Source: Apteryx mantelli | Lineage: Eukaryota; Chordata; Aves; Apterygiformes; Apterygidae | Assembly (NCBI RefSeq): GCF_036417845.1 | Contig: NC_089978.1 | Coordinates: 136,456,288 to 136,520,287 of the forward strand | DNA length: 64,000 nucleotides | Reading direction: 5' to 3' | Shown: in pieces, positions 1-64,000 of the stretch | Numbering within the stretch: the stretch's first letter is position 1 | Layout: every line of letters begins with the position of its first letter | Notes under the pieces: model-generated | Told to the model about the DNA's origin: nothing | What the model saw: only the letters and a program-made list of their open reading frames with translations | Database searches by the model: none | Position numbers and translations under genes: made by a program

Positions 1-966
1 TTAATAGAGTAGAAAGAAATTTTATAGATGAGAACATCCAAAGTTCTCCAAAAACTCCCCTAAAGAAAACAGGGAGCTCCTCACCATTAAATACGCAATC
101 CACTGGCTTCTTTATCTTGCCATTTGACAGAATTTTCAGTCCCATATTCTGTATTGCACCAGAGATTTAAAAAACAAAACAAACAAAACATAGGAGAGGA
201 AGAATTCTACATTTCCATATAATATCTCTGCTTTGTACATTACTACAGCTATTCCAGTTCCCTCCATTTTCTTAGTCAGCCTTCAGCTCTTCTTCCCTCC
301 TTCCTCCAGTCTTTCCTGAGGTCTTTTCCTACAGGTCACGGAAGCTAGAGCAAGAACAATGACTCCACAGTGTGGCTGGCTGTCCCACTTGCTGTCATCT
401 GTGTGAGCGGCAGACAGCCCAAGAACCAGTCTGATTGACTAGCCCATAGCAGCACCTTGTATTAGCTGCATGGAGCAAGCCACAAGGCACAAGGTTATGT
501 TCCAATTCTGGTGCTAAAATGAGAGCTGAACTCTTCAAGATCTTGATGACTCATTAGTGTTAGTTGTGGGGTTTTTTTTAATTTGGAAGAAAAAAAAACA
601 AAACAATTCCCAGCTCTTCTTGCAACTGCAGGACTCAAGACTCAGTATGCAAACTTGCAGGCTCAAATTCAATCCTAAGGGCTACTCCGCTATGTTCACT
701 GGAATTGTTTTAGAGATTAATTTGCTCCAGACGTCTAGGACAAAATGTGTCTGACAGCTTTTATTGCTGGCAGCAAAGCATGAGCCAACTGGGTGCAATT
801 TTGATTTATCCATAGTGAATATGGAATGACTTAGGCAATGTTAATAGAGATTATCTGAAGAACAAGCTCTCCAGCACTAACAGCTTCCCTAGCTCTTCCA
901 GACAGCTCTCCCTCACTGCACATGCTACACAACTTCTCAGCTGAAGAACAGCTTGCAGGAACCTAC
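1..966. other. A2ML1-like intron 15 sequence, nothing recognised
   Basis: I searched the minus strand for the next A2ML1 exon (family DVGLKILSNAKIKKP) and saw no convincing match. The bait-region and thioester exons must lie beyond the window or be lost. Only a short A-rich tract near 590 is notable. Confidence 0.5.
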
Positions 967-1146
967 CTTGAGAAAGCTAAAGTCAGCTGGTTGATTAAAC
1001 CACATGATAGGATATCTTCTGCATTCTACGGGCAGAGGATCAATGATAGGTATTGGAAGTGACATCACTCCTGGTACAGAGCAGTCAATGTTCTCATCAA
1101 CTTCATAGGGATAACCCCCATTTTGGGAGGAGAACATACCATGCAC
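967..1146 (-). pseudogene. A2ML1: A2ML1-like exon 15 (intact, just before the bait region)
   Basis: 180 nt (60 codons) between ttctgcag and gtaggt. It reads VHGMFSSQNGGYPYEVDENI, then PIPIIDPLPVECRRYPIMW and ADFSFLK, matching A2ML1 VYGMFPFWYGHYPYQVAEYD, FPQPLIDPMPQ..RSIIW and DLFSFFR. This is the last exon recognised before the left window edge. Confidence 0.9.
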
Positions 1147-2419
1147 CTGCAGAATCACACACAAGGGTCAAGAAAACTGAACAAAAGGCTCACACTAGAC
1201 GCAAGACATGATAGACTGCCTCTCAACCATCACTCTACAAATTCAGCTTTACATTCTAAAGTCTTTCAAACACCAGCACCCCATCATTTACTGCCACCTC
1301 AAAACCTGAATGGGTCATTCTTTAATCAAGATCAGCAGTTTTTAAAGGGCAGAATTTTAGTGTCTTCTAATCACATTTCAGTAGATTTGCCAAAGGGATC
1401 AAAGTCTGTGGAAATCTAGAGTTTTTGCCTCTTGTCCCCAGTAAAAATTTTTTAAACTACTGACTAAAATACTGAGGTCTCTAAGATACAAAGTATCTTT
1501 TAATTCTATAAAATTTGATTAAGAAGTCAGCAGTTATAAAGAAAAGAGAGACTAGACTTCATATCTGCCACTGAAGAGGAGTATGCTGTGCAAGATCAGC
1601 AGTGATCTGCTCTGTATGGCTGCTACATGGCCAGTCAGTCAGTAGATGAGTATTGTTTAATAGAGAGCAAACTGTTCTCAGCCAGTCAGAATACACACTG
1701 CTTCTTGCCCTAGCTAGAAGTACAGAGACAGAGAAAACAGATTATAAGGGTAAGGAAACAGGATACTTGGACAGGGGAGGTTACAATGAAGTAGAAAGGT
1801 GTAGACATGTAAGATACAAATCCCAAAGAAGTCAAGCTGTCTTAGTTTTTGCTAGTTTTGGAACAGGTTGGTTTAAAAATAAGCCTTTTTAGAAGTCTGT
1901 TTAAAATTATAACAGACATATGCTGAATTCTAAATAATCTTTTAGAATACAGTCAAGTAGTTAAAATTAAAAATGAATAAAGCCCTACATATTTCCTGCA
2001 GTGTTTTGAAGATCAAACTACTAAGCAAGTAGAAGTCATTAGCAAAACTCCAGAAAACAGTTTACAAAGGTGTAGAGCCAGTTTCTGACAAGAACAGTCT
2101 GTTCATGTCACCGCAGAATATTTCCTTCTTTTCTCAGTTTATTAACTGCTTCAAAGTAGTGACTAGCTTATTCAAACTGAAAGATGCTTTGGGGACTGCA
2201 AAAGCAGGAAAGCTGCTTTTCCCCTCCACATCTAGAAAAAGGAACTAGTGGTGAGGAGGTAAGCTCAATGATTTCTGAAACACTGAGGAACACAGTGACC
2301 AGAAAAAGAAAATAAATCAGTTAATTATTTTTTCAGAGATAAATCTTGCTTTGTTTAAATTGAATCCATGTAAATGTCAAACGTGTTTAGACAAGCTTTT
2401 ACTTTTTTTTTTTTTTTTT

Positions 2420-2814
2420 GAAAGACTGAGAGAGCTGGGCCTGTTTAGCCTGGAGAAGAGAAGGCTGAGAGGAGATCTTATTAACATGTACAAGTATCTG
2501 AAGGGAGGGTGTCAAGAGGATGGAGCCAGACTCTTTTCAGTGGTGCCCAGCGACAGGACGCGAGGCAACGGGCACAAACTGAAACACAGACACTTCCATC
2601 TGAACATGAGGAAAAACTTCTTCACTGTGAGGGTGACAGAGCACTGGAACAGGTTGCCCAGAGAGGCTGTGGAGCCTCCTTCTCTGGAGATTTTCAAAAC
2701 CCGCCTGGATGCGATCCTATGCAACATGCTCTAGGTGACCCTGCTTGAGCAGGGGGGTTGGACTAGATGATCTCCTGAGGTCCCTTCCAACCTCAACCAT
2801 TCTGTGATTCTGTG
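2420..2814 (+). mobile_element. CR1 LINE 3' fragment in A2ML1-like intron 14
   Basis: 5'-truncated copy of the CR1 ORF2 C-terminus ([35 protein letters not shown]) followed by the short 3'UTR and the terminal ATTCTGTGATTCTGTG. It is inserted opposite to the host gene. It is directly preceded by 17 Ts at 2403-2419. Its close similarity to the copies at 19.5 and 54.2 kb points to a fairly recent insertion. Confidence 0.95.
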
Positions 2815-3361
2815 TAATGCAAAACACCTAAGGTAGCTTTATTTAATGACAAATTGTAAGTGCTGAGGGATTTGTGCATTAACTGAATTCTAGCCTCCAT
2901 TAAGCTGTACTGGAATGCATTGAGAAACAAAAACTGACACTTACCTTGTTATTTTCTCATCATGACAAAGTGATAAAAGTGAAGAATCTAAACAAAATAT
3001 TAACCTAACAGGGTTGATGAAATGTGCACAGCCGTAACACGTCTGAATAGCAAAAATAGTACAAAATGCAATGTAAACTATATTTATTCAACGTATACTG
3101 CTTACTAGCCCAAAAGAATATGAAATAGTTTTAAAAAAGGCTTCTTATTTGTTCATTTCAATATATTCTAAGGAATGATTTACAGCACTTCAAATTGCAT
3201 CAGTTCATCTCAGAGGCATTGCAGTTCCAACCCTGTCTCTTTTCCCAGCCCAGACACCTGATGTTCATTAATTAGCTCAGCTCCCTCTACAGCTCCATGC
3301 AGTTTTTCTATCTTTTCTCCCTATCCTGCTGTCTCACCACCACTCACACCCAGCCACTCAC

Positions 3362-3510
3362 ACTGCTGTTGGAGAGTTCATTTCTGGCCTTGGGAGCAGC
3401 ATGGGCTGATCCACAGCATGCACAGCACAGAGTGAGTGCGGAGCTGCCTTCATGTGGAAATTCACTGTTGTCCCTGGCAGATCTTGCCGTTGGGAGCAAC
3501 TCAGGGTGAC
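3362..3510 (-). pseudogene. A2ML1: A2ML1-like exon 14, frameshifted
   Basis: 149 nt between gctgtag and gtgagt. It reads VTLSCSQRQDLPGTTVNF, then HMKAAPHSLCAVHAVDQ and PMLLPRPE, matching VSLGFSPSQQLPGAEVEL, QLQAAPGSLCALRAVDES and VLLLRPD. The end ELSNSSV (family ELSNRSV) is in another frame. The length is not a multiple of three although both neighbouring phases are 0, confirming an indel near RPE. Confidence 0.85.
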
Positions 3511-3716
3511 CTACAGCAGCAGATTCCAACAGGGAAAAAGACAGTGGCCTGAGAGCAAACAGATGGAAAAAAAAAGAATGCATTAGAAAGAAAAAACAGT
3601 CAGAGGAAAGGTAATGGCCTGGCTGTAGTTCCTCCAGTGCTTCAGCTGAGCTCTCTGTGCTATGCCAGTAATAAAATGTCTGTCCCATTCTTTCCTCTCC
3701 TTTCTGCACCTCTTAC

Positions 3717-3841
3717 CCCCCAACCTGCTTCAGTGTAAGCCTCACCTCCTCTATCAAGGAACATGGTGTAAACCATCAGTGAGGGGTTGGGAGCAGAGTG
3801 GGAGGAGCAGGTGAGATGGCTGGAGAAAGAGCCCTTCAGAC
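3717..3841 (-). pseudogene. A2ML1: A2ML1-like exon 13, open, diverged 3' end
   Basis: 125 nt between ttcccag and gtaaga. It reads GLKGSFSSHLTCSSHSAPNP then SLMVYTMFLDRGGEA, against GLKASFSLSLTFTSRLAPDP and SLVIYAIFPSGGVV. The last third (TEAGWG) no longer resembles the family and is about seven residues short. The frame is preserved into exon 14. Confidence 0.75.
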
Positions 3842-4026
3842 CTGGGAAAAGGGAAGAGTAAGTGAGTGTCTATCAGTGAGATCTAACTCTGTTCCCTCCT
3901 AAAGACAGAGTCTTTCCACTACCCACTGAGACATGCCTTCCTCAGTTATCTCCTCTAATTTTGAGTTGTTCCCTGCATTCAAAGGGCCCAGCCTACCTTA
4001 CTTTGGAAGTGAATTTTAGGACTTAC

Positions 4027-4090
4027 CAATGTCCTTCTTGATATCAATGTGGTTTTGACCATCCACAATGAACCTGCCATCCCCCACCAC
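4027..4090 (-). pseudogene. A2ML1: A2ML1-like exon 12 (intact)
   Basis: 64 nt between ttttctag and gtaagt. It reads VVGDGRFIVDGQNHIDIKKD, matching A2ML1 LIGKGSLVMEGQKHLNSKKK. Phase 0 to 1, consistent with both neighbours. Confidence 0.85.
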
Positions 4091-4507
4091 CTAGAAAAGT
4101 AGCACAAGAAGTGTTCAGTTGAAACCTCCCCTCTCAAACTCTTCCACATCCCTTCACACTCTACTAGTGCTGGACAAGATTCAGTGAAATCAGGCAACAA
4201 GAACTGAAGCAGCAGGGAAAAACACCTGTGGATATTTACAAAATTAGTTCAAAGGTCACAACAAGTTACTATGGGTAGGAGAAAAGCAGAATCAATAGTG
4301 GGAGAGGGGTAGAGGGATGCTGCAAAACCAGAGAACAGTTGACTATATCTAATGATTGTCTTCAGGGCTGTCTGGGTTAAGCACAGACCATGAAAGCTAC
4401 AATCAAGACCAGATTTACTACTGCCCTCAACAGCTTGACTTCAGCCGCCACTACCTCACTCAACACACACACACATACTCCACCCACTATGCCCACAGGG
4501 TGCTCAC

Positions 4508-4735
4508 AAAAAAGGAGAAGAGGATTGCTTCATCCCTTCCCAGGTCCACAGGGTCAGTACTGCAATCCACCCAGACTTCCTGCTCCTGGGCGCAGGCCAG
4601 CACCCCATGCAGTCCCCTGACTTTGAGGTAACTTTTGGTGCTGCTGTAGTATGGCTGCAGATGTAAATAGCCATTCCAATAAAACAGGCTGTTTGCCCCC
4701 AACTTATACACAGGTTCCTCATTTACAAGCTTCCC
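4508..4735 (-). pseudogene. A2ML1: A2ML1-like exon 11 (intact)
   Basis: 228 nt (76 codons) between cctttcag and gtgagc, phase 0 on both sides. It reads GKLVNEEPVYKLGAN, then YWNGYLHLQPYYSSTKSYLK and EVWVDCSTDPVD. This matches A2ML1 EGKFQMEDLVYN, YYQNAYLHLRPFYSTTRSFL and EVLVDYYIDPAD. No lesion is visible. Confidence 0.9.
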
Positions 4736-5294
4736 CTGAAAGGGAAATAAAGGCAGAAACAACTATTTGCACAGAGTGTCACAGTTTCAGATGTGATATG
4801 CATGCATTCAACCCTTTGCAGAGTGTTATCAGTGGTTCATGCACAATACAGAACCTCTGATGCTGCAGAGGTTGCCTGTCAGTTTAAGCAGAAGTCCTGT
4901 GCTGAGGTGTACCTAGATCAGTTATACCCAAAAGATTCCAGAGCTCTACAGGACCCTAGTGCAATATAGATTGCAGATCAGGTAGGCTATGTTCCCAAAG
5001 AAAAGTCTGACAGTAAGGGTGAGACTCATCTCAGCTACCGCTACCTTTAATCTTATCTGAGTTAATCCTTTAGTTTCCCTTTATAACCAGTGGAGAGAGA
5101 CACACACAGAGCACTGCTAGGGTGAGATAACTCATGCCTGAAGACAACCCTCTAGAACTAGTCAGATGCACAATATTGAGCGGCTGCTTATCTTTTACCA
5201 TTAACTCTAAAGGGAACCCAAAGTAACTAGGCCAGATATAAGTTCATACATTACACACTTCTAAAATATGTTAGATCTCCCCTCACTGAGTATC

Positions 5295-5425
5295 TAACAT
5301 TAATTATATAATTATGTTATAATTTTATGTTATAATATTATAATATTATATATAAGCAACAAATAAATATCTGCAATATCCTTTATTTATTTATTTATAT
5401 TTTATTTATTTATTTATATTTTCTT
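5295..5425. repeat. AT-rich and (TTTA)n low-complexity run
   Basis: Alternating ATTATAA tracts followed by TTTATTTATTTA blocks, lying in intron 10 of the A2ML1-like locus. Confidence 0.9.
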
Positions 5426-6139
5426 TACAATTTCTTCCACAGCCAGTGGTATTAGCCATTTTCAGAGGCACCTGTTAGAGACCAGCAAGACCTGAGAAGT
5501 CCTACATTCTGCATTCTGCTGCATGCCAATATGAAAATTCACCAGGCTGGGTTACAAGATTCATAAAGCATGGATATCAACAGCTAGACGAATACCAACA
5601 AGTGGAAGTCTTCAGCTAAGCCATTTCTTTCTAAATATTCACAGCTTGAGAAACAGACCGATAGATTTGTCTGGAGTCCAAGACCAGCCTTTTCAACTAC
5701 GCAGAGGCAATTCTTATCTGATAAAACTTCAGCAGTGCCTCTGCACATGGATGAAACTAAATCACTCAGCTGGACTGAAGAAATCCAGAAAAAAATCTGT
5801 GATTTGGGTCTGAGTTTACCCTTGGTCACTCACACAACAAAACACAGATCTCACTATGCAGTGGTAAAGACACACCAAGAGAAAAAACAAACAAACAAAC
5901 AAACAGATTTGTCTCAAACAATTTTTTTAACTGCAGGGGCTACGAAAATACAAGTCACAGAAACCACACTGTGCCAGACTTCCCTCCCCATAACTCTTTC
6001 AGGGTACACAGAGAAGAAAACTGCACTAGGTCCATTCTAAGTAGGATAGTCTTCAGATCTTCCTAAAAAGAAAATGGAGCCTATGAGGTATAGCAAAAGG
6101 CATCCTGACTTTAAACAGTGACAGAAGACAAGAGCTCAC

Positions 6140-6307
6140 CTTCAGAGAAACCTCACTACTGTTCCAGACAGCTGTATCCAGAGTGAACATAGCTATGCCA
6201 GTACTATTGGTGATGAGAATATGTTTGGACTGTGTGTTCTCAGTCTCTGTGGGTAAGGTAATTGTTTATTTCTTCATTATCATCCCATCTTGGCCTTTGG
6301 CTCTGAT
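6140..6307 (-). pseudogene. A2ML1: A2ML1-like exon 10 with in-frame stop
   Basis: 168 nt (56 codons), acceptor cctacag, donor gtgagc, phase 0 at both ends. It reads IRAKGQDGMIMKK, stop, TITLPTETENTQSK, HILITNSTGIAMFTLDTAV, WNSSEVSLK, aligned without gaps to IRVRGHDDSFLKN..TLVTDNNGLAPFTLETSGWNGTDVSLE. The TAA is at 6266-6268. Confidence 0.85.
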
Positions 6308-6590
6308 CTGTAGGAAAAAGCATAGGAGGATCATGCACAACTTTCACAAAGAAAACCTACTCTTAAGGTGAGCCTGAGAGGAGACAGCCAGACTCAGAGC
6401 TGGGCAATTTGTCCTTCCTGCCCACATGAAAACTGGGACAAGGCTCCAAACAGGCAGAAAGCATCTCCCACGAGACAAAGGAGACTTTTCAAGTCTATTG
6501 CAGTCTCTCACATCCTTGTCCCTTCATAGCAGCATTTAACAAGAACTCTGGACTTCAGAATATACCAAAGGTCCTGCCAAATATGCTTAT

Positions 6591-6700
6591 CTTCCCACTG
6601 TAAGGGTACCCTGAATGATAGTAATAGCCTGAATCTTCAAAGCTTATTGAACCAGCTTGCTCAGACATAAGGGCAATGTGGGTAGCATTTACTTCCACAC
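6591..6700 (-). pseudogene. A2ML1: A2ML1-like exon 9, open, donor mutated GT to AT
   Basis: 110 nt. It reads GVEVNATHIALMSEQAGSI then SFEDSGYYYHSGYPYSGK, closely matching GVEANATQ..MGSMTFEDTSNFYHPNFPFSGK. The exon end AAG is followed by ATAAGC where GTAAGC is expected (6589-6590). Without the donor, read-through meets a stop within a few dozen bases. Confidence 0.85.
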
Positions 6701-7066
6701 CTTCAAAAAAGAGACAAGATACACAGTGAGGCAGAGAACCAACAGAAGAGCATGCCTTGTTCTGATCCCATTATGTCATCTGATCTAGCCAGAAATAAGA
6801 AGGTGCTCATGACCTCTTATATGTAACCTCTGCCTTGAGAGGTATGTATGTGTGTGCAGTGGGAGGTTGGGAGAGCATCAGGACAATGTGTGAACGTCCC
6901 TCACTAAGAAGAAAAATCAAAGTGGACTGCCCTGTGGCAAGAAAAAGACATTACAAAAGAAAACTCCTCATCCAGCAAAACCACTCACAGCTCCAACAGA
7001 ACATCTCCCCCCCAGACACTCTTCATTCACATACATATTCGGTACAGCATAGGCCTGAGCACTTAC

Positions 7067-7191
7067 CTGTGCCAGCTTCCACCAGTGTGACTACCACATC
7101 TAGGCTACAGAGATACTGATAGTCGTTGAGGTTGAAGAGCGATGTGTCTGGAGAAACAACCAGTCTTATTAGTACAGAAAGCAGATCTGAG
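7067..7191 (-). pseudogene. A2ML1: A2ML1-like exon 8, frameshifted
   Basis: It starts in phase 0 and reaches NKTGCFS (A2ML1 DKTGCFS), then the match continues in a different frame as PDTSLFNLNDYQY and VVVTLVEAGT (VDMATFDLIGY, NIVATVVEEGT). The length of 125 nt does not satisfy the 0-to-1 phase required by its neighbours, which independently supports an indel. The acceptor choice at ctctcag is the best visible one. The donor is gtaagt. Confidence 0.75.
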
Positions 7192-7507
7192 CTGAGAGAT
7201 GAGCTCATACCCAGCAATCAGGAGGAAAAGTGACAGCTGGGCTGTGGCCCAGTTAGAACACAGCACAGTCAGGACCAGGACGTGTGGTCTCTAAAGTACT
7301 GCAGGAAGTGGGTCCACTTCTCAGAAGGAGCCATTTTTCCCCCCATAGGCCTCAGGATAGTGCTGCATACCAGGGCATTTCTGAAAGTGTCAAGTACTCC
7401 TGTTAGTTTCTGTATCTCAGCATTTTGTCCTGCCCTGCCCTGACATCTGTTTCATTTCTCTCAGCTTCTTCTACCTCTTCATTAAGTGTTCCCTGTCCCC
7501 TTCTCAC

Positions 7508-7592
7508 CTGGCCTGTGAACCCTATCACATCTATGTACCAAGCACTGGTTTTCTGACACACGGACTCCTGTACAGGTCTCCCATATACATAG
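7508..7592 (-). pseudogene. A2ML1: A2ML1-like exon 7, open but shortened
   Basis: 85 nt between ctaccag and gtgaga. It reads YVYGRPVQESVCQKTSAWY then GFTGQ against A2ML1 YTYGKP..VQVSVCQKANTYWY..LSGQ. About a dozen residues of the human segment are missing in two places, yet the frame stays open. Confidence 0.8.
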
Positions 7593-8040
7593 CTGGTAGA
7601 GAAGGAAGAACAAAAATAAGACACGTGAAAATAAGGCAATAGACTAAAAAGACCGTGGTATGAGTGCCATGCATGCAAGTTGATATTTCACTTTCATGGC
7701 TCTGCCAACACCCTTCACTTCTGTCCCACAGTTGCCCTGTTAGCCCGGCCCTGGGGTCCCCACATAGCTAATTGCCCTGCAATACAACACATCATTTTTT
7801 ACCATGCACTCTAAATAAGGAAGGCACTTACCATTGTTGGGAAGCTGCATAATAGACCAGTGTTCACAAGGAGCTGAGCACCAAAGAATGTTCTACTAGC
7901 CTCCTAAAACCTCCACAGGAATTCAGACTCCCTCAAACCACAACCTAAACCACCTCCCCTTTAAAGAGAGAAACATTTGCTGATAAACTCTCCCGCTCCT
8001 ACGACACTCCAAGCATAGCCAAGGCTTATTCAAAACATAC

Positions 8041-8125
8041 CTGCCACAGATCCTCAGTGAAAAAGTTGGATCCAGTATGAAGACCTGCCTGGGCTCAGTA
8101 ACAGTTACTTCAAATGTAGGCAACA
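8041..8125 (-). pseudogene. A2ML1: A2ML1-like exon 6 (85 nt, intact)
   Basis: 85 nt between tgtccag and gtatgt. It reads (V)LPTFEVTVTEPRQVF then DPTFSLRICG, matching VLPKFKVEVVEPKEL and ESFLVKICC. It is open and in phase with exon 7. Confidence 0.85.
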
Positions 8126-8356
8126 CTGGACAAAGTGGCATGATAGGTGAAGTTACACACAGCAGTAATTTGGTGACTATCACCCCAGTACCAACATATG
8201 TCTGTGTGTGGAAAAGGATGCAGTAAGGGCTGGAGACATCTCCTGAGTCTGGCATTAGCTCACAGGATCTGCACCAGCAAGGAAAAGACTCTCTCATGCT
8301 GGGATTTCTGTCAGATGGCCACGAAGAAGCAAGTTTCCTCTGTGTCCTGCACCTAC

Positions 8357-8554
8357 ACCAATTTTCCTTCCATGCTGTTTTCAGCCACGCTGAAGGTGCT
8401 GTAGGTATCCCTGCTGACCATGCTGATGATATATACTCTCAGGGCTAGTTCAGCTGCTAGCTGGAAGGACAGCTGGGCAATGCTTTGCTCCAGTTTCACA
8501 TTAAGCCACTGGCCAGTCCGGTTACCATCACGACCCTGCTTCCACAGACAGATT
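8357..8554 (-). pseudogene. A2ML1: A2ML1-like exon 5, frameshifted, splice sites doubtful
   Basis: It begins in one frame as NLSVE (A2ML1 YSMVE), then shifts to QGRDGNRTGQWLNVKLEQ and IAQLSFQLAAE, matching DPNSNRIAQWLEVVPEQ and VDLSFQLAPE. The end TYSTFSVAEN should continue to EEY and a donor, but the sequence runs to a TAG without a phase-correct GT. The base pair just before NLSVE is TG where the acceptor AG is expected. Both ends are therefore approximate. Confidence 0.75.
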
Positions 8555-9999
8555 CAGTGACCATCCTTCCAGTCCTACCTCACTCCCCATTCACTCCCTC
8601 TGTCCCACTCCTAGAGAGAGGAGGGCTGGGGGTGCTTTACAGGCTGGTTCTCTACAATGCCATATACTTGACCAAAGCTGCAGTACCTGTCTCTTACAGC
8701 AGAACTGTCCCAGAGGCATCAGTGTGTCCAGGGCTGATTTCAGCCTTCCCACTGGAGGGGAGAGCTGGCTTCCATCACATTTCCAGCCTTTCTCAGACCT
8801 GGGACTAGAAGAACGAAAGCTGCTAGTGCCTATTACATGGGGCACCTGCATTCAGTTCTGTGTCACTGCCTTAGCCTTTCCCAAGGATCAGAGAGGACTG
8901 AATTCTGCTTCATTCCTCTCCAAACACAAGGGCCAATGTTCCTCTCTGCAGAAAAAAAGATTTGGGACATTAGCAACCCCACCACAGTGATTCCTCTGGG
9001 CAGCAGGATGGAGGAGAACTGGAGAAGCAGTATCCCTGCAGGCTCGTCTGCTGCATGGAAGATGGTTTCTTTTCCCTGGCCCATTCTGCTCCAAGACAGC
9101 AGAAGGATGAGACCTCTGGGTGACCTTCCAGAAGACTACTGCTTTACACTTCAAAAGATCCTAGTTTCCAGCAGACAGCTTGCCATCCTGGCTAGGTGAG
9201 CCACTGCCCACCGCGGACATGCAAAACAGCTCTGTCTGATCTTCTAATCTGGAGTAGGAATAATGGAAAATAAAGGCATCTCATAGTTACTCACCCTCAG
9301 CTCCACCAGCAGGTACTAGAAATAAAAAAACAGGTTTCTCATTAGCTCCTTGAAACCCTTTTATGTAATACAGTGTGGCATAAAGACCCAGATGCAGTTA
9401 CTGTAACAGTCAAACCCTCACAGTCATGCTGATTCAGCTATCTCAGGAGGATGAAAAACATCCAGTTAAGAACCATTTTCTCAAAATTCCCCACCATCAT
9501 CCTTTATCTTCCACCAGCCTCACATCCACAGGGCCTGTCTGGAAAGGTTAGTTCAAACTGCTTTCTTCCATTTTGCTGGCAGGCACTCCATGTTATTTTA
9601 TGCAAATAGATCTCAAACTGTTTCCTAGGAACTCACTTGATACCCTGGAGTGGTTCTTAGGGTCAAAAAGGAAGGAGGTGTGCTGGAGTGCAGTAGCATA
9701 AGGCCAGAGGCTGGCAGTTCTTGCAAGCCATCCACTTCTGGTTTAGAATTGGTTCTGAGTTGGGTTATATCCAGGGGTAAGTTTACAGAAGAGATCTGAG
9801 TCTTTACTCAGGTTTGATTATGAATTCCTGCAGCCACTCAAGAATGCTGGATTTGTGGTTCCTAAAGAATAAAATGCCCTGCCCAAGATCAAAAGCAGAG
9901 AGCTGCATCCCTAACATGCCATCTTATATAAACCCAATTTAAGTCTCCTGTTATTCCTCATTATTATTCTCCCCACCCTTTCTCCTTTACATTCCTCAC

Positions 10000-10052
10000 C
10001 TTATCATTCAACAGGACAAAATTGCTGTTCAGAGTGACAGTTCAAAACTGTA
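10000..10052 (-). pseudogene. A2ML1: A2ML1-like exon 4 (53 nt) with in-frame stop
   Basis: Exactly 53 nt, with acceptor ccattgcag and donor gtgagg. It reads (V)QF-stop-TVTLNSNFVLLNDK against A2ML1 VYFRIVTMDSNFVPVNDK. The stop TGA at 10042-10044 replaces the Arg codon, fitting a CGA to TGA (CpG decay) change. Confidence 0.85.
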
Positions 10053-11760
10053 CTGCAATGGAAGAAAGCAAATAAGATATATGTGAGCATAACCATCAAG
10101 CACAGAGTCAGCCCTTTCCACCCTCACCCAGAACGTACCCCAAAATCGAGGTGTCTTTTCATGACATTCCCTTAGGCATCGTGCCTTATTTCTCCTAAGA
10201 TCTGAGGGCATAACATGTTCCTGAGGATACAAATTGGGAAAAAATGTAAAGAAAGGAGAATATGAATCTAAGAGAGACTCTGAGGGAGAAAGGGAGGTGC
10301 TGAAATGTCCCACTCTGTTGCATGTGATCCTTAAAAAATGAACTTGAAAGAGCTGAGAGATTGGATTGCAGCATTGCAAGAAAGGTGTTAAACCAGCGCT
10401 ATGAAGACTGGTGTATTGCCCAGGACCACGTAAGGAGAACCACTTCCTTTGAACAGGCTCTAACTCAGTTACAACCCATGCAACCTCTCAAAAAGTTAGC
10501 TGGAAAAAGATTGTTGCAAATAAATCAAACTTTGAATAAATCATATATAACGGCCAATACAAGGTATCAAAATAAGGTTTGCACACACTGCCAAAGATGC
10601 AGCCCATAACTATTTGTGTAGTCGTCTTCACAAAATCATGTACGGATATTGATTAGCTACCATAGGTCTGTACACATACATGTGCATGTGCTTGCAAATA
10701 CCTGCATGTACGTAACAAGGCAGAAAAGTCCACAGGTACATATGGACAAACTGTAATTAGGCACAGTTCTGTACACAAAATTAGTCCTGATAAGAGGAAA
10801 TTTTAAGTTGACTGGGCACTGTTAACTCTAACAGGCCTTGCTCAAATCTTCCAAAGGTCCTTCTTGTGCAAGCAGAAAGGAACCATTTGAAATATCTTTT
10901 ACTTCAGGTTATCTATCTTTCAAAGCCATGGTAATGATTCAACAAATAATGATAACAGTTCTTATTGCAAAATGAATAAAAGACATAAGGTCTTGAAAAA
11001 AGATGCTAATCAAATATTTATTTCAATAATAGAATCATGCCACCTTCAGGGGAGAGAATGTGGGTGTGTAGTTTTCCAATAATTATAATTAGAGTAAACT
11101 GCACGCATTAAGTGTAGCTGGAGTGTTTACTGCTGAAGAGGTAATTTTGGATAGGCCAGACATTATTGAAGTACTGGACAGTATTAAAAAAAAAAAAAAG
11201 ATACACCAGCTACAAATAGAAAAGAAGAGTTTTCTAGACTTGATGTAACAAGGAAAATATTCTTTGACAAAAATGATTTAGGGAGCTTGAATACAACTAA
11301 CAAATATAAGATGAAGGTCTTCTGATAGGTGACAGACAGTTGCCAGGTAGGTTCCCAGCATTTCTAAAAAAGGTGAGAGTGCATCATGGCATTTGAAATC
11401 TAGGGCAACAAAGGTAGTGAGTTCATTAAGGTTCTTGACCATTCCTTGATGGAATTTGTGTGGATACCCAGGATGATGTTTCCTGGAGCCCACTTAAGAT
11501 CAGTGCTTATAAACCTAACAAGTCTGCATCGGAGAAACTGTAGAGTGGGTTGGTACAATTTTTTAGAAACAAGCCTTCAGTAGCAGTAAAGTATGAACTG
11601 GCAATCAAGCGTGATTTCTTCACTAAAATCCAGGGCCAAGGCAATTATTATAGCAGCTGGGCAATCCAAATCACAAGTCTCTATATTGATGTAGTGAGGA
11701 TTTGCACACCATCAGGAACACTCTCTCAACCCTCCTCACAGCTTACCTTTATAGGCTTAC

Positions 11761-11911
11761 CTTGTGGTCCTGGCATGTAAATGGGTATCAGTTTGCACAA
11801 AAGTGCTGCTGTCAATGTTCTGGACAAAGACCTTCTTCTCAGCTATTGTGTCCTTGCCTACAGAGAGCTGGATGATCACAGCTTCCTTATTGCCTCTTGC
11901 AGTGGAGGGAT
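11761..11911 (-). pseudogene. A2ML1: A2ML1-like exon 3 with two compensating frameshifts
   Basis: 151 nt between ccacag and gtaagc. The start in phase 0 reads IPPLQ (family VPPPA). If read on, that frame stops soon after. The main body is in another frame: KEAVIIQLSV, then AEKKVFVQNIDSSTFVQTD, matching EEVATIRVSG and KKVLIQ..GTFVQTD of A2ML1. The end returns to the first frame as PGPQ|V (family PGQQ|V). Total length keeps the expected phase (0 to 1), so two indels offset each other in length while leaving a stop-containing or aberrant reading. Confidence 0.8.
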
Positions 11912-13923
11912 CTGTGGAGTACAGGAAAATACCCCAGGGTAACTCCGGAGCAGTTCTCAAGGGGGGAATTGGGCATACCAGTTAAGCACATGTGATCTGA
12001 CTAGTAGCTAGTTTGCAGAGGAAACAAGGGGCATAGAACTCTACTTACTGCTAAACAAGTTGTTTCATAGTTGATATGGAAGAGACAGAAGTTCTTAGAA
12101 CTGCACATGATGTTTATAGGATTTATACAAATTTATACTGGTATCTGTAGTACAAGGACACTGGAAGCATCAAGAAGCAGATAATGGTAGAAGCCAGATC
12201 TGTATACCATGCTGGAATAGGTTGAATATTATTTATTACCAAAATTAGAACCCCAATTTGGACTCTGGCAAGTCATAACAATTAGAAGCAAGTGGATCTG
12301 ACCATTTTCTGGGCAGAATGAGAAAAGAACTGCCAGCCTCCAGATGCTTCCCTAAATGTCAAAATGAAGAAACACCTGATTTTGAAGATCCTTCATGCTG
12401 TGCTGTGAGGTCCTTGGTAATGCTTGGAGCCACATTGTCCAAGAGGGAAGTAAAACAGAAAAACATAAACATAGGGAATTCTTGAGCGTTAGTAATAAAC
12501 ACAATACTCAAGCAGTTGCCTTTCACACTGTCAGCAAATGCCAGAGTCCCTAAGCCTTCAGCATGTGTTACTGATCGGGAGATCAGAGAATGAACAACTG
12601 TGAGACGTAAGATCTCAGTAAAATTTCAGATCTGAATAAGAATACTGCACAGAGCTGTGTTCTGAACTACTGCCAAGCACTGCTGTTACCCACTCTCGTT
12701 TTGATGGGTGTTCTGCTATCGTTTCCATTTCTTTATGCATGTTTAAGATCAGTTGGGTGTGACTGGCCAGGTACTCACTTTCCATTGCTGTAATCCAACA
12801 CTTCTCATCACCTGGATTAAGAGATTCTTTATAGGACAAGAAGGAAGGGTCCATGGGCATATAGCTGAATCGCTGACAACACAACCTATGCACAGAAGGG
12901 AATTTTGGCTACCACCTCAGAAAAAGGTTGGGTGCTTCATTAGCCTTACTATGAACTACTATGAATTACTCCATATACAACATACGAGCAATATAGCTGT
13001 TAATATAACTATTAATAATAGAACCGTTAATAATAATATATTAAACCTTAGTATGAACGACTCTGTGTAATAGAGTCTGATCATCAAATCACATACAAAG
13101 TAAGTGAGTATATACATACACACTGTCACCATCAAAACAAGGATCCCACAGCTCTCATCCACAACCTTCTGGAAGGGAAGTCAGAGCTTATAATTCTGCT
13201 CATTATAGTATTGATTACAAGGCTTTATGCAGAACTGTAAGTGGGCTTCTGATACTGCTCATAATTATTCTGCAGAGCTGCTATTCCTCCAAAAGGCAAT
13301 ACAACAGTCTACTGGCATGTATGTTTGTGAAGAGTACCTTTCAAATGGGAGCTGAGAGTCAGCACCAAAGCATTTCAAGCAGTCATCTGCAGGCAGGCTG
13401 GTACAACTCTCCTTATGCAAACCCATTTGGCTAAGGAACATGCACTGTTCTGTAGCTAAGCAGAGAGAAGTCTCCTTATCTCGTGGACAGTCCCTGCCTG
13501 CCTCAGTATCTGTCTCTAAGGCTGATACATCAGACTGCAGGAGCAGCACATTTCTGTGTGCACAGCTTTCCCATTTGCCAGCTGCACCCTCTTGCACTCC
13601 ACCTCTGGTCCCCTCATCACAGCAACAGAGAAGTGAAATTGACAAGGAAGCAGAATTTACCAGCTTTCTTCTGCTCATGTGCCATTTTTGGCAGAACAGA
13701 TGACTGCAGTGGAGATGGCTGAAAATCCTTCTCTGGGACACATTTGAAGTGCACCCTACTAGACATTCAGGCCAGCAAAGATGTGAACAAGCTGAGCAGG
13801 GTAGCAAGGACACTTTAAAAACTCCCCCAAGGAACAAAGCCCTGACCATGAAGACCTGATACTGTAAGCTCGTGTCTGCCCCCACCACTGAAGTAGCTCT
13901 AGCTTCAACTTTGACACCCTCAC

Positions 13924-14107
13924 CAGGAAGTTGAAGCACTGGAACAGTTTTCTGTTCCAGAGAAAGCCATCTAGTAGTGTGTGGTTCTTGCCTTCAGTCT
14001 CCAATATAAGGGTGAGTAGCAGGGGCTCCTTTGAATCCCCTAGGCCCACACAGACCTTCTCTGTAGAAGGATAGCTCAGCCATGCCAGCAGCACCACCCC
14101 ATAGGTC
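13924..14107 (-). pseudogene. A2ML1: A2ML1-like exon 2 (first macroglobulin domain)
   Basis: 184 nt, bounded by a cctag acceptor and a gtgagg donor. The frame is open from TYGVVLLAWLSYPSTEKV through LILETEG to FQCFNFL, matching the A2ML1 segment that starts NYLVTLPARLNFPS and ends HCISFLV. It starts with one base completing a split codon and ends in phase 0. It looks intact, but neighbouring exons 1 and 3 are damaged. Confidence 0.85.
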
Positions 14108-14232
14108 CTAGGAAGACAAAAGAAAACTGGGAGAGAGGTTTAAAAACATCTAGATTTTAAAAAGATAAGCATCTGTGTTCAAAAAGGAGAAGGAAATTCA
14201 GAAGGGAACTGAGTTCTCTGATTAACTGGTAG

Positions 14233-15065
14233 ACTGATACCAATGTGATTGCAGCAGCCTGTCAGGGCCCTGAGGCACTAATAGGCCTTATTGGCCCTAC
14301 CCAGCCTCCTCTGGGGCTTACCCCCACCCCTGCCCATGGCCCAGGACTCCATTTCAGCAGAGCTCCGGACTGTCAGTCCCAGCCCCAGCGACGCCATAGC
14401 AATGCCAGTCTCCAGCTCTGCCACAGCTATGGCCCTGCCTGGCCACAGGCCGCACTGATCTTGACCTCGTCCCGAAGGCTGCTGCCTGGCCCAGTCTCTG
14501 CCCAGCCCTGTCACCATGGCCCTACCCGGCCATTGCGGGGCTGTGTCTGATCCCAGTTACCCTCACCAGGCCTGATCCAGACTCAACCTGCAGGCTGACT
14601 GCCCAGCCTGGCTTCAGCCCTGCACCACCACCATGGACCTGCCTGGCTATCATTGGGCTGTGTCTGGTCCTGGTTGCCCTCACCAGGCCTGATCTGAACC
14701 CCAACCCATGTTGTCCAGTTTGACCTCAGTCCTCCCTCATCAGCACAGACTTACTTGGTGATCACAGGGTTATGACTCACCATGTTCACCAACACTGGAC
14801 CCAATTTTGATTTGCTGACTTGCATACCTGGCTTGACCTGGAGTCTGCCTCATCACCATGAACTTGTCTAGTGATCTGGACTCCTGGTTGAATCTGACTA
14901 CCATCTCTTGGTCTGCCTTGCTTGCCTCACTCAGGTACTGTGAGCCTGGGCCTGGGCCAGCAATGCCCCTACCCTGCCAGCCATGTTATCAGGTTCAGCT
15001 TCCGGCTCCTCTCCCTTGGGGAGCAGCTGGCCTTCACTACTCCCTGATGCAGGCTGCCTGGCAGT
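14233..15065. repeat. Degenerate GC-rich tandem repeat (about 117-bp period) in A2ML1-like intron 1
   Basis: A GC-rich block in an otherwise AT-rich window. The motif GGGCTGTGTCTG occurs at 14538 and again at 14655, and CACCAGGCCTGATC at 14564 and 14681, both 117 bp apart. Looser copies built on 'accatg...ctgcctgg' extend on either side. The open frames here on both strands come from the repeat composition and are not genes. Confidence 0.65.
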
Positions 15066-16294
15066 AGGAACACATGGTTTACTACCTCTCCTTTATCTTC
15101 CTGCCTTCACTTCTCAGATGTCAAAGGAACTCAGTGAGGTTCAGAGACTCCAGCCTTAGTATTTCGGAAAGTAGAGAAAGTAGCCCAGAGAACTACAGAG
15201 ACTGAAGCAACAAGTGCCTGCATACCTTCCCTACAGAGGTACACCCAACCTTCCACAAGAGAAACAGGGACTCAAAATACCTCATCTCTCAAAGGAAAGG
15301 GGCCTTGCTGTTGCCTCTGAAGTTCAATTGGAACAGTCCCTTTAGTTGCTCCTGTGACATCAGAGTTGTTTCTCTGGTATCCAATAATGATGCTGCAGAA
15401 GCAAATTTCTCACAGATGTATCACATCTGTATAATCTTTCTGCTTGTGCTACCATCTTTTACCATCACTGGGCCTCTGAGCAATAGGACAGAAAGAGGCA
15501 CATGGGAAGCCATGTGCTAAGACAGGAAGCTTCCTAATATGTCACCTGTCCACTCTCTCTATGGTCCTTGGCCTTCTGCAACTTGGTAACAATTACTAGT
15601 TATCCCTTCAAGAGGAAAATCAGTGCAAAGTGGAACAAGAGGACGAGGCTTTGATAATGAATATTTCTCCTCTATTTCTATTGTATAAAGAACAGGAAAG
15701 AGGGTGAAATTGGAAAAAATGTAGTTTTTTAACCAGTTTCATCAAGAAGTTCTCAGCACAACACTGCTACTGGTTTTCCAAAACCCTTATTGTACCCCTT
15801 CTAAAAGCCATACTAAATTACAGAAGATGGCCAGACTCTCCCTCCCTTAGCCCTTTTTGTCCCACTCTCCATGGGAAAACCTCAGAATTGGTCTTTCACG
15901 TTCCCTTACCGCAGTATAACCACCTCCCTACACCAGCCAGGCACCTGTCCCATCTCCAGCTTCCTCATTCCCTGTCAAGGACAATGCACAGTCACTCAAA
16001 TTCATCTGTTTGCCTCCTTTCTGATTTTATTTCATGTGGCATTCCCTCTGCCTCTGTCTAGTGCCCTCAAACCCTTGGTCCCCAATGATGCCTTCTCCTA
16101 GTCCTATGTCCTCCACAATACCATCTCTTTATCTCTGAAGTCACTAAGGTAAAGTACTAAGAGTGCTTTAGGTCCCCCAGACACCTCATAAGCTACTCCT
16201 CCCTCTCACACACATGCTGTCTTCCTCCCCTTTCCTAAAGGGCTGCAACCAGTTCCACAGTGACTCAAAGGACAGAAACACTTGCTGAGGTTTA

Positions 16295-16342
16295 CTGAAG
16301 AAGCAGGATCAACATGCTGAGAAGAAGCAGCCACATGTCCAT
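16295..16342 (-). pseudogene. A2ML1: A2ML1-like exon 1 (signal peptide)
   Basis: Translates as MDMWLLLLSMLILLLQ, a hydrophobic leader like those starting A2M-family proteins. The second Met-Trp (MWLLLL) is the better match to the family start. The frame meets TAA directly after CAG. The junction reads CAG|TAAACC, which looks like a donor (CAG|GTAAACC type) that lost its G, so both splicing and reading are affected. Exon 2 needs two bases from exon 1 to keep frame. A candidate TATA box lies upstream. The assignment is inferred from the leader and position. Confidence 0.55.
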
Positions 16343-16459
16343 GGGTGAAGCCACATGTGCTGCACTTGGCACAGCTGCCAAAAAGCCTCTTTGCAAGGAC
16401 CTAGAGAAGGATAGAGGAGAGGAGACTAGGCTACTTTGTCTCAGATTCTGCAGCACCAG

Positions 16460-16466
16460 TTTTATA
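16460..16466 (-). promoter_or_regulatory. Candidate TATA box of the A2ML1-like locus
   Basis: The minus strand reads TATAAAA here, about 120 nt upstream of the candidate initiator ATG of exon 1. A start of transcription about 30 nt downstream would leave a 5'UTR of roughly 90 nt, which is plausible. No other promoter element was identified. The assignment rests on position and motif only. Confidence 0.4.
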
Positions 16467-17272
16467 ACCTGTCAGCATCACAACTCCTTTGCCCAGCTAC
16501 CAATGGGATTCAGTCCTCCAATCAGGGCATCTCCTGAAGTGAGGAAGAAGGAAATCAGATATGACCTGAGAAGACCTCTGGAACAGAGCCCAGGGAAAGC
16601 CCTGGAAGGCTGGAAAAGCTACTTTTCTTCTTGCAATCTGGACAGGACCAAATGTCCACACAATATACAAGCACCACATGCCTCAGTTTGTCTAATATGT
16701 ATACAAGCAAGTACGCTTGGAAAACCTTATAATCTGCAGAAAACAAGATTGAACCAAATCAAAAGTAAGACAAAAAGAAATCTAAAAAGAAATCATTTTT
16801 CCAAGCCTGGCAATATTCTTTGTGCTGAAATAAGTCCAAACAAAAGTATGAGTTGCTTTTTGTAGAAGAGCTGTCAGGTTTTCACTCACTACCCAAAGAG
16901 TGCTGAGCATAGCAGACTGAAACAAAATTCATCAGGGCACAAATCACCAGACAGGAGAAAATAAACATGGTTAAGAGTGGGATTGTCAAAGATCCATTCC
17001 ACAAACCATTCCACTGCATTGACAGTTATGCTCCCATACTCCATAAACAAAACTATCCATCAGGGGAGTTCTTCCAGTATCTGTCCAAAGAAGTAATGTA
17101 GTTAAGGTAGGAAAAACTCCTGAATCTTATCTGTAGATGTTCTCAATGGACCAAGCTCTGTCTAAAATTCACCAGCCCAAATTCTGTCGAACAGCCTCCG
17201 TACTGTCAGTACCATTCCCAGTGGACCTGTTCTAGTAGAGATTCACACTATGAGGTTTGCTAGCTAGTTTAT

Positions 17273-17306
17273 GCAAGATGAGAGATTTTGCAAGATGAGA
17301 GATTTT
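17273..17306. repeat. 17-bp tandem duplication
   Basis: Two perfect adjacent copies of GCAAGATGAGAGATTTT. Confidence 0.9.
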
Positions 17307-19533
17307 GTAAGTACTGTGCCTCACCTAGGAAATATAACCCCACGGTTACAAGACTCACAGAAGTATGTGCTGGGGTCTTTCCCATATACTTTAATTTGAG
17401 GGTAATCAGATTGTCACAGGAAAATCAATGCTGGTCTAAACTCACATTTGCAACTTTTCAAGTAAATCAGTTTGAGCCTGGTGAAGTTAGGAGACAGTTT
17501 GCTTTTTTGCTAGTAACTGGTATGTCTTGCAGATACTTGTGAAAGGGAGTAAAATCTTTCCAGATGCTAAACACTTTAACAAAGAGGGCAATATAATGGA
17601 GGAGGAAAACAGTAAGCAATATGTAATTCAGCTGGATGAACAACTATTATAGCCAAAGGAAAAGTAGTTACTGGAATGATGCAGTTCAAAGGGGAGACTG
17701 CAAAAGAACTTGCAGTTAAGAAAGAACAATGGAAACAGTTCTCCACTGCTCTGAGTGACATTTTTCTGAAGCTTATCTATGGATTTAAATTTACAAGGAT
17801 CTTTTGTTGGCCGAGATTAAGGGAGTAAAAGTCAAGTGCTGTTTTATTAATGCATGCATGTTAATTCTCTTGTTTCTTCTTCATCTGCATGACAGTAGGT
17901 AGTCTGGAAGTTCCAGGATTCCAACTAAAGTTCTGTTTAAGTGTCTTGTTTTGCATGTTGAATATACACTTATGCCTAGATCTATGATTTCTTCTGAGGA
18001 CTCTTTGCACATTTCCACAATACTATATCTACAAACAACTGCTGCTTCCGCAGTTTTCCAGTTATTTACAGTTGGAAGTCTGAATGTTGTTTAACTTAGT
18101 CTCCAGGAAGCTCTTCTTTCAACACACACTTACCTACAGATAATGAACCAAATAAGGAATCAAACTTTCAGAAATAATGCTCTGCTCCTAAGTCTTGGTC
18201 AGCCCATACCAGCATGCACTGCTTTTTCCTGTCCTTGCTCATAGGGAGGGTGATTTTGGGAAAGTATCCTATGCACTGTGAGGAGAGTTCAAAAAAGCTC
18301 TCAGCCTCACTGCAAGACAAATGCCTGAAAGTCACTCTCAGCTGTTGTATCGGCATACTCACTTGAAGGAAGTAACACCTGATCACGTGAATACATTCAT
18401 TTTGAAGCAATTATTCCCCCTTCCCATGTGTTGGAAAACACACACTAACCTACCATCATCTGTTCCTCCTTCTTCTTGTAGACAAGCCTATGGAGAAATG
18501 CTTAAGCTCTGATACTAATTCATGAGGTAACATACTGTGCACACTCTTTCTGAAAAGCTCGTCCCAGATGAAGAAGCAAAAGTTGCCAGCCTGCATACAC
18601 AGGCAACACCTGCTGCCTGAAGAGCTCTAGATTATAACAGGTCAGTTCTGCCAGCCTTAATCCTCTGGGCAGTGAATAACCATTTTCATGCAAGGGCTGC
18701 CAAACACATGAAAAAGTGATTGCCCTGCTGTATTATGTTTCCATATAAGCTGCACATTTCACTGCAAGTGCACAGATCCATTGCATCTACATAATGGATC
18801 CAGTGCAGCCCCCTGGCTTCTGGCTCCAAAACACACTGAGGCGCTAAGTAGGTCCAATTCATAATGTGAACAGTACTGCTACTGTTAGCACAGTTCTAAA
18901 GGACTGCAATAATTCTTCTGGTGGCCCTGCATTCAGCTTCGCATGTTCCATACTCTGCTTCCTCCCATCCCTTTCCTCCCATCCCAGCTTCTTCTTCCTT
19001 CCTTTCCTTTTTGGATCTAGAAATCCAAGGTTTCCCTTCTTGAGAGGATGTTTAGCTACATTATAAAGAAGAAGTTTAGCTAAAACCATAGTTCCATAAG
19101 ATATTAATATCAGTTTGGGGCACAGCCAGATTGCTTGTAGTTTTGCATGTGATCCAGATGAAGTGGACCCACACAGTTGTAACTGTTGAATGCAGCTGGG
19201 TGTTTCCATGAGCTGTGGGAGTGCAAATGATGCCTGATCAGGCATGAAGCATGTTAGAAAAAAGTTTCCTCTATCAAAGTCTTAAAGAAAAGACACCTTG
19301 AGCCTGCAAGACAAGTTTGTAGGTGTTCCATTCTGTGACATATGGCCATAAAGTTCAGGATCTAATTATACAGTAAACAGGATTTATTGCCATGTGGAAT
19401 CAACCTGGTACCCAAGTAGAGCTTGGAAACTTCCTTTCTAAACCAGCATCCCAAAATGGCAGAATTGTTTTTCTGTGCTCCAGACCAGTGAATTTTAGCC
19501 TGTTCTCTGCTAGCCCTTAGAGGTCTGTGTATT

Positions 19534-20153
19534 CACAGAATCACAGAATGGTTGAGGTTGGAAGGGACCTCTGGAGATCATCTAGTCCAACTCCCCTGCT
19601 CAAGCAGGGTCACCTAGAGCACGTTGCACAGGATCACATCCAGGTGGGTTTTGAATATCTCCAGAGAAGGAGACTCCACAACCTCTCTGGGCAACCTGTT
19701 CCAGTACTCTGTCACCCTCACAGTGAAGAAGTTTTTCCTCATGTTCAGATGGAAGTGTCTGTGTTTCAGTTTGTGCCCATTGCCTCGCGTCCTGTCGCTC
19801 GGCACCACTGAAAAGAATCTGGCTCCATCCTCTTGACACCCTCCCTTCAGACACTTGTACATGTTAATAAGATCTCCTCTCAACCTTCTTTTTTCCAGGC
19901 TAAACAGGCCCAGCTCTCTCAGTCTTTCCTCATAAGAGAGATGCTCCAGTCCCCTAATCATCTTTGTAGCCCTTCACTGGACTTGCTCCAGTAGTGCCAC
20001 ATCCCTCTTGTACTGGGGAGCCCAGAACTGGACCCAGTACTCCAGATGTGGCCTCACCAGGACTGAGGAGAGGGGGAGGATCACCTCCCTCGACCTGCTG
20101 GCAACACTCTTCCTGATGCACCCCAGGATACCATTGGCCTTCTTGGCTACAAG
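19534..20153 (-). mobile_element. CR1 LINE 3' fragment
   Basis: Minus-strand, 5'-truncated CR1. The 3' end shows the CACAGAAT (reverse ATTCTGTG) units at about 19534-19549. It encodes a 115-codon open piece of ORF2 ([20 protein letters not shown]) ending ILCNVL-stop, with a TGA upstream where the 54-kb copy has Arg (QVQRRATK). It is about 620 bp and similar to the other recent copies. Confidence 0.95.
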
Positions 20154-23100
20154 ACGGAATTGTGGACAAGTCCATTCCCTTGAAGGGATTACAAAAGGGC
20201 ACTAAAACACAGGCCTGTTCTTAGTGCACTTACTTTTGCAATATAAAGTTCTGCACCCTTATTGGAAAACTTGCAGGAAGCTAAAGATTTAGGGAAAAAA
20301 AGGTTGCAAACAGCTGTGCTAGACCTTTTTTTCCCTGTCACCCACCCCCACCTGTTCTTCTGGAACAAGCACAAAATGATGCTCTGAAAATTCACACGAT
20401 GGCTCTTTACTGACACATTGTTCATACTACTCTCTCTGTAGCATCTCCTGACATTCTTGGCTTTGTTGTAAAATACCTGGAATGTCTGTTTAACTTAAAT
20501 GATTTCCTTTGCTTCAACTTGTGTATACGGACATGGCATTCAGATTCCTAGGGCATTAGAACTGCTATGAAGTCACATCCTTTCCATCCTACAGGACCAC
20601 TGAGAGTTTGTTCTCTGCTCTCTAGAACTACATTCAGTCTTGGTTTACATAATTTAAGTAACAGCATCTCGGGTGAGAAGTCTATTCCACAATGTAACCT
20701 ATGTAAACAATGTGATCTGCTCTGGCAGATCTGCTTGAGAATTCCTGGATTTAGGTGGGGCAGGACAGTAAGGAACATTGGTAAAGAAACTCAGGACTGG
20801 AAGTTCCAAAAGGCCAGAGAGGAGGAGTGGGGGATATCTGATTATGCATATGACCTATTTACAACACACTCGGCTTTAATTTGCCTTGACAAAATTTTAC
20901 CTTCCTATAAAGAGCATGGATTTCAAGAAAGGGAAACAGGATCACAACCTACAAACTATATGAAAGTTGTTAAGGTCAAGGCAGCAGAAAAATGGTTTAG
21001 AGGAAAGCTGGATAGGTAGAGTAGGTAAAGCTGAGGGATGGTGGCAAATTTCAAGCCGAATACCAGGAAATCCTAGTTAACAATAAGACTGCTTAGCAGT
21101 ACTGGTAAGTAAAATTATCTCCAGAAGGAGAAAAATCCAGAAATGGGTTTTTAAAGTTGGGACAAGATGAAACCTTGGAGAAACCTGGAGAAGACAAGGA
21201 GTGAGGGGTGAAGAGGCAAAGACATAACAACTAGCTATATAAAGTATTTACAAGGTTTTTGCCACATTTTCCAATATTTCATTAAAGGTACTTTACCTTA
21301 GCAGGATAGGGAATTATTTAGTCAGGGCTCAGCTCACTGCAGTATGCAATAGGACAGATCATAGTTAGGATCATAGAAAGCAGACACCTCCATGCCCAGA
21401 ACTGCACTGGATGCAACACACAGCCTATCAGCAGCTAGGAAAGCAACAGATCAGCTGGACATGAATTTCTTACATATTTGCCTGATTGCAAGTCCATGAG
21501 CACTGCCATAGCTACCTATGCCAGGCCTAAGCAGAGCCCAGGAAGTATCATAAGGAAAGACCCCAAATTGGGAGAATAATGCATCACAGAACTGTCATTT
21601 TGCTCTTTGAAAAGTTAACCCTAACTTGAGGTTCTTTTAAGCCCTTTGAGTCAATTTAATGTCTCACAGACTTGCATGGGAAAAAATAAAGTGTTTTCTA
21701 CTCAAAGAAATGTGTACATTTCACACAACAGACAGCTTCCCAAGACCAGGTACCTAGAGCAGTGAATAGGAAAATCCTGCTTACAGTATAATCTATATAC
21801 TCAGCTCTTTGCATATCTTTTTCCTTGATTCATCTCTCATCCTAGTTTTCTCATTCTCTACTCTGTTTCACCCTTAGCCTTCTTTGTACTGCCTCCTACT
21901 TTTTCCTCTGCCACTACTTCAGATCTCCTGGTCAAATGGGTGAGCACTGAGCCTGGAAAACAGCGGGAACAGGAAACTGACCCTTGCAAGAGGAACTGAT
22001 TGAATGCTCAGCTACTACTTGAACATCTGCAGATGCACATGAATCTCCCCACATAGCAGCTTGGAAAGATTTCTGCAGCAGTCTGCATCAAGGGTAACAT
22101 ATATATCCAACATGCTCTTGTATTCTATTCCCAAGGGATAAAAAGTAGAATGACCCTATCTGTCCCCACCTAGTTTCTTCATTCTCTAGAATGCCAAAGA
22201 TAAAATAACAGGCTGTGGAGAAGGAGCATGACTCACATGATTTCTGCTTGCTGAAAAACAGTAAGAGTCAACAGGTCTTGAAAGTCAACAACACCCCTTT
22301 TTATGGCTGTCTATAAGTGCAGATCCCATGTACAGTAATGAGCTAGCAGCATGGTCTTGCAGGTGGATTGAGTTGGGATTTCACCTGAATATTGCCCTCC
22401 CTAACACCAGTTGGCAAAAGTTTGTAGTAGCTCTTTAAACTTCTGCTTTGGGGGCCATGCTGCGGAGGATTTAGCTTGTTTATAGCATGTGCTGCTCCAT
22501 TTGGATGTGCAAACCATTTCATTAGCCTCTGATCCAAATCTTTTGTGATGTCAAAAGAAAGTATAATCAAGGGACTTTATAAGGGATCTCATTCTATTTG
22601 AGTTCTGTGGGTTTAGAATATCTCTTTACATTCAGAGGACAGCATTTTGCTTCATTTCCAGATGATTAGGCTCTTAGGAAAAAAGTCCCTAAAAAACAAA
22701 GATATGCCTAAGTCTTGATCATAATGAAAGTCTTAACACCATTTTTTTTGATGAGGATGAGGTTTCATTGCTCTGAATGGAGGGAGTATTTTGACTGAAG
22801 AGTTTGATGTACAGCTTGTCTTTGAAAGCTGAAATAGCCACTGAAGAGTCACCTTCATTGATAAACAGAGGAGGAAGATAACAGTTCAAACAGTGGTTCC
22901 ATATGTACTGAAAGAATTGAAGTCCCATAGTGAAGAAGTTTTCCTGTCTAGACAATGAAGGTGAGAAATCTGTTTGATCTGAAAAACTGTAATCATACTG
23001 TAAGTGACAGACAGACATTGCTGTCAAATGTATCTCTCCAACTTTAAAATAGGTTCATCTGTTCTAACAATGACAAACACTCCAGAGGAACTGAAAGTGA

Positions 23101-26092
23101 AGACTGTCTCAAAATACTTTCTTTTCATCTCTGAAAAATGTTTTCACTTAACAACTAAAGTTCTTGTAGAGAAAAGCTTTGCAGTATCGTTTGCCATGTC
23201 TCAGTAAAACAATTTGTATCAATAGATGTCTTTCAGATATGTTCCACAACCATGAGCAGAGAAAAACCTGTCCTAATGGAATAATAACCCCAAATTGTGC
23301 AAAATAACATTGTTTTGGGGTAGTAATACTGAGCTGGTGATTTTGTGAACTGAGAATATGAGAAAAATAGAGTTACTGGGGTAGGGCTGAAAGTAATAAC
23401 ATTATCTCAGCACCAACTTGTCTCCTCTTTCCCAGGGCACCATGAATTGTAAGAGACAGTGTATATTAGCAAAGGAGACCCCTGAATCAGAGAAGTATTT
23501 GCTGTCAGTATTGGGCTGTTCTCTTGAGAAAAAAAAGGAAGACAATTTGCATTGTCTTTGGTCACAAGTAGGTCCACCTTAGAGATCAGTATCTCCAGAA
23601 TATTTGGGACAGAATCAATTGTTTCAGGATACACCTTAACAAGCATCTTAAACCAATCTCAGACTGTAGTATTGCTGAAATGAATGGAATCAAGCCTTTC
23701 AACAGACCATGATTTTAGAGAACCTTAACCTGATGATGAAAATACACCTGCAGAGATCATCTGTGGAAAACAAAAGCTCTCTTCAGAGATGCATAGCCAG
23801 TGAGTTTACTTGATTTATGATGTTCATTTTTTAAAGCAGGTTAGCTTTCAAACATAAATGGTTTGATTCCCATTTCTTGTTTAAGGCTGTTAAGATAGCC
23901 TTGGATCTGATCCACAGTGTTTCTTTTCAAGTCCAAGGAGAGATTCACACAGCAGCCATAATAGCTTTCATTCTTGAACACCTATGTGAAGTCTGGAATC
24001 TACTTGTGACTATACCCCATGTATCAGATAATGATACTGATGGAAGCACTGATGACTGGGGGATTAGTAGGCTCTAACGTTCCGTGTAGGTAAACATTTT
24101 TCTGTTCTTTCCAGTATAGAAAGGATAAGGAAGACTTCCAGATTCTCACTAGTGGACTGGCATTGTGAATGTTCTGACTTCACTGACATCTGAAACAGCC
24201 TAAAGTATGATCAAGCAAACTGTCACAAATATGCAAGCTGCTGGATATTCCAAAGAACTGACGTTTTCATTTTTGATGAACCTGGATCAGTCTGCCAGTC
24301 CTGTTATCTGAAATCTTGTAGATGACAGAGAGATAAAGGGTCCTTAAAATTCTGAAATATAAGACCCCAAGCTCTTGAAGGGACTATAGAGAACTCCCTA
24401 GAGTGCAGGTGACAAGAAAAGCCACATAGAGATTGCTCATCCAAGTAATCTGGTTAATCCAAGAAACATGTAGCATTTTTAATATCTGACTATGTCCCTG
24501 TTCTTAATTCAGAATACTTTCTATGGCCATCTTTTCTTTTATGTCAACTAGCAATAGATGGCTTGGAGAACATCTTCTGACAAGAAGGCAAAAGGAATCT
24601 CCCATCAAAGTAGTTTAGCTATTAACTCAAAGACCCTATCTGCATGGAGATATTTAGCAAGCATGCAGCAAAGAATGCAAGATTTGTTCCACCAAAGGGA
24701 GAGCTTGACTCTCTAACCTATTAATCAGGACATTCTTCTAAAAGTACTTGGGAAAAAAAAAAAAAGGGCCTTCACCACTGACACTGAGCAAGTATCTTCA
24801 TCCTGGGCCATAGAGTCAGACCCCCTCGTATTTGCTCCCTCTCTTGCTCAGTGTCTTACATTTCTTCTGTCTATACATTTGTAGATTTAACAGAAAAACT
24901 TGAGTGTCTTCCCTACCCTATTTGCCTGTATCCTGATGGTGTAGGCATTCTTTGTATAAGACGCAAAGATGAAGGCTCTCAGCACTTTGAAAGGAGGTAG
25001 CACGACTTTCTCTACCACCAAGCAATTTTCAAATGAGAGGCTATGGCCACCACACTTAGTGCCAAATTTAGTGTTGTTGGGGTACATGAGGGATCCCGGC
25101 TTGCAAATATCATGCTCTAGTCCTATTAAGAAAGATACCAAGATGCTCAACACAAGATGCTTGAAAATCTCAGATGTTAGGTAGGATTTCTGCAGATTCC
25201 TCTGTTAGTTCTAAACTCTGGGATTCCATCTAAGTTACACCTATATTAAATGTGTCTTTTAGTGTTGAGGCCATAAGGGCTTAAAATTGCACTGAATTTA
25301 AAACTGCAGTAGTATTAGAAAAGGGGTTTTTTAAGCTTTTTACAGATTTTTTTTTTTCCAGCTATGAATTTCCTCTTCTTCTGAGTAGAATACAATCACG
25401 GGAACAAAAGCAACAGCTTTTAAACTTACAGCTGCAAAGCAATTCCAGGAAGTAAGTATTGCATAAAAATCTATATATAGGGAATGTACAGAAAAATGCA
25501 TTTTAAAACTCCTTGTGAGCAAATTAAAAAGAGACCTTATGTGGCATATCCAGGCTATATAATCTAACAATTTGATATGGGGACATCAATTATTGCTACC
25601 TACAAAGAAGAAATGACTGGAAGCTAAGACCATATGTCATGTAAACATACATGTGCTTAAACTACATTTATATTTCAGAAAGTCAGCAGTATTACTCACA
25701 TGCAAATTTATATACCTCAGCAAGTGTCTAAATGACCCAAGGCCTTTGTTTGCCCCCCCCCCCAAAAAAAAGGCAGTTTAGCAGTTTTACAAATTATCTG
25801 GTAAAACATCCTACTGCTAAGAGGGATTTAAAAATAAACAGCATTTACGATGCACTGCAACAAAAGTTTAGATGAATTTCATAAAGCTTCCATTTAACTT
25901 AGATCAGCTAATCATGCCAGTCAGCAATATGAATTTTCAAAAAGTATTATTTTATTGGTTGGAGAGATACCACGCTATTACTAAATATACCCTAGAGGAA
26001 TAAAAGTAGGAGACAGAAATTTTTGTCATTTCACCTCTTCTAACTTCTCCCCCCCTCTAAAAATAAATTACTGTATGCATCATCCTCAGAAA
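20154..26092. other. Intergenic; possible decayed retrocopy at 22.3-25.2 kb
   Basis: No gene is identified. On the minus strand between about 22343 and 25153 several intronless frame segments (22719-23027, 23407-23646, 24887-25153) read like helical protein, but they shift frame often and I cannot name a parent. There is no clear poly(A) tail or target duplication, so this remains speculative. Confidence 0.3.
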
Positions 26093-26340
26093 AAATTAGG
26101 CTGGAACATCTTTCTAGTCCAATGCTCTGTTCAAAGCATGGCCAGCTTTATATCTAAATCAGGTCTCTCATGGCCCTATCCAGTTGAATCTCCCAAACCT
26201 CCCAAGGACTGAGATTCCACAGCCTCTTTAGGCATGTATTCCAATGCTGCACCACTATCATCGCAAAAACTTTCCTCCTATGTCCAGTTCAAATTTCCTG
26301 AGTCGTAGCTTTGGACTATAACCTCTTGTATCCCAACACA
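26093..26340 (-). mobile_element. Old, diverged CR1 LINE fragment
   Basis: The plus strand carries decayed versions of the CR1 3' region: 'tctagtccaatgctctg', 'gagattccacagcctcttta' and 'atgtccagttcaaatttcc' correspond to conserved blocks of the recent copies or of older CR1 subfamilies. Many substitutions, no frame, 3' octamer lost. It is much older than the other three copies. Confidence 0.75.
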
Positions 26341-29300
26341 CTGTCTTAACATAATCTAGAAACAAAAGTCCAACCAATACTTCTTGACACTTGGAAAATA
26401 TAATTAACTATATCAATTCTACTTCTGTTGATAGTTTCACTGGAATATCTTTTTTAGTATTTCAAAAAAAAATTTTTTTTAATCTTAAAACCCCCAAAGG
26501 CACTAGAAATATTTTAGCACTTCAAATTTTTATTTAAAGACATTTTTAAAGTATGAATTTATTTTACTGGTTAGCACTATTTTTTTTTTGATTAATATTC
26601 TGTATTTGGTCACTAAAAAAGACAGTTTAAATGTTTCACTTGCAAATTACAAGGATGCCTGGCTTAAAAAAAAAGCGCAGTATTAACTACATACCAGCAG
26701 GGGGAAACAGAGCCTCAAAAAAAAAAAAAAATTCACTCTCTTTCAGATACTTGTTTACCCATCACATACATTGAAACTAACTGATTTACCCAGGGATAAA
26801 TTTGACCCATTGAGATGCTACAATCTGTGTTGTCTGGTATGCTGTACTACCATGCATACTGACAGAAATAAATAAAAGTGATCTCTGATTTGGGTTGTGT
26901 TTGTTAATACATGACAAGGCATCTTAGGCTTGATTTTTTTTTCAGAGGTTTTAAATTTCCTATTCTACATGAAGTTAATGGATCCTCAGTACACTTGGCA
27001 AAATATGATCCAGAGCCAGCACAGTTAGAAGCAAATTCTGGAAGTTGGAAAGCACATCTTTCAGCTTGGAAAGTGATAGCTGACTGAGCGCAAGAGCCAG
27101 GGACTCACTAATTTGCCGACTCTCATTTACTGAGGCATGGCTATGAAACCAGACATACCTATTTTTTATTAACTTCTTTTAACATTTGTTTAACTTCTAC
27201 TCCATTTTAGGCTGCGAAATACCAAAAGGAAGTGTGCATTAACAAAATGTGATCCCCCCTCCAAAAAAAAAAAAAAAAAAGCAAAAACAGCTTTTGGGGT
27301 AATTCACACAAATATCAAAAAATGATTGTCTATAATAGATACTGAATAAGAAATACTAATAAGCTACTACTGCGTGTGCGTCTGGCACAAGATATAAGGG
27401 CAGGCAACAGAACCAGGGATGAGAGCAAGTAGGGCTGACGGTTAGGAGTAGAAACAGTAGGCCTTTTCCAGTGAGAAAGTGGGCAGACGCATTTTGAAGA
27501 AACAAGGGCATTCTTGAACAGGAAGGTAGCAGGAGCAAATCCATGAAATTTAGGCAGTAGAACAGAGAAGACATTACTGAAAGAGGACGTTGCTGAATAT
27601 TTGCAAGCTGAGGCAAAAAACAGAACTGAGCTACAGATAAAGATCTAGAACCATCTTAGTAAGAGGGTATATTTGAAACTATAAGAAATAAAAGGTTCTC
27701 ATTCCATTTTTATTCCATTAAATATTAAGGAAAATGATAAAAAAGCACATATGGAAGCATTAGCATATACATCAGCATACTCTTAATTACTGAACTATAA
27801 CAGATAAAATGGCCACAAGTCTACACAGGCAACCATTTTAGCTGCTTATCATGCACTATCAGAGGTGTGGTTTGTGGTACACATTTGCAACACAACTGAC
27901 CACAAACTGCAGATACTGGAGGAAAGACATAGCTACAAACACAGTATCAATCACATTCCTAGTTTCCACTGACATGTAAATAACCAAAACAAGCCTACAG
28001 AAAGCAGAAATAAAAATATTAATACCACCACATGAAATCTTCTTTAGTAGCAGCTTTCACATTGTGATAGCTTTCAGAAAACAAGCTCCTGTAATATTTC
28101 CTACAATATTAGAGAATAGAGAACCTATTAGCCTAGAAGACATGCCCCACTGTTAGGGGTTCCATTTCAAATTTGAGCAACCAGAATTGTTTGCACTTTC
28201 CAGATGATGTCTCAACAGAACCCTTGTACAATAGCATTAAACACCCCTCTTTTTTGGATTGGAACACCTCTCCAGAAACACGTGAACATAAAATTATTTG
28301 CCTTTTTCATTCCTACCATACATTGTTGGTTCAGTTATCATGTAAATGACAACTGTGTAAATTCTTACAAAGATAAAATAATTTCCTGACTCTTGCTAAA
28401 CTCTTGGCCTAAAGAGTACCTTGAAACTAATTTATTCATCCATTTGCCTTCACTTCATGGGCACTTCCTGAACAAATTGTGTTATAATAATATTCCCTCA
28501 ACTGTGCTAGTTTTCAGACAGGTGTGATGCAATCTAATCTAAAAATCTGGTCTTACATTTGGCTCTATTTTGTCCACTTCAATTTCAGCAAAGACGATTC
28601 AATCTTTGTTTTAAACTTTAATTTTGTCAAGCTTTATTATATATTATCACAGGTCTCTGATAGCCTGGTTTTCAAGGATACAAGGAAAGGATTTCAAGGA
28701 CCCTGTACATTCCACCTTGTCAAGAATAAGAGGTGTTTACTGATAATTTATCAATTCAGTATCTTGCTTCTCTAATTTGTTTCACTTTTATAATACAAAT
28801 TTCAAGTTGTCACATTATAAAACTAATCTCAGTAGATTTCTAACTCTTCATATATATAGTATTTTACTAACAACAAACAGAAGAGATACATTAAGTATGT
28901 GCAAGATTGATGCCCCATGGTTTTAAAGATTAGCTGTCTTCAGAAAAAATGTATTGTATTAATTGGCATGACCATGCCTGTAACTAGCCTTCCCACTATG
29001 ACTCCAAAATCCAAATGCACATTATCTAATAGTTTAAAGAATCCCTGCTAGGTCAGAAGAGGAGTAGTTCTGTTCCTAGCAGTAAGCAAAGCTGCAAGCA
29101 CACATACTACAAGCTACGTTACCACACTACGGTATACCATGCTTTACCTTTTAAAATTTTTGAAGGAAAGACTTGTGTTCTCCGTATCTTAGGTTAACTA
29201 ATAACACGACTCTAATAAAACTGAAGGCCTGATAATGGGTTACCAAAGCATTTGGGAAAATTACTGATGCAAGTATAAAGCATTTTGGAATTCTTCAGAA

Positions 29301-32300
29301 TGAAATTGCTGGAGAAAAAGGGATAGTAAGATGGAGACAATCCAGCAGGTTTTACTTTTCTGGCTTAGATGTATCAGAAGATAGCAAAAAGAACCTCACA
29401 CTCACATGAATTAGAATTCACAATTCCTTTATTTGGTTCTCCATGTTAGCAAGACACTATTCATTATGACTGTTAACCCCAAGTCTGGACATCACCCCAC
29501 TTCATATTGCTGCTGATCCATCCCTTCTTCCCTTCATTGTGAAGGGGGTATTATCAAGAGAGAAGTGTCCCCGTAAGAGGGAAGGGAAGATATCTTGCTG
29601 ATGTAGAAAAACCTAGAGAAACAAACCATTGAAAAAAGTCAGTTTTTCTCCTGAAATAGTAATATCCAAAATTCAAGCAGACATCATTAAAAAAAAAAAA
29701 AAAAAAAAAACACCAAAAAAAAACACCAAAAAAGCCACAACTCTGTAACTGGCATCTAACTGGCTTCCTTGATAGCTGTATTACAGATGCACCAAGGACT
29801 GAGCCATGGATACCAAACTCCTCTTCTGACTTTGGAAAAGGCCTTTCCAGGTCAAGGAGTGAGATGCAGTGAAGGTTGTATTCTAAAGGTGAAACTTAGT
29901 TCCTGTTACCTTTCCTGTGGGTAGAGGAGTTCAACCTCTGCAACTGTTGATCCAGCATCTTTCACAAGCATTACATTCCTGTGGAAATATTTCATGCGGA
30001 GGAAAATTTGTGTAAAAGTTTAGCAAACTCAAACTGCAACCTTTCTGCTTAGTTCTCTCATGGATAAGACTTCAGTATCTGCCACTTGGGAAGCAAACAT
30101 TTCTGGCATTCAGGCATAGACAAACAATCCTATAACCACACATTATATTTGGGCTACTTCTCCCATACTCCACCCATCTCTACATCAGCGTAACTAAAAC
30201 ATGTGCTGTTTCTGTTGTCCTTGTGTTTGTTAGATAGATGGGGAAAATAAACATAAGCATCCTAAATTTCCTCCTGAATCTCCTAAAATATCATACAAGT
30301 GCATAATAAACAATACCACTGAACAGACAGAATCCATCAGAGAATGGTACTGACAGTGCTTTGCACAGTAGTAGTGAGGACAAGAAATTCCATATACATG
30401 TCCTCGGACAAACCACACCTCTTGTGAACACCAGATATGAAATCTTTACAGCTGCACAAAGAGCGAACATGACATTCCCGTTCCCCACCACGATATAACC
30501 AAAACAGTCATCTTGACTCCTGGCCTTTCACTACACAGAGAAGACAGAGCTGAAGGTGTATACAGCTACTACTCAGGCTCTTCTCTCTGCTTCATGGCAC
30601 CTTCCTGTTTTATCCACGTAATATTGTACACTTTACTTACCTCTTTTGCTCCTTCCTACACAAAATGTAAGTACTTCTCAACCCTAATAAACTAAGCACC
30701 AAGAGAGCTCAGTATCACTACTTCTACCAAAACAGGAAATTTGCAGAGAAAAACTGAGCAACTGGCAAAAGACCTAGCAACAGTTGGCTTACTGACCAAT
30801 CTAATATGGGTTTTTCCTCCCTTGCTCACAAGAAATAACATTTTGCACTAGGGAGATCTTCCCAATAAATTCCGGAAATAATATATACCCCTGAAAGCTT
30901 ATGAATCTGATAAATTATCATTTTCTGATTTTAATACTTTATTCAGAAAAATTCCAACCAAGTTTAATAACATTCCATTTCTGTTCTATTCCTATGTTAC
31001 AAGGATACCTCAATTATATTGCAATCTGTTCAAGACAAAATGTAGTCCTTATCTTATATAGCTGCATTATGGTAATCCATAGATTACTTACTAAAATATT
31101 GTACCTGCACTTGGGGACAAACACACAGCACTACAAGAGAAATAAAAGAAGTCCATTGTTGAGCAAAAGCAACCACACTTTTTACTGACAGCTATACAGT
31201 ATACTAGTTGACAAAAGAGACTTCTGTTAGTACTGTATATATCACAATAAAAATATACAAACAAGCAAAATTTATGATGGATCACAACCATCTATCCTCA
31301 TCTAGTCAAAGTTCAGATTAGCACACCTGATAGCTGTCAGTTTGGCAACCCGAGCCTATTCCTCCTCTAAAACTGACTTCAGCCTTAGGAACCAGAGTTA
31401 TTTTCACAGCCAATGTTCTTTTAATAACATACATATACAGAAGCACATCAAAGAGTTCTTAAAGCAAAAAGAAACAGCCACAACAAATGTAGTTCAATGT
31501 ATGCAACACTTTCTAAGTCCTTTCTCAAACGTTTCTTCTTGTCCTTTTACTAAAAAAAAAAAAGGACCCCAAAAGCCCTCTCCCTAGGAACATTAACCGG
31601 TGCCCAGTTGAGACCAGACTTTGGATGTAACTAGTCTTTTAGATCCTATGCACTTTGACTGCTTTCCCTTAACCAGTTTGCCTCCTATAGGAATGGACAG
31701 AGTGATGCATCTAACTCCCCAAATACATTCCTTTCCAAACCAAGAAAAAATCTATCACCAAGACAGATTAATATACACAATTGCAAACAGCAAATTGCCT
31801 CCAAATAAAAAGCAGAAAACACAGACATACAGAAATCCAGATAAGTCTTTTTATGAGCCCTTTCCCACCACAGCAGGTAGAGCTTAATGAGCTGACACAC
31901 TAACATACAGACCCTGTATATTTTAATAACACCTACACTGCTTTGTTATATCACTTAAGAGCCTAAATTTGATCTGGTATGAGAAACCATCTTCTCTTCC
32001 TTATGGCAGATTCACATTTTACCTGAAGTTCTAGAAAGGAAGGGGAGAAGATGGAAACAAAATGGAACAAAAGGAGAATGAAGAAATATCTTGAAAATGT
32101 CTTGCTCAAGTGCAATGTAAATGCTACTTTTGTATCAGCTTAATTCATAATCTGCTTCTCCATCAGAGAGTGAGGAGTTGAAGCCCATCCCTCCTTCCAT
32201 ATACATACCCCTTGCCCTTACTTGGAAGTCTATTAAAAGGAAAGGAAAATATTCTGCCCACCTCTTCTGAAACTCTCTACCAGATCAGAGTTGCAGTAAA

Positions 32301-35300
32301 CAGAATGCTTTGCTATGTCACATGTAGTAGAAAAGAAGTAACATTACGTATTGACAGTCACGTGCAAAAATGTGGAGGAACTGAGAGAGTACTCTAATCC
32401 CTGCTTGTCTTACTCTTGAAAAAATTTTCCTGAACAGTTGAAGAGTCACCTAAAATGGCTCCCTTGCTCATTAAAAACGCTTACAAACATTTCTATGCCT
32501 CTCCACCTTAGTATGACTTTCAAAAATTGCTGATAAGCAGAAGATTACAGATGGATCTGGGTAAACAGGCCGGCGTTTGGGGCCAGATAACCAACTCTTC
32601 TGCATAGTATTATTCATCTAAGCTAAGTACAGCAACATTTTAATCCACATAACCATCTATTCTTGTAGGCAAGTACTACAGTTAGTTTCCATATTCTCCT
32701 CTACCCCACTTCTATGCCAATATTCAGCTTTTTTCCTTGATATCTAGTCCCTGCAGGCCAGCATGACTAGCATATATTATGTACAGAAAGTCTGGTAAGA
32801 TTTCCTCCATGCAGCAGAAAGCAGGAAATACTCAAGATCAGCAAGAGCTGTTTTACTGCCTCATCTCCGTCTCTGCTGACAGACTGACATATGCTTAGAC
32901 TCCTTTGCTCCCACTACCACAAGCTGCTTTCTTTCTTTCACTTCACCACTGACTGCATTTAAAAACTTTCTATATGGGCCTCACTGCCCATGTAGTCTTT
33001 GTTCATCGCTCTATTTAACAGGACTCTTTTCAAGTCTCTCTCTGCCCAAAATATTTTTCAGTTCACACATTTGATCTCCTTTCACTTTGCAGTAACTCAG
33101 GCCAGGAATTTTCAGTCTGTGGTCCAGACATTACTTTTAAAGGCTGTATAAAGAGTAACTAAGAAAAGCAAACCAGTTTTCTGTAGTCCAAAATGGTATG
33201 TGGAGAAGATTTAGTGGTCTGAATATCAAAAACTCAAATTCAGCTTAGTTGTGATGTGTTAGTGTTCCTCCTGACTTTAATACGACTACACAGATAACTA
33301 AAAGAATTTGGAATTAATCAACTAATATTCAGCTGTAAAGTGAACTAGAAATGCTTTTATTAAAGTACAAAAGCCACTGTGTTGTTCCATATATTGGTAT
33401 CTATTTGTAGTCACAATATATAACTTTTTCCCAATCCACACTGTCATATTTCTCTGCATTTTCAACCGATCCAGATTCAAACCCGCCATGCCAGACTGTT
33501 CATCACTGATTCCATATCCTGTTGTTCTCTCCCACTTTCCTCTCTTTTCAGAAAGATAAACTGTTCTAATGTCAGCATTTTAATCTCTAGAAGGAAGAGA
33601 CTGACTCAAAATGGAGGTATCATTATTATGGAATATTCTAATCACTAGTGCAACACTTAATTCTATGTCCAGATAACTGACATGGTGGTTGAAATTACTG
33701 GCTGTTAACCATAAGTCAGAAACACTATATACTCTGCATATGCCACTTTTTCCCATTTTCAAACACAATTCTGATTGTTGGTGCTTTGAACATTTTTTCA
33801 ATCTTAAGATATATGAGACCTCTATAAAGAATACTGTCCACTACTGTAATTGTATTTCTAAGGCAACTATCACTTAATCTATGTGGTCCTCTATAAATAT
33901 TCTAACACAGTAATTAGCACCTGCATAAAAATCACACGGAGGAAGAAAATGGATCTGCTTTTTTGCTTTTCCCAGTTTAGAGCTTTTACTTAATATGACC
34001 AAATTTGGGACTGACTGCATTGAGGTTGCCTGCAGACATTTTGCATTTTTCCTTTGTATCTGTACTAATTTTCTCTCCCCCTTTTTTAATAAAAATGCTA
34101 TAATATTCTAATAACTTTGTTTCTATGTAATGTTTTGTAATGACACTTAATCATCTCAAATAATTAAAAGAGTTCTTAAATCCTTTACATTATGTTATAA
34201 TGGGCTAACGACTGGTACCAACTTAGAAAGCAATTTATCTTCTGCACTTAGCAGTCACTGAAAAGACTGGTTAAATGAACATGTCCTAAATCAAAAAGTA
34301 GCCAGGATTCAGAGATGGAGAGGGAAAGCCTCAAAGAGATTTTTTAAATACAGGAAAAAATTTTAATCACACCAGAATTTAAAAAAAAACGCCCTGACTC
34401 ATTTACATAAATGTGCACTCTATTGGACAAAAATAGAACGGTTCATGATATGATGGAGTCTTATGCCAAGCCTATTCATTTGCTACAGGTGGATCCCTGC
34501 TGTTCAAGTGACCATCAGGTACCATGTGAAAATTCTGATTTCTTAAAGTGCCACTAGAGCATAAAACTGACTGCTTACTACATGCATTTGTAAACTATGC
34601 TCTATGCACAAAAAGAATGAATGTTGACAATACTAGGATAATTCACATTCAAAGACTTTAGATGCAAAGGAAACTACATTTGAGATAAAACATTAAATTA
34701 ATATAAGTATACATCCATGTCATGTCAGTTGTTACCAAGTAATATTGTGGTAAATTACTCAAGAACATTCCAAATGAGATCTGTGTGCAAGAGAAATACA
34801 TATGAGAACAGCCCCAAAAGTTGTACAATAAGATAAAAAAGCAGAAGTCAGCCTCTCAGCCCACAGACTTGACCACTGGCTGGAAATAAGGACATTTAAA
34901 TTTCATTTCAAGCATAGAGAAAGACAGCCTAGGCAGACTGCATAATCCTCCTCATTTATTCCTTGGTTTTTATAAGAGGTTAAAACAAACATGTGACAAA
35001 TAGCATAACTAGGACTAATCTTCCTGTGGTGCAGAGAGATGGATAGACAAGATGAATTCCTTCCAGCCTTTCCTACTTTCCACTAGTCTAAGATCTGGTA
35101 ATTTTAGAGTAGTTTCTAAGGCATACTGTGCCTTATGGAGGCAGTGGGGAAACTGGAATGTTCCAACAAAGATCGAAATTGGGACATAAGGTAACCAGAC
35201 ACTAAATCATATAGATCAATGTGTCTACTGTATTACAGCTAGCCTTTTGATGGTCAGAATTCAGTAAATTAGACTCACCATTCAAAGGTACAGTTCAGGG

Positions 35301-37775
35301 ACTCTGCCTCTCTCCTCCGTCCCCCTTACTTCAGTTACCATTTTGCAATCCATTTCTCCCCGTACTGTAGGTTTCTCAGGTCACAGCCACATGAGTTTCT
35401 TCTGCTACTGCTGCCACCTACCAGATTTATTATTCTGTTGCAGCAGAAGGGCATATAGAAGAAGTTCTTGCTCAGCACTCACATGATCATCATCCTTTGT
35501 CTAAGATGTTATGGCTTATTCAAGTTGTACATTTCCCCACACATTATGCAAAGCACTGGACACAATCAAGATCAATACCCAGCTTTAAAAGCCATTCCAG
35601 GAAAGAAGAAGGAGCATGATCTGTAAAGCCATCTTTCAACTAATATTAAAGAAGATTAAGACAGTAACTTCCACAGACTGCAGTAAATTTTGATCTACTT
35701 TCCCCACCAAAGCTTGCCCGCAGACACTGCAGAGCACTAGTATTTTCTACCTTCAAGAAAATTTTGAGGTAATACACATGAAATCAGATATGAGATGCAA
35801 AACTGTGAGCCAGCATGAATCTGTTCAACGTATCCAAGGAAAAGAAATTCCTTTTTCAGACATTATTACAAACCCACAAATCTCTCCCCCAAAAAGACAC
35901 CCAACCACATGCCTGAAAGTGTTACACCCGTGTCCTATAACAGCTGATGCACAAATATATACAGAAATAAAGGTATAGGCCTGCCCAGTGCTGAGACGCA
36001 AGTAGTGGGTGTGTCTGAAAGGAAAAAGCATTGGAAATATAAGTTTAACAGGTCTGTAAAATTATCTTGCAAGTAAAATTAAAGACACAAATTATACACT
36101 CAATTATACTAATGAAATTTGATATCACTCCACTGACTTTCATAGAGTGATTCCACGTTTATCTCAGTGTAATTGAGAGCAAAATTTGGCTCTAAAAATT
36201 ATTCCCTTACACCCTAATTTGAAGTTGCACTTTATGGCATTGCTGGCAAATTTGCTGCATTCCAGGAAAATAGAGATTACAAACAGGAAAAGTATTTTAT
36301 GATGATCTAGAAGAGTTAATGTACACAGAAAAAATCTGAAGCTAGTGCTAATTCTTTATAGGTGTACTGGGAAATAAAATACAGCAAAACTTGAAAGTCT
36401 GTCTGAAGTTTCATATTCTTCCTGTTTTGAATGATATACCAATTGTCTGATATTTATCTCTGTCTGCCTCAGATTGTGTGTAAAATACAGCTTCTCCTCC
36501 TTAAAGGAAGTAGAAGATGTAAGTTCCCAATATCTTTAAAATGGTTTGAGATCAAGGGAGGGAGGTACTAGAGAAGGACAAAGTATGTAAGTACTTAGAT
36601 ACTGCAGTGAGGGCAACATAAAATGCCCCCCTAAAAGATGCAATCAGCCCCACAGCTGTTTTCTTTAGCACAGATATTCTCCCATCTGTCCTTTTTACAG
36701 GATCTTGTTCTATCAAATTTTATTAGATTTAATTTAACCTTGGTGCTAGTTTTTCATACTTGCCAACTCCTAATTGATGCAGTTAAATTTTATGCTCACT
36801 TTCAACTGGAAAGTATCAGATCTTCTTTCAAAAACCTAAGCTAAAATAGCTCATTGGAAGGAAAACTAATTTAAAAATTATAACAAAGAGATGGAATTAA
36901 TGTATTAGAAAACCATCCCTTATGTATCTACATCAGGTGGCTTTTAATCTACTCTCACTGTTGTTTCACCTGAGCACAGTAAAGGACAATGACAGATTTC
37001 TTAAAGGTCAACATCTAAAAAGATGGGAAATAAAGAAGAAAAGTAGGATTTTTTTCTAAACACCACTGTTAAAGAAATCACTTGAGAAGTTTCACCAGAA
37101 TGAACCGATAGGGAAAATGGGAAGAAAGGAAAGCAGACAAGTTAGCAAACTTATGAAGGTTACAACAAAATCAGAAAAGAGTCAATTTACCTGACAACAG
37201 GTCGGTTTTGGATGTCACCAAACTGCTGCGTTTACCATTTTACCCGCTTGCATTATTGGGGGGAAAAGTTTAGGAAGGAATATTCTCAAGGACTTTTCAT
37301 AAGTTCTCACTCTCGCCATCAGAAAGGGGAGAAGGGAAGGTTTTCTCTGGATTGTTTGACTTTTTTGGCTCCTGAAAAGTTTTGCAAAGAACAGTGAGAA
37401 AGTGTGAACTGTTAGAACACATTTCTGTAAAAAAAAGGGAGAGAAGTCACACAAAATAGAGCAGTAACAATACCCACCCGCAATCCGCACATCAAATTTG
37501 TGACATCAGTTTAAACAAATAAACAAAACAAAACTTTTCAACTCAAAGTGGAAATATGAGAGGCTTGGAAATTTCCAACAGCAGGCCAAGATCCTCCATC
37601 AGAGTGCTCCAAAAGTCACCCTCAAAGGTTAAGAGAGACTTAAAGAAATAAAACAAAGGAAAAGGCAGCAAATATCTGGTTATAAACCCTGCAGTGTTAC
37701 AGTTTAAAACAATTCCTAGAACAGTGAAAAAAATCAAAAATGAAAAAAAAAAAAAACAGTAGCAACAGAGGTTAC
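26341..37775. other. Intergenic desert
   Basis: About 11 kb of AT-rich sequence with short A runs (22 As at 29689-29710) and no exon, RNA gene or mobile element that I can recognise. All open frames are under 100 codons and look like chance. Confidence 0.5.
29689..29710. repeat. Poly(A) tract
   Basis: 22 As followed by CACCAAAA-type interruptions. Confidence 0.95.
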
Positions 37776-38087
37776 CTGTCCGAGCACCTACAATTCCATA
37801 GAGAGAACAGGAGTGGGTCGTTTGTCTCACACCAGCCATATAGCCCATAAACCTTCTCAAAAAGAGCGAGCCATGAGAAAGATATTGTACATGCAATTTG
37901 CTTTCACAAAGTCTCTCTAAGCCCTTAAGGTCCCTTACATATTTAACTGACAGGTTTTTTGCAATTAGGGGGAGAAACGATTTAGCAAACGTCACTATTT
38001 CATCTGTAGGATTTTGAAGTCCAGTACAATATCTGAAGAAGCGTCTCCTTTGTGTCTGACATACAGAGAAGTTCCAGAGGTTATTTC
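37776..38087 (-). other. Exon-like open segment of unknown nature
   Basis: 312 nt, bounded by a good acceptor (ctatctttcag) and a donor (gtaacc), open in one frame with phase-1 edges on both sides. It lies inside the longest non-repeat open frame of the intergenic region (195 codons, 37543-38130). It contains peptides such as TDEIVTFAKSFLPLIAKNL, CESKLHVQYLSHGSLFL and MAGVRQTTHSCSLYGIVGAR, with four Cys. It has more CpG than its surroundings. I recognise no family. It could be an unannotated coding exon, a noncoding-RNA exon or chance. Confidence 0.3.
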
Positions 38088-39621
38088 CTGAAAGATAGCA
38101 TGTGAATTGAAGAAAACCCTCCAAGAGCAACCATTAGCTCAGGACAAAAATATTACGGTCCACATATGCATCAAGCATTGGCCTTCCACTGTGTTATGGA
38201 CGAGGTGTTGCAGCATTCCAAGAAGAGATTTTATAAAACACATTAAAGTATTAAATACAGAGCTTAAGATACAATGTATACATTGACACAGTAAAACATA
38301 AATTGTAAACATGTTAAGTTAAACAAAAGAGAATCTCCACTGTTACAAACACCAATACTCCACGGGATTTAGTTTAAGAAACTTATTTTTGCAAACAAGA
38401 GTTTCTAAATGGCTCTCGAATATTAAAAAATACAAAAATAGTTTTATCACCATCAGCTGTATTAACACTATTTTAATCCAGTGTTATGCTGACTACTTTT
38501 TCAACATAAGCTTCCAAATCCAAATATGCAGTTAGTGTAACTGTATGAAAGTTTAGCATGTGTTTTTCAGCATATGGAACTAAAGGAAATATAGCATATA
38601 AAGCTGATGTCTGAAAATTTCACATTCAGTGGGAAACATTTCCTGGTTACCACACACTTTTTTGTGTGTTTTGTGTTTTTTTAAGTAAAAACAAGAAACC
38701 TTCCCCCCAACACAACCTCTACATATCTCACTATTTCAGGAGCAATGAATAAGTACGGAGTAAATATATCAGACAAGTGTGTCCATTTGTATCAATGAAT
38801 CCTCAAGTAAGGTTTTCCTAAGCAGTATTAACACCTAATATCCAAACGCACGTATGCAATGTTTCAAATCCTTTCTCTTCCCCCCTGACCACTACACATA
38901 CCCTTCTTCAAACTAGCAAAGGAAGCACCATCCACACAGGAGCATCTGAACACAAGGGAGCCAAACTCTTAAGTCCTTCAATCCACTGTTCACCTTTTAA
39001 AACAGTCCATGTGTATGTATTATTTGGCAAATATTAGTATCCTGACATGTAAGCAGGACATTCTGAAAGGGTGATAGAATTTTAAAGTTCCTGCCTGCAA
39101 CAGCACTTCTCCACAAAATAATAAGGGGACTCAAAGAACAGTCCAGAATGTTCAGTTACCAGCTCTTTCCTCTAAAAGATATTTCCTGTGATAGAAATAG
39201 ATTTTCCACTGTACTAACTAGCATATGTTTACTCCCTGCTGTTAATCCACGTGTGCTCAGTGTGTGCTACAGCTGAAAAGAGAAGGATCAACCTTATCAG
39301 GCTCTCAAGTAGAGGCAACTACCAGTTAAAAAAAAAGGGGGGGGAGGGGGAGAAGAGCCTCTGAAAAGACAGCTTACTGCTCAATGACTAGAAAATTAGG
39401 TTGCTTTCATATTGTGTGTATTTGCAATTCTTCATGCAAGTTCGAGACCTTTGTAATTTTCTGCATGCACTTGGAAGGCTCAGGAGTAAAGCATTTGAAA
39501 ATACTGACTGCTGAAGCTCCTTTGGTTGCTGGACCAGTTGGTCCGCTTCACCTGCTTAACACCAACAGTCAACCTTTCACTTGATTTTAATAATAATATT
39601 TAATTCTACAAAAAAAGTCAT
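38088..39621. other. Intergenic or distal RIMKLB 3' region
   Basis: No gene or repeat recognised. It may be part of a longer RIMKLB 3'UTR if neither proposed polyadenylation signal is the last one. Confidence 0.4.
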
Positions 39622-39627
39622 TTTATT
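39622..39627 (-). terminator. RIMKLB: Candidate polyadenylation signal AATAAA (distal)
   Basis: Minus-strand AATAAA with T-rich sequence downstream (towards lower coordinates). A weaker alternative lies at 40358-40363. Confidence 0.25.
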
Positions 39628-39963
39628 ACATTCCTTTTAAAATAAAAAACCAAACTGTACAAAGAAGCATGATCAAACCTCCATGAAAGCAGGTTAATAC
39701 TGTTCTGTTTATTGCCTCTTGAAGACTCTCTGCATAGTGTCCGTGAATTGTGTTTAAGGTCCAAGTGAAGGTAAAACAGCAGAGCAGCAGAGAGGTGAGG
39801 AGGGGCCACAGAGGTGGGCAGTGCCTCAGAGGGTACATGGGACATGCTCCATTAAAGTATCCAGATAACAGCAGCATTGCACACAGACAACCCCCCTCCA
39901 AACAAACCCTATTTTCACAAGATTATTTTTCAGCTGTAGACATTTTTGTTTTCTTAAAAAAGA

Positions 39964-39966
<3 letters not shown>

Positions 39967-40005
<39 letters not shown>
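39967..40005. repeat. (TA)n microsatellite
   Basis: 39 bp of uninterrupted AT alternation inside the probable RIMKLB 3'UTR. Confidence 0.97.
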
Positions 40006-40008
<3 letters not shown>

Positions 40009-40240
40009 CCAGGATTTATGAACCCAAAATATGGGAAAAGAATGAGAAGAGGTGAAGAGGAAGAGGAGGGGGAAGACAGCAACTTAAAAATGAACTCGGT
40101 ATCTCTGTTTTGGTTTTCTGTTTTCCAAAACAGATCAAGCTAACGAGAAAATGCACAGCCAGAAGGACTGAAGAGAATCAGGCAGGCTGGAAAAAAAAAT
40201 TAGAAGCTAAACAGCAAAAAACCAAAAAGAAATAAAGCAG

Positions 40241-40297
40241 AGCAAACACACACACAAGAACACACACAAGTGTGTGCACACACACCACACACACATA
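40241..40297. repeat. Imperfect (CA)n / (TG)n tract
   Basis: ACACACAC blocks interrupted by AAGA and GTGTGTG, able to pair locally. Within the probable 3'UTR. Confidence 0.85.
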
Positions 40298-40615
40298 AGG
40301 GTCCAGAATCAATTTGCTAATTGCTTGTGGACCTAGGTTATAGATATATATATATTTTTTATTCTGGCTGACCTTTTTTTTTCTTTTTTAATCTGCTGCA
40401 TGTTTCTCAAAGCTAAGAATTGAGTATTTCTCCCCTGGATATACTCTTTGGATTTCCGTCAACATCAGCTTTTAAATATTTTCAGTGGGGAAAACATAAG
40501 CCTAGCAATACTGGCATTGCATGAACTGCAGTTTTATCCTAAAGTACGTCCAGATGTCTAATCACTTTCAACCAACTTTTTCTTCCTCCACACCCTACCA
40601 CATTACCCTCCCAAA

Positions 40616-40618
<3 letters not shown>

Positions 40619-40648
<30 letters not shown>
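40619..40648. repeat. Poly(A) tract, 30 nt
   Basis: 30 uninterrupted As on the plus strand (poly-U in the RIMKLB transcript). Confidence 0.97.
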
Positions 40649-40651
<3 letters not shown>

Positions 40652-41771
40652 CAGGCTTTAAGTCAGTGTTTTGTTACCAAATAGTCTGCAGTGTTTTCAC
40701 TTTGGCCACTGTTAAAGATGCAGGCATAGAGAAGGGAGTGTTGGACCAGCATGTATTAAAAAAAAAGGAACATTAACATAGCAGATCTCTCTCAAAATGA
40801 CTAAAACACTAACAAATACAAGTCAATGCACGTTTGTTTTAAACTAGTGTAATTCTTTTTCACATTGGATTACACATTATTTTGTACACCAAACATTACA
40901 GTGCTGTTTATCTCCTCCAATCATGCAAAAAATAGTCAAAACGTGCCACTTCCAGCACAAATAGAATACGACCAATTCCCCTACATAACTTTCAAAGTCA
41001 GGATTTGAGATGAGAAAAACACAAATATTAAAAATCCTCCTTCAAAAGCCTTATAAACAAAATATGGACACAAAGCTGCCAATTGATACAAAGATTGCAG
41101 AAGTTACAAACTGTACTGAAAGCTGAAGTTCAGTGAGCTGACACTTCTCTCTGTCTCATCATTTAAAGGGCCATATCCCACAAAGTCAAAAAGGGATGAC
41201 TTTTAAGAGGATGCTGAACTTACACCTCCCGCTTACTACAGTGAGAAAAGTAGGTGTCCAGGAACTTTGAAATATCTGATATTAAACACTTTCAACTCTC
41301 ATTGAAATTAGAGGCACTCAGCAACTTACAGGATCAAGCCTTACAGAGACAGAGGCTTAACTAAGTGCATTAATTCACAGAATTTTCTAGAGAGCTGCCA
41401 GACAGCTTTCTAAAAATCTTAAGCGTGAATCATGCTTCGATGCTTTCCTGTGAATGCACATGCACTGCAATACATTTGAGGACCAAAGCAGCATCCAAAT
41501 AAAATTCCCATTCAGGCTGTGAACTGAGCATCTTCAATAAAAAAAAACTGATGCTGAAGAATTAAAACAATTTTATGCAAGACAAAAAAGTAGGGGCAAT
41601 CGCAGAATATGTGCCTTTTAATCTTGCTCCCTTGATTGAACCCCCCCTTCCTCATTTCTCTGAGCTCCTCTGATAAACAGCATTGCAAGTTGGTTAAAAA
41701 ATAAAAATTAAAAAAATTTAAAAAAAGATTTACAAGAGAGAGTTTTGGTGGTCATGTATTTACATGTGGCA

Positions 41772-42235
41772 TCACTCCACAAGAAGTTTGATCTCATTGG
41801 CTAATAGCTGGTTCATGTTGAATAGAGCCCCCGGGAGCTTGGTGAGCAACTCTCTCTCCGTGGTCTCAGGGTCGCTGTCGACAGAGCTGGAGCTAGCACT
41901 CATATTGTCGACAGCGGCACTAGCTGGAGGGCCCAGCTCCGGCTCGCTAGTCTCGCTTGCCGTGGACACCACAGAGAGCAAGGACATGCGCCGCGTCAAG
42001 CGACCGGGGGTAAGGAGAGAAGCAGCATAGTCTGCTATGATACCAGCTACATCTAGATTACAAGCCTTGTCAAAGGCAATGAAACCTACATTTGCATTGG
42101 CCTCGCAGACGTAGAATGAACCGTCGTCCTTCATCAGTAGGTCAATGCCGCACACGTCCATCCCCAAGATGTTTGACACCTGGACTGCCAATTGCTTGCC
42201 TTGTTCACTCAGTGAGCACATCATACCTACACCAC
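41772..42235 (-). CDS. RIMKLB: RIMKLB last coding exon, residues 233-386 and stop
   Basis: 464 nt from ttttccag to the TGA at 41772-41774. It begins [17 protein letters not shown], carries the metal-binding [12 protein letters not shown] and [14 protein letters not shown] motifs, then the Ser-rich vertebrate tail ([38 protein letters not shown]) and ends NEIKLLVE. The tail is nearly unchanged from human (SLLTPGRL for SLLPSGRL, final E for D), suggesting constraint outside the catalytic fold. Confidence 0.98.
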
Positions 42236-44504
42236 CTGGAAAAAGTGAAAAAAACTCAGTCTATGATCTGGTCACAGGTAACCTCCTTCTTGACAGGCCG
42301 GTGCTTTTTGGTTGGGAAGCTCCAAAGGAATCCAGAGACCTGCAAACATACTGCTGATGACTCAGATATGGACTGACACAGACTACCAATGATCTTAAAG
42401 ATCCAGCAGGATTTCAAAAGATTCTGACCTGCTGAAGGCACTCATTTTATGATGACTTTATGACCTGTTTAAAAAATGGTGCGTGATGACATTTTAGCCA
42501 AGAAAGAAGGACATCATTATACATTATGAACTTGGGATATTAAAAAGATGACCTAACAAATCATAAGAGACAAAAATTTTTTCCTTCTTACTTTAGGACA
42601 GTGGTGTGAAATGATTTTAACTCCCCTATCATTCTGTAAAGTGTACTTGTTTGCCTTTTTAGGCTCAGTCTCCTGTCACAGAAAACTAACGATGTAAATG
42701 GCATAAAAAGCAAGAAAAATGAACAATAAAGGTTGACATAAAATTGCCCTTGTTTCTTCATGTAAGGTAGAGGCTTTGAATACGTATTTCTAAGTTCTCA
42801 AAGAAACCTTCCAGCAAAACTAAACAGAATGTTCCTGATAAGACTGCAGCTCTGGCAGATGTAATTTTAGGGGGCGAGGGGGGGGGTAAGACATTACCAT
42901 CTTCTCATGTACCTCACACCTTGCTGTCAGAGGTTACTGTCTCTACAGCAAGAACACTGGAAAACTTGTGTCTGTACCTCAGCTGCTCCAGTTCACAGTC
43001 CATCATCTAAGTAGTAACCTACCCAGACTTCATCTGTTACAATATCAAAGTTAAAAAAAAAAAAAACATTTAGCAGAGAAATCTTTCAGAATACATTTAC
43101 TCAAAATAAAGAAAGGAATAACAAAAATCTCTCAGGCATTTTGACTAACCAAAATTGTACTACACATGAACACATTTTATCCCATACCTGCTCATGTCTA
43201 GCATAGCTTCAGTTAAATTACCAGCCAGGCAAGCCCAACCCTCCTTCCCTCCTCCTGCCCTCAGAAAACCCTCTCTCCTACACTCAAAGCTATGCAGAAA
43301 CTCAGTTCTGAGCATACTACAATCTATGCAGTAACTTCCTCTTCCTCCCAGACATGGTCTTGGAGAAAAAAGTTGCAGGGAGGAGCCAGAGAGATTGAAG
43401 CCAGCACAGCAGCTGCAATCCAAGAAAGGACTCTTATTTAAGACAGATCGCCTTCAACTGTTTTCTCTCTTAACATTATCATCCACCAAGTGGCTCTCTC
43501 CTTCACCTCCCCAGTCTCTTTTTCTGTCTTCTTTTTTTTAAACAGGATTAAACCAACAATAACATGGCATTGGCATGACGTTGCCACTATCACATCATTT
43601 GCTCCATTTGCATGTTCTTACAGCTTTCCCCTCCCTTTTGTCTGTCCTATAAATCTGCCCACTTTGGGGCAGAGATTACTTCTCATTCCATGTTTACACA
43701 ATACCCCTCTCACTTAAGCCTAACTCTTGTTTTTTTCTCTGCAAACCTCCTACTGTAAGCACAATAAATAAAAAATAAATCTTGCAGCTTATTTCAGTTG
43801 GGTTTGTCAATTCAGTCCCGCTGCGTTCACAAGTTCTGATCAAAACTATAAACAATGCTTTTCCTACCAAGTGAGCAGTTACTCTGCATCCTCCCATCTG
43901 TTGAGCAGCGGAGCATGGTGCCCACCACACGGCCTCCTACTACGATAACACGTACATCCTTGCCATGGGACTCTTTAACGTATTTTTGAAATAAGTAAGG
44001 GGCATCATGACGAATCAAATGGCTCAGGTCTGCCAAATGGTGCTTGTCTCGTGCCAGGAACACAGCTTTGCCTGTATGAAGAAAGAACATTGTGGGATTG
44101 GAAAAAGCTACCAATTTGATCTGCGTTGCTGATTCAGCACAAGTAAAAAACTCTGATCAGTACGCTGCCCATTCTCACAGGCCCCATCTGTAGTTTATAC
44201 CTATTTACACATTCTTCTGGAGAAATCAGTGTTTCACTGCTTCAGTGCTTCTCAGCGTTCAAGTACTGAAAAAGCTGAGGAACCAGTAAGTAATAAAATA
44301 CAAACAAACAAACATGGCTCTTAGATAAAGGAAGTGACCTGTAATTTCAACCTTTTTTAGGAAAGGTTCCTAATGAGAGAAAAATGGAAGAAATACTAAA
44401 AGAGCAGCAGAAATTTAATCGCACAGCTTATTCATCCAAGAAGACTGGGAACCACAGCCTACTACTTTGACACACAAGAACCAATTGCACAAAACTCAAA
44501 ACTC

Positions 44505-44535
<31 letters not shown>

Positions 44536-47500
44536 ACAGCTAAGACCTCGAGAGCTAAGAACTTTTAAGCCACTAGTGTGCCACTGCAAAACTGCTTTAC
44601 TATTTGGAAATGACTGAGAGCTGTTCTTCCCAATACCTGCAACAGCTCACAACTCTAGAATGAGGCTATACAAAGAGACTTCAAAGTATCTGCTATGACA
44701 TAAATTTAGCAAAATATTCCACTAAACACGTAAGTGAATGGAATGTACTTCAACTTTAAAAAAAACCCACTCTTCTAGAAATACTGCCGGACTTTTCTGC
44801 CAGCAAACATCTTGGGGACTTTTTGTGTTTAACCTTAAACCTGTCATTTTCATCCCTCACCAAAGACTTCCTCTCTGCCCTTTTTCAATTTTATTAATAT
44901 TGATGAAAAGGCATTCCTGAAACAGATTCTACCATTCTCCACCTCTTTTCTAGTCTCACACCAACGCATCCCTTTCCTTCATTAGGTACATCTCACAATT
45001 GCTATTCCCTTTTGTTAAGGACTCTTAACAAAAGAAATGTGTCGCATATTAGATTTATGTTTTGCAATAAGCCTGCAACAAATTTCTGTGGCAGAACTTT
45101 CACTAAATTATGCTGCAATGTTAACAGAGCATGAAAAACAATTGGTAAACTGCCTAACTTAACTAAGGGAACAGAAATGCAGCAGCAGCAGCAGAATTAA
45201 GAGAAATAATGTGCCAGGAGAAATTCCAACAAGTGCTCCAAAGTCCAACTTGAACAGGCTCTATTTCGTCAGGATTTAAGGTCTGCAAAACACAAAACAC
45301 TGCTTGAGGAACATAGTGTTTCTCATAACAAACAGAGCATCAGAATGCAGGTTTAAGATCGCAACAGGAAAACAAGAACTTTCATTTGCTCTCTCTCAGA
45401 ACCAACTTTGGCCATCCTACAGGCACTTAATAATCTTACTGTACTCCTAAAATGAGGATGGGAAGAATGATGCCTTGGAGCAGAACTGTTTATTTCTTAG
45501 AGTTATGCAGCACCATGACATCTTGGCAAAAATAAGACTGGAACATTTGCAGCAGCAGCAAACTACACATTAAATTGGCCTAAAACAGCATGGCTTTTTT
45601 ATTCAGCAGGCAACACCTACAACCATGATTGCCCTGTTTTTTTAAATACCATTTGCAAATGGCTGCTCTGTAATTCATTTGAAAAGGTTTCCCCAACTGT
45701 TTTAATGCACAAGGCTATGTATTGTGCATAAATTTCACATGGGATTAAATGGACTCTAAAGCACAACTTGTAAACAGAGATTTGCATGATTTCTGGCTAA
45801 AAAAAGGAGAAGAAACTCAATAACTGAAAAATATTTACTCATTTATCAGATTATCTAATTCAGCTTGCTGCAAAGTCAAACTCCAACCTAACATTGTAGC
45901 TCCACAAGTACTTTAAGAATATTTAAACAGGTATTATTTCCAAAAGAAACAGGCCTGATCTTCCTCTGCCACCATCTTTTGCTCTCACTTTTCCATTACA
46001 TCAGCACGTGGATTTGTGGAAGTAAATGACAATTCAAATAGGAAATTAATCCAAGTTTAAATAACCAGATTAGATTTAGCCAAGATCAGTTCCTGAATCC
46101 ATTTATTACACAGCTCCAGAAACACTTGTACCAGCAGAAGAGAGGGGACAGCAGGGAGTGGGAACAAGCAGACAGAGACAATAAGAAGTGCTCTTTTTAG
46201 GTAACTCTGATTTGTGTGCTCTTGGAACTTCAGTTTAAGGCTCTTTTTACTTAAAGCATTGGTTGAATTGGTTTTAAAGAAAATTAAAACAGGTATAACC
46301 CCCTGCGCAAATAACATCTGAAATTGATTTTAAACCTGGTTTTGTTTAGTAGTTCACTATCTAACAGTAAATCAATTAAGTATTTTACATTCATCACTTA
46401 AATCAAGACTGGCATTAGAAAATTTCATCTGAAGCTGCTGCATTATCACCAACAATGTCAGAGAGTTTTCTGAAAAACTGAGATCCAGTTTGTCTATAAT
46501 TAGGATTCTGATTTAAATAAAATCTCATATATTCTTTGTTAAAGTCAAGTAGAAAGAAAAATCAAATTAAGATGTACTGAACTAAGTTTCTCTCTCTTAT
46601 GCCTTTTTAGAAACATCTCTAAAATCCACATGGGCTCATCTCTACATCTCTAAAGCCAGACCTCCCATTATTCCAGTTCAGATCTCTCCTCACAGAAGTC
46701 ACCAATGTACCATAATTTTGAATCTCTATCCCCCCTGCTTTTGCAAGACTAGGTCCTTTAATTGAGTTACTGGATTCTATTAAAACTGCTTCTCAGTGTT
46801 GCAGCCTATTCAACATTCAGAAGTAAGAGGCTGGTAGAATTTAGACATACAGAAAAGTCCAACACCTAACAGAAGACCTTCTTAACTATTATTCCTTGGC
46901 AACTTAAAATCTTAAGAGTGCTGCTCACAATCACATACTCCTTGCCCTCACCCCTGACCTCACACCCACCTCGGTGACCCCGTGTGTTCTTCACCACCAT
47001 AGGAAACTCCAGCACTTCCGCCTCATCAATCATTTTGGCAAAATTCTCATGACCACCTGGCAAAAAGAAAACCAACAACATTATGTGCCAACAATCTGGT
47101 GTGGCCAAATTGGGGATGTAATTGCCACATATTCCTCCCACCCTTCCAGCTTAGATAATGCAGAAGAAACTAACAGTTAAGAGGAACTTGGGTCATGGAG
47201 CAGGGTCAGACTTTGAAGGTATTTATAATCTGTGGAATACTAATTCTTACTTCCTTAGGAATGGAAGATACAAATTGACAAAGTCCTCCTGACCATGACC
47301 TCAAAAGGTTCAATCCAATTTTCCAAATCTGAATGACCCAATTCTACCATCTTGTTCCAGTTTATCCCTTTTATCAACTCCTACCTTTGCAAATCTCTAG
47401 CAGGAAAATAGCATGAACTTAACCCCGGCCACTGTTCTATCCAAACTACTAACCAGGAAGGCAACATGGAATACTAAAACAAGGTATAATCCAGAAAGTT

Positions 47501-49196
47501 GCAACAACCCAAATCTTGTCACTCCACTTTCCCACTTTCCAAGGCTTAAGTTTCCTGTATCTCATTCTCCCTCCTGAACCAGTACTTCAATCTCTGTCTC
47601 AATGCATTGATAAGTGCCTTAGAAAGTAGCTTTTAATCACCATTCACGTGATTATGGTCAATGTTTTAAGGTTATCTGAGGACAGCTCAATTCACAAAAG
47701 ATTTAACAAAGTATGAGCAATAAGGAAGTCAGGTGAGAAAGGAATGAGACTCCGCTAAAATCTTTTGCAGCAAAGCACAGAAATCAAGCCAAGACACTGG
47801 TCAGAAAGCCAACAGCATCTACCATTATCCTGCCATGGATTTTAAAGCTAGTCAGGGAATAACATGCAGTTCAGTACATCCTGTTTTTCTTGGCAAAGCC
47901 AGCTCTCACTGATCACTTGATACTTGCATAAAAATAAACAAATAAACAAATAAACAAATAAATGAATAAATAAATAAAAGGTCATGCTTCTGTCAAATTC
48001 CATAGAAAGGCATTAAAAGAAATGGCAGGGAGTTATGAAAGAACAGAGATGTTCTCTAATTACCCCATCATTCTTGATCTCCCTTTCCCCAAGGAATTAA
48101 AAACCCCTTCTCAAAGAACTAGAGCCACTATATTTCTAAAGAAAGGATATGTTACTTCTCAAATTAATTTTCATAGTAATTCACGGAAATATTTGACCCA
48201 TGAAACATGCTTCTGTCAAGTTCCCATAACAAAATCCTACAGCTGCACCTGTATAAAGGGGAGGAAAGCATATTTCCCAATAAAGAACAGAAGGCTGACA
48301 GGTATCTTCCATTCTTTAATATATTGCAATTAAAAGACAGAAAGCATCTCAGGGCAGAACAGACAAATGGTTCCTCTAATCTAGCACTGTGTTAGAGACC
48401 AGACACTCCAGAGGCATGAACAAGAAACAATATTAATTATTCATTATTCTAGAATGAAATTTTACTCCAAATCCCAAACAATTACTAGTAGTTAAGCATG
48501 AGAGTCTGTATTCTTTCTATCCTTTTATAGTAACTAATGTACCTGTAGATATTTTTATTCATATAGAAGTTTAATCTATTTTCAGATTTTACTGAAGTTA
48601 TGAACTTAACAGTATCCTAGGACATCTAGTTCCCCAAGTTCTTGTCTGTTGTTTCAGGCAGGCAATTAGAAAAGCGGATTATTTAAAGAGTTCAAAGTGT
48701 TTCAGTACCAGCAAAAAGTAGTTCTTGGGAGGCTGAGGTACATTCAAAGCACTCTTCCCGAAGCATCACAGCAGCAACAAAGCCAAAAAGAGAACTTGAG
48801 TGTCCTGACTTTAATTTCTGTCGCTGGTTACTAAACACTTACTGTGGTACTACCATAACACTACCCAATTCTAAGGATTCCCACAACTTGACTCATATCT
48901 TTTGTATTGCAAAAGCATAAATTATTGTAGGCAACTATACTATCCTTTTGATCCAAAAACCTTACCATATGAAAAGGTGTCTGGAAGAGGCACACCATGA
49001 CCAGCAAGTTCTTGGAAAGTCCAAAACTTGTTGACACAGTTGAGGATGGCTTGGGGACGATTCATCAATCGACAACCCATCTTCTCTAGATGGCGAAGGA
49101 CTGTGATATCGCTGTCACTCTGGACCCAAGGCGTTGGCACACGCACAACAACCACCTGTGGGTAAGCAGTAATGAGCTCCCCGTTCACCCGGAGAC
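41772..49196 (-). CDS. RIMKLB: RIMKLB, beta-citrylglutamate / NAAG synthase B, residues 59-386 (four exons, 5' partial)
   Basis: The joined exons 48966-49196, 46970-47056, 43868-44071 and 41772-42235 encode 328 residues nearly identical to the human protein. With the missing first exon (58 residues in human) the total would be 386, the human length. The family is a RimK-type ATP-grasp ligase known to make beta-citryl-L-glutamate and N-acetylaspartylglutamate in the cytosol, mainly in brain and testis. ATP-grasp motifs are visible: [38 protein letters not shown] (Asp264) and [10 protein letters not shown] (Glu277, Asn279), the last three residues being the expected Mg ligands. All splice sites are canonical and every intron is phase 1. 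No lesion seen. The first coding exon is upstream of 64000 or unrecognised. Confidence 0.97.
42236..43867 (-). other. RIMKLB: RIMKLB intron (last)
   Basis: 1.6 kb with canonical ends. It holds a G-rich tract near 42870-42886 and short A runs. No other feature seen. Confidence 0.9.
43868..44071 (-). CDS. RIMKLB: RIMKLB coding exon, residues 165-232
   Basis: 204 nt from catacag to gtagga. It encodes [20 protein letters not shown], then [19 protein letters not shown] and [11 protein letters not shown], the central ATP-grasp strands that hold adenine and substrate. Compared with human, Glu to Asp in IRHDAP and Arg to Lys in SHGKDV are conservative. Phase 1 at both edges. Confidence 0.97.
44072..46969 (-). 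other. RIMKLB: RIMKLB intron
   Basis: 2.9 kb with canonical ends. It holds a 29-A run at 44505-44533 and a short (CAG)n near 45179-45194. Nothing else recognised. Confidence 0.9.
44505..44533. repeat. Poly(A) tract, 29 nt
   Basis: Uninterrupted As within a RIMKLB intron. No adjacent retroelement body is visible. Confidence 0.97.
46970..47056 (-). CDS. RIMKLB: RIMKLB coding exon, residues 136-164
   Basis: 87 nt from ttgccag to gtgggt. It encodes [18 protein letters not shown] then [11 protein letters not shown]. The Lys of VVKNTRG is the ATP-binding lysine expected in ATP-grasp enzymes, and RGHRG is the glycine-rich loop completed by the next exon. Phase 1 at both edges. Confidence 0.97.
47057..48965 (-). 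other. RIMKLB: RIMKLB intron
   Basis: 1.9 kb with canonical ends. The only structured element is an AAAT/AAAC tetranucleotide run at 47931-47979. Confidence 0.9.
47931..47979. repeat. (AAAC/AAAT)n microsatellite
   Basis: AAATAAAC units changing into AAATGAAT and TAAA units over 49 bp. Confidence 0.95.
48966..49196 (-). CDS. RIMKLB: RIMKLB coding exon, residues 59-135
   Basis: 231 nt from ttctgtag acceptor to gtaagg donor. It starts [20 protein letters not shown] and ends [10 protein letters not shown]. It forms the end of the N-terminal domain and the lead into the ATP-grasp fold. The conserved [18 protein letters not shown] helix is complete. Phase 1 at both edges. Human Ile is Val in GLRVNGE. 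Confidence 0.97.
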
Positions 49197-50336
49197 CTAC
49201 AGAAGGAAGAGAAAACCATTCCAATCAACTACAAGGTTTTCAGGACATGCAGAGAAATACTGCACTATATGGGTTCACAAGAGAGATACTGGACTTCAAC
49301 GGTGAATGTTAAAAAAAACACATAATTCTCCCTAAAATGCATCTTGTCAGTTGCACTATTTCATACAGGTCACAGTAAGCCACTTAAAACTATAGCTAGG
49401 CAAAGAACACACCCTAGAAAGGCGCACAATCCTGAGCTCCTTCCCCGGGTGAAGCATTAATCTTAGGCTGACGCATTATCCTTTCTATGAGTGTTAGCTG
49501 CACACTACCTTCACTTTGGCTGTAACAATAGCTCAGGAAGCTCCTGCCTCTCACCACTAGTTCTTGCCCACATGCTATAGTTCATATCCTTCCCTTCCCA
49601 GTCGTACTGGTCCTACTGTTTGCAGAATCACATTACATAACATATTGCAGAAATGACTGAGATTAGATATAACCTTTAAAAAGCAGCAGTATTTTTTTTA
49701 AACACAGATCATTTTAACAATCTGATTTATATTAAATAGTAACTACCCAGAAATAATTTTATCAGAACAGCTGGGAAGGCAGCACCCTGTGACACAGAAG
49801 CAGGAATAAGAAGAAAAGCCAGCCTTGCTACCAAGACCAATGTATTACTTAATCATGACCTGCACTTTTACAGCGTATGCTTCTGAAAAAACAGGCATGG
49901 GATGAAAATTCTTAAGTTGTAAAAAGGAGAGTATGATAGGACTGGTTGGGAAGGCATCAAGCTGTAAGAAGACAGTCTGGCAACTGAGGATGGGAATAGA
50001 CCAGAAGTATCTGATATTCACTTTATCTGCCTTATCATGTTCAAAGTAAAACTTCTAACCGCAGTGTAAAATACACAGTTCACACTGCTGTCAGCACCCT
50101 AAGCATTAAAGAGAAGAAAGAAGGTGGGCTGAGAAATCACAGTGCATCTGGATTTCTGTGCCTCTGAAATGCCAGCTCTAACCCTCCAGAGAGACCTAAA
50201 ACTAATTACCTGATCAGCTCTCTTCCAAAGATGTTACTTTTAAATACAGACTTGTATCTACTCAACCCATAAAGACACACAGAGTCAGGCAACGTATTTT
50301 CCTTTTATTTTCATTTCACAGTGCACTTTAATTAAT

Positions 50337-50363
50337 GGGGGCCGGGGGGGGCAGGGGAAGGGG
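50337..50363 (+). other. G-rich tract with quadruplex potential
   Basis: Four or more runs of at least four Gs separated by one to two bases on the plus strand, which fits the usual G3+N1-7 quadruplex pattern. It is isolated in AT-rich intron, on the strand opposite to the RIMKLB transcript. Confidence 0.7.
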
Positions 50364-53300
50364 TTCCTCTGTACTTCCCGTTTTCTCTTCTTCTCCCACC
50401 CAGGATACATCTCAGAGCTTGGCTTTAATACAACAGGGCAACCACTTAAATCCCCAAATGGAAGTAAAAATATGTGCCCCAACCTTCATGAGGACATAGA
50501 ACCACGCTCTAAAAAGGCCAAAACAGAGCCATATCCAATACAAATCCTTTTTCCAATCCCCACTGCCATAATTGTACAGAGAATGAGAAAACATAAGCAG
50601 ACGAGTGCTCTGGCTGCTTACCTCATTAGCACCAAGCACTGCCGCATTGCAGCTGACATGACTTGTGTGTTTAAGCAAGCAGGCTTCAGACACACACATA
50701 CACCATTTTACAGAAGCGTCTCAAGCAAGATAAAAACCACGACATTAAAAAGCCTGAGTAGAATGTGAACATCAGGAAATGGACTACCATCTTCTTTAGC
50801 CAGTCAAGGAGTTCTGTTTAGGCAAGCAAAATTTCTCTCTCTTACACATATATTTTCCTCACTTAGATGTGTGTGCCCATTTACACCCACTTTTTGCCAC
50901 TGTAATTGCATACATGTCCTAATCAACATGCAAGTTGTGTAACAATACATTTTGAAAAGGACTGCATTTTCTACAGAGCCCAAAAATAGCCATTGTACGC
51001 CTCTGCTGTGAACCAAAACTACATAGTTTTCTAATTCATAATTTCTCAGAGTCTGTTTTGTTGTTTTTCTTTAAATGAAGTCATACCACATGCTGAAGTT
51101 TTGCATTATGGAGCTTGAAAAAGAGAAATGGCAATTTGAAGAAAAGTATATGCCTCATCTAGAATTCTCCTGAGTATCTGGATTAGACTTGACTATTACA
51201 CTATGATAAATTCAGTCAGGCCACCAGCCACCCTGGGATGACTCTGGAAGTACACTCACGTGATCAGCAGAATAAACTGACCTCTTGTTCCAGATCAAAA
51301 CATTTTCTCTGGTCTCAATACTGTTCTCCCCAAACGAAGATTTTTTTCTTTCCCCTCACAGAAGACAGTTCATGAACAAAGAAAAGAGATACTCAATGAA
51401 ATGTATAATTTGAGTTACCACTACTGACATGTGCCATAAAAATTAGCTGCAGTCTCCCAGCAACATAGTGCTGCAAACAGAAGCAGCTTTACTACAGTAA
51501 AAAGGAGAGCCAGATTCTGCCATTTTGAAAAATAAGCTTGTATTCAGCATTCAATTTGAGACCCAGCAGTTAATAGTCAGGTTAATGGTCTTTGTTGTTG
51601 AATGGACTGATGAAATAATATTTATTCATTATGATGAAATCAGTACATTGAAAGCAGTACATTAATGCATACAACTAATTTCTTCTCCAAATCATGAATT
51701 CAAAGAGGGAGAAAGAAAAAGAGAAATACTACAGTGTGGTTAAGAGGAAATCAATGTTTTTCTGAGAATGGACATGGGCTCTCTTTATAGGAATAGTACC
51801 ATTCTGGTCCCAGAACAGTAGCAGCAAGTTATATTCATGGTTGCCTGTGGATAAGGAGCTGACCTCACTAACAAGGAGAAGACAGATGTTCAGGTCATAC
51901 AAAAGTACCTGGACAAATACTAAGTTGATCAATTCGCTGGCATTCCCAGTGGATGCCCATGCTATCACAGACATAGAAATAGCAGGCAGTTATGCAGTCC
52001 TTTCAAATACAATATTGAGGGCCAAAAGGAGTTTTCATTGCCTCTCCAATGTTAAGACCTTTTACCAAACAAACACTCATCATCCCAATGCCTGGGGAAA
52101 CTTCTTTTCATTTTATTATAAAGGATCTGGGCATTCTTTGGCCTTATGAGAAAGCAGACTCCTGCAGTTGGAACATCACAATATAAAAAATAATATAAAT
52201 CCTACACCTGTACAGGACTTGTTCTTTCATTCAGCACCAACTTTCTTTGTTCTTCCTCTACAAAATAAAGAAGTCTCCAAAATGGATTATGGCGGACCCT
52301 TATCATTACACAGTAATTTTAGACATGCAGCAAACATCACAATATTCAGCTGAAAGTGGAAAAGGAGTTTTAGCAATGCAGACCATAATCCCTTGGGATG
52401 GAATTTTGCCAGGTTACAGCATATCCTTCAGATAAAGCTGAAGTATTTATTTGTGTATTAAAGTATTTAATACACAAGCACAAGGAGACTGGACAGACTT
52501 ATATATAACTTAAATTACTGAAATCAAGCTTCTCTTTGTATGCAATTCAAACCATCGACATTAACTGATATATTGTGATAGATGAGAAGACTAGAGTAGT
52601 TGAAAATGTCAAAAGCTAAGGCTTGAAGAAGAAATCCAAAACACATTAATATAACAAAAGGAAGAAGAAACTTCAAGGAAAAACACTACATTTACTTATA
52701 CTTCCATGCACTTAAAGAACATCTGTAAAAGAGATTTCCATGATCAAAATTGCCAAGCCTTTGATTCTGTGGCCCAAAGCCAACTAATCAAAAAATGTCT
52801 TGCTTAAAAATATATACATATAAACATGCCCACAGAAGTTCTGATGTATCATACCATGTTTTTGACCAAATGGATCAAAAGAATTGGAACAACGCACAAA
52901 AGGTGGGCCTACAGAAGTTCCCTATTCTGTATGCTGCCATGAATCCTGCAACACAAGACATTCCAGTCATTAAGCCTTTTTCTTTTGAACTGGCTTCCAA
53001 ATACATCTATCTTACAAAATTTATCTCAGAGCTGAGTGGCTATGAGAGGTGCCCAAATGTGACTACATGCTTGATTTAAATTATTTCCTGTAGAGCATGG
53101 ACAGCTATGAAAGGAATAGTCAACAATAACAATCATTCTTTCCCACAAACAGTTACTTCTCAGAGGAAGAATTTAACTTCAGTGGCTGCCTCTGTATTTG
53201 GTGAGACTACCAATAAATGCCAACCGCTCTAAAATATACAAGTAAAAGGAAGCAGGAAAAAAGTGTTTCAGTTTCAGTATTCAAACAGATCCAATATGTG

Positions 53301-53566
53301 GAATACATTTCTAACAGCAGTAGCACAGAGATGGAGTAATGCATGGTCATTATGCCATACAGCCTTCTAAAAAATAAAATTTCAGTCAAATTTTCAAAAG
53401 TACTAAACATACATACACTAGCTGCCATCACATTTCAAGCAGGAGCTAACAGGGATGGAGAACTTCCAAAAAAAAAAAAAAAAAAAAAATTACCTACATT
53501 TTTCCTCAGAGATCCGTATGCTATCCTGAAAGTCTCCAGCTCTCTCAGCTTCGTTATACCAAATTA

Positions 53567-53585
53567 TTCATCCATCCATCCATCC
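53567..53585. repeat. (CCAT)n microsatellite
   Basis: About four tandem CATC/CCAT units. Confidence 0.85.
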
Positions 53586-54199
53586 AGAGTTGCTAATGTT
53601 TCCCAAATGAATAGTCATTCATCAAGCAGGTTATTTTAAATTCAACTTATTCAACTGGGAAAAATAGGCCAGCCTTCCAGCACACAAACCCTTCCTCATA
53701 TTTTGAGGACATTGCATACTATCTGTTTTTTTCCAATTAATCAGTTGTTCTAACAAAAAACACTGACTTTTCCTGCAAACCTAGATTCGCTCATATTTTC
53801 AAAACATTATGGCTACAGTGTATTATTATTTCCGACTCATTCATCCTCCCAATATCTGTCAACTACAAGATACTGCATAATCTTTGTGCTACAGTTCTAA
53901 AGTGTTTAATAATCACTAATAGTTTACTTGCAGAGAATTAAATGTGTTTTATCTTAATTGCATATAAAAGCAAGACTAAAGCTCAAAAGGCAAATACCCC
54001 AAACTTTATCCCTAACTGCAGATTATTGGCAATAACAGATTACTAAAAATTCAAGATTACATTGCTGCACCAACCTCAAACACAACTAAATCTCTAAGAT
54101 ATTTTTAAAATTCAGCATTCTTTGAACATACCTTCTGCCAAGGGAGTGGCACAATTTAGCAGTGATTAACAAAAGCAGAATAAATACATTAACAAAATA

Positions 54200-55461
54200 C
54201 AGAATCACAGAATCACAGAATCACTGAGGTTGGAAGGGACCTCTGGAGATCATCTAGTCCAACCCCCCTGCTCCACCAGGGTCACCTAGAGCACATTGCA
54301 CAGGATTGCATCCAGGCGGCTTTTGAATATCTCCAGAGAAGGAGACTCCACCACCTCTCGGGGCAACCTGTTCCAGTGCTCTGTCACCCTCACAGTGAAA
54401 AAGTTTTTCCTCATGTTAAGATGGAAGTGTCTGTGTTTCAGTTTGTGCCCATTGCCTCGCGTCCTGTCGCTCGGCACCACTGAAAAGAGTCTGGTCCCAT
54501 CCTCTCGACACCCTCCCTTCAGATACTTGTACACGTTGATAAGATCTCCTCTCAGCCTTCTCTTCTCCAAGCTAAACAGGCCAAGCTCTCTCAGCCTTTC
54601 CTCATAAGAGAGATGCTCCAGTCCCCTAATCATCTTTGTGGCCCTTCGCTGGACTTGCTCCAGTAGTGCCACATCCCTCTTGTACTGGGGAGCCCAGAAC
54701 TGGACGCAGTACTCCAGATGTGGCCTCACCAGGGCTGAGTAGAGGGGGAGAATCACTTCCCTCGACCTGCTGGCAACACTCTTTCTGATGCACCCCAGGA
54801 TACCATTGGCCTTCTTGGCCACAAGGGCACATTGCTGCCTCATACTTAACTTGGTGTCCACCAGCACTCCCAGGTCCTTCTCAGCAGAGCTGCTTTCCAG
54901 CAGGTCAACCCCCAACCTGTACTGCTGCATGGGGTTATTCCTCCCCAGGTGCAGGACCCTGCACTTCCCTTTGTTGAATTTCATGAGGTTCCTCTCTGCC
55001 CACCTCTCCAGCCTGTCCAAGTCTCTTTGAATGGCAGCACAGCCCTCTGGCGTATCGGCCACTCCTCCCAGTTTTGTATCATCAGCAAACTTGCTGAGGG
55101 TGCACTCTGTGCCTTCATCCAGGTCATTGATGAAGAAGTTGAACAAGACTGGACCCAGTACTGACCCCTGGGGGACACCGCTAGCTACAGGCCTCCAACT
55201 AGACTCTGTACCACTGATCACAACTCTCTGAGCTCTGCCATTCAGCCAGTTCTCAATCCACCTCACTGTCCACTCATCTAACCCACACTTCCTGAGCTTG
55301 TCTATGAGGATGCTATGGGAGACAGTGTCAAAAGCCTTGCTGAAGTCTAGGTAGACAACATCCACTGCTCTCCCCTCATCTACCCAGCCAGTCATTCCAT
55401 CATAGAAGGCTATCAGATTGGTTAGGCATGATTTCCCCTTGGTGAAGCCATGCTGATACAA
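54200..55461 (-). mobile_element. CR1 LINE, 5'-truncated, with 391-codon open ORF2 fragment
   Basis: 1.26-kb minus-strand CR1 in the RIMKLB upstream intron. The open frame (54286-55461) covers the C-terminal half of reverse transcriptase and the following domain. Motif A is at [10 protein letters not shown], motif B at [10 protein letters not shown] and the catalytic FADDTKL is present, then the conserved tail [17 protein letters not shown] and stop after ILCNVL. The 3' end carries nearly three ATTCTGTG units (54200-54222). The endonuclease and ORF1 are absent, so it cannot move by itself. The unbroken frame suggests recent insertion. The first Met may come from flanking DNA. Confidence 0.97.
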
Positions 55462-58089
55462 TTATATGTATCCAAAGAACTAAGGTTGCTGCAATATATT
55501 CATTTAAACTTACACATCTATCTTATAAAAGGACTGCAAGCAACTTAAATGCCCACAAATTGGGTGATGCTAAATTGAGTTTAGCACTTTAAATGCAATT
55601 TTATTTAAACTTGAACTTAACATTGAAAAAGCAGCAAAGCACTGAATTTTGAGAAATTCACTCATTCATTAACACAAATAAAAATCCCCCTTGGAGTCGC
55701 ACAGGAGAAAATTCTTACCATCTGACAGATAGTTTATTAATTTGAACACTAAGTTGTCTCAGTTTTCTCCAAAACTCTGCTGTCAGGCAAGAGTCCCTTT
55801 GATATCTAGTATAAGCTTTGAGATCTAGTATAACTAAGCTATTTTTGACTCTAGCGTACACAGAAACAGATTTTTACAATAGTTTCATGCTGGGTGTTTT
55901 AAGTTCGTATTCTTTCCCTTTCCACCTTACCTCCTGGGTTTTCAAACCAAACTAAGAAGTACTGTAATTTTACCCTATCGGTTTAAGATGTCCTCTTTTG
56001 CCCTCTCCACACAAAATAACAAAAAAGCTTTTACATTTCACTTCTACAGCTCAGAAGTTCAAATGACAATATATGCAGTAAAGAGACAAAACATCTTCCT
56101 AGAACACTATCTACACCAGTCTTCTCTTCTGAAACAAAGAAGAGAGAAACAAGGAGGAGCAGCTTCAGTTTCTATTTTTAAGTCCTTTGATTCATATACT
56201 GTGAAAACTTTCACAGAAGGCCACTACTACAGCTCCAAACAGAAAAAAAACAAGCAGGCACCTGAGTTAAATCAGTTCTAATTTTTTGTCCCTGCCTTGA
56301 CTTAGAGGACCTCTTATGCATTCCCTTCTCTAGAAAGCAACACACAGAAGCATTCTTAGAAATGCACAGACTATTGAAATTAGTTAAAAATCTCGGGAAG
56401 GAGGAAGACACTTAGGGTGGTTATGAACATTCTGGGTAAGAGGTTCTTTTCAAGTGCAGGGTGGGGTGGAATCAGATGCCTATATATATACCCACTAAAA
56501 TCAATACGAAGCAGACTGATTATTGCTAGATCTGTGTTTCTAAGCCACATCTCTAGTCACAATACATAGTTTGCTTATAATCTCAAACTAGAAGCACTTC
56601 TTGAAAGTCATGCACAAATGTGAAATAAATGGACCCAAATATGAAAACATACTTAAGAGATATACCATAAACACAAGTTAATTTTTGACCACCATCTTGC
56701 CCTAAGAATTTATTCTTTGGTAGCTATATAAGCATGAGAACTATTTAGAAATCATGTCAAAATCTTAGTTACGGTTATTAAGTATATATAAACACACAAT
56801 TAAGAACTTTTGCACCATCAATAACTAAAATAATAATAATAGTAAAACAGAATCTACTTAAAAGACATTCAAACAAGTACAGATGAAAATGAACTGTATT
56901 TTAACCATATTGCCAAGCATGGATGCTTTAGTACTATCACTGTTAATTTTAAAAGGAGTGTTGTAAAACCACAAATTCATTAAAATGGAACCAAAAGATT
57001 CAATCAGTATACAAAGAACTACACAGCGTTGGAAAAGATGCAATTTCAACCTCCTTGTAAAGTCAGCTCCTATTTTTTCTCATGAGATTTTAAGTTCATA
57101 TCACAACTCTTTTTATAATTTGTTCCTGGGCAAAGTTAAAAGAATTTAAAATATTTTCTATAGCATAAACCCAAAGAAAAAAAATACTCAGGTAGAGATA
57201 AATTTGAATCTACTGAAATTACTTCTTCAAATAAATTGAGTGTAGCTGTTGATCAAAACTTTAAATTATTAGGTCATAAGGAAGCCAGGGCTCTGAGTGC
57301 CTAGGAATTGGTTTTGACTTTGAATGTTGCAAAATGTCCCCAAATCCTTTACATGTATATGCATGTGTGTGCGTGTATGCTATATGCTCACTGCATAAGC
57401 AATCACTAGATTCTCTTTGTCTATCAGATTTTCTGAAGCTCTTAATGAAGACAATGACTCTCCTAATTAAGAGAAAGAAGCTCAGACTGTAAGACTGAAT
57501 TTAGGTATCCAGCCCTCATTCACTATGTGCCTTTAAAAACGTTTTTCTAGCAACTGCACGCCAGATACTTTTCTTTTAATGTAAATACAAAAAAAAACCG
57601 ATAGGTTTCATAATCAGCTTGAGCTGATCTAAGCCAAAGCTGCCACAGATAGGGACAATCCTGTCTTTTACCACACTACCAGCAATGTGTTCCCATCATC
57701 TCTCCTTTGTCCAGGTGTTAGTGACCAACAGGTAGCTAATTTTATGACAAAAAAAATAGCTTTCAGCTTACCTATGTGAGATAGCATCTTCATAGTTGTT
57801 AATGTCAACATAGTAAAGTAACACATAAAGCCTGGTGAGAGGGAGCACAACACTGTCACTTTGAGCAACACAAAGGTCTTAGATCAGCCTAAGCTAGTAA
57901 GTGAAACTGTAACTTTGGGGTAAGGTTTCACAAGATACCTAACACAATGAATTTACCACTGATCCTGAAAGAGGCAGCCTCACTCCTCTACCCTGGCCAT
58001 ACAGCTCCACTCTCTCCTTTGCTCATTTCTGGTGTTTTTCTGACCCCCTCAGTGAATTAGGTCAGAGAGACAAATCTGCAAAGCACCAC

Positions 58090-58111
58090 TTTTTTTTTTT
58101 TTTTTTTTTTT
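58090..58111. repeat. Poly(T) tract, 22 nt
   Basis: Uninterrupted Ts on the plus strand, with no adjacent retrosequence recognised. Confidence 0.95.
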
Positions 58112-61100
58112 AAACACTTAGTTACCTGACACATTAGTGAGGTAAGACCTCACTTAATCAGGTCTCAGAATGCAAGAGCAAGGGATGGGACTGCACAGAC
58201 AGGAGAGGTTAAGATGATGTAAGACTGCCTTTTGGGCACTGAAAGTCAGATCAGCTCAAACATCTCACAGATCCCCACAGGCAGACACAAAGACTTTAAA
58301 CCAGCACAAGTCGGCGCTGCCACTGAAAGCAGCAGTCCTGCCCTCATGCTACTGCAGCTGCTTGTTCTAGATGCCACACTGCCAGCTCCTCTCTCCACTG
58401 TACCTGCTCAAGTATTTGCACACCTACATGATGATATGGTGAAAAGAGAAAGCAGCAGAGAGACAAGAATGTGTAGGCTGGAATAACAGGGAAGGCAGAA
58501 CTACTTCTTTCAGTAGCACTGTAAACTTAAAATTTTTCTGAATCTTCAGCCTTGGAGACAGTGGGCACTTGTGCATTTATATAGAGATCATTCTGTTCTC
58601 CAAAATTCCAATATAGGATGCACCTTCAGACCAGTCAGCAGGATAGGTTAAAGAAATTAAAACATTTATGAAAGCCTTGGAAGAATATCCAGAAGAATGT
58701 TTCTTAAAATTTGAACTGAAAGCATTCTAACCCTTTATGATGAGCTTCACAGTAAAGGGAAACCACTATGTCCATTATTTCATACTCTAAAGCTAGGTGT
58801 CTCCAGACATATTACTCCTTTGTAACACATCTTTACGATCCTAAAAATGTCAGATGACTTATGCAGCAGCCAACAATTTTAGAGATTATTATTTGGATTA
58901 GCAACAACAGGCTCATCAGCCATTGCTATTACCAGGCTTGCTCCAGCATGCTTAAAGTAACTTTAGCTTGCTTGAAGGAATCTTAAATCAAAACAGACAA
59001 AACAAGATTGTCTAACCTAAGTAAAAATAAAAAAGCAAAAGCATTTAGTACCTTTTTTAGTTCCTTGTCTAAAAGGAAAGAATGAATTCTTGGCTAAATG
59101 AAAGGAAAAATTAACTTCTCACTAGAAAAATAGTATGGACGGCTTTCTGTGTGAGGGAAGGGGGCAAACAGGACGATTCCTTTCAGCAATGGTCTGTATT
59201 TATGTCAGGAAGCATTTTCTTGTAGTTACATGGTCATAAAATCTGGGCTTGCACTGGCATTCAAAAAAGTGGTCCTCTTCTCCTCTGCATATTTAAGCTC
59301 ATCCTTCTCTTGTGCTAGCAACAACATTCATGTGGCTGTAAAGTGAATCAGACCAGGCAATTACTCCGAATTAAAACTAAACCAGGAACAGAATCCACTT
59401 AGTTTTTTTACCCTGAACCTATTTATCAGTTTGGTTCATTACACAGCCATAAAAAAAGTTTGAGCCAAGTGTGGAACTAGTGTGACAACTGACCAGGCAT
59501 CTGCTTATATTTGCTGAGAATATGTACCATACAGAGCAGAATCTCACTGAACAAGACTGGTCAGAAACAAGAATACAAAGCAATGAGATTGGTCAGGAAT
59601 ACAGATGTAATGTTTAAGAATTCTTTTTTACAGATGACTCTGTACTACTTCCTCTACATTATCTTTCGTGGTACAGATCTTAGATAAGATGATCAATTCA
59701 GAAAGATACTAACATAATGTGCCAATGAATATGAATGTCAAATTAATATAACATCCCGAAAATGGAACACTGTGTAAACCAAAAATGTGTTGACATATGT
59801 CTCATGTCTGGTACTAACAAATTACATGCACTTTCTAGGAAAAAACTTAAGCTTGCACTGAAAACTGAACCATTTAAAAATGTCACCACAACCACTTCAA
59901 AATTAGTATTTATGACAAATAATTTGTATACAATTGTAATGGTTTTAGAAATTTTAACAATCCATGAGCATTTTGAAAACAAAGGTTAACACTCCCAAAT
60001 AAAATAACATTATCATATTAATATTTCAAAGGCAGCATAAGCCAGGTTTAAGAAAAAAGCAGGGGGGAGAAAGAAAGGGAAGGTTATCCATCTAGAAAGA
60101 AGAGATATGGTTGGAGCAGACCATTCAAAGGTCAGTGAGTGGAAGAGGAGAACTAAAATCAAGAGAATGGTTACTTGAGAGCTGAATTAAAAGCTGTCAC
60201 CTCCCCCCATGTTCTTGGGCAGACATTAGTACTACTTCTCTGACCTGCTTTAGTTGATAAAAGCAGCAGAGACTTAACCCAGTCAACACTAGATTGTTTC
60301 CTGCTACACTAGCAAGTTAAAGTGGCTTAGTAATTGCCAGAGCTAAAGTAAGACAAAAGGGAGCACACAGGAAACAAAACCCAGGAGGAACATGCTTTTC
60401 CTCTTTTGACAGCAGCAGTTCAACTGTCCTGTGAACAGCAGCTGTAGGGCGTGGTTTCTCAAAGTGGCTAGAAATAACAGCTTTACTGCCATCAAAATAA
60501 AACATTCCTGTTCCCTATTCCTTGCATTTTGAGCCAGCTTTGGCACCCGCCTGATTGCACCGTGACCAGTTCAACTCACCTGAATGGTAGAAAATTGACC
60601 CTGGGGAAAAACTAGTCATTTTTTTAGTCAATTTAAGTGGCTTATAATCAGAAGACAAATGGAAAACCTGCACAAGGGGGAAAGGATCATATAGCTGCAA
60701 ACAGAGATGAGGGAGGGAAAGAAGTAAATAAGGACTCCCCCTTTTGGAAGTCAGGAGCCAGATAGGCTTTATGATAAAAAACACTCCCTAAAACCACTGC
60801 TCAGCACAGAGTATACTTCAGAAGCAAAGACAGACTTCTGTGCTACAATCCAGACATGATCTCTTGGTTTCTACACGGCTGTAGGTGAGATCTTCTGTAT
60901 CTCGTTTATTAGGACTTTTTTTTTTATAATGGTTTCCTCTAGGAGATCTCAGAACATTCCTGGGTCTAATAGGCATGTTCTGAAGTTCTAAAAACTTCTA
61001 AAGCATGCTCAACTGACAGAAAATCCACTTGTGGCAGATCTCTGTCCTTTTATACCATCTATCCAGAACCCGCCAACCCTGAGAGCCTTAGAAATAACAA

Positions 61101-63095
61101 ATACTGGACTTTTTTTTTTCCCTGCAGATGCAGAAAGCCATAAGCATTAACCTCAAGTAATCCCACCCTAAAATGCAAATCTTAAATACTATAAATACTA
61201 TAGAAAATGAGTAGAGACATATATATGTTATCTTACCAAAAACTCACTCCACTTTAACATTTAATCTCTCCTTTATTTTTTGCATGTCTAATTTCTGTTA
61301 AACAACAGATGAAGAAAAAAAAGAGTACACCTGAAAAATGGTTTTTTCCCCCATCTAAAATGAATCCAAAATTCCCTCTGCAATGCCAAAAATCTCCTAA
61401 AAACCTTTAAAATGCATAACTTAGACAATCCATCTTGTTCTACCATCAAAAATACTTCTTTTGTTTCAGCAATTCACCTTTATATTACTTGAGCAAATTG
61501 CTGAATAGAAGCTTCCCATGGGACTTTCCAATTTCTAACAAAGACATCCTTCATATCTGTCTCCCATATCAGAAAAAAATCTAGAAGCATTTCTACATTG
61601 TCAGAAACTTCCAATAAATAACATCCAACTACTTGTCCTTCCAAACATTCCTAAGCATGTTTCATTCAGCCAGCATTTTGGGGAATGGAAAGGTCCCCTG
61701 TCTTACTATTTTGACCTGTCATTCTGGTGTAAGGACTATCTAGACAAGCTTGCATTAAATTAATGAAGTGTAGGCATTTATTTTGGAGACAAACGTATCC
61801 TTCTTAAAGGCAGAAATTTAATAAGAGATATTCTAGAAAAATTCTGGGTAAAGACTGACCCTAGAGCTTGCAGAGATACATCAACTTTCCTCATTCCAGG
61901 TAGATTCTCTATCTCACTTCTTTTTTGGTGTGGCAGAGAAATATTTAATTTACTCAGGTATGTGCTAAACAACAGCTTGGGTCCTCTCCATGAATACAGT
62001 ATTTTCCTGGACCAAGAAAAACAAAAAGAAAAAATGACCAAAGGATATTAACTAAATTCTCTTAGTTTTGACAAGAATTAATATAAGAACAGATACAAAG
62101 CAAAGAGAGAATGAAGACTTCCATTATTCCCACCCCTATAAGCACAGTGGGCTTGTTTCCTCTTCTCAGTTTACAGCATTAAAACTACAGTGCAGTAGCT
62201 GCACATGAGCTCTATGCCAGTACTGTAATGAAAACACAATTATAACCCCACAGTACTGTTTCTCACCTGTTCTGGACGCAGGAGCTTCCAGCTAATGCCA
62301 GAAAGGTGTGAGCTAATTAAGACATTTGCTTAGGATGTTCCGTAATTGTCCTCCACACAATCCGTAACTATCTCCTTTTAATATCACACAGAATTACACA
62401 GGTATAAAGACCTTCCAACCAGATCAGTAAAATAAACAAAATCATGCAGTGGTAGTATTCTATTCACAGATGGCAAATTAAAGCAAGCACAAGAGACAAT
62501 CTCCACTGTCAGTTTGTTTTGACCTTTGAAGAAAACATATTCAAGAAAGCAGGCTGTCTTACCAGTAACCTTTGGATTTAAAGTGTAGTCCTGAGCTTAG
62601 CAATCCCTACAAATTGGTATATTTTATCATCTGCATTTTGTCTGCCCTTCAAACTCAGAAGCTCCCTTTGCCTTAATCTCATCTGAAGTAAGTATCTGCC
62701 CAGCTTACAAAGAAACATGAAGCACTGAGGGACTACTGATCTGATCACAAATCAGTTGCAAAGATGGGAAACTGAAGCTTTTTACAAGCATCAGCTATGA
62801 AAAGTTTCCTTAGCTTATTTACCTCAGTCCTGCACAGAATCCTCTAAGAATGTCCTTTAAACATTTGCAGATTACATTTTCTTCAAGTTCCTCCACTCAA
62901 CAGGAACACAATCACAGAAATCTCATTACAAAATGCTGCTCTTGATTCATTCCCAGCAACAGAATTGTAATTTATATTCACTCCTAGACTCTGCCTCTAA
63001 TACTTAAAATGATGAACTATTAGAGGAAAAGGTTCAACTGCACCTTGGAAGACCCAAGCCAGAAACAGAGAGAAATGAGCACCTTTTTAGAAATT

Positions 63096-63154
63096 CCCAT
63101 GTGAAATGATACTAAACAAAACAACCCCCATGTGAAATGATGCTAGACAAAACT
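63096..63154. repeat. 31-bp tandem duplication
   Basis: CCCATGTGAAATGAT begins at 63096 and again at 63127, and the remaining unit (CTAAACAAAAC versus CTAGACAAAAC) also aligns. Two copies, a few differences. Confidence 0.9.
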
Positions 63155-64000
63155 TAAGGCTATAGTTCTAAGACAATTTAAGTCAATCTAAACTGCTGCT
63201 GTAGCAGTTCTACTCTCCAGCCCCATGCAATCCTACTCCTTAGCATGCAGTGCCACCCACTCCCTAGCACTGGTAGCAGTGCTCATGTGACTCACTGGTG
63301 AGTAGGTAAGCTTCCTACACACCAGAATTCTATTTGTTCTTTTGTTGGATTAAGTTTCTGCAAGTACTGCAAGCTGAACCAGTTCACCACAGAATCAGAT
63401 GAATCCAAGTGTCAGCACAACTGAGGAGGCAGGATCATGCCAGCAATGATCTGAACAGCTTAAATTGTTGTGATATTGCATTTTGAGACTACAGAATTCT
63501 CTATAGCGAGATTTTATTCTCCCTGTATGTACAGATCTATGGTCACTACCCTAGCCCAGCTTCCAATTTTGTAAATACATGCCTGTCAGCCAGATTTCTC
63601 TTTCTCCAGTTGTCACGCTTTCTCTCCTCTCCTAAACAGGTAGTACATTCTACCAGAGGTTCCCACACTGCCAGATAAGAAATCGCGAAATTGCTATAAA
63701 GGCCCAGCTGCCAGCCTCATTCTAGCATAATAAATAGTAACAAGCATTAAGTCATGCAGTTTATATGTATGGTATCCTTATGATTTGAAGCCACAGAACT
63801 TATTCACCTCAAAGCATCCACAAATGCATGCACTTTCAAAATCCTGCCTCACCTTTAGTCCAAAGAATGTAAGGGGGAGTGCACAAAGAACCATTTCAGT
63901 CTTAGGCCAGAATGATCCTGAGAAGACTGAGAGAAAACAAAAGGAAGCAGGATATGAACATGCACATCTCAGAAACCTCCAGTCATTATCAAGTAACTTC

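Follow-up and report, generated by a model that had tools for sequence, protein, structure and literature searches.

The minus-strand gene at the left end of the 64,000-nucleotide stretch of the Apteryx mantelli genome analyzed here (the window) is, by its sequence and position, the bird's A2ML1 orthologue; with a probability of about 95%, its function was lost fairly recently and what remains is a unitary pseudogene in decay. A2ML1 encodes a secreted protein that traps proteases. The initial annotation had proposed such decay with the exon skeleton kept, and this reading is borne out in the present study, the identity by tree and position and the decay by alignment and DNA reading. In the following, W denotes this pseudogene and P1–P4 denote its A2M-family neighbour genes, all read from one assembly. 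In the literature, no report of A2ML1 loss or an A2ML1 pseudogene in birds was found among the matches listed.

Exon skeleton and disabling lesions

The exons of W were located by lenient-cost spliced protein-to-genome alignment with human A2ML1 (the letters of PDB 7q1y) as the query. The alignment on the minus strand scored 2559, while four controls (the wrong strand, a shuffled protein, and two stretches in which no thioester domain was hit) scored 231–278. W extends from about position 16342 past the left edge of the window and covers 27 kb in total. Sixteen exons, where fifteen had been recognized before, could be placed inside the window between 16342 and 967, but exon 1 is only probable because its basis is a signal-peptide-like frame only. 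The gene does not stop at 967: the 17 exons recognized outside the window (exons 17–33) follow and reach C1:136445802. Pfam searches with two single exons of W gave no match at E 0.01. The features of the window are as follows.

16296..16342, minus strand: probable exon 1 (from sequence), signal-peptide-like frame MDMWLLLLSMLILLL, weak donor GTAAAC; one codon further is TAA
13924..14107, minus strand: exon 2, open, both splice sites retained (alignment and DNA reading)
11761..11911, minus strand: exon 3, two frameshifts, one close to its start and one near 11787
10000..10052, minus strand: exon 4, frame broken by TGA at about 10042-10044
9295..9315, minus strand: exon 5, 21 nt, open
8376..8535, minus strand: exon 6, open, GC donor (GT to GC, 8374-8375) as a doubtful lesion
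8041..8125, minus strand: exon 7, open
7508..7592, minus strand: exon 8, open, 85 nt versus 112-121 in P2-P4
7067..7173, minus strand: exon 9, frameshifting deletion; expected acceptor without AG, in-frame AG 18 nt upstream
6591..6700, minus strand: exon 10, open, donor GT changed to AT (6589-6590)
6140..6307, minus strand: exon 11, frame broken by TAA at about 6266-6268
4508..4735, minus strand: exon 12, open, its only close match in the genome being itself
4027..4090, minus strand: exon 13, open, splice sites at both ends (DNA reading)
3746..3841, minus strand: exon 14, 3' part and donor gone
3362..3510, minus strand: exon 15, frameshift near 3383
967..1146, minus strand: exon 16, open, running into what we take to be the bait region
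41775..49224, minus strand: RimK-family gene (presumably RIMKLB), next to W on its upstream side and oriented alike, four open exon-like frames

A signal-peptide filter returned no candidate for exon 1 of W in 6 kb; applied upstream of exon 2 of P4 and P3, the same filter returned one and three candidates (MW.../MKMW...), respectively.

Exon-by-exon reading of the DNA gave 21 lesions along W, 9 of them in the window and 12 in exons 17–33. By type, the 21 lesions are 10 frameshifts, 6 stops, 3 changes at splice sites, of which one is doubtful, and 2 exons lost in part. The earlier count of at least six lesions in the window is thus exceeded, even if the GC donor of exon 6 is set aside as doubtful; one GC donor each is also found in the intact P4 (GCAAGG) and P3 (GCAAGT), so GC alone is not fatal to a donor. 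The aligner's own marks amounted to 7 stops and 12 frameshifts for the whole gene. One of these stops was rejected on DNA reading as intron sequence before exon 15, as were three frameshifts (in exon 8, before exon 9, and inside CR1), while a frameshift in exon 21 was added beyond the aligner marks. DNA reading also found exon 22 open, and the acceptor of exon 23 is lost. A plain CR1 insertion into exon 28 was rejected: the CR1 fragment there lacks the CR1 3' end, judged from what we take to be the structure of the element, and an extra deletion would therefore be needed. With its 21 lesions, W has no open coding sequence for the full protein and is hence an A2ML1 pseudogene that retains the exon skeleton, not a working A2ML1.

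Errors of sequencing or assembly in a gene that is in fact intact are a highly improbable source of the lesions. Frameshifts are a frequent assembly error and only one assembly was seen, but P4 (32 segments) and P3 (33 segments), which lie within 70 kb on the same contig, showed no stop and no frameshift under identical settings, including the same lenient costs, which makes such errors unlikely for W. The lesions moreover go beyond indels, with the six stops, the splice changes, and the two partial exon losses. The first models of P3 and P4, made without an outside reference, contained intron read-through; models aligned to human A2ML1 took their place.

Orthology to A2ML1 and the search for a second copy

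The identity of W is highest with human A2ML1 (51.6% over 1206 aligned residues), followed by P4 (42.5%), P3 (41.8%), P2 (36.7%), and P1 (33.9%), a ranking in which human A2ML1 is favored because all rows were aligned to it. Spliced alignment of W with P4 and P3 scored 2060 and 2069, respectively, against the 2559 obtained with human A2ML1. In a tree of 7 rows from which the thioester exon was left out, W was paired with human A2ML1 at 99/98, and a clade of W, P3, and P4 was rejected (p-AU 0.018). In an 11-row tree of the C-terminal half, where the root area has no resolution, the support for the pair drops to 88/96. The thioester motif GCGEQ is present in exon 23 of W, outside the window.

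The position of W agrees with its place in the tree. The RimK-family gene, which we take to be RIMKLB rather than RIMKLA, adjoins W in the same orientation, and M6PR is located beyond the P1–P4 group; the human gene order used for comparison (RIMKLB, M6PR side) is likewise our assumption. The neighbour had been called intact. As far as it was seen, this holds: four of its exons are open on the minus strand, two with a match to the RimK domain and two with no match.

It is very unlikely that W is a dead duplicate and that a working A2ML1 exists elsewhere, although duplicates abound in the cluster and some other copies there are damaged. Exon 12 of W searched against the whole genome hit itself, then P3 at 39% and one further place at 33%, so no second close copy was found with this single-exon query; even exon 12 of P4 was missed, so that distant copies would escape this search, and a copy could also be absent from the assembly. 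Against a dead duplicate, W adjoins the RimK-family gene and pairs with human A2ML1 in the tree. We retain W as the A2ML1 orthologue itself, with its loss probably fixed in the bird. With living A2M-family genes close by, the bird may have tolerated the loss. The loss may be specific to this lineage, as the initial annotation proposed; a link to egg-white ovostatin, also raised there, would be putative at most, as W groups with A2ML1.

Age of the loss

A lesion clock, which assumes a mutation model and misses lesions in unrecognizable stretches, dates the loss from 9 lesions to about 0.036 neutral substitutions per site before the present (0.016–0.068); if the doubtful GC donor is left out of the count, the remaining 8 lesions give 0.032 (0.014–0.063). 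With a substitution rate for birds of close to 2e-9 per site and year, this would correspond to roughly 8–34 million years. The earlier suggestion that the loss is not ancient is supported by these lesion counts and by the cysteines kept in W, but some other measures run against it. Among 219 columns in which five comparison proteins all agree, W differs at 40 (18.3%), and the leave-one-out changes are 18.3% for P2, 14.8% for human A2M, 13.1% for P3, 7.3% for P4, and 6.3% for human A2ML1. From the node that joins W to P3 and P4, the path to W (0.15 + 0.84) is longer than those to P3 and P4 (0.82 and 0.85) and to human A2ML1 (0.45). These changes and the long path suggest that constraint on W may have weakened before its death, or that the loss may be older than the lesion clock indicates.

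The thioester exon and comparison with known systems

A 140-bp block of the thioester exon of W, exon 23, shows 95.7% DNA identity to the thioester exon of the intact P4, whereas the two genes share about 55% over the coding sequence, and a second gene group has the same high-identity pattern in its thioester exon. From sequence comparison, the pattern looks like exon-restricted gene conversion, by which the thioester exon of W would have been homogenized with those of P4 and P3, in one direction or the other and before or after the death of W. No report of exon-restricted conversion in vertebrate A2M genes was found among the matches listed, and a search combining gene conversion, alpha-2-macroglobulin, and thioester gave invertebrate studies only, judged by title or abstract start.

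The block raises the question of whether part of W might still be in use, either through a short transcript or by supplying sequence to the thioester exon of its living neighbours. This seems quite improbable. The thioester exon is open, as are seven exons of the window (2, 5, 7, 8, 12, 13, and 16), and many splice sites are retained, but the acceptor of exon 23 is lost, lesions occur along the whole gene, and the block contains too few differences to order conversion and death. As a tentative idea that we hold to be somewhat less doubtful, the thioester exon might be singled out for repeated, exon-bounded conversion in two separate gene groups, and the dead A2ML1 may stay a sequence partner of a living inhibitor. 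The loss of A2ML1 itself is ordinary; the conversion is of more interest and poses a directly testable question. It can be asked whether the reactive-bond exon of vertebrate A2M genes is kept alike by conversion, as happens to parts of the thioester domain in mosquito TEP1.

A unitary pseudogene is one in which the only orthologue has been lost at its home locus. W resembles this class in its in-place decay, in the retention of introns and many splice sites, and in having no second close copy as searched with one exon, and it is not different in kind. Human A2ML1 (PDB 7q1y) and W share the exon order, the closest sequence, the thioester motif GCGEQNM, and the RimK-family neighbour, but W carries its disabling lesions and has no frame open across the exons. 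A2ML1 is described as a monomeric protease trap that relies on covalent binding via its thioester (PMC9156758). A bird that lacks A2ML1 yet has several of its A2M-family relatives offers a natural setting for learning what A2ML1 alone does. In mosquito TEP1, clustered members of the family are described as exchanging conversion tracts within the thioester domain, one tract being about 80 bp long, and tracts also occur between alleles (PMC2576239). The pattern found here is the same in that the tracts lie in the thioester domain among clustered family members, while it differs in that it concerns a vertebrate A2M cluster and a single exon, one partner of which is now dead.

Identity and extent of the A2ML1 gene

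The minus-strand A2ML1 gene of Apteryx mantelli, designated W, was compared with solved structures over 15 kb; human A2ML1 was the top match for each of the three minus-strand frames and, for exon 12 alone, the only match (E 8.3e-15). A spliced protein-to-DNA aligner written for this work, which permits introns, frameshifts and stops, placed human A2ML1 on the gene strand with a score of 2559, against 231-278 for four controls (the opposite strand, a shuffled protein, and two stretches lacking a thioester-domain match). By our own count along the gene, exons 1-16 lie inside the window (C1:136456288-136520287; exons from about 16342 down to 967), exon 1 being a proposal made from the sequence, and exons 17-33 continue beyond it on the same contig (NC_089978.1, C1) as far as C1:136445802.

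P1-P8 are other A2M-family genes of this contig. The sequence identity of W is 51.6% with human A2ML1 (1206 residues) and 42.5, 41.8, 36.7 and 33.9% with P4, P3, P2 and P1, figures that are biased toward human A2ML1 because all rows were aligned to it; direct alignments of W with P4 and P3 scored 2060 and 2069, below human A2ML1. A seven-row tree without the thioester exon paired W with human A2ML1 (99/98), and a constrained W+P3+P4 grouping was rejected (p-AU 0.018, the test having been picked after seeing the tree). A tree built from 11 rows of the C-terminal half gave the same pair 88/96 and did not settle the deeper forks. Upstream of W and co-oriented with it lies the neighbor called RIMKLB; of its four open frames, two match RimK and the other two gave no Pfam hit. 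M6PR (C1:136.266 Mb) has P5 and P6-P8 on one side, P1-P4 and W on the other, and P5 groups with human A2M (100/99). Searching the genome (1.5 Gb in 408 contigs) with exon 12 returned W itself, P3 (39%) and one further place (33%); such a search would miss distant copies, since exon 12 of P4 was absent from its matches. As far as one exon can tell, W looks like the sole A2ML1 of the genome, and dead.

Lesions and age of the loss

Lesions were tallied by reading the DNA of each exon.

Lesions of W (minus strand), by exon
Exon 3, in window: two frameshifts
Exon 4, in window: TGA
Exon 6, in window: donor GT>GC, doubtful
Exon 9, in window: deletion shifting the frame
Exon 10, in window: donor GT>AT
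Exon 11, in window: TAA
Exon 14, in window: 3' part lost
Exon 15, in window: frameshift
Exon 17, outside: frameshift
Exon 18, outside: three frameshifts and one stop
Exon 19, outside: TAG
Exon 20, outside: TGA
Exon 21, outside: one extra base
Exon 23, outside: acceptor AG>TG
Exon 25, outside: TAG
Exon 28, outside: 3' part missing, a CR1 fragment standing there instead
Exon 29, outside: frameshift

The initial annotation had read A2ML1 as a pseudogene, and the 21 lesions (six stops, ten frameshifts, three splice dinucleotides and two partial exon losses), together with the pairing with human A2ML1, bear this out; its count of at least six was cautious, as nine fall in the window, and 12 more lie outside. 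The exon 6 donor is doubtful because P4 and P3 carry one GC donor each, in better context. The marks set by the aligner alone in W were seven stops and 12 frameshifts. An assembly artefact is most likely not the cause, because the intact paralogues P4 (32 segments) and P3 (33 segments), on the same contig and under the same lenient costs, show no stops and no frameshifts; they were placed on human A2ML1 over 1339 and 1332 residues, with a few short segments poorly placed.

Within W, two CR1 fragments (one at about 2420-2814 of the window, the other at C1:136449310-136449603) correspond to neighboring segments, with a slight overlap, of a single CR1 copy located beyond P4 (C1:136411152-136411823). 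The second, in exon 28, is without the CR1 3' end and has seven CR1-like matches, four of them at 95.9-98.6% identity over 242-294 bp, and CR1 activity is therefore fairly recent. Another CR1 element (window 54286-55461, minus strand) holds an open reverse-transcriptase frame of 391 residues.

With a transition bias of 4, the codons of W are expected to yield 122 stops per unit neutral divergence, to which 128 splice bases are added. Nine stop and splice lesions then give d = 0.036 (0.016-0.068), or 0.032 (0.014-0.063) from eight when the exon 6 donor is dropped, and the ten frameshifts give 0.024, 0.035 and 0.057 when indels are set at 0.12, 0.08 and 0.05 times the substitution rate, the intervals being wide (0.011-0.104). 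All 19 cysteines common to five comparison proteins are kept, two of them (positions 257 and 535) in unsafe alignment and one (889) in the converted block. Of 219 columns that are otherwise invariant, 40 (18.3%) differ in W, as compared with 22.8% in damaged P1, 18.3% in P2, 14.8% in human A2M, 13.1% in P3, 7.3% in P4 and 6.3% in human A2ML1, and the path of W from the node it has in common with P3 and P4 is 0.99, versus 0.82 and 0.85. Both the column changes and the path length tell against W having died very recently, so that constraint may already have been relaxed beforehand, or the loss may lie near the old end of the range.

Likeness confined to the thioester exon

One block, in the thioester exon (exon 23), sets W beside P4 and P3.

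C1:136452126-136451987 (window -4161 to -4300), minus strand: block of W
C1:136422274-136422135: counterpart in P4
C1:136383091-136382955: counterpart in P3

At the DNA level, similarity between the 28-kb stretch holding W and the P4 stretch is limited to three places: two CR1 repeats and this block (140 bp, 95.7% identical); P3 matches W in the same block (92.0%) and in one 96-bp stretch (71.9%). The aligned coding sequences of W and P4 are 55% identical, and their third codon positions 45%. Within the block (46 codons), third-position identity is 0.96 for W-P4 and 0.89 for both W-P3 and P4-P3, versus 0.43, 0.41 and 0.48 in other exons. Over codons 872-910, W and P4 differ at three codons; comparison with P3 assigns two of these changes to W and one to P4, too few to give the direction of exchange or its order relative to the death of W.

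The pattern recurs among P5-P8, whose sequences were covered in part: third-position identity in the thioester exon is 0.80 for P5-P7 and 0.87 for P6-P7, versus 0.36 and 0.33 in other exons. P5 and P6, recent duplicates, are alike across the exons compared (0.78 versus 0.84 elsewhere). Ordinary conservation accounts for part of the likeness, because the remaining 30 of 36 pairs, at 0.43-0.65, are often somewhat higher in this exon than in their others (0.33-0.43). When third positions of the 36 pairs were permuted (2000 shuffles), there were six pairs for which no more than 20 shuffles equalled or exceeded the observed run, and for each of the six the number was in fact zero; the run lay in the thioester exon in five, the sixth being P5-P6. 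A DNA tree of the block joined W, P3 and P4 (93/94) and P5-P8 (91/89), neither with full support, and these groups sit on opposite sides of M6PR. The best fit is gene conversion confined to the thioester exon, involving W with P4 and P3 and, separately, P5, P6 and P7.

Damaged copies and known cases of conversion

The aligner also marked probable damage in other copies.

P1, C1:136316-136345 kb: four stops and one frameshift
P2, C1:136350-136375 kb: one stop and three frameshifts
P6, C1:136190-136200 kb: one stop and one frameshift, in thioester-domain exons

In P8 (locus L033, C1:136088-136098 kb), a plus-strand A2M-family gene, three mid-gene exons of the thioester domain run on the opposite (minus) strand, through either local inversion or misassembly. 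Because the cluster holds these damaged copies (P1, P2, P6 and P8), a dead W is ordinary, and the conversion pattern of the thioester exon is the part worth following beyond gene death. Among the matches listed in the open literature, we found no report of A2ML1 loss in birds or of conversion in vertebrate A2M genes; for mosquito TEP1, conversion in the thioester domain has been described (PMC2576239).
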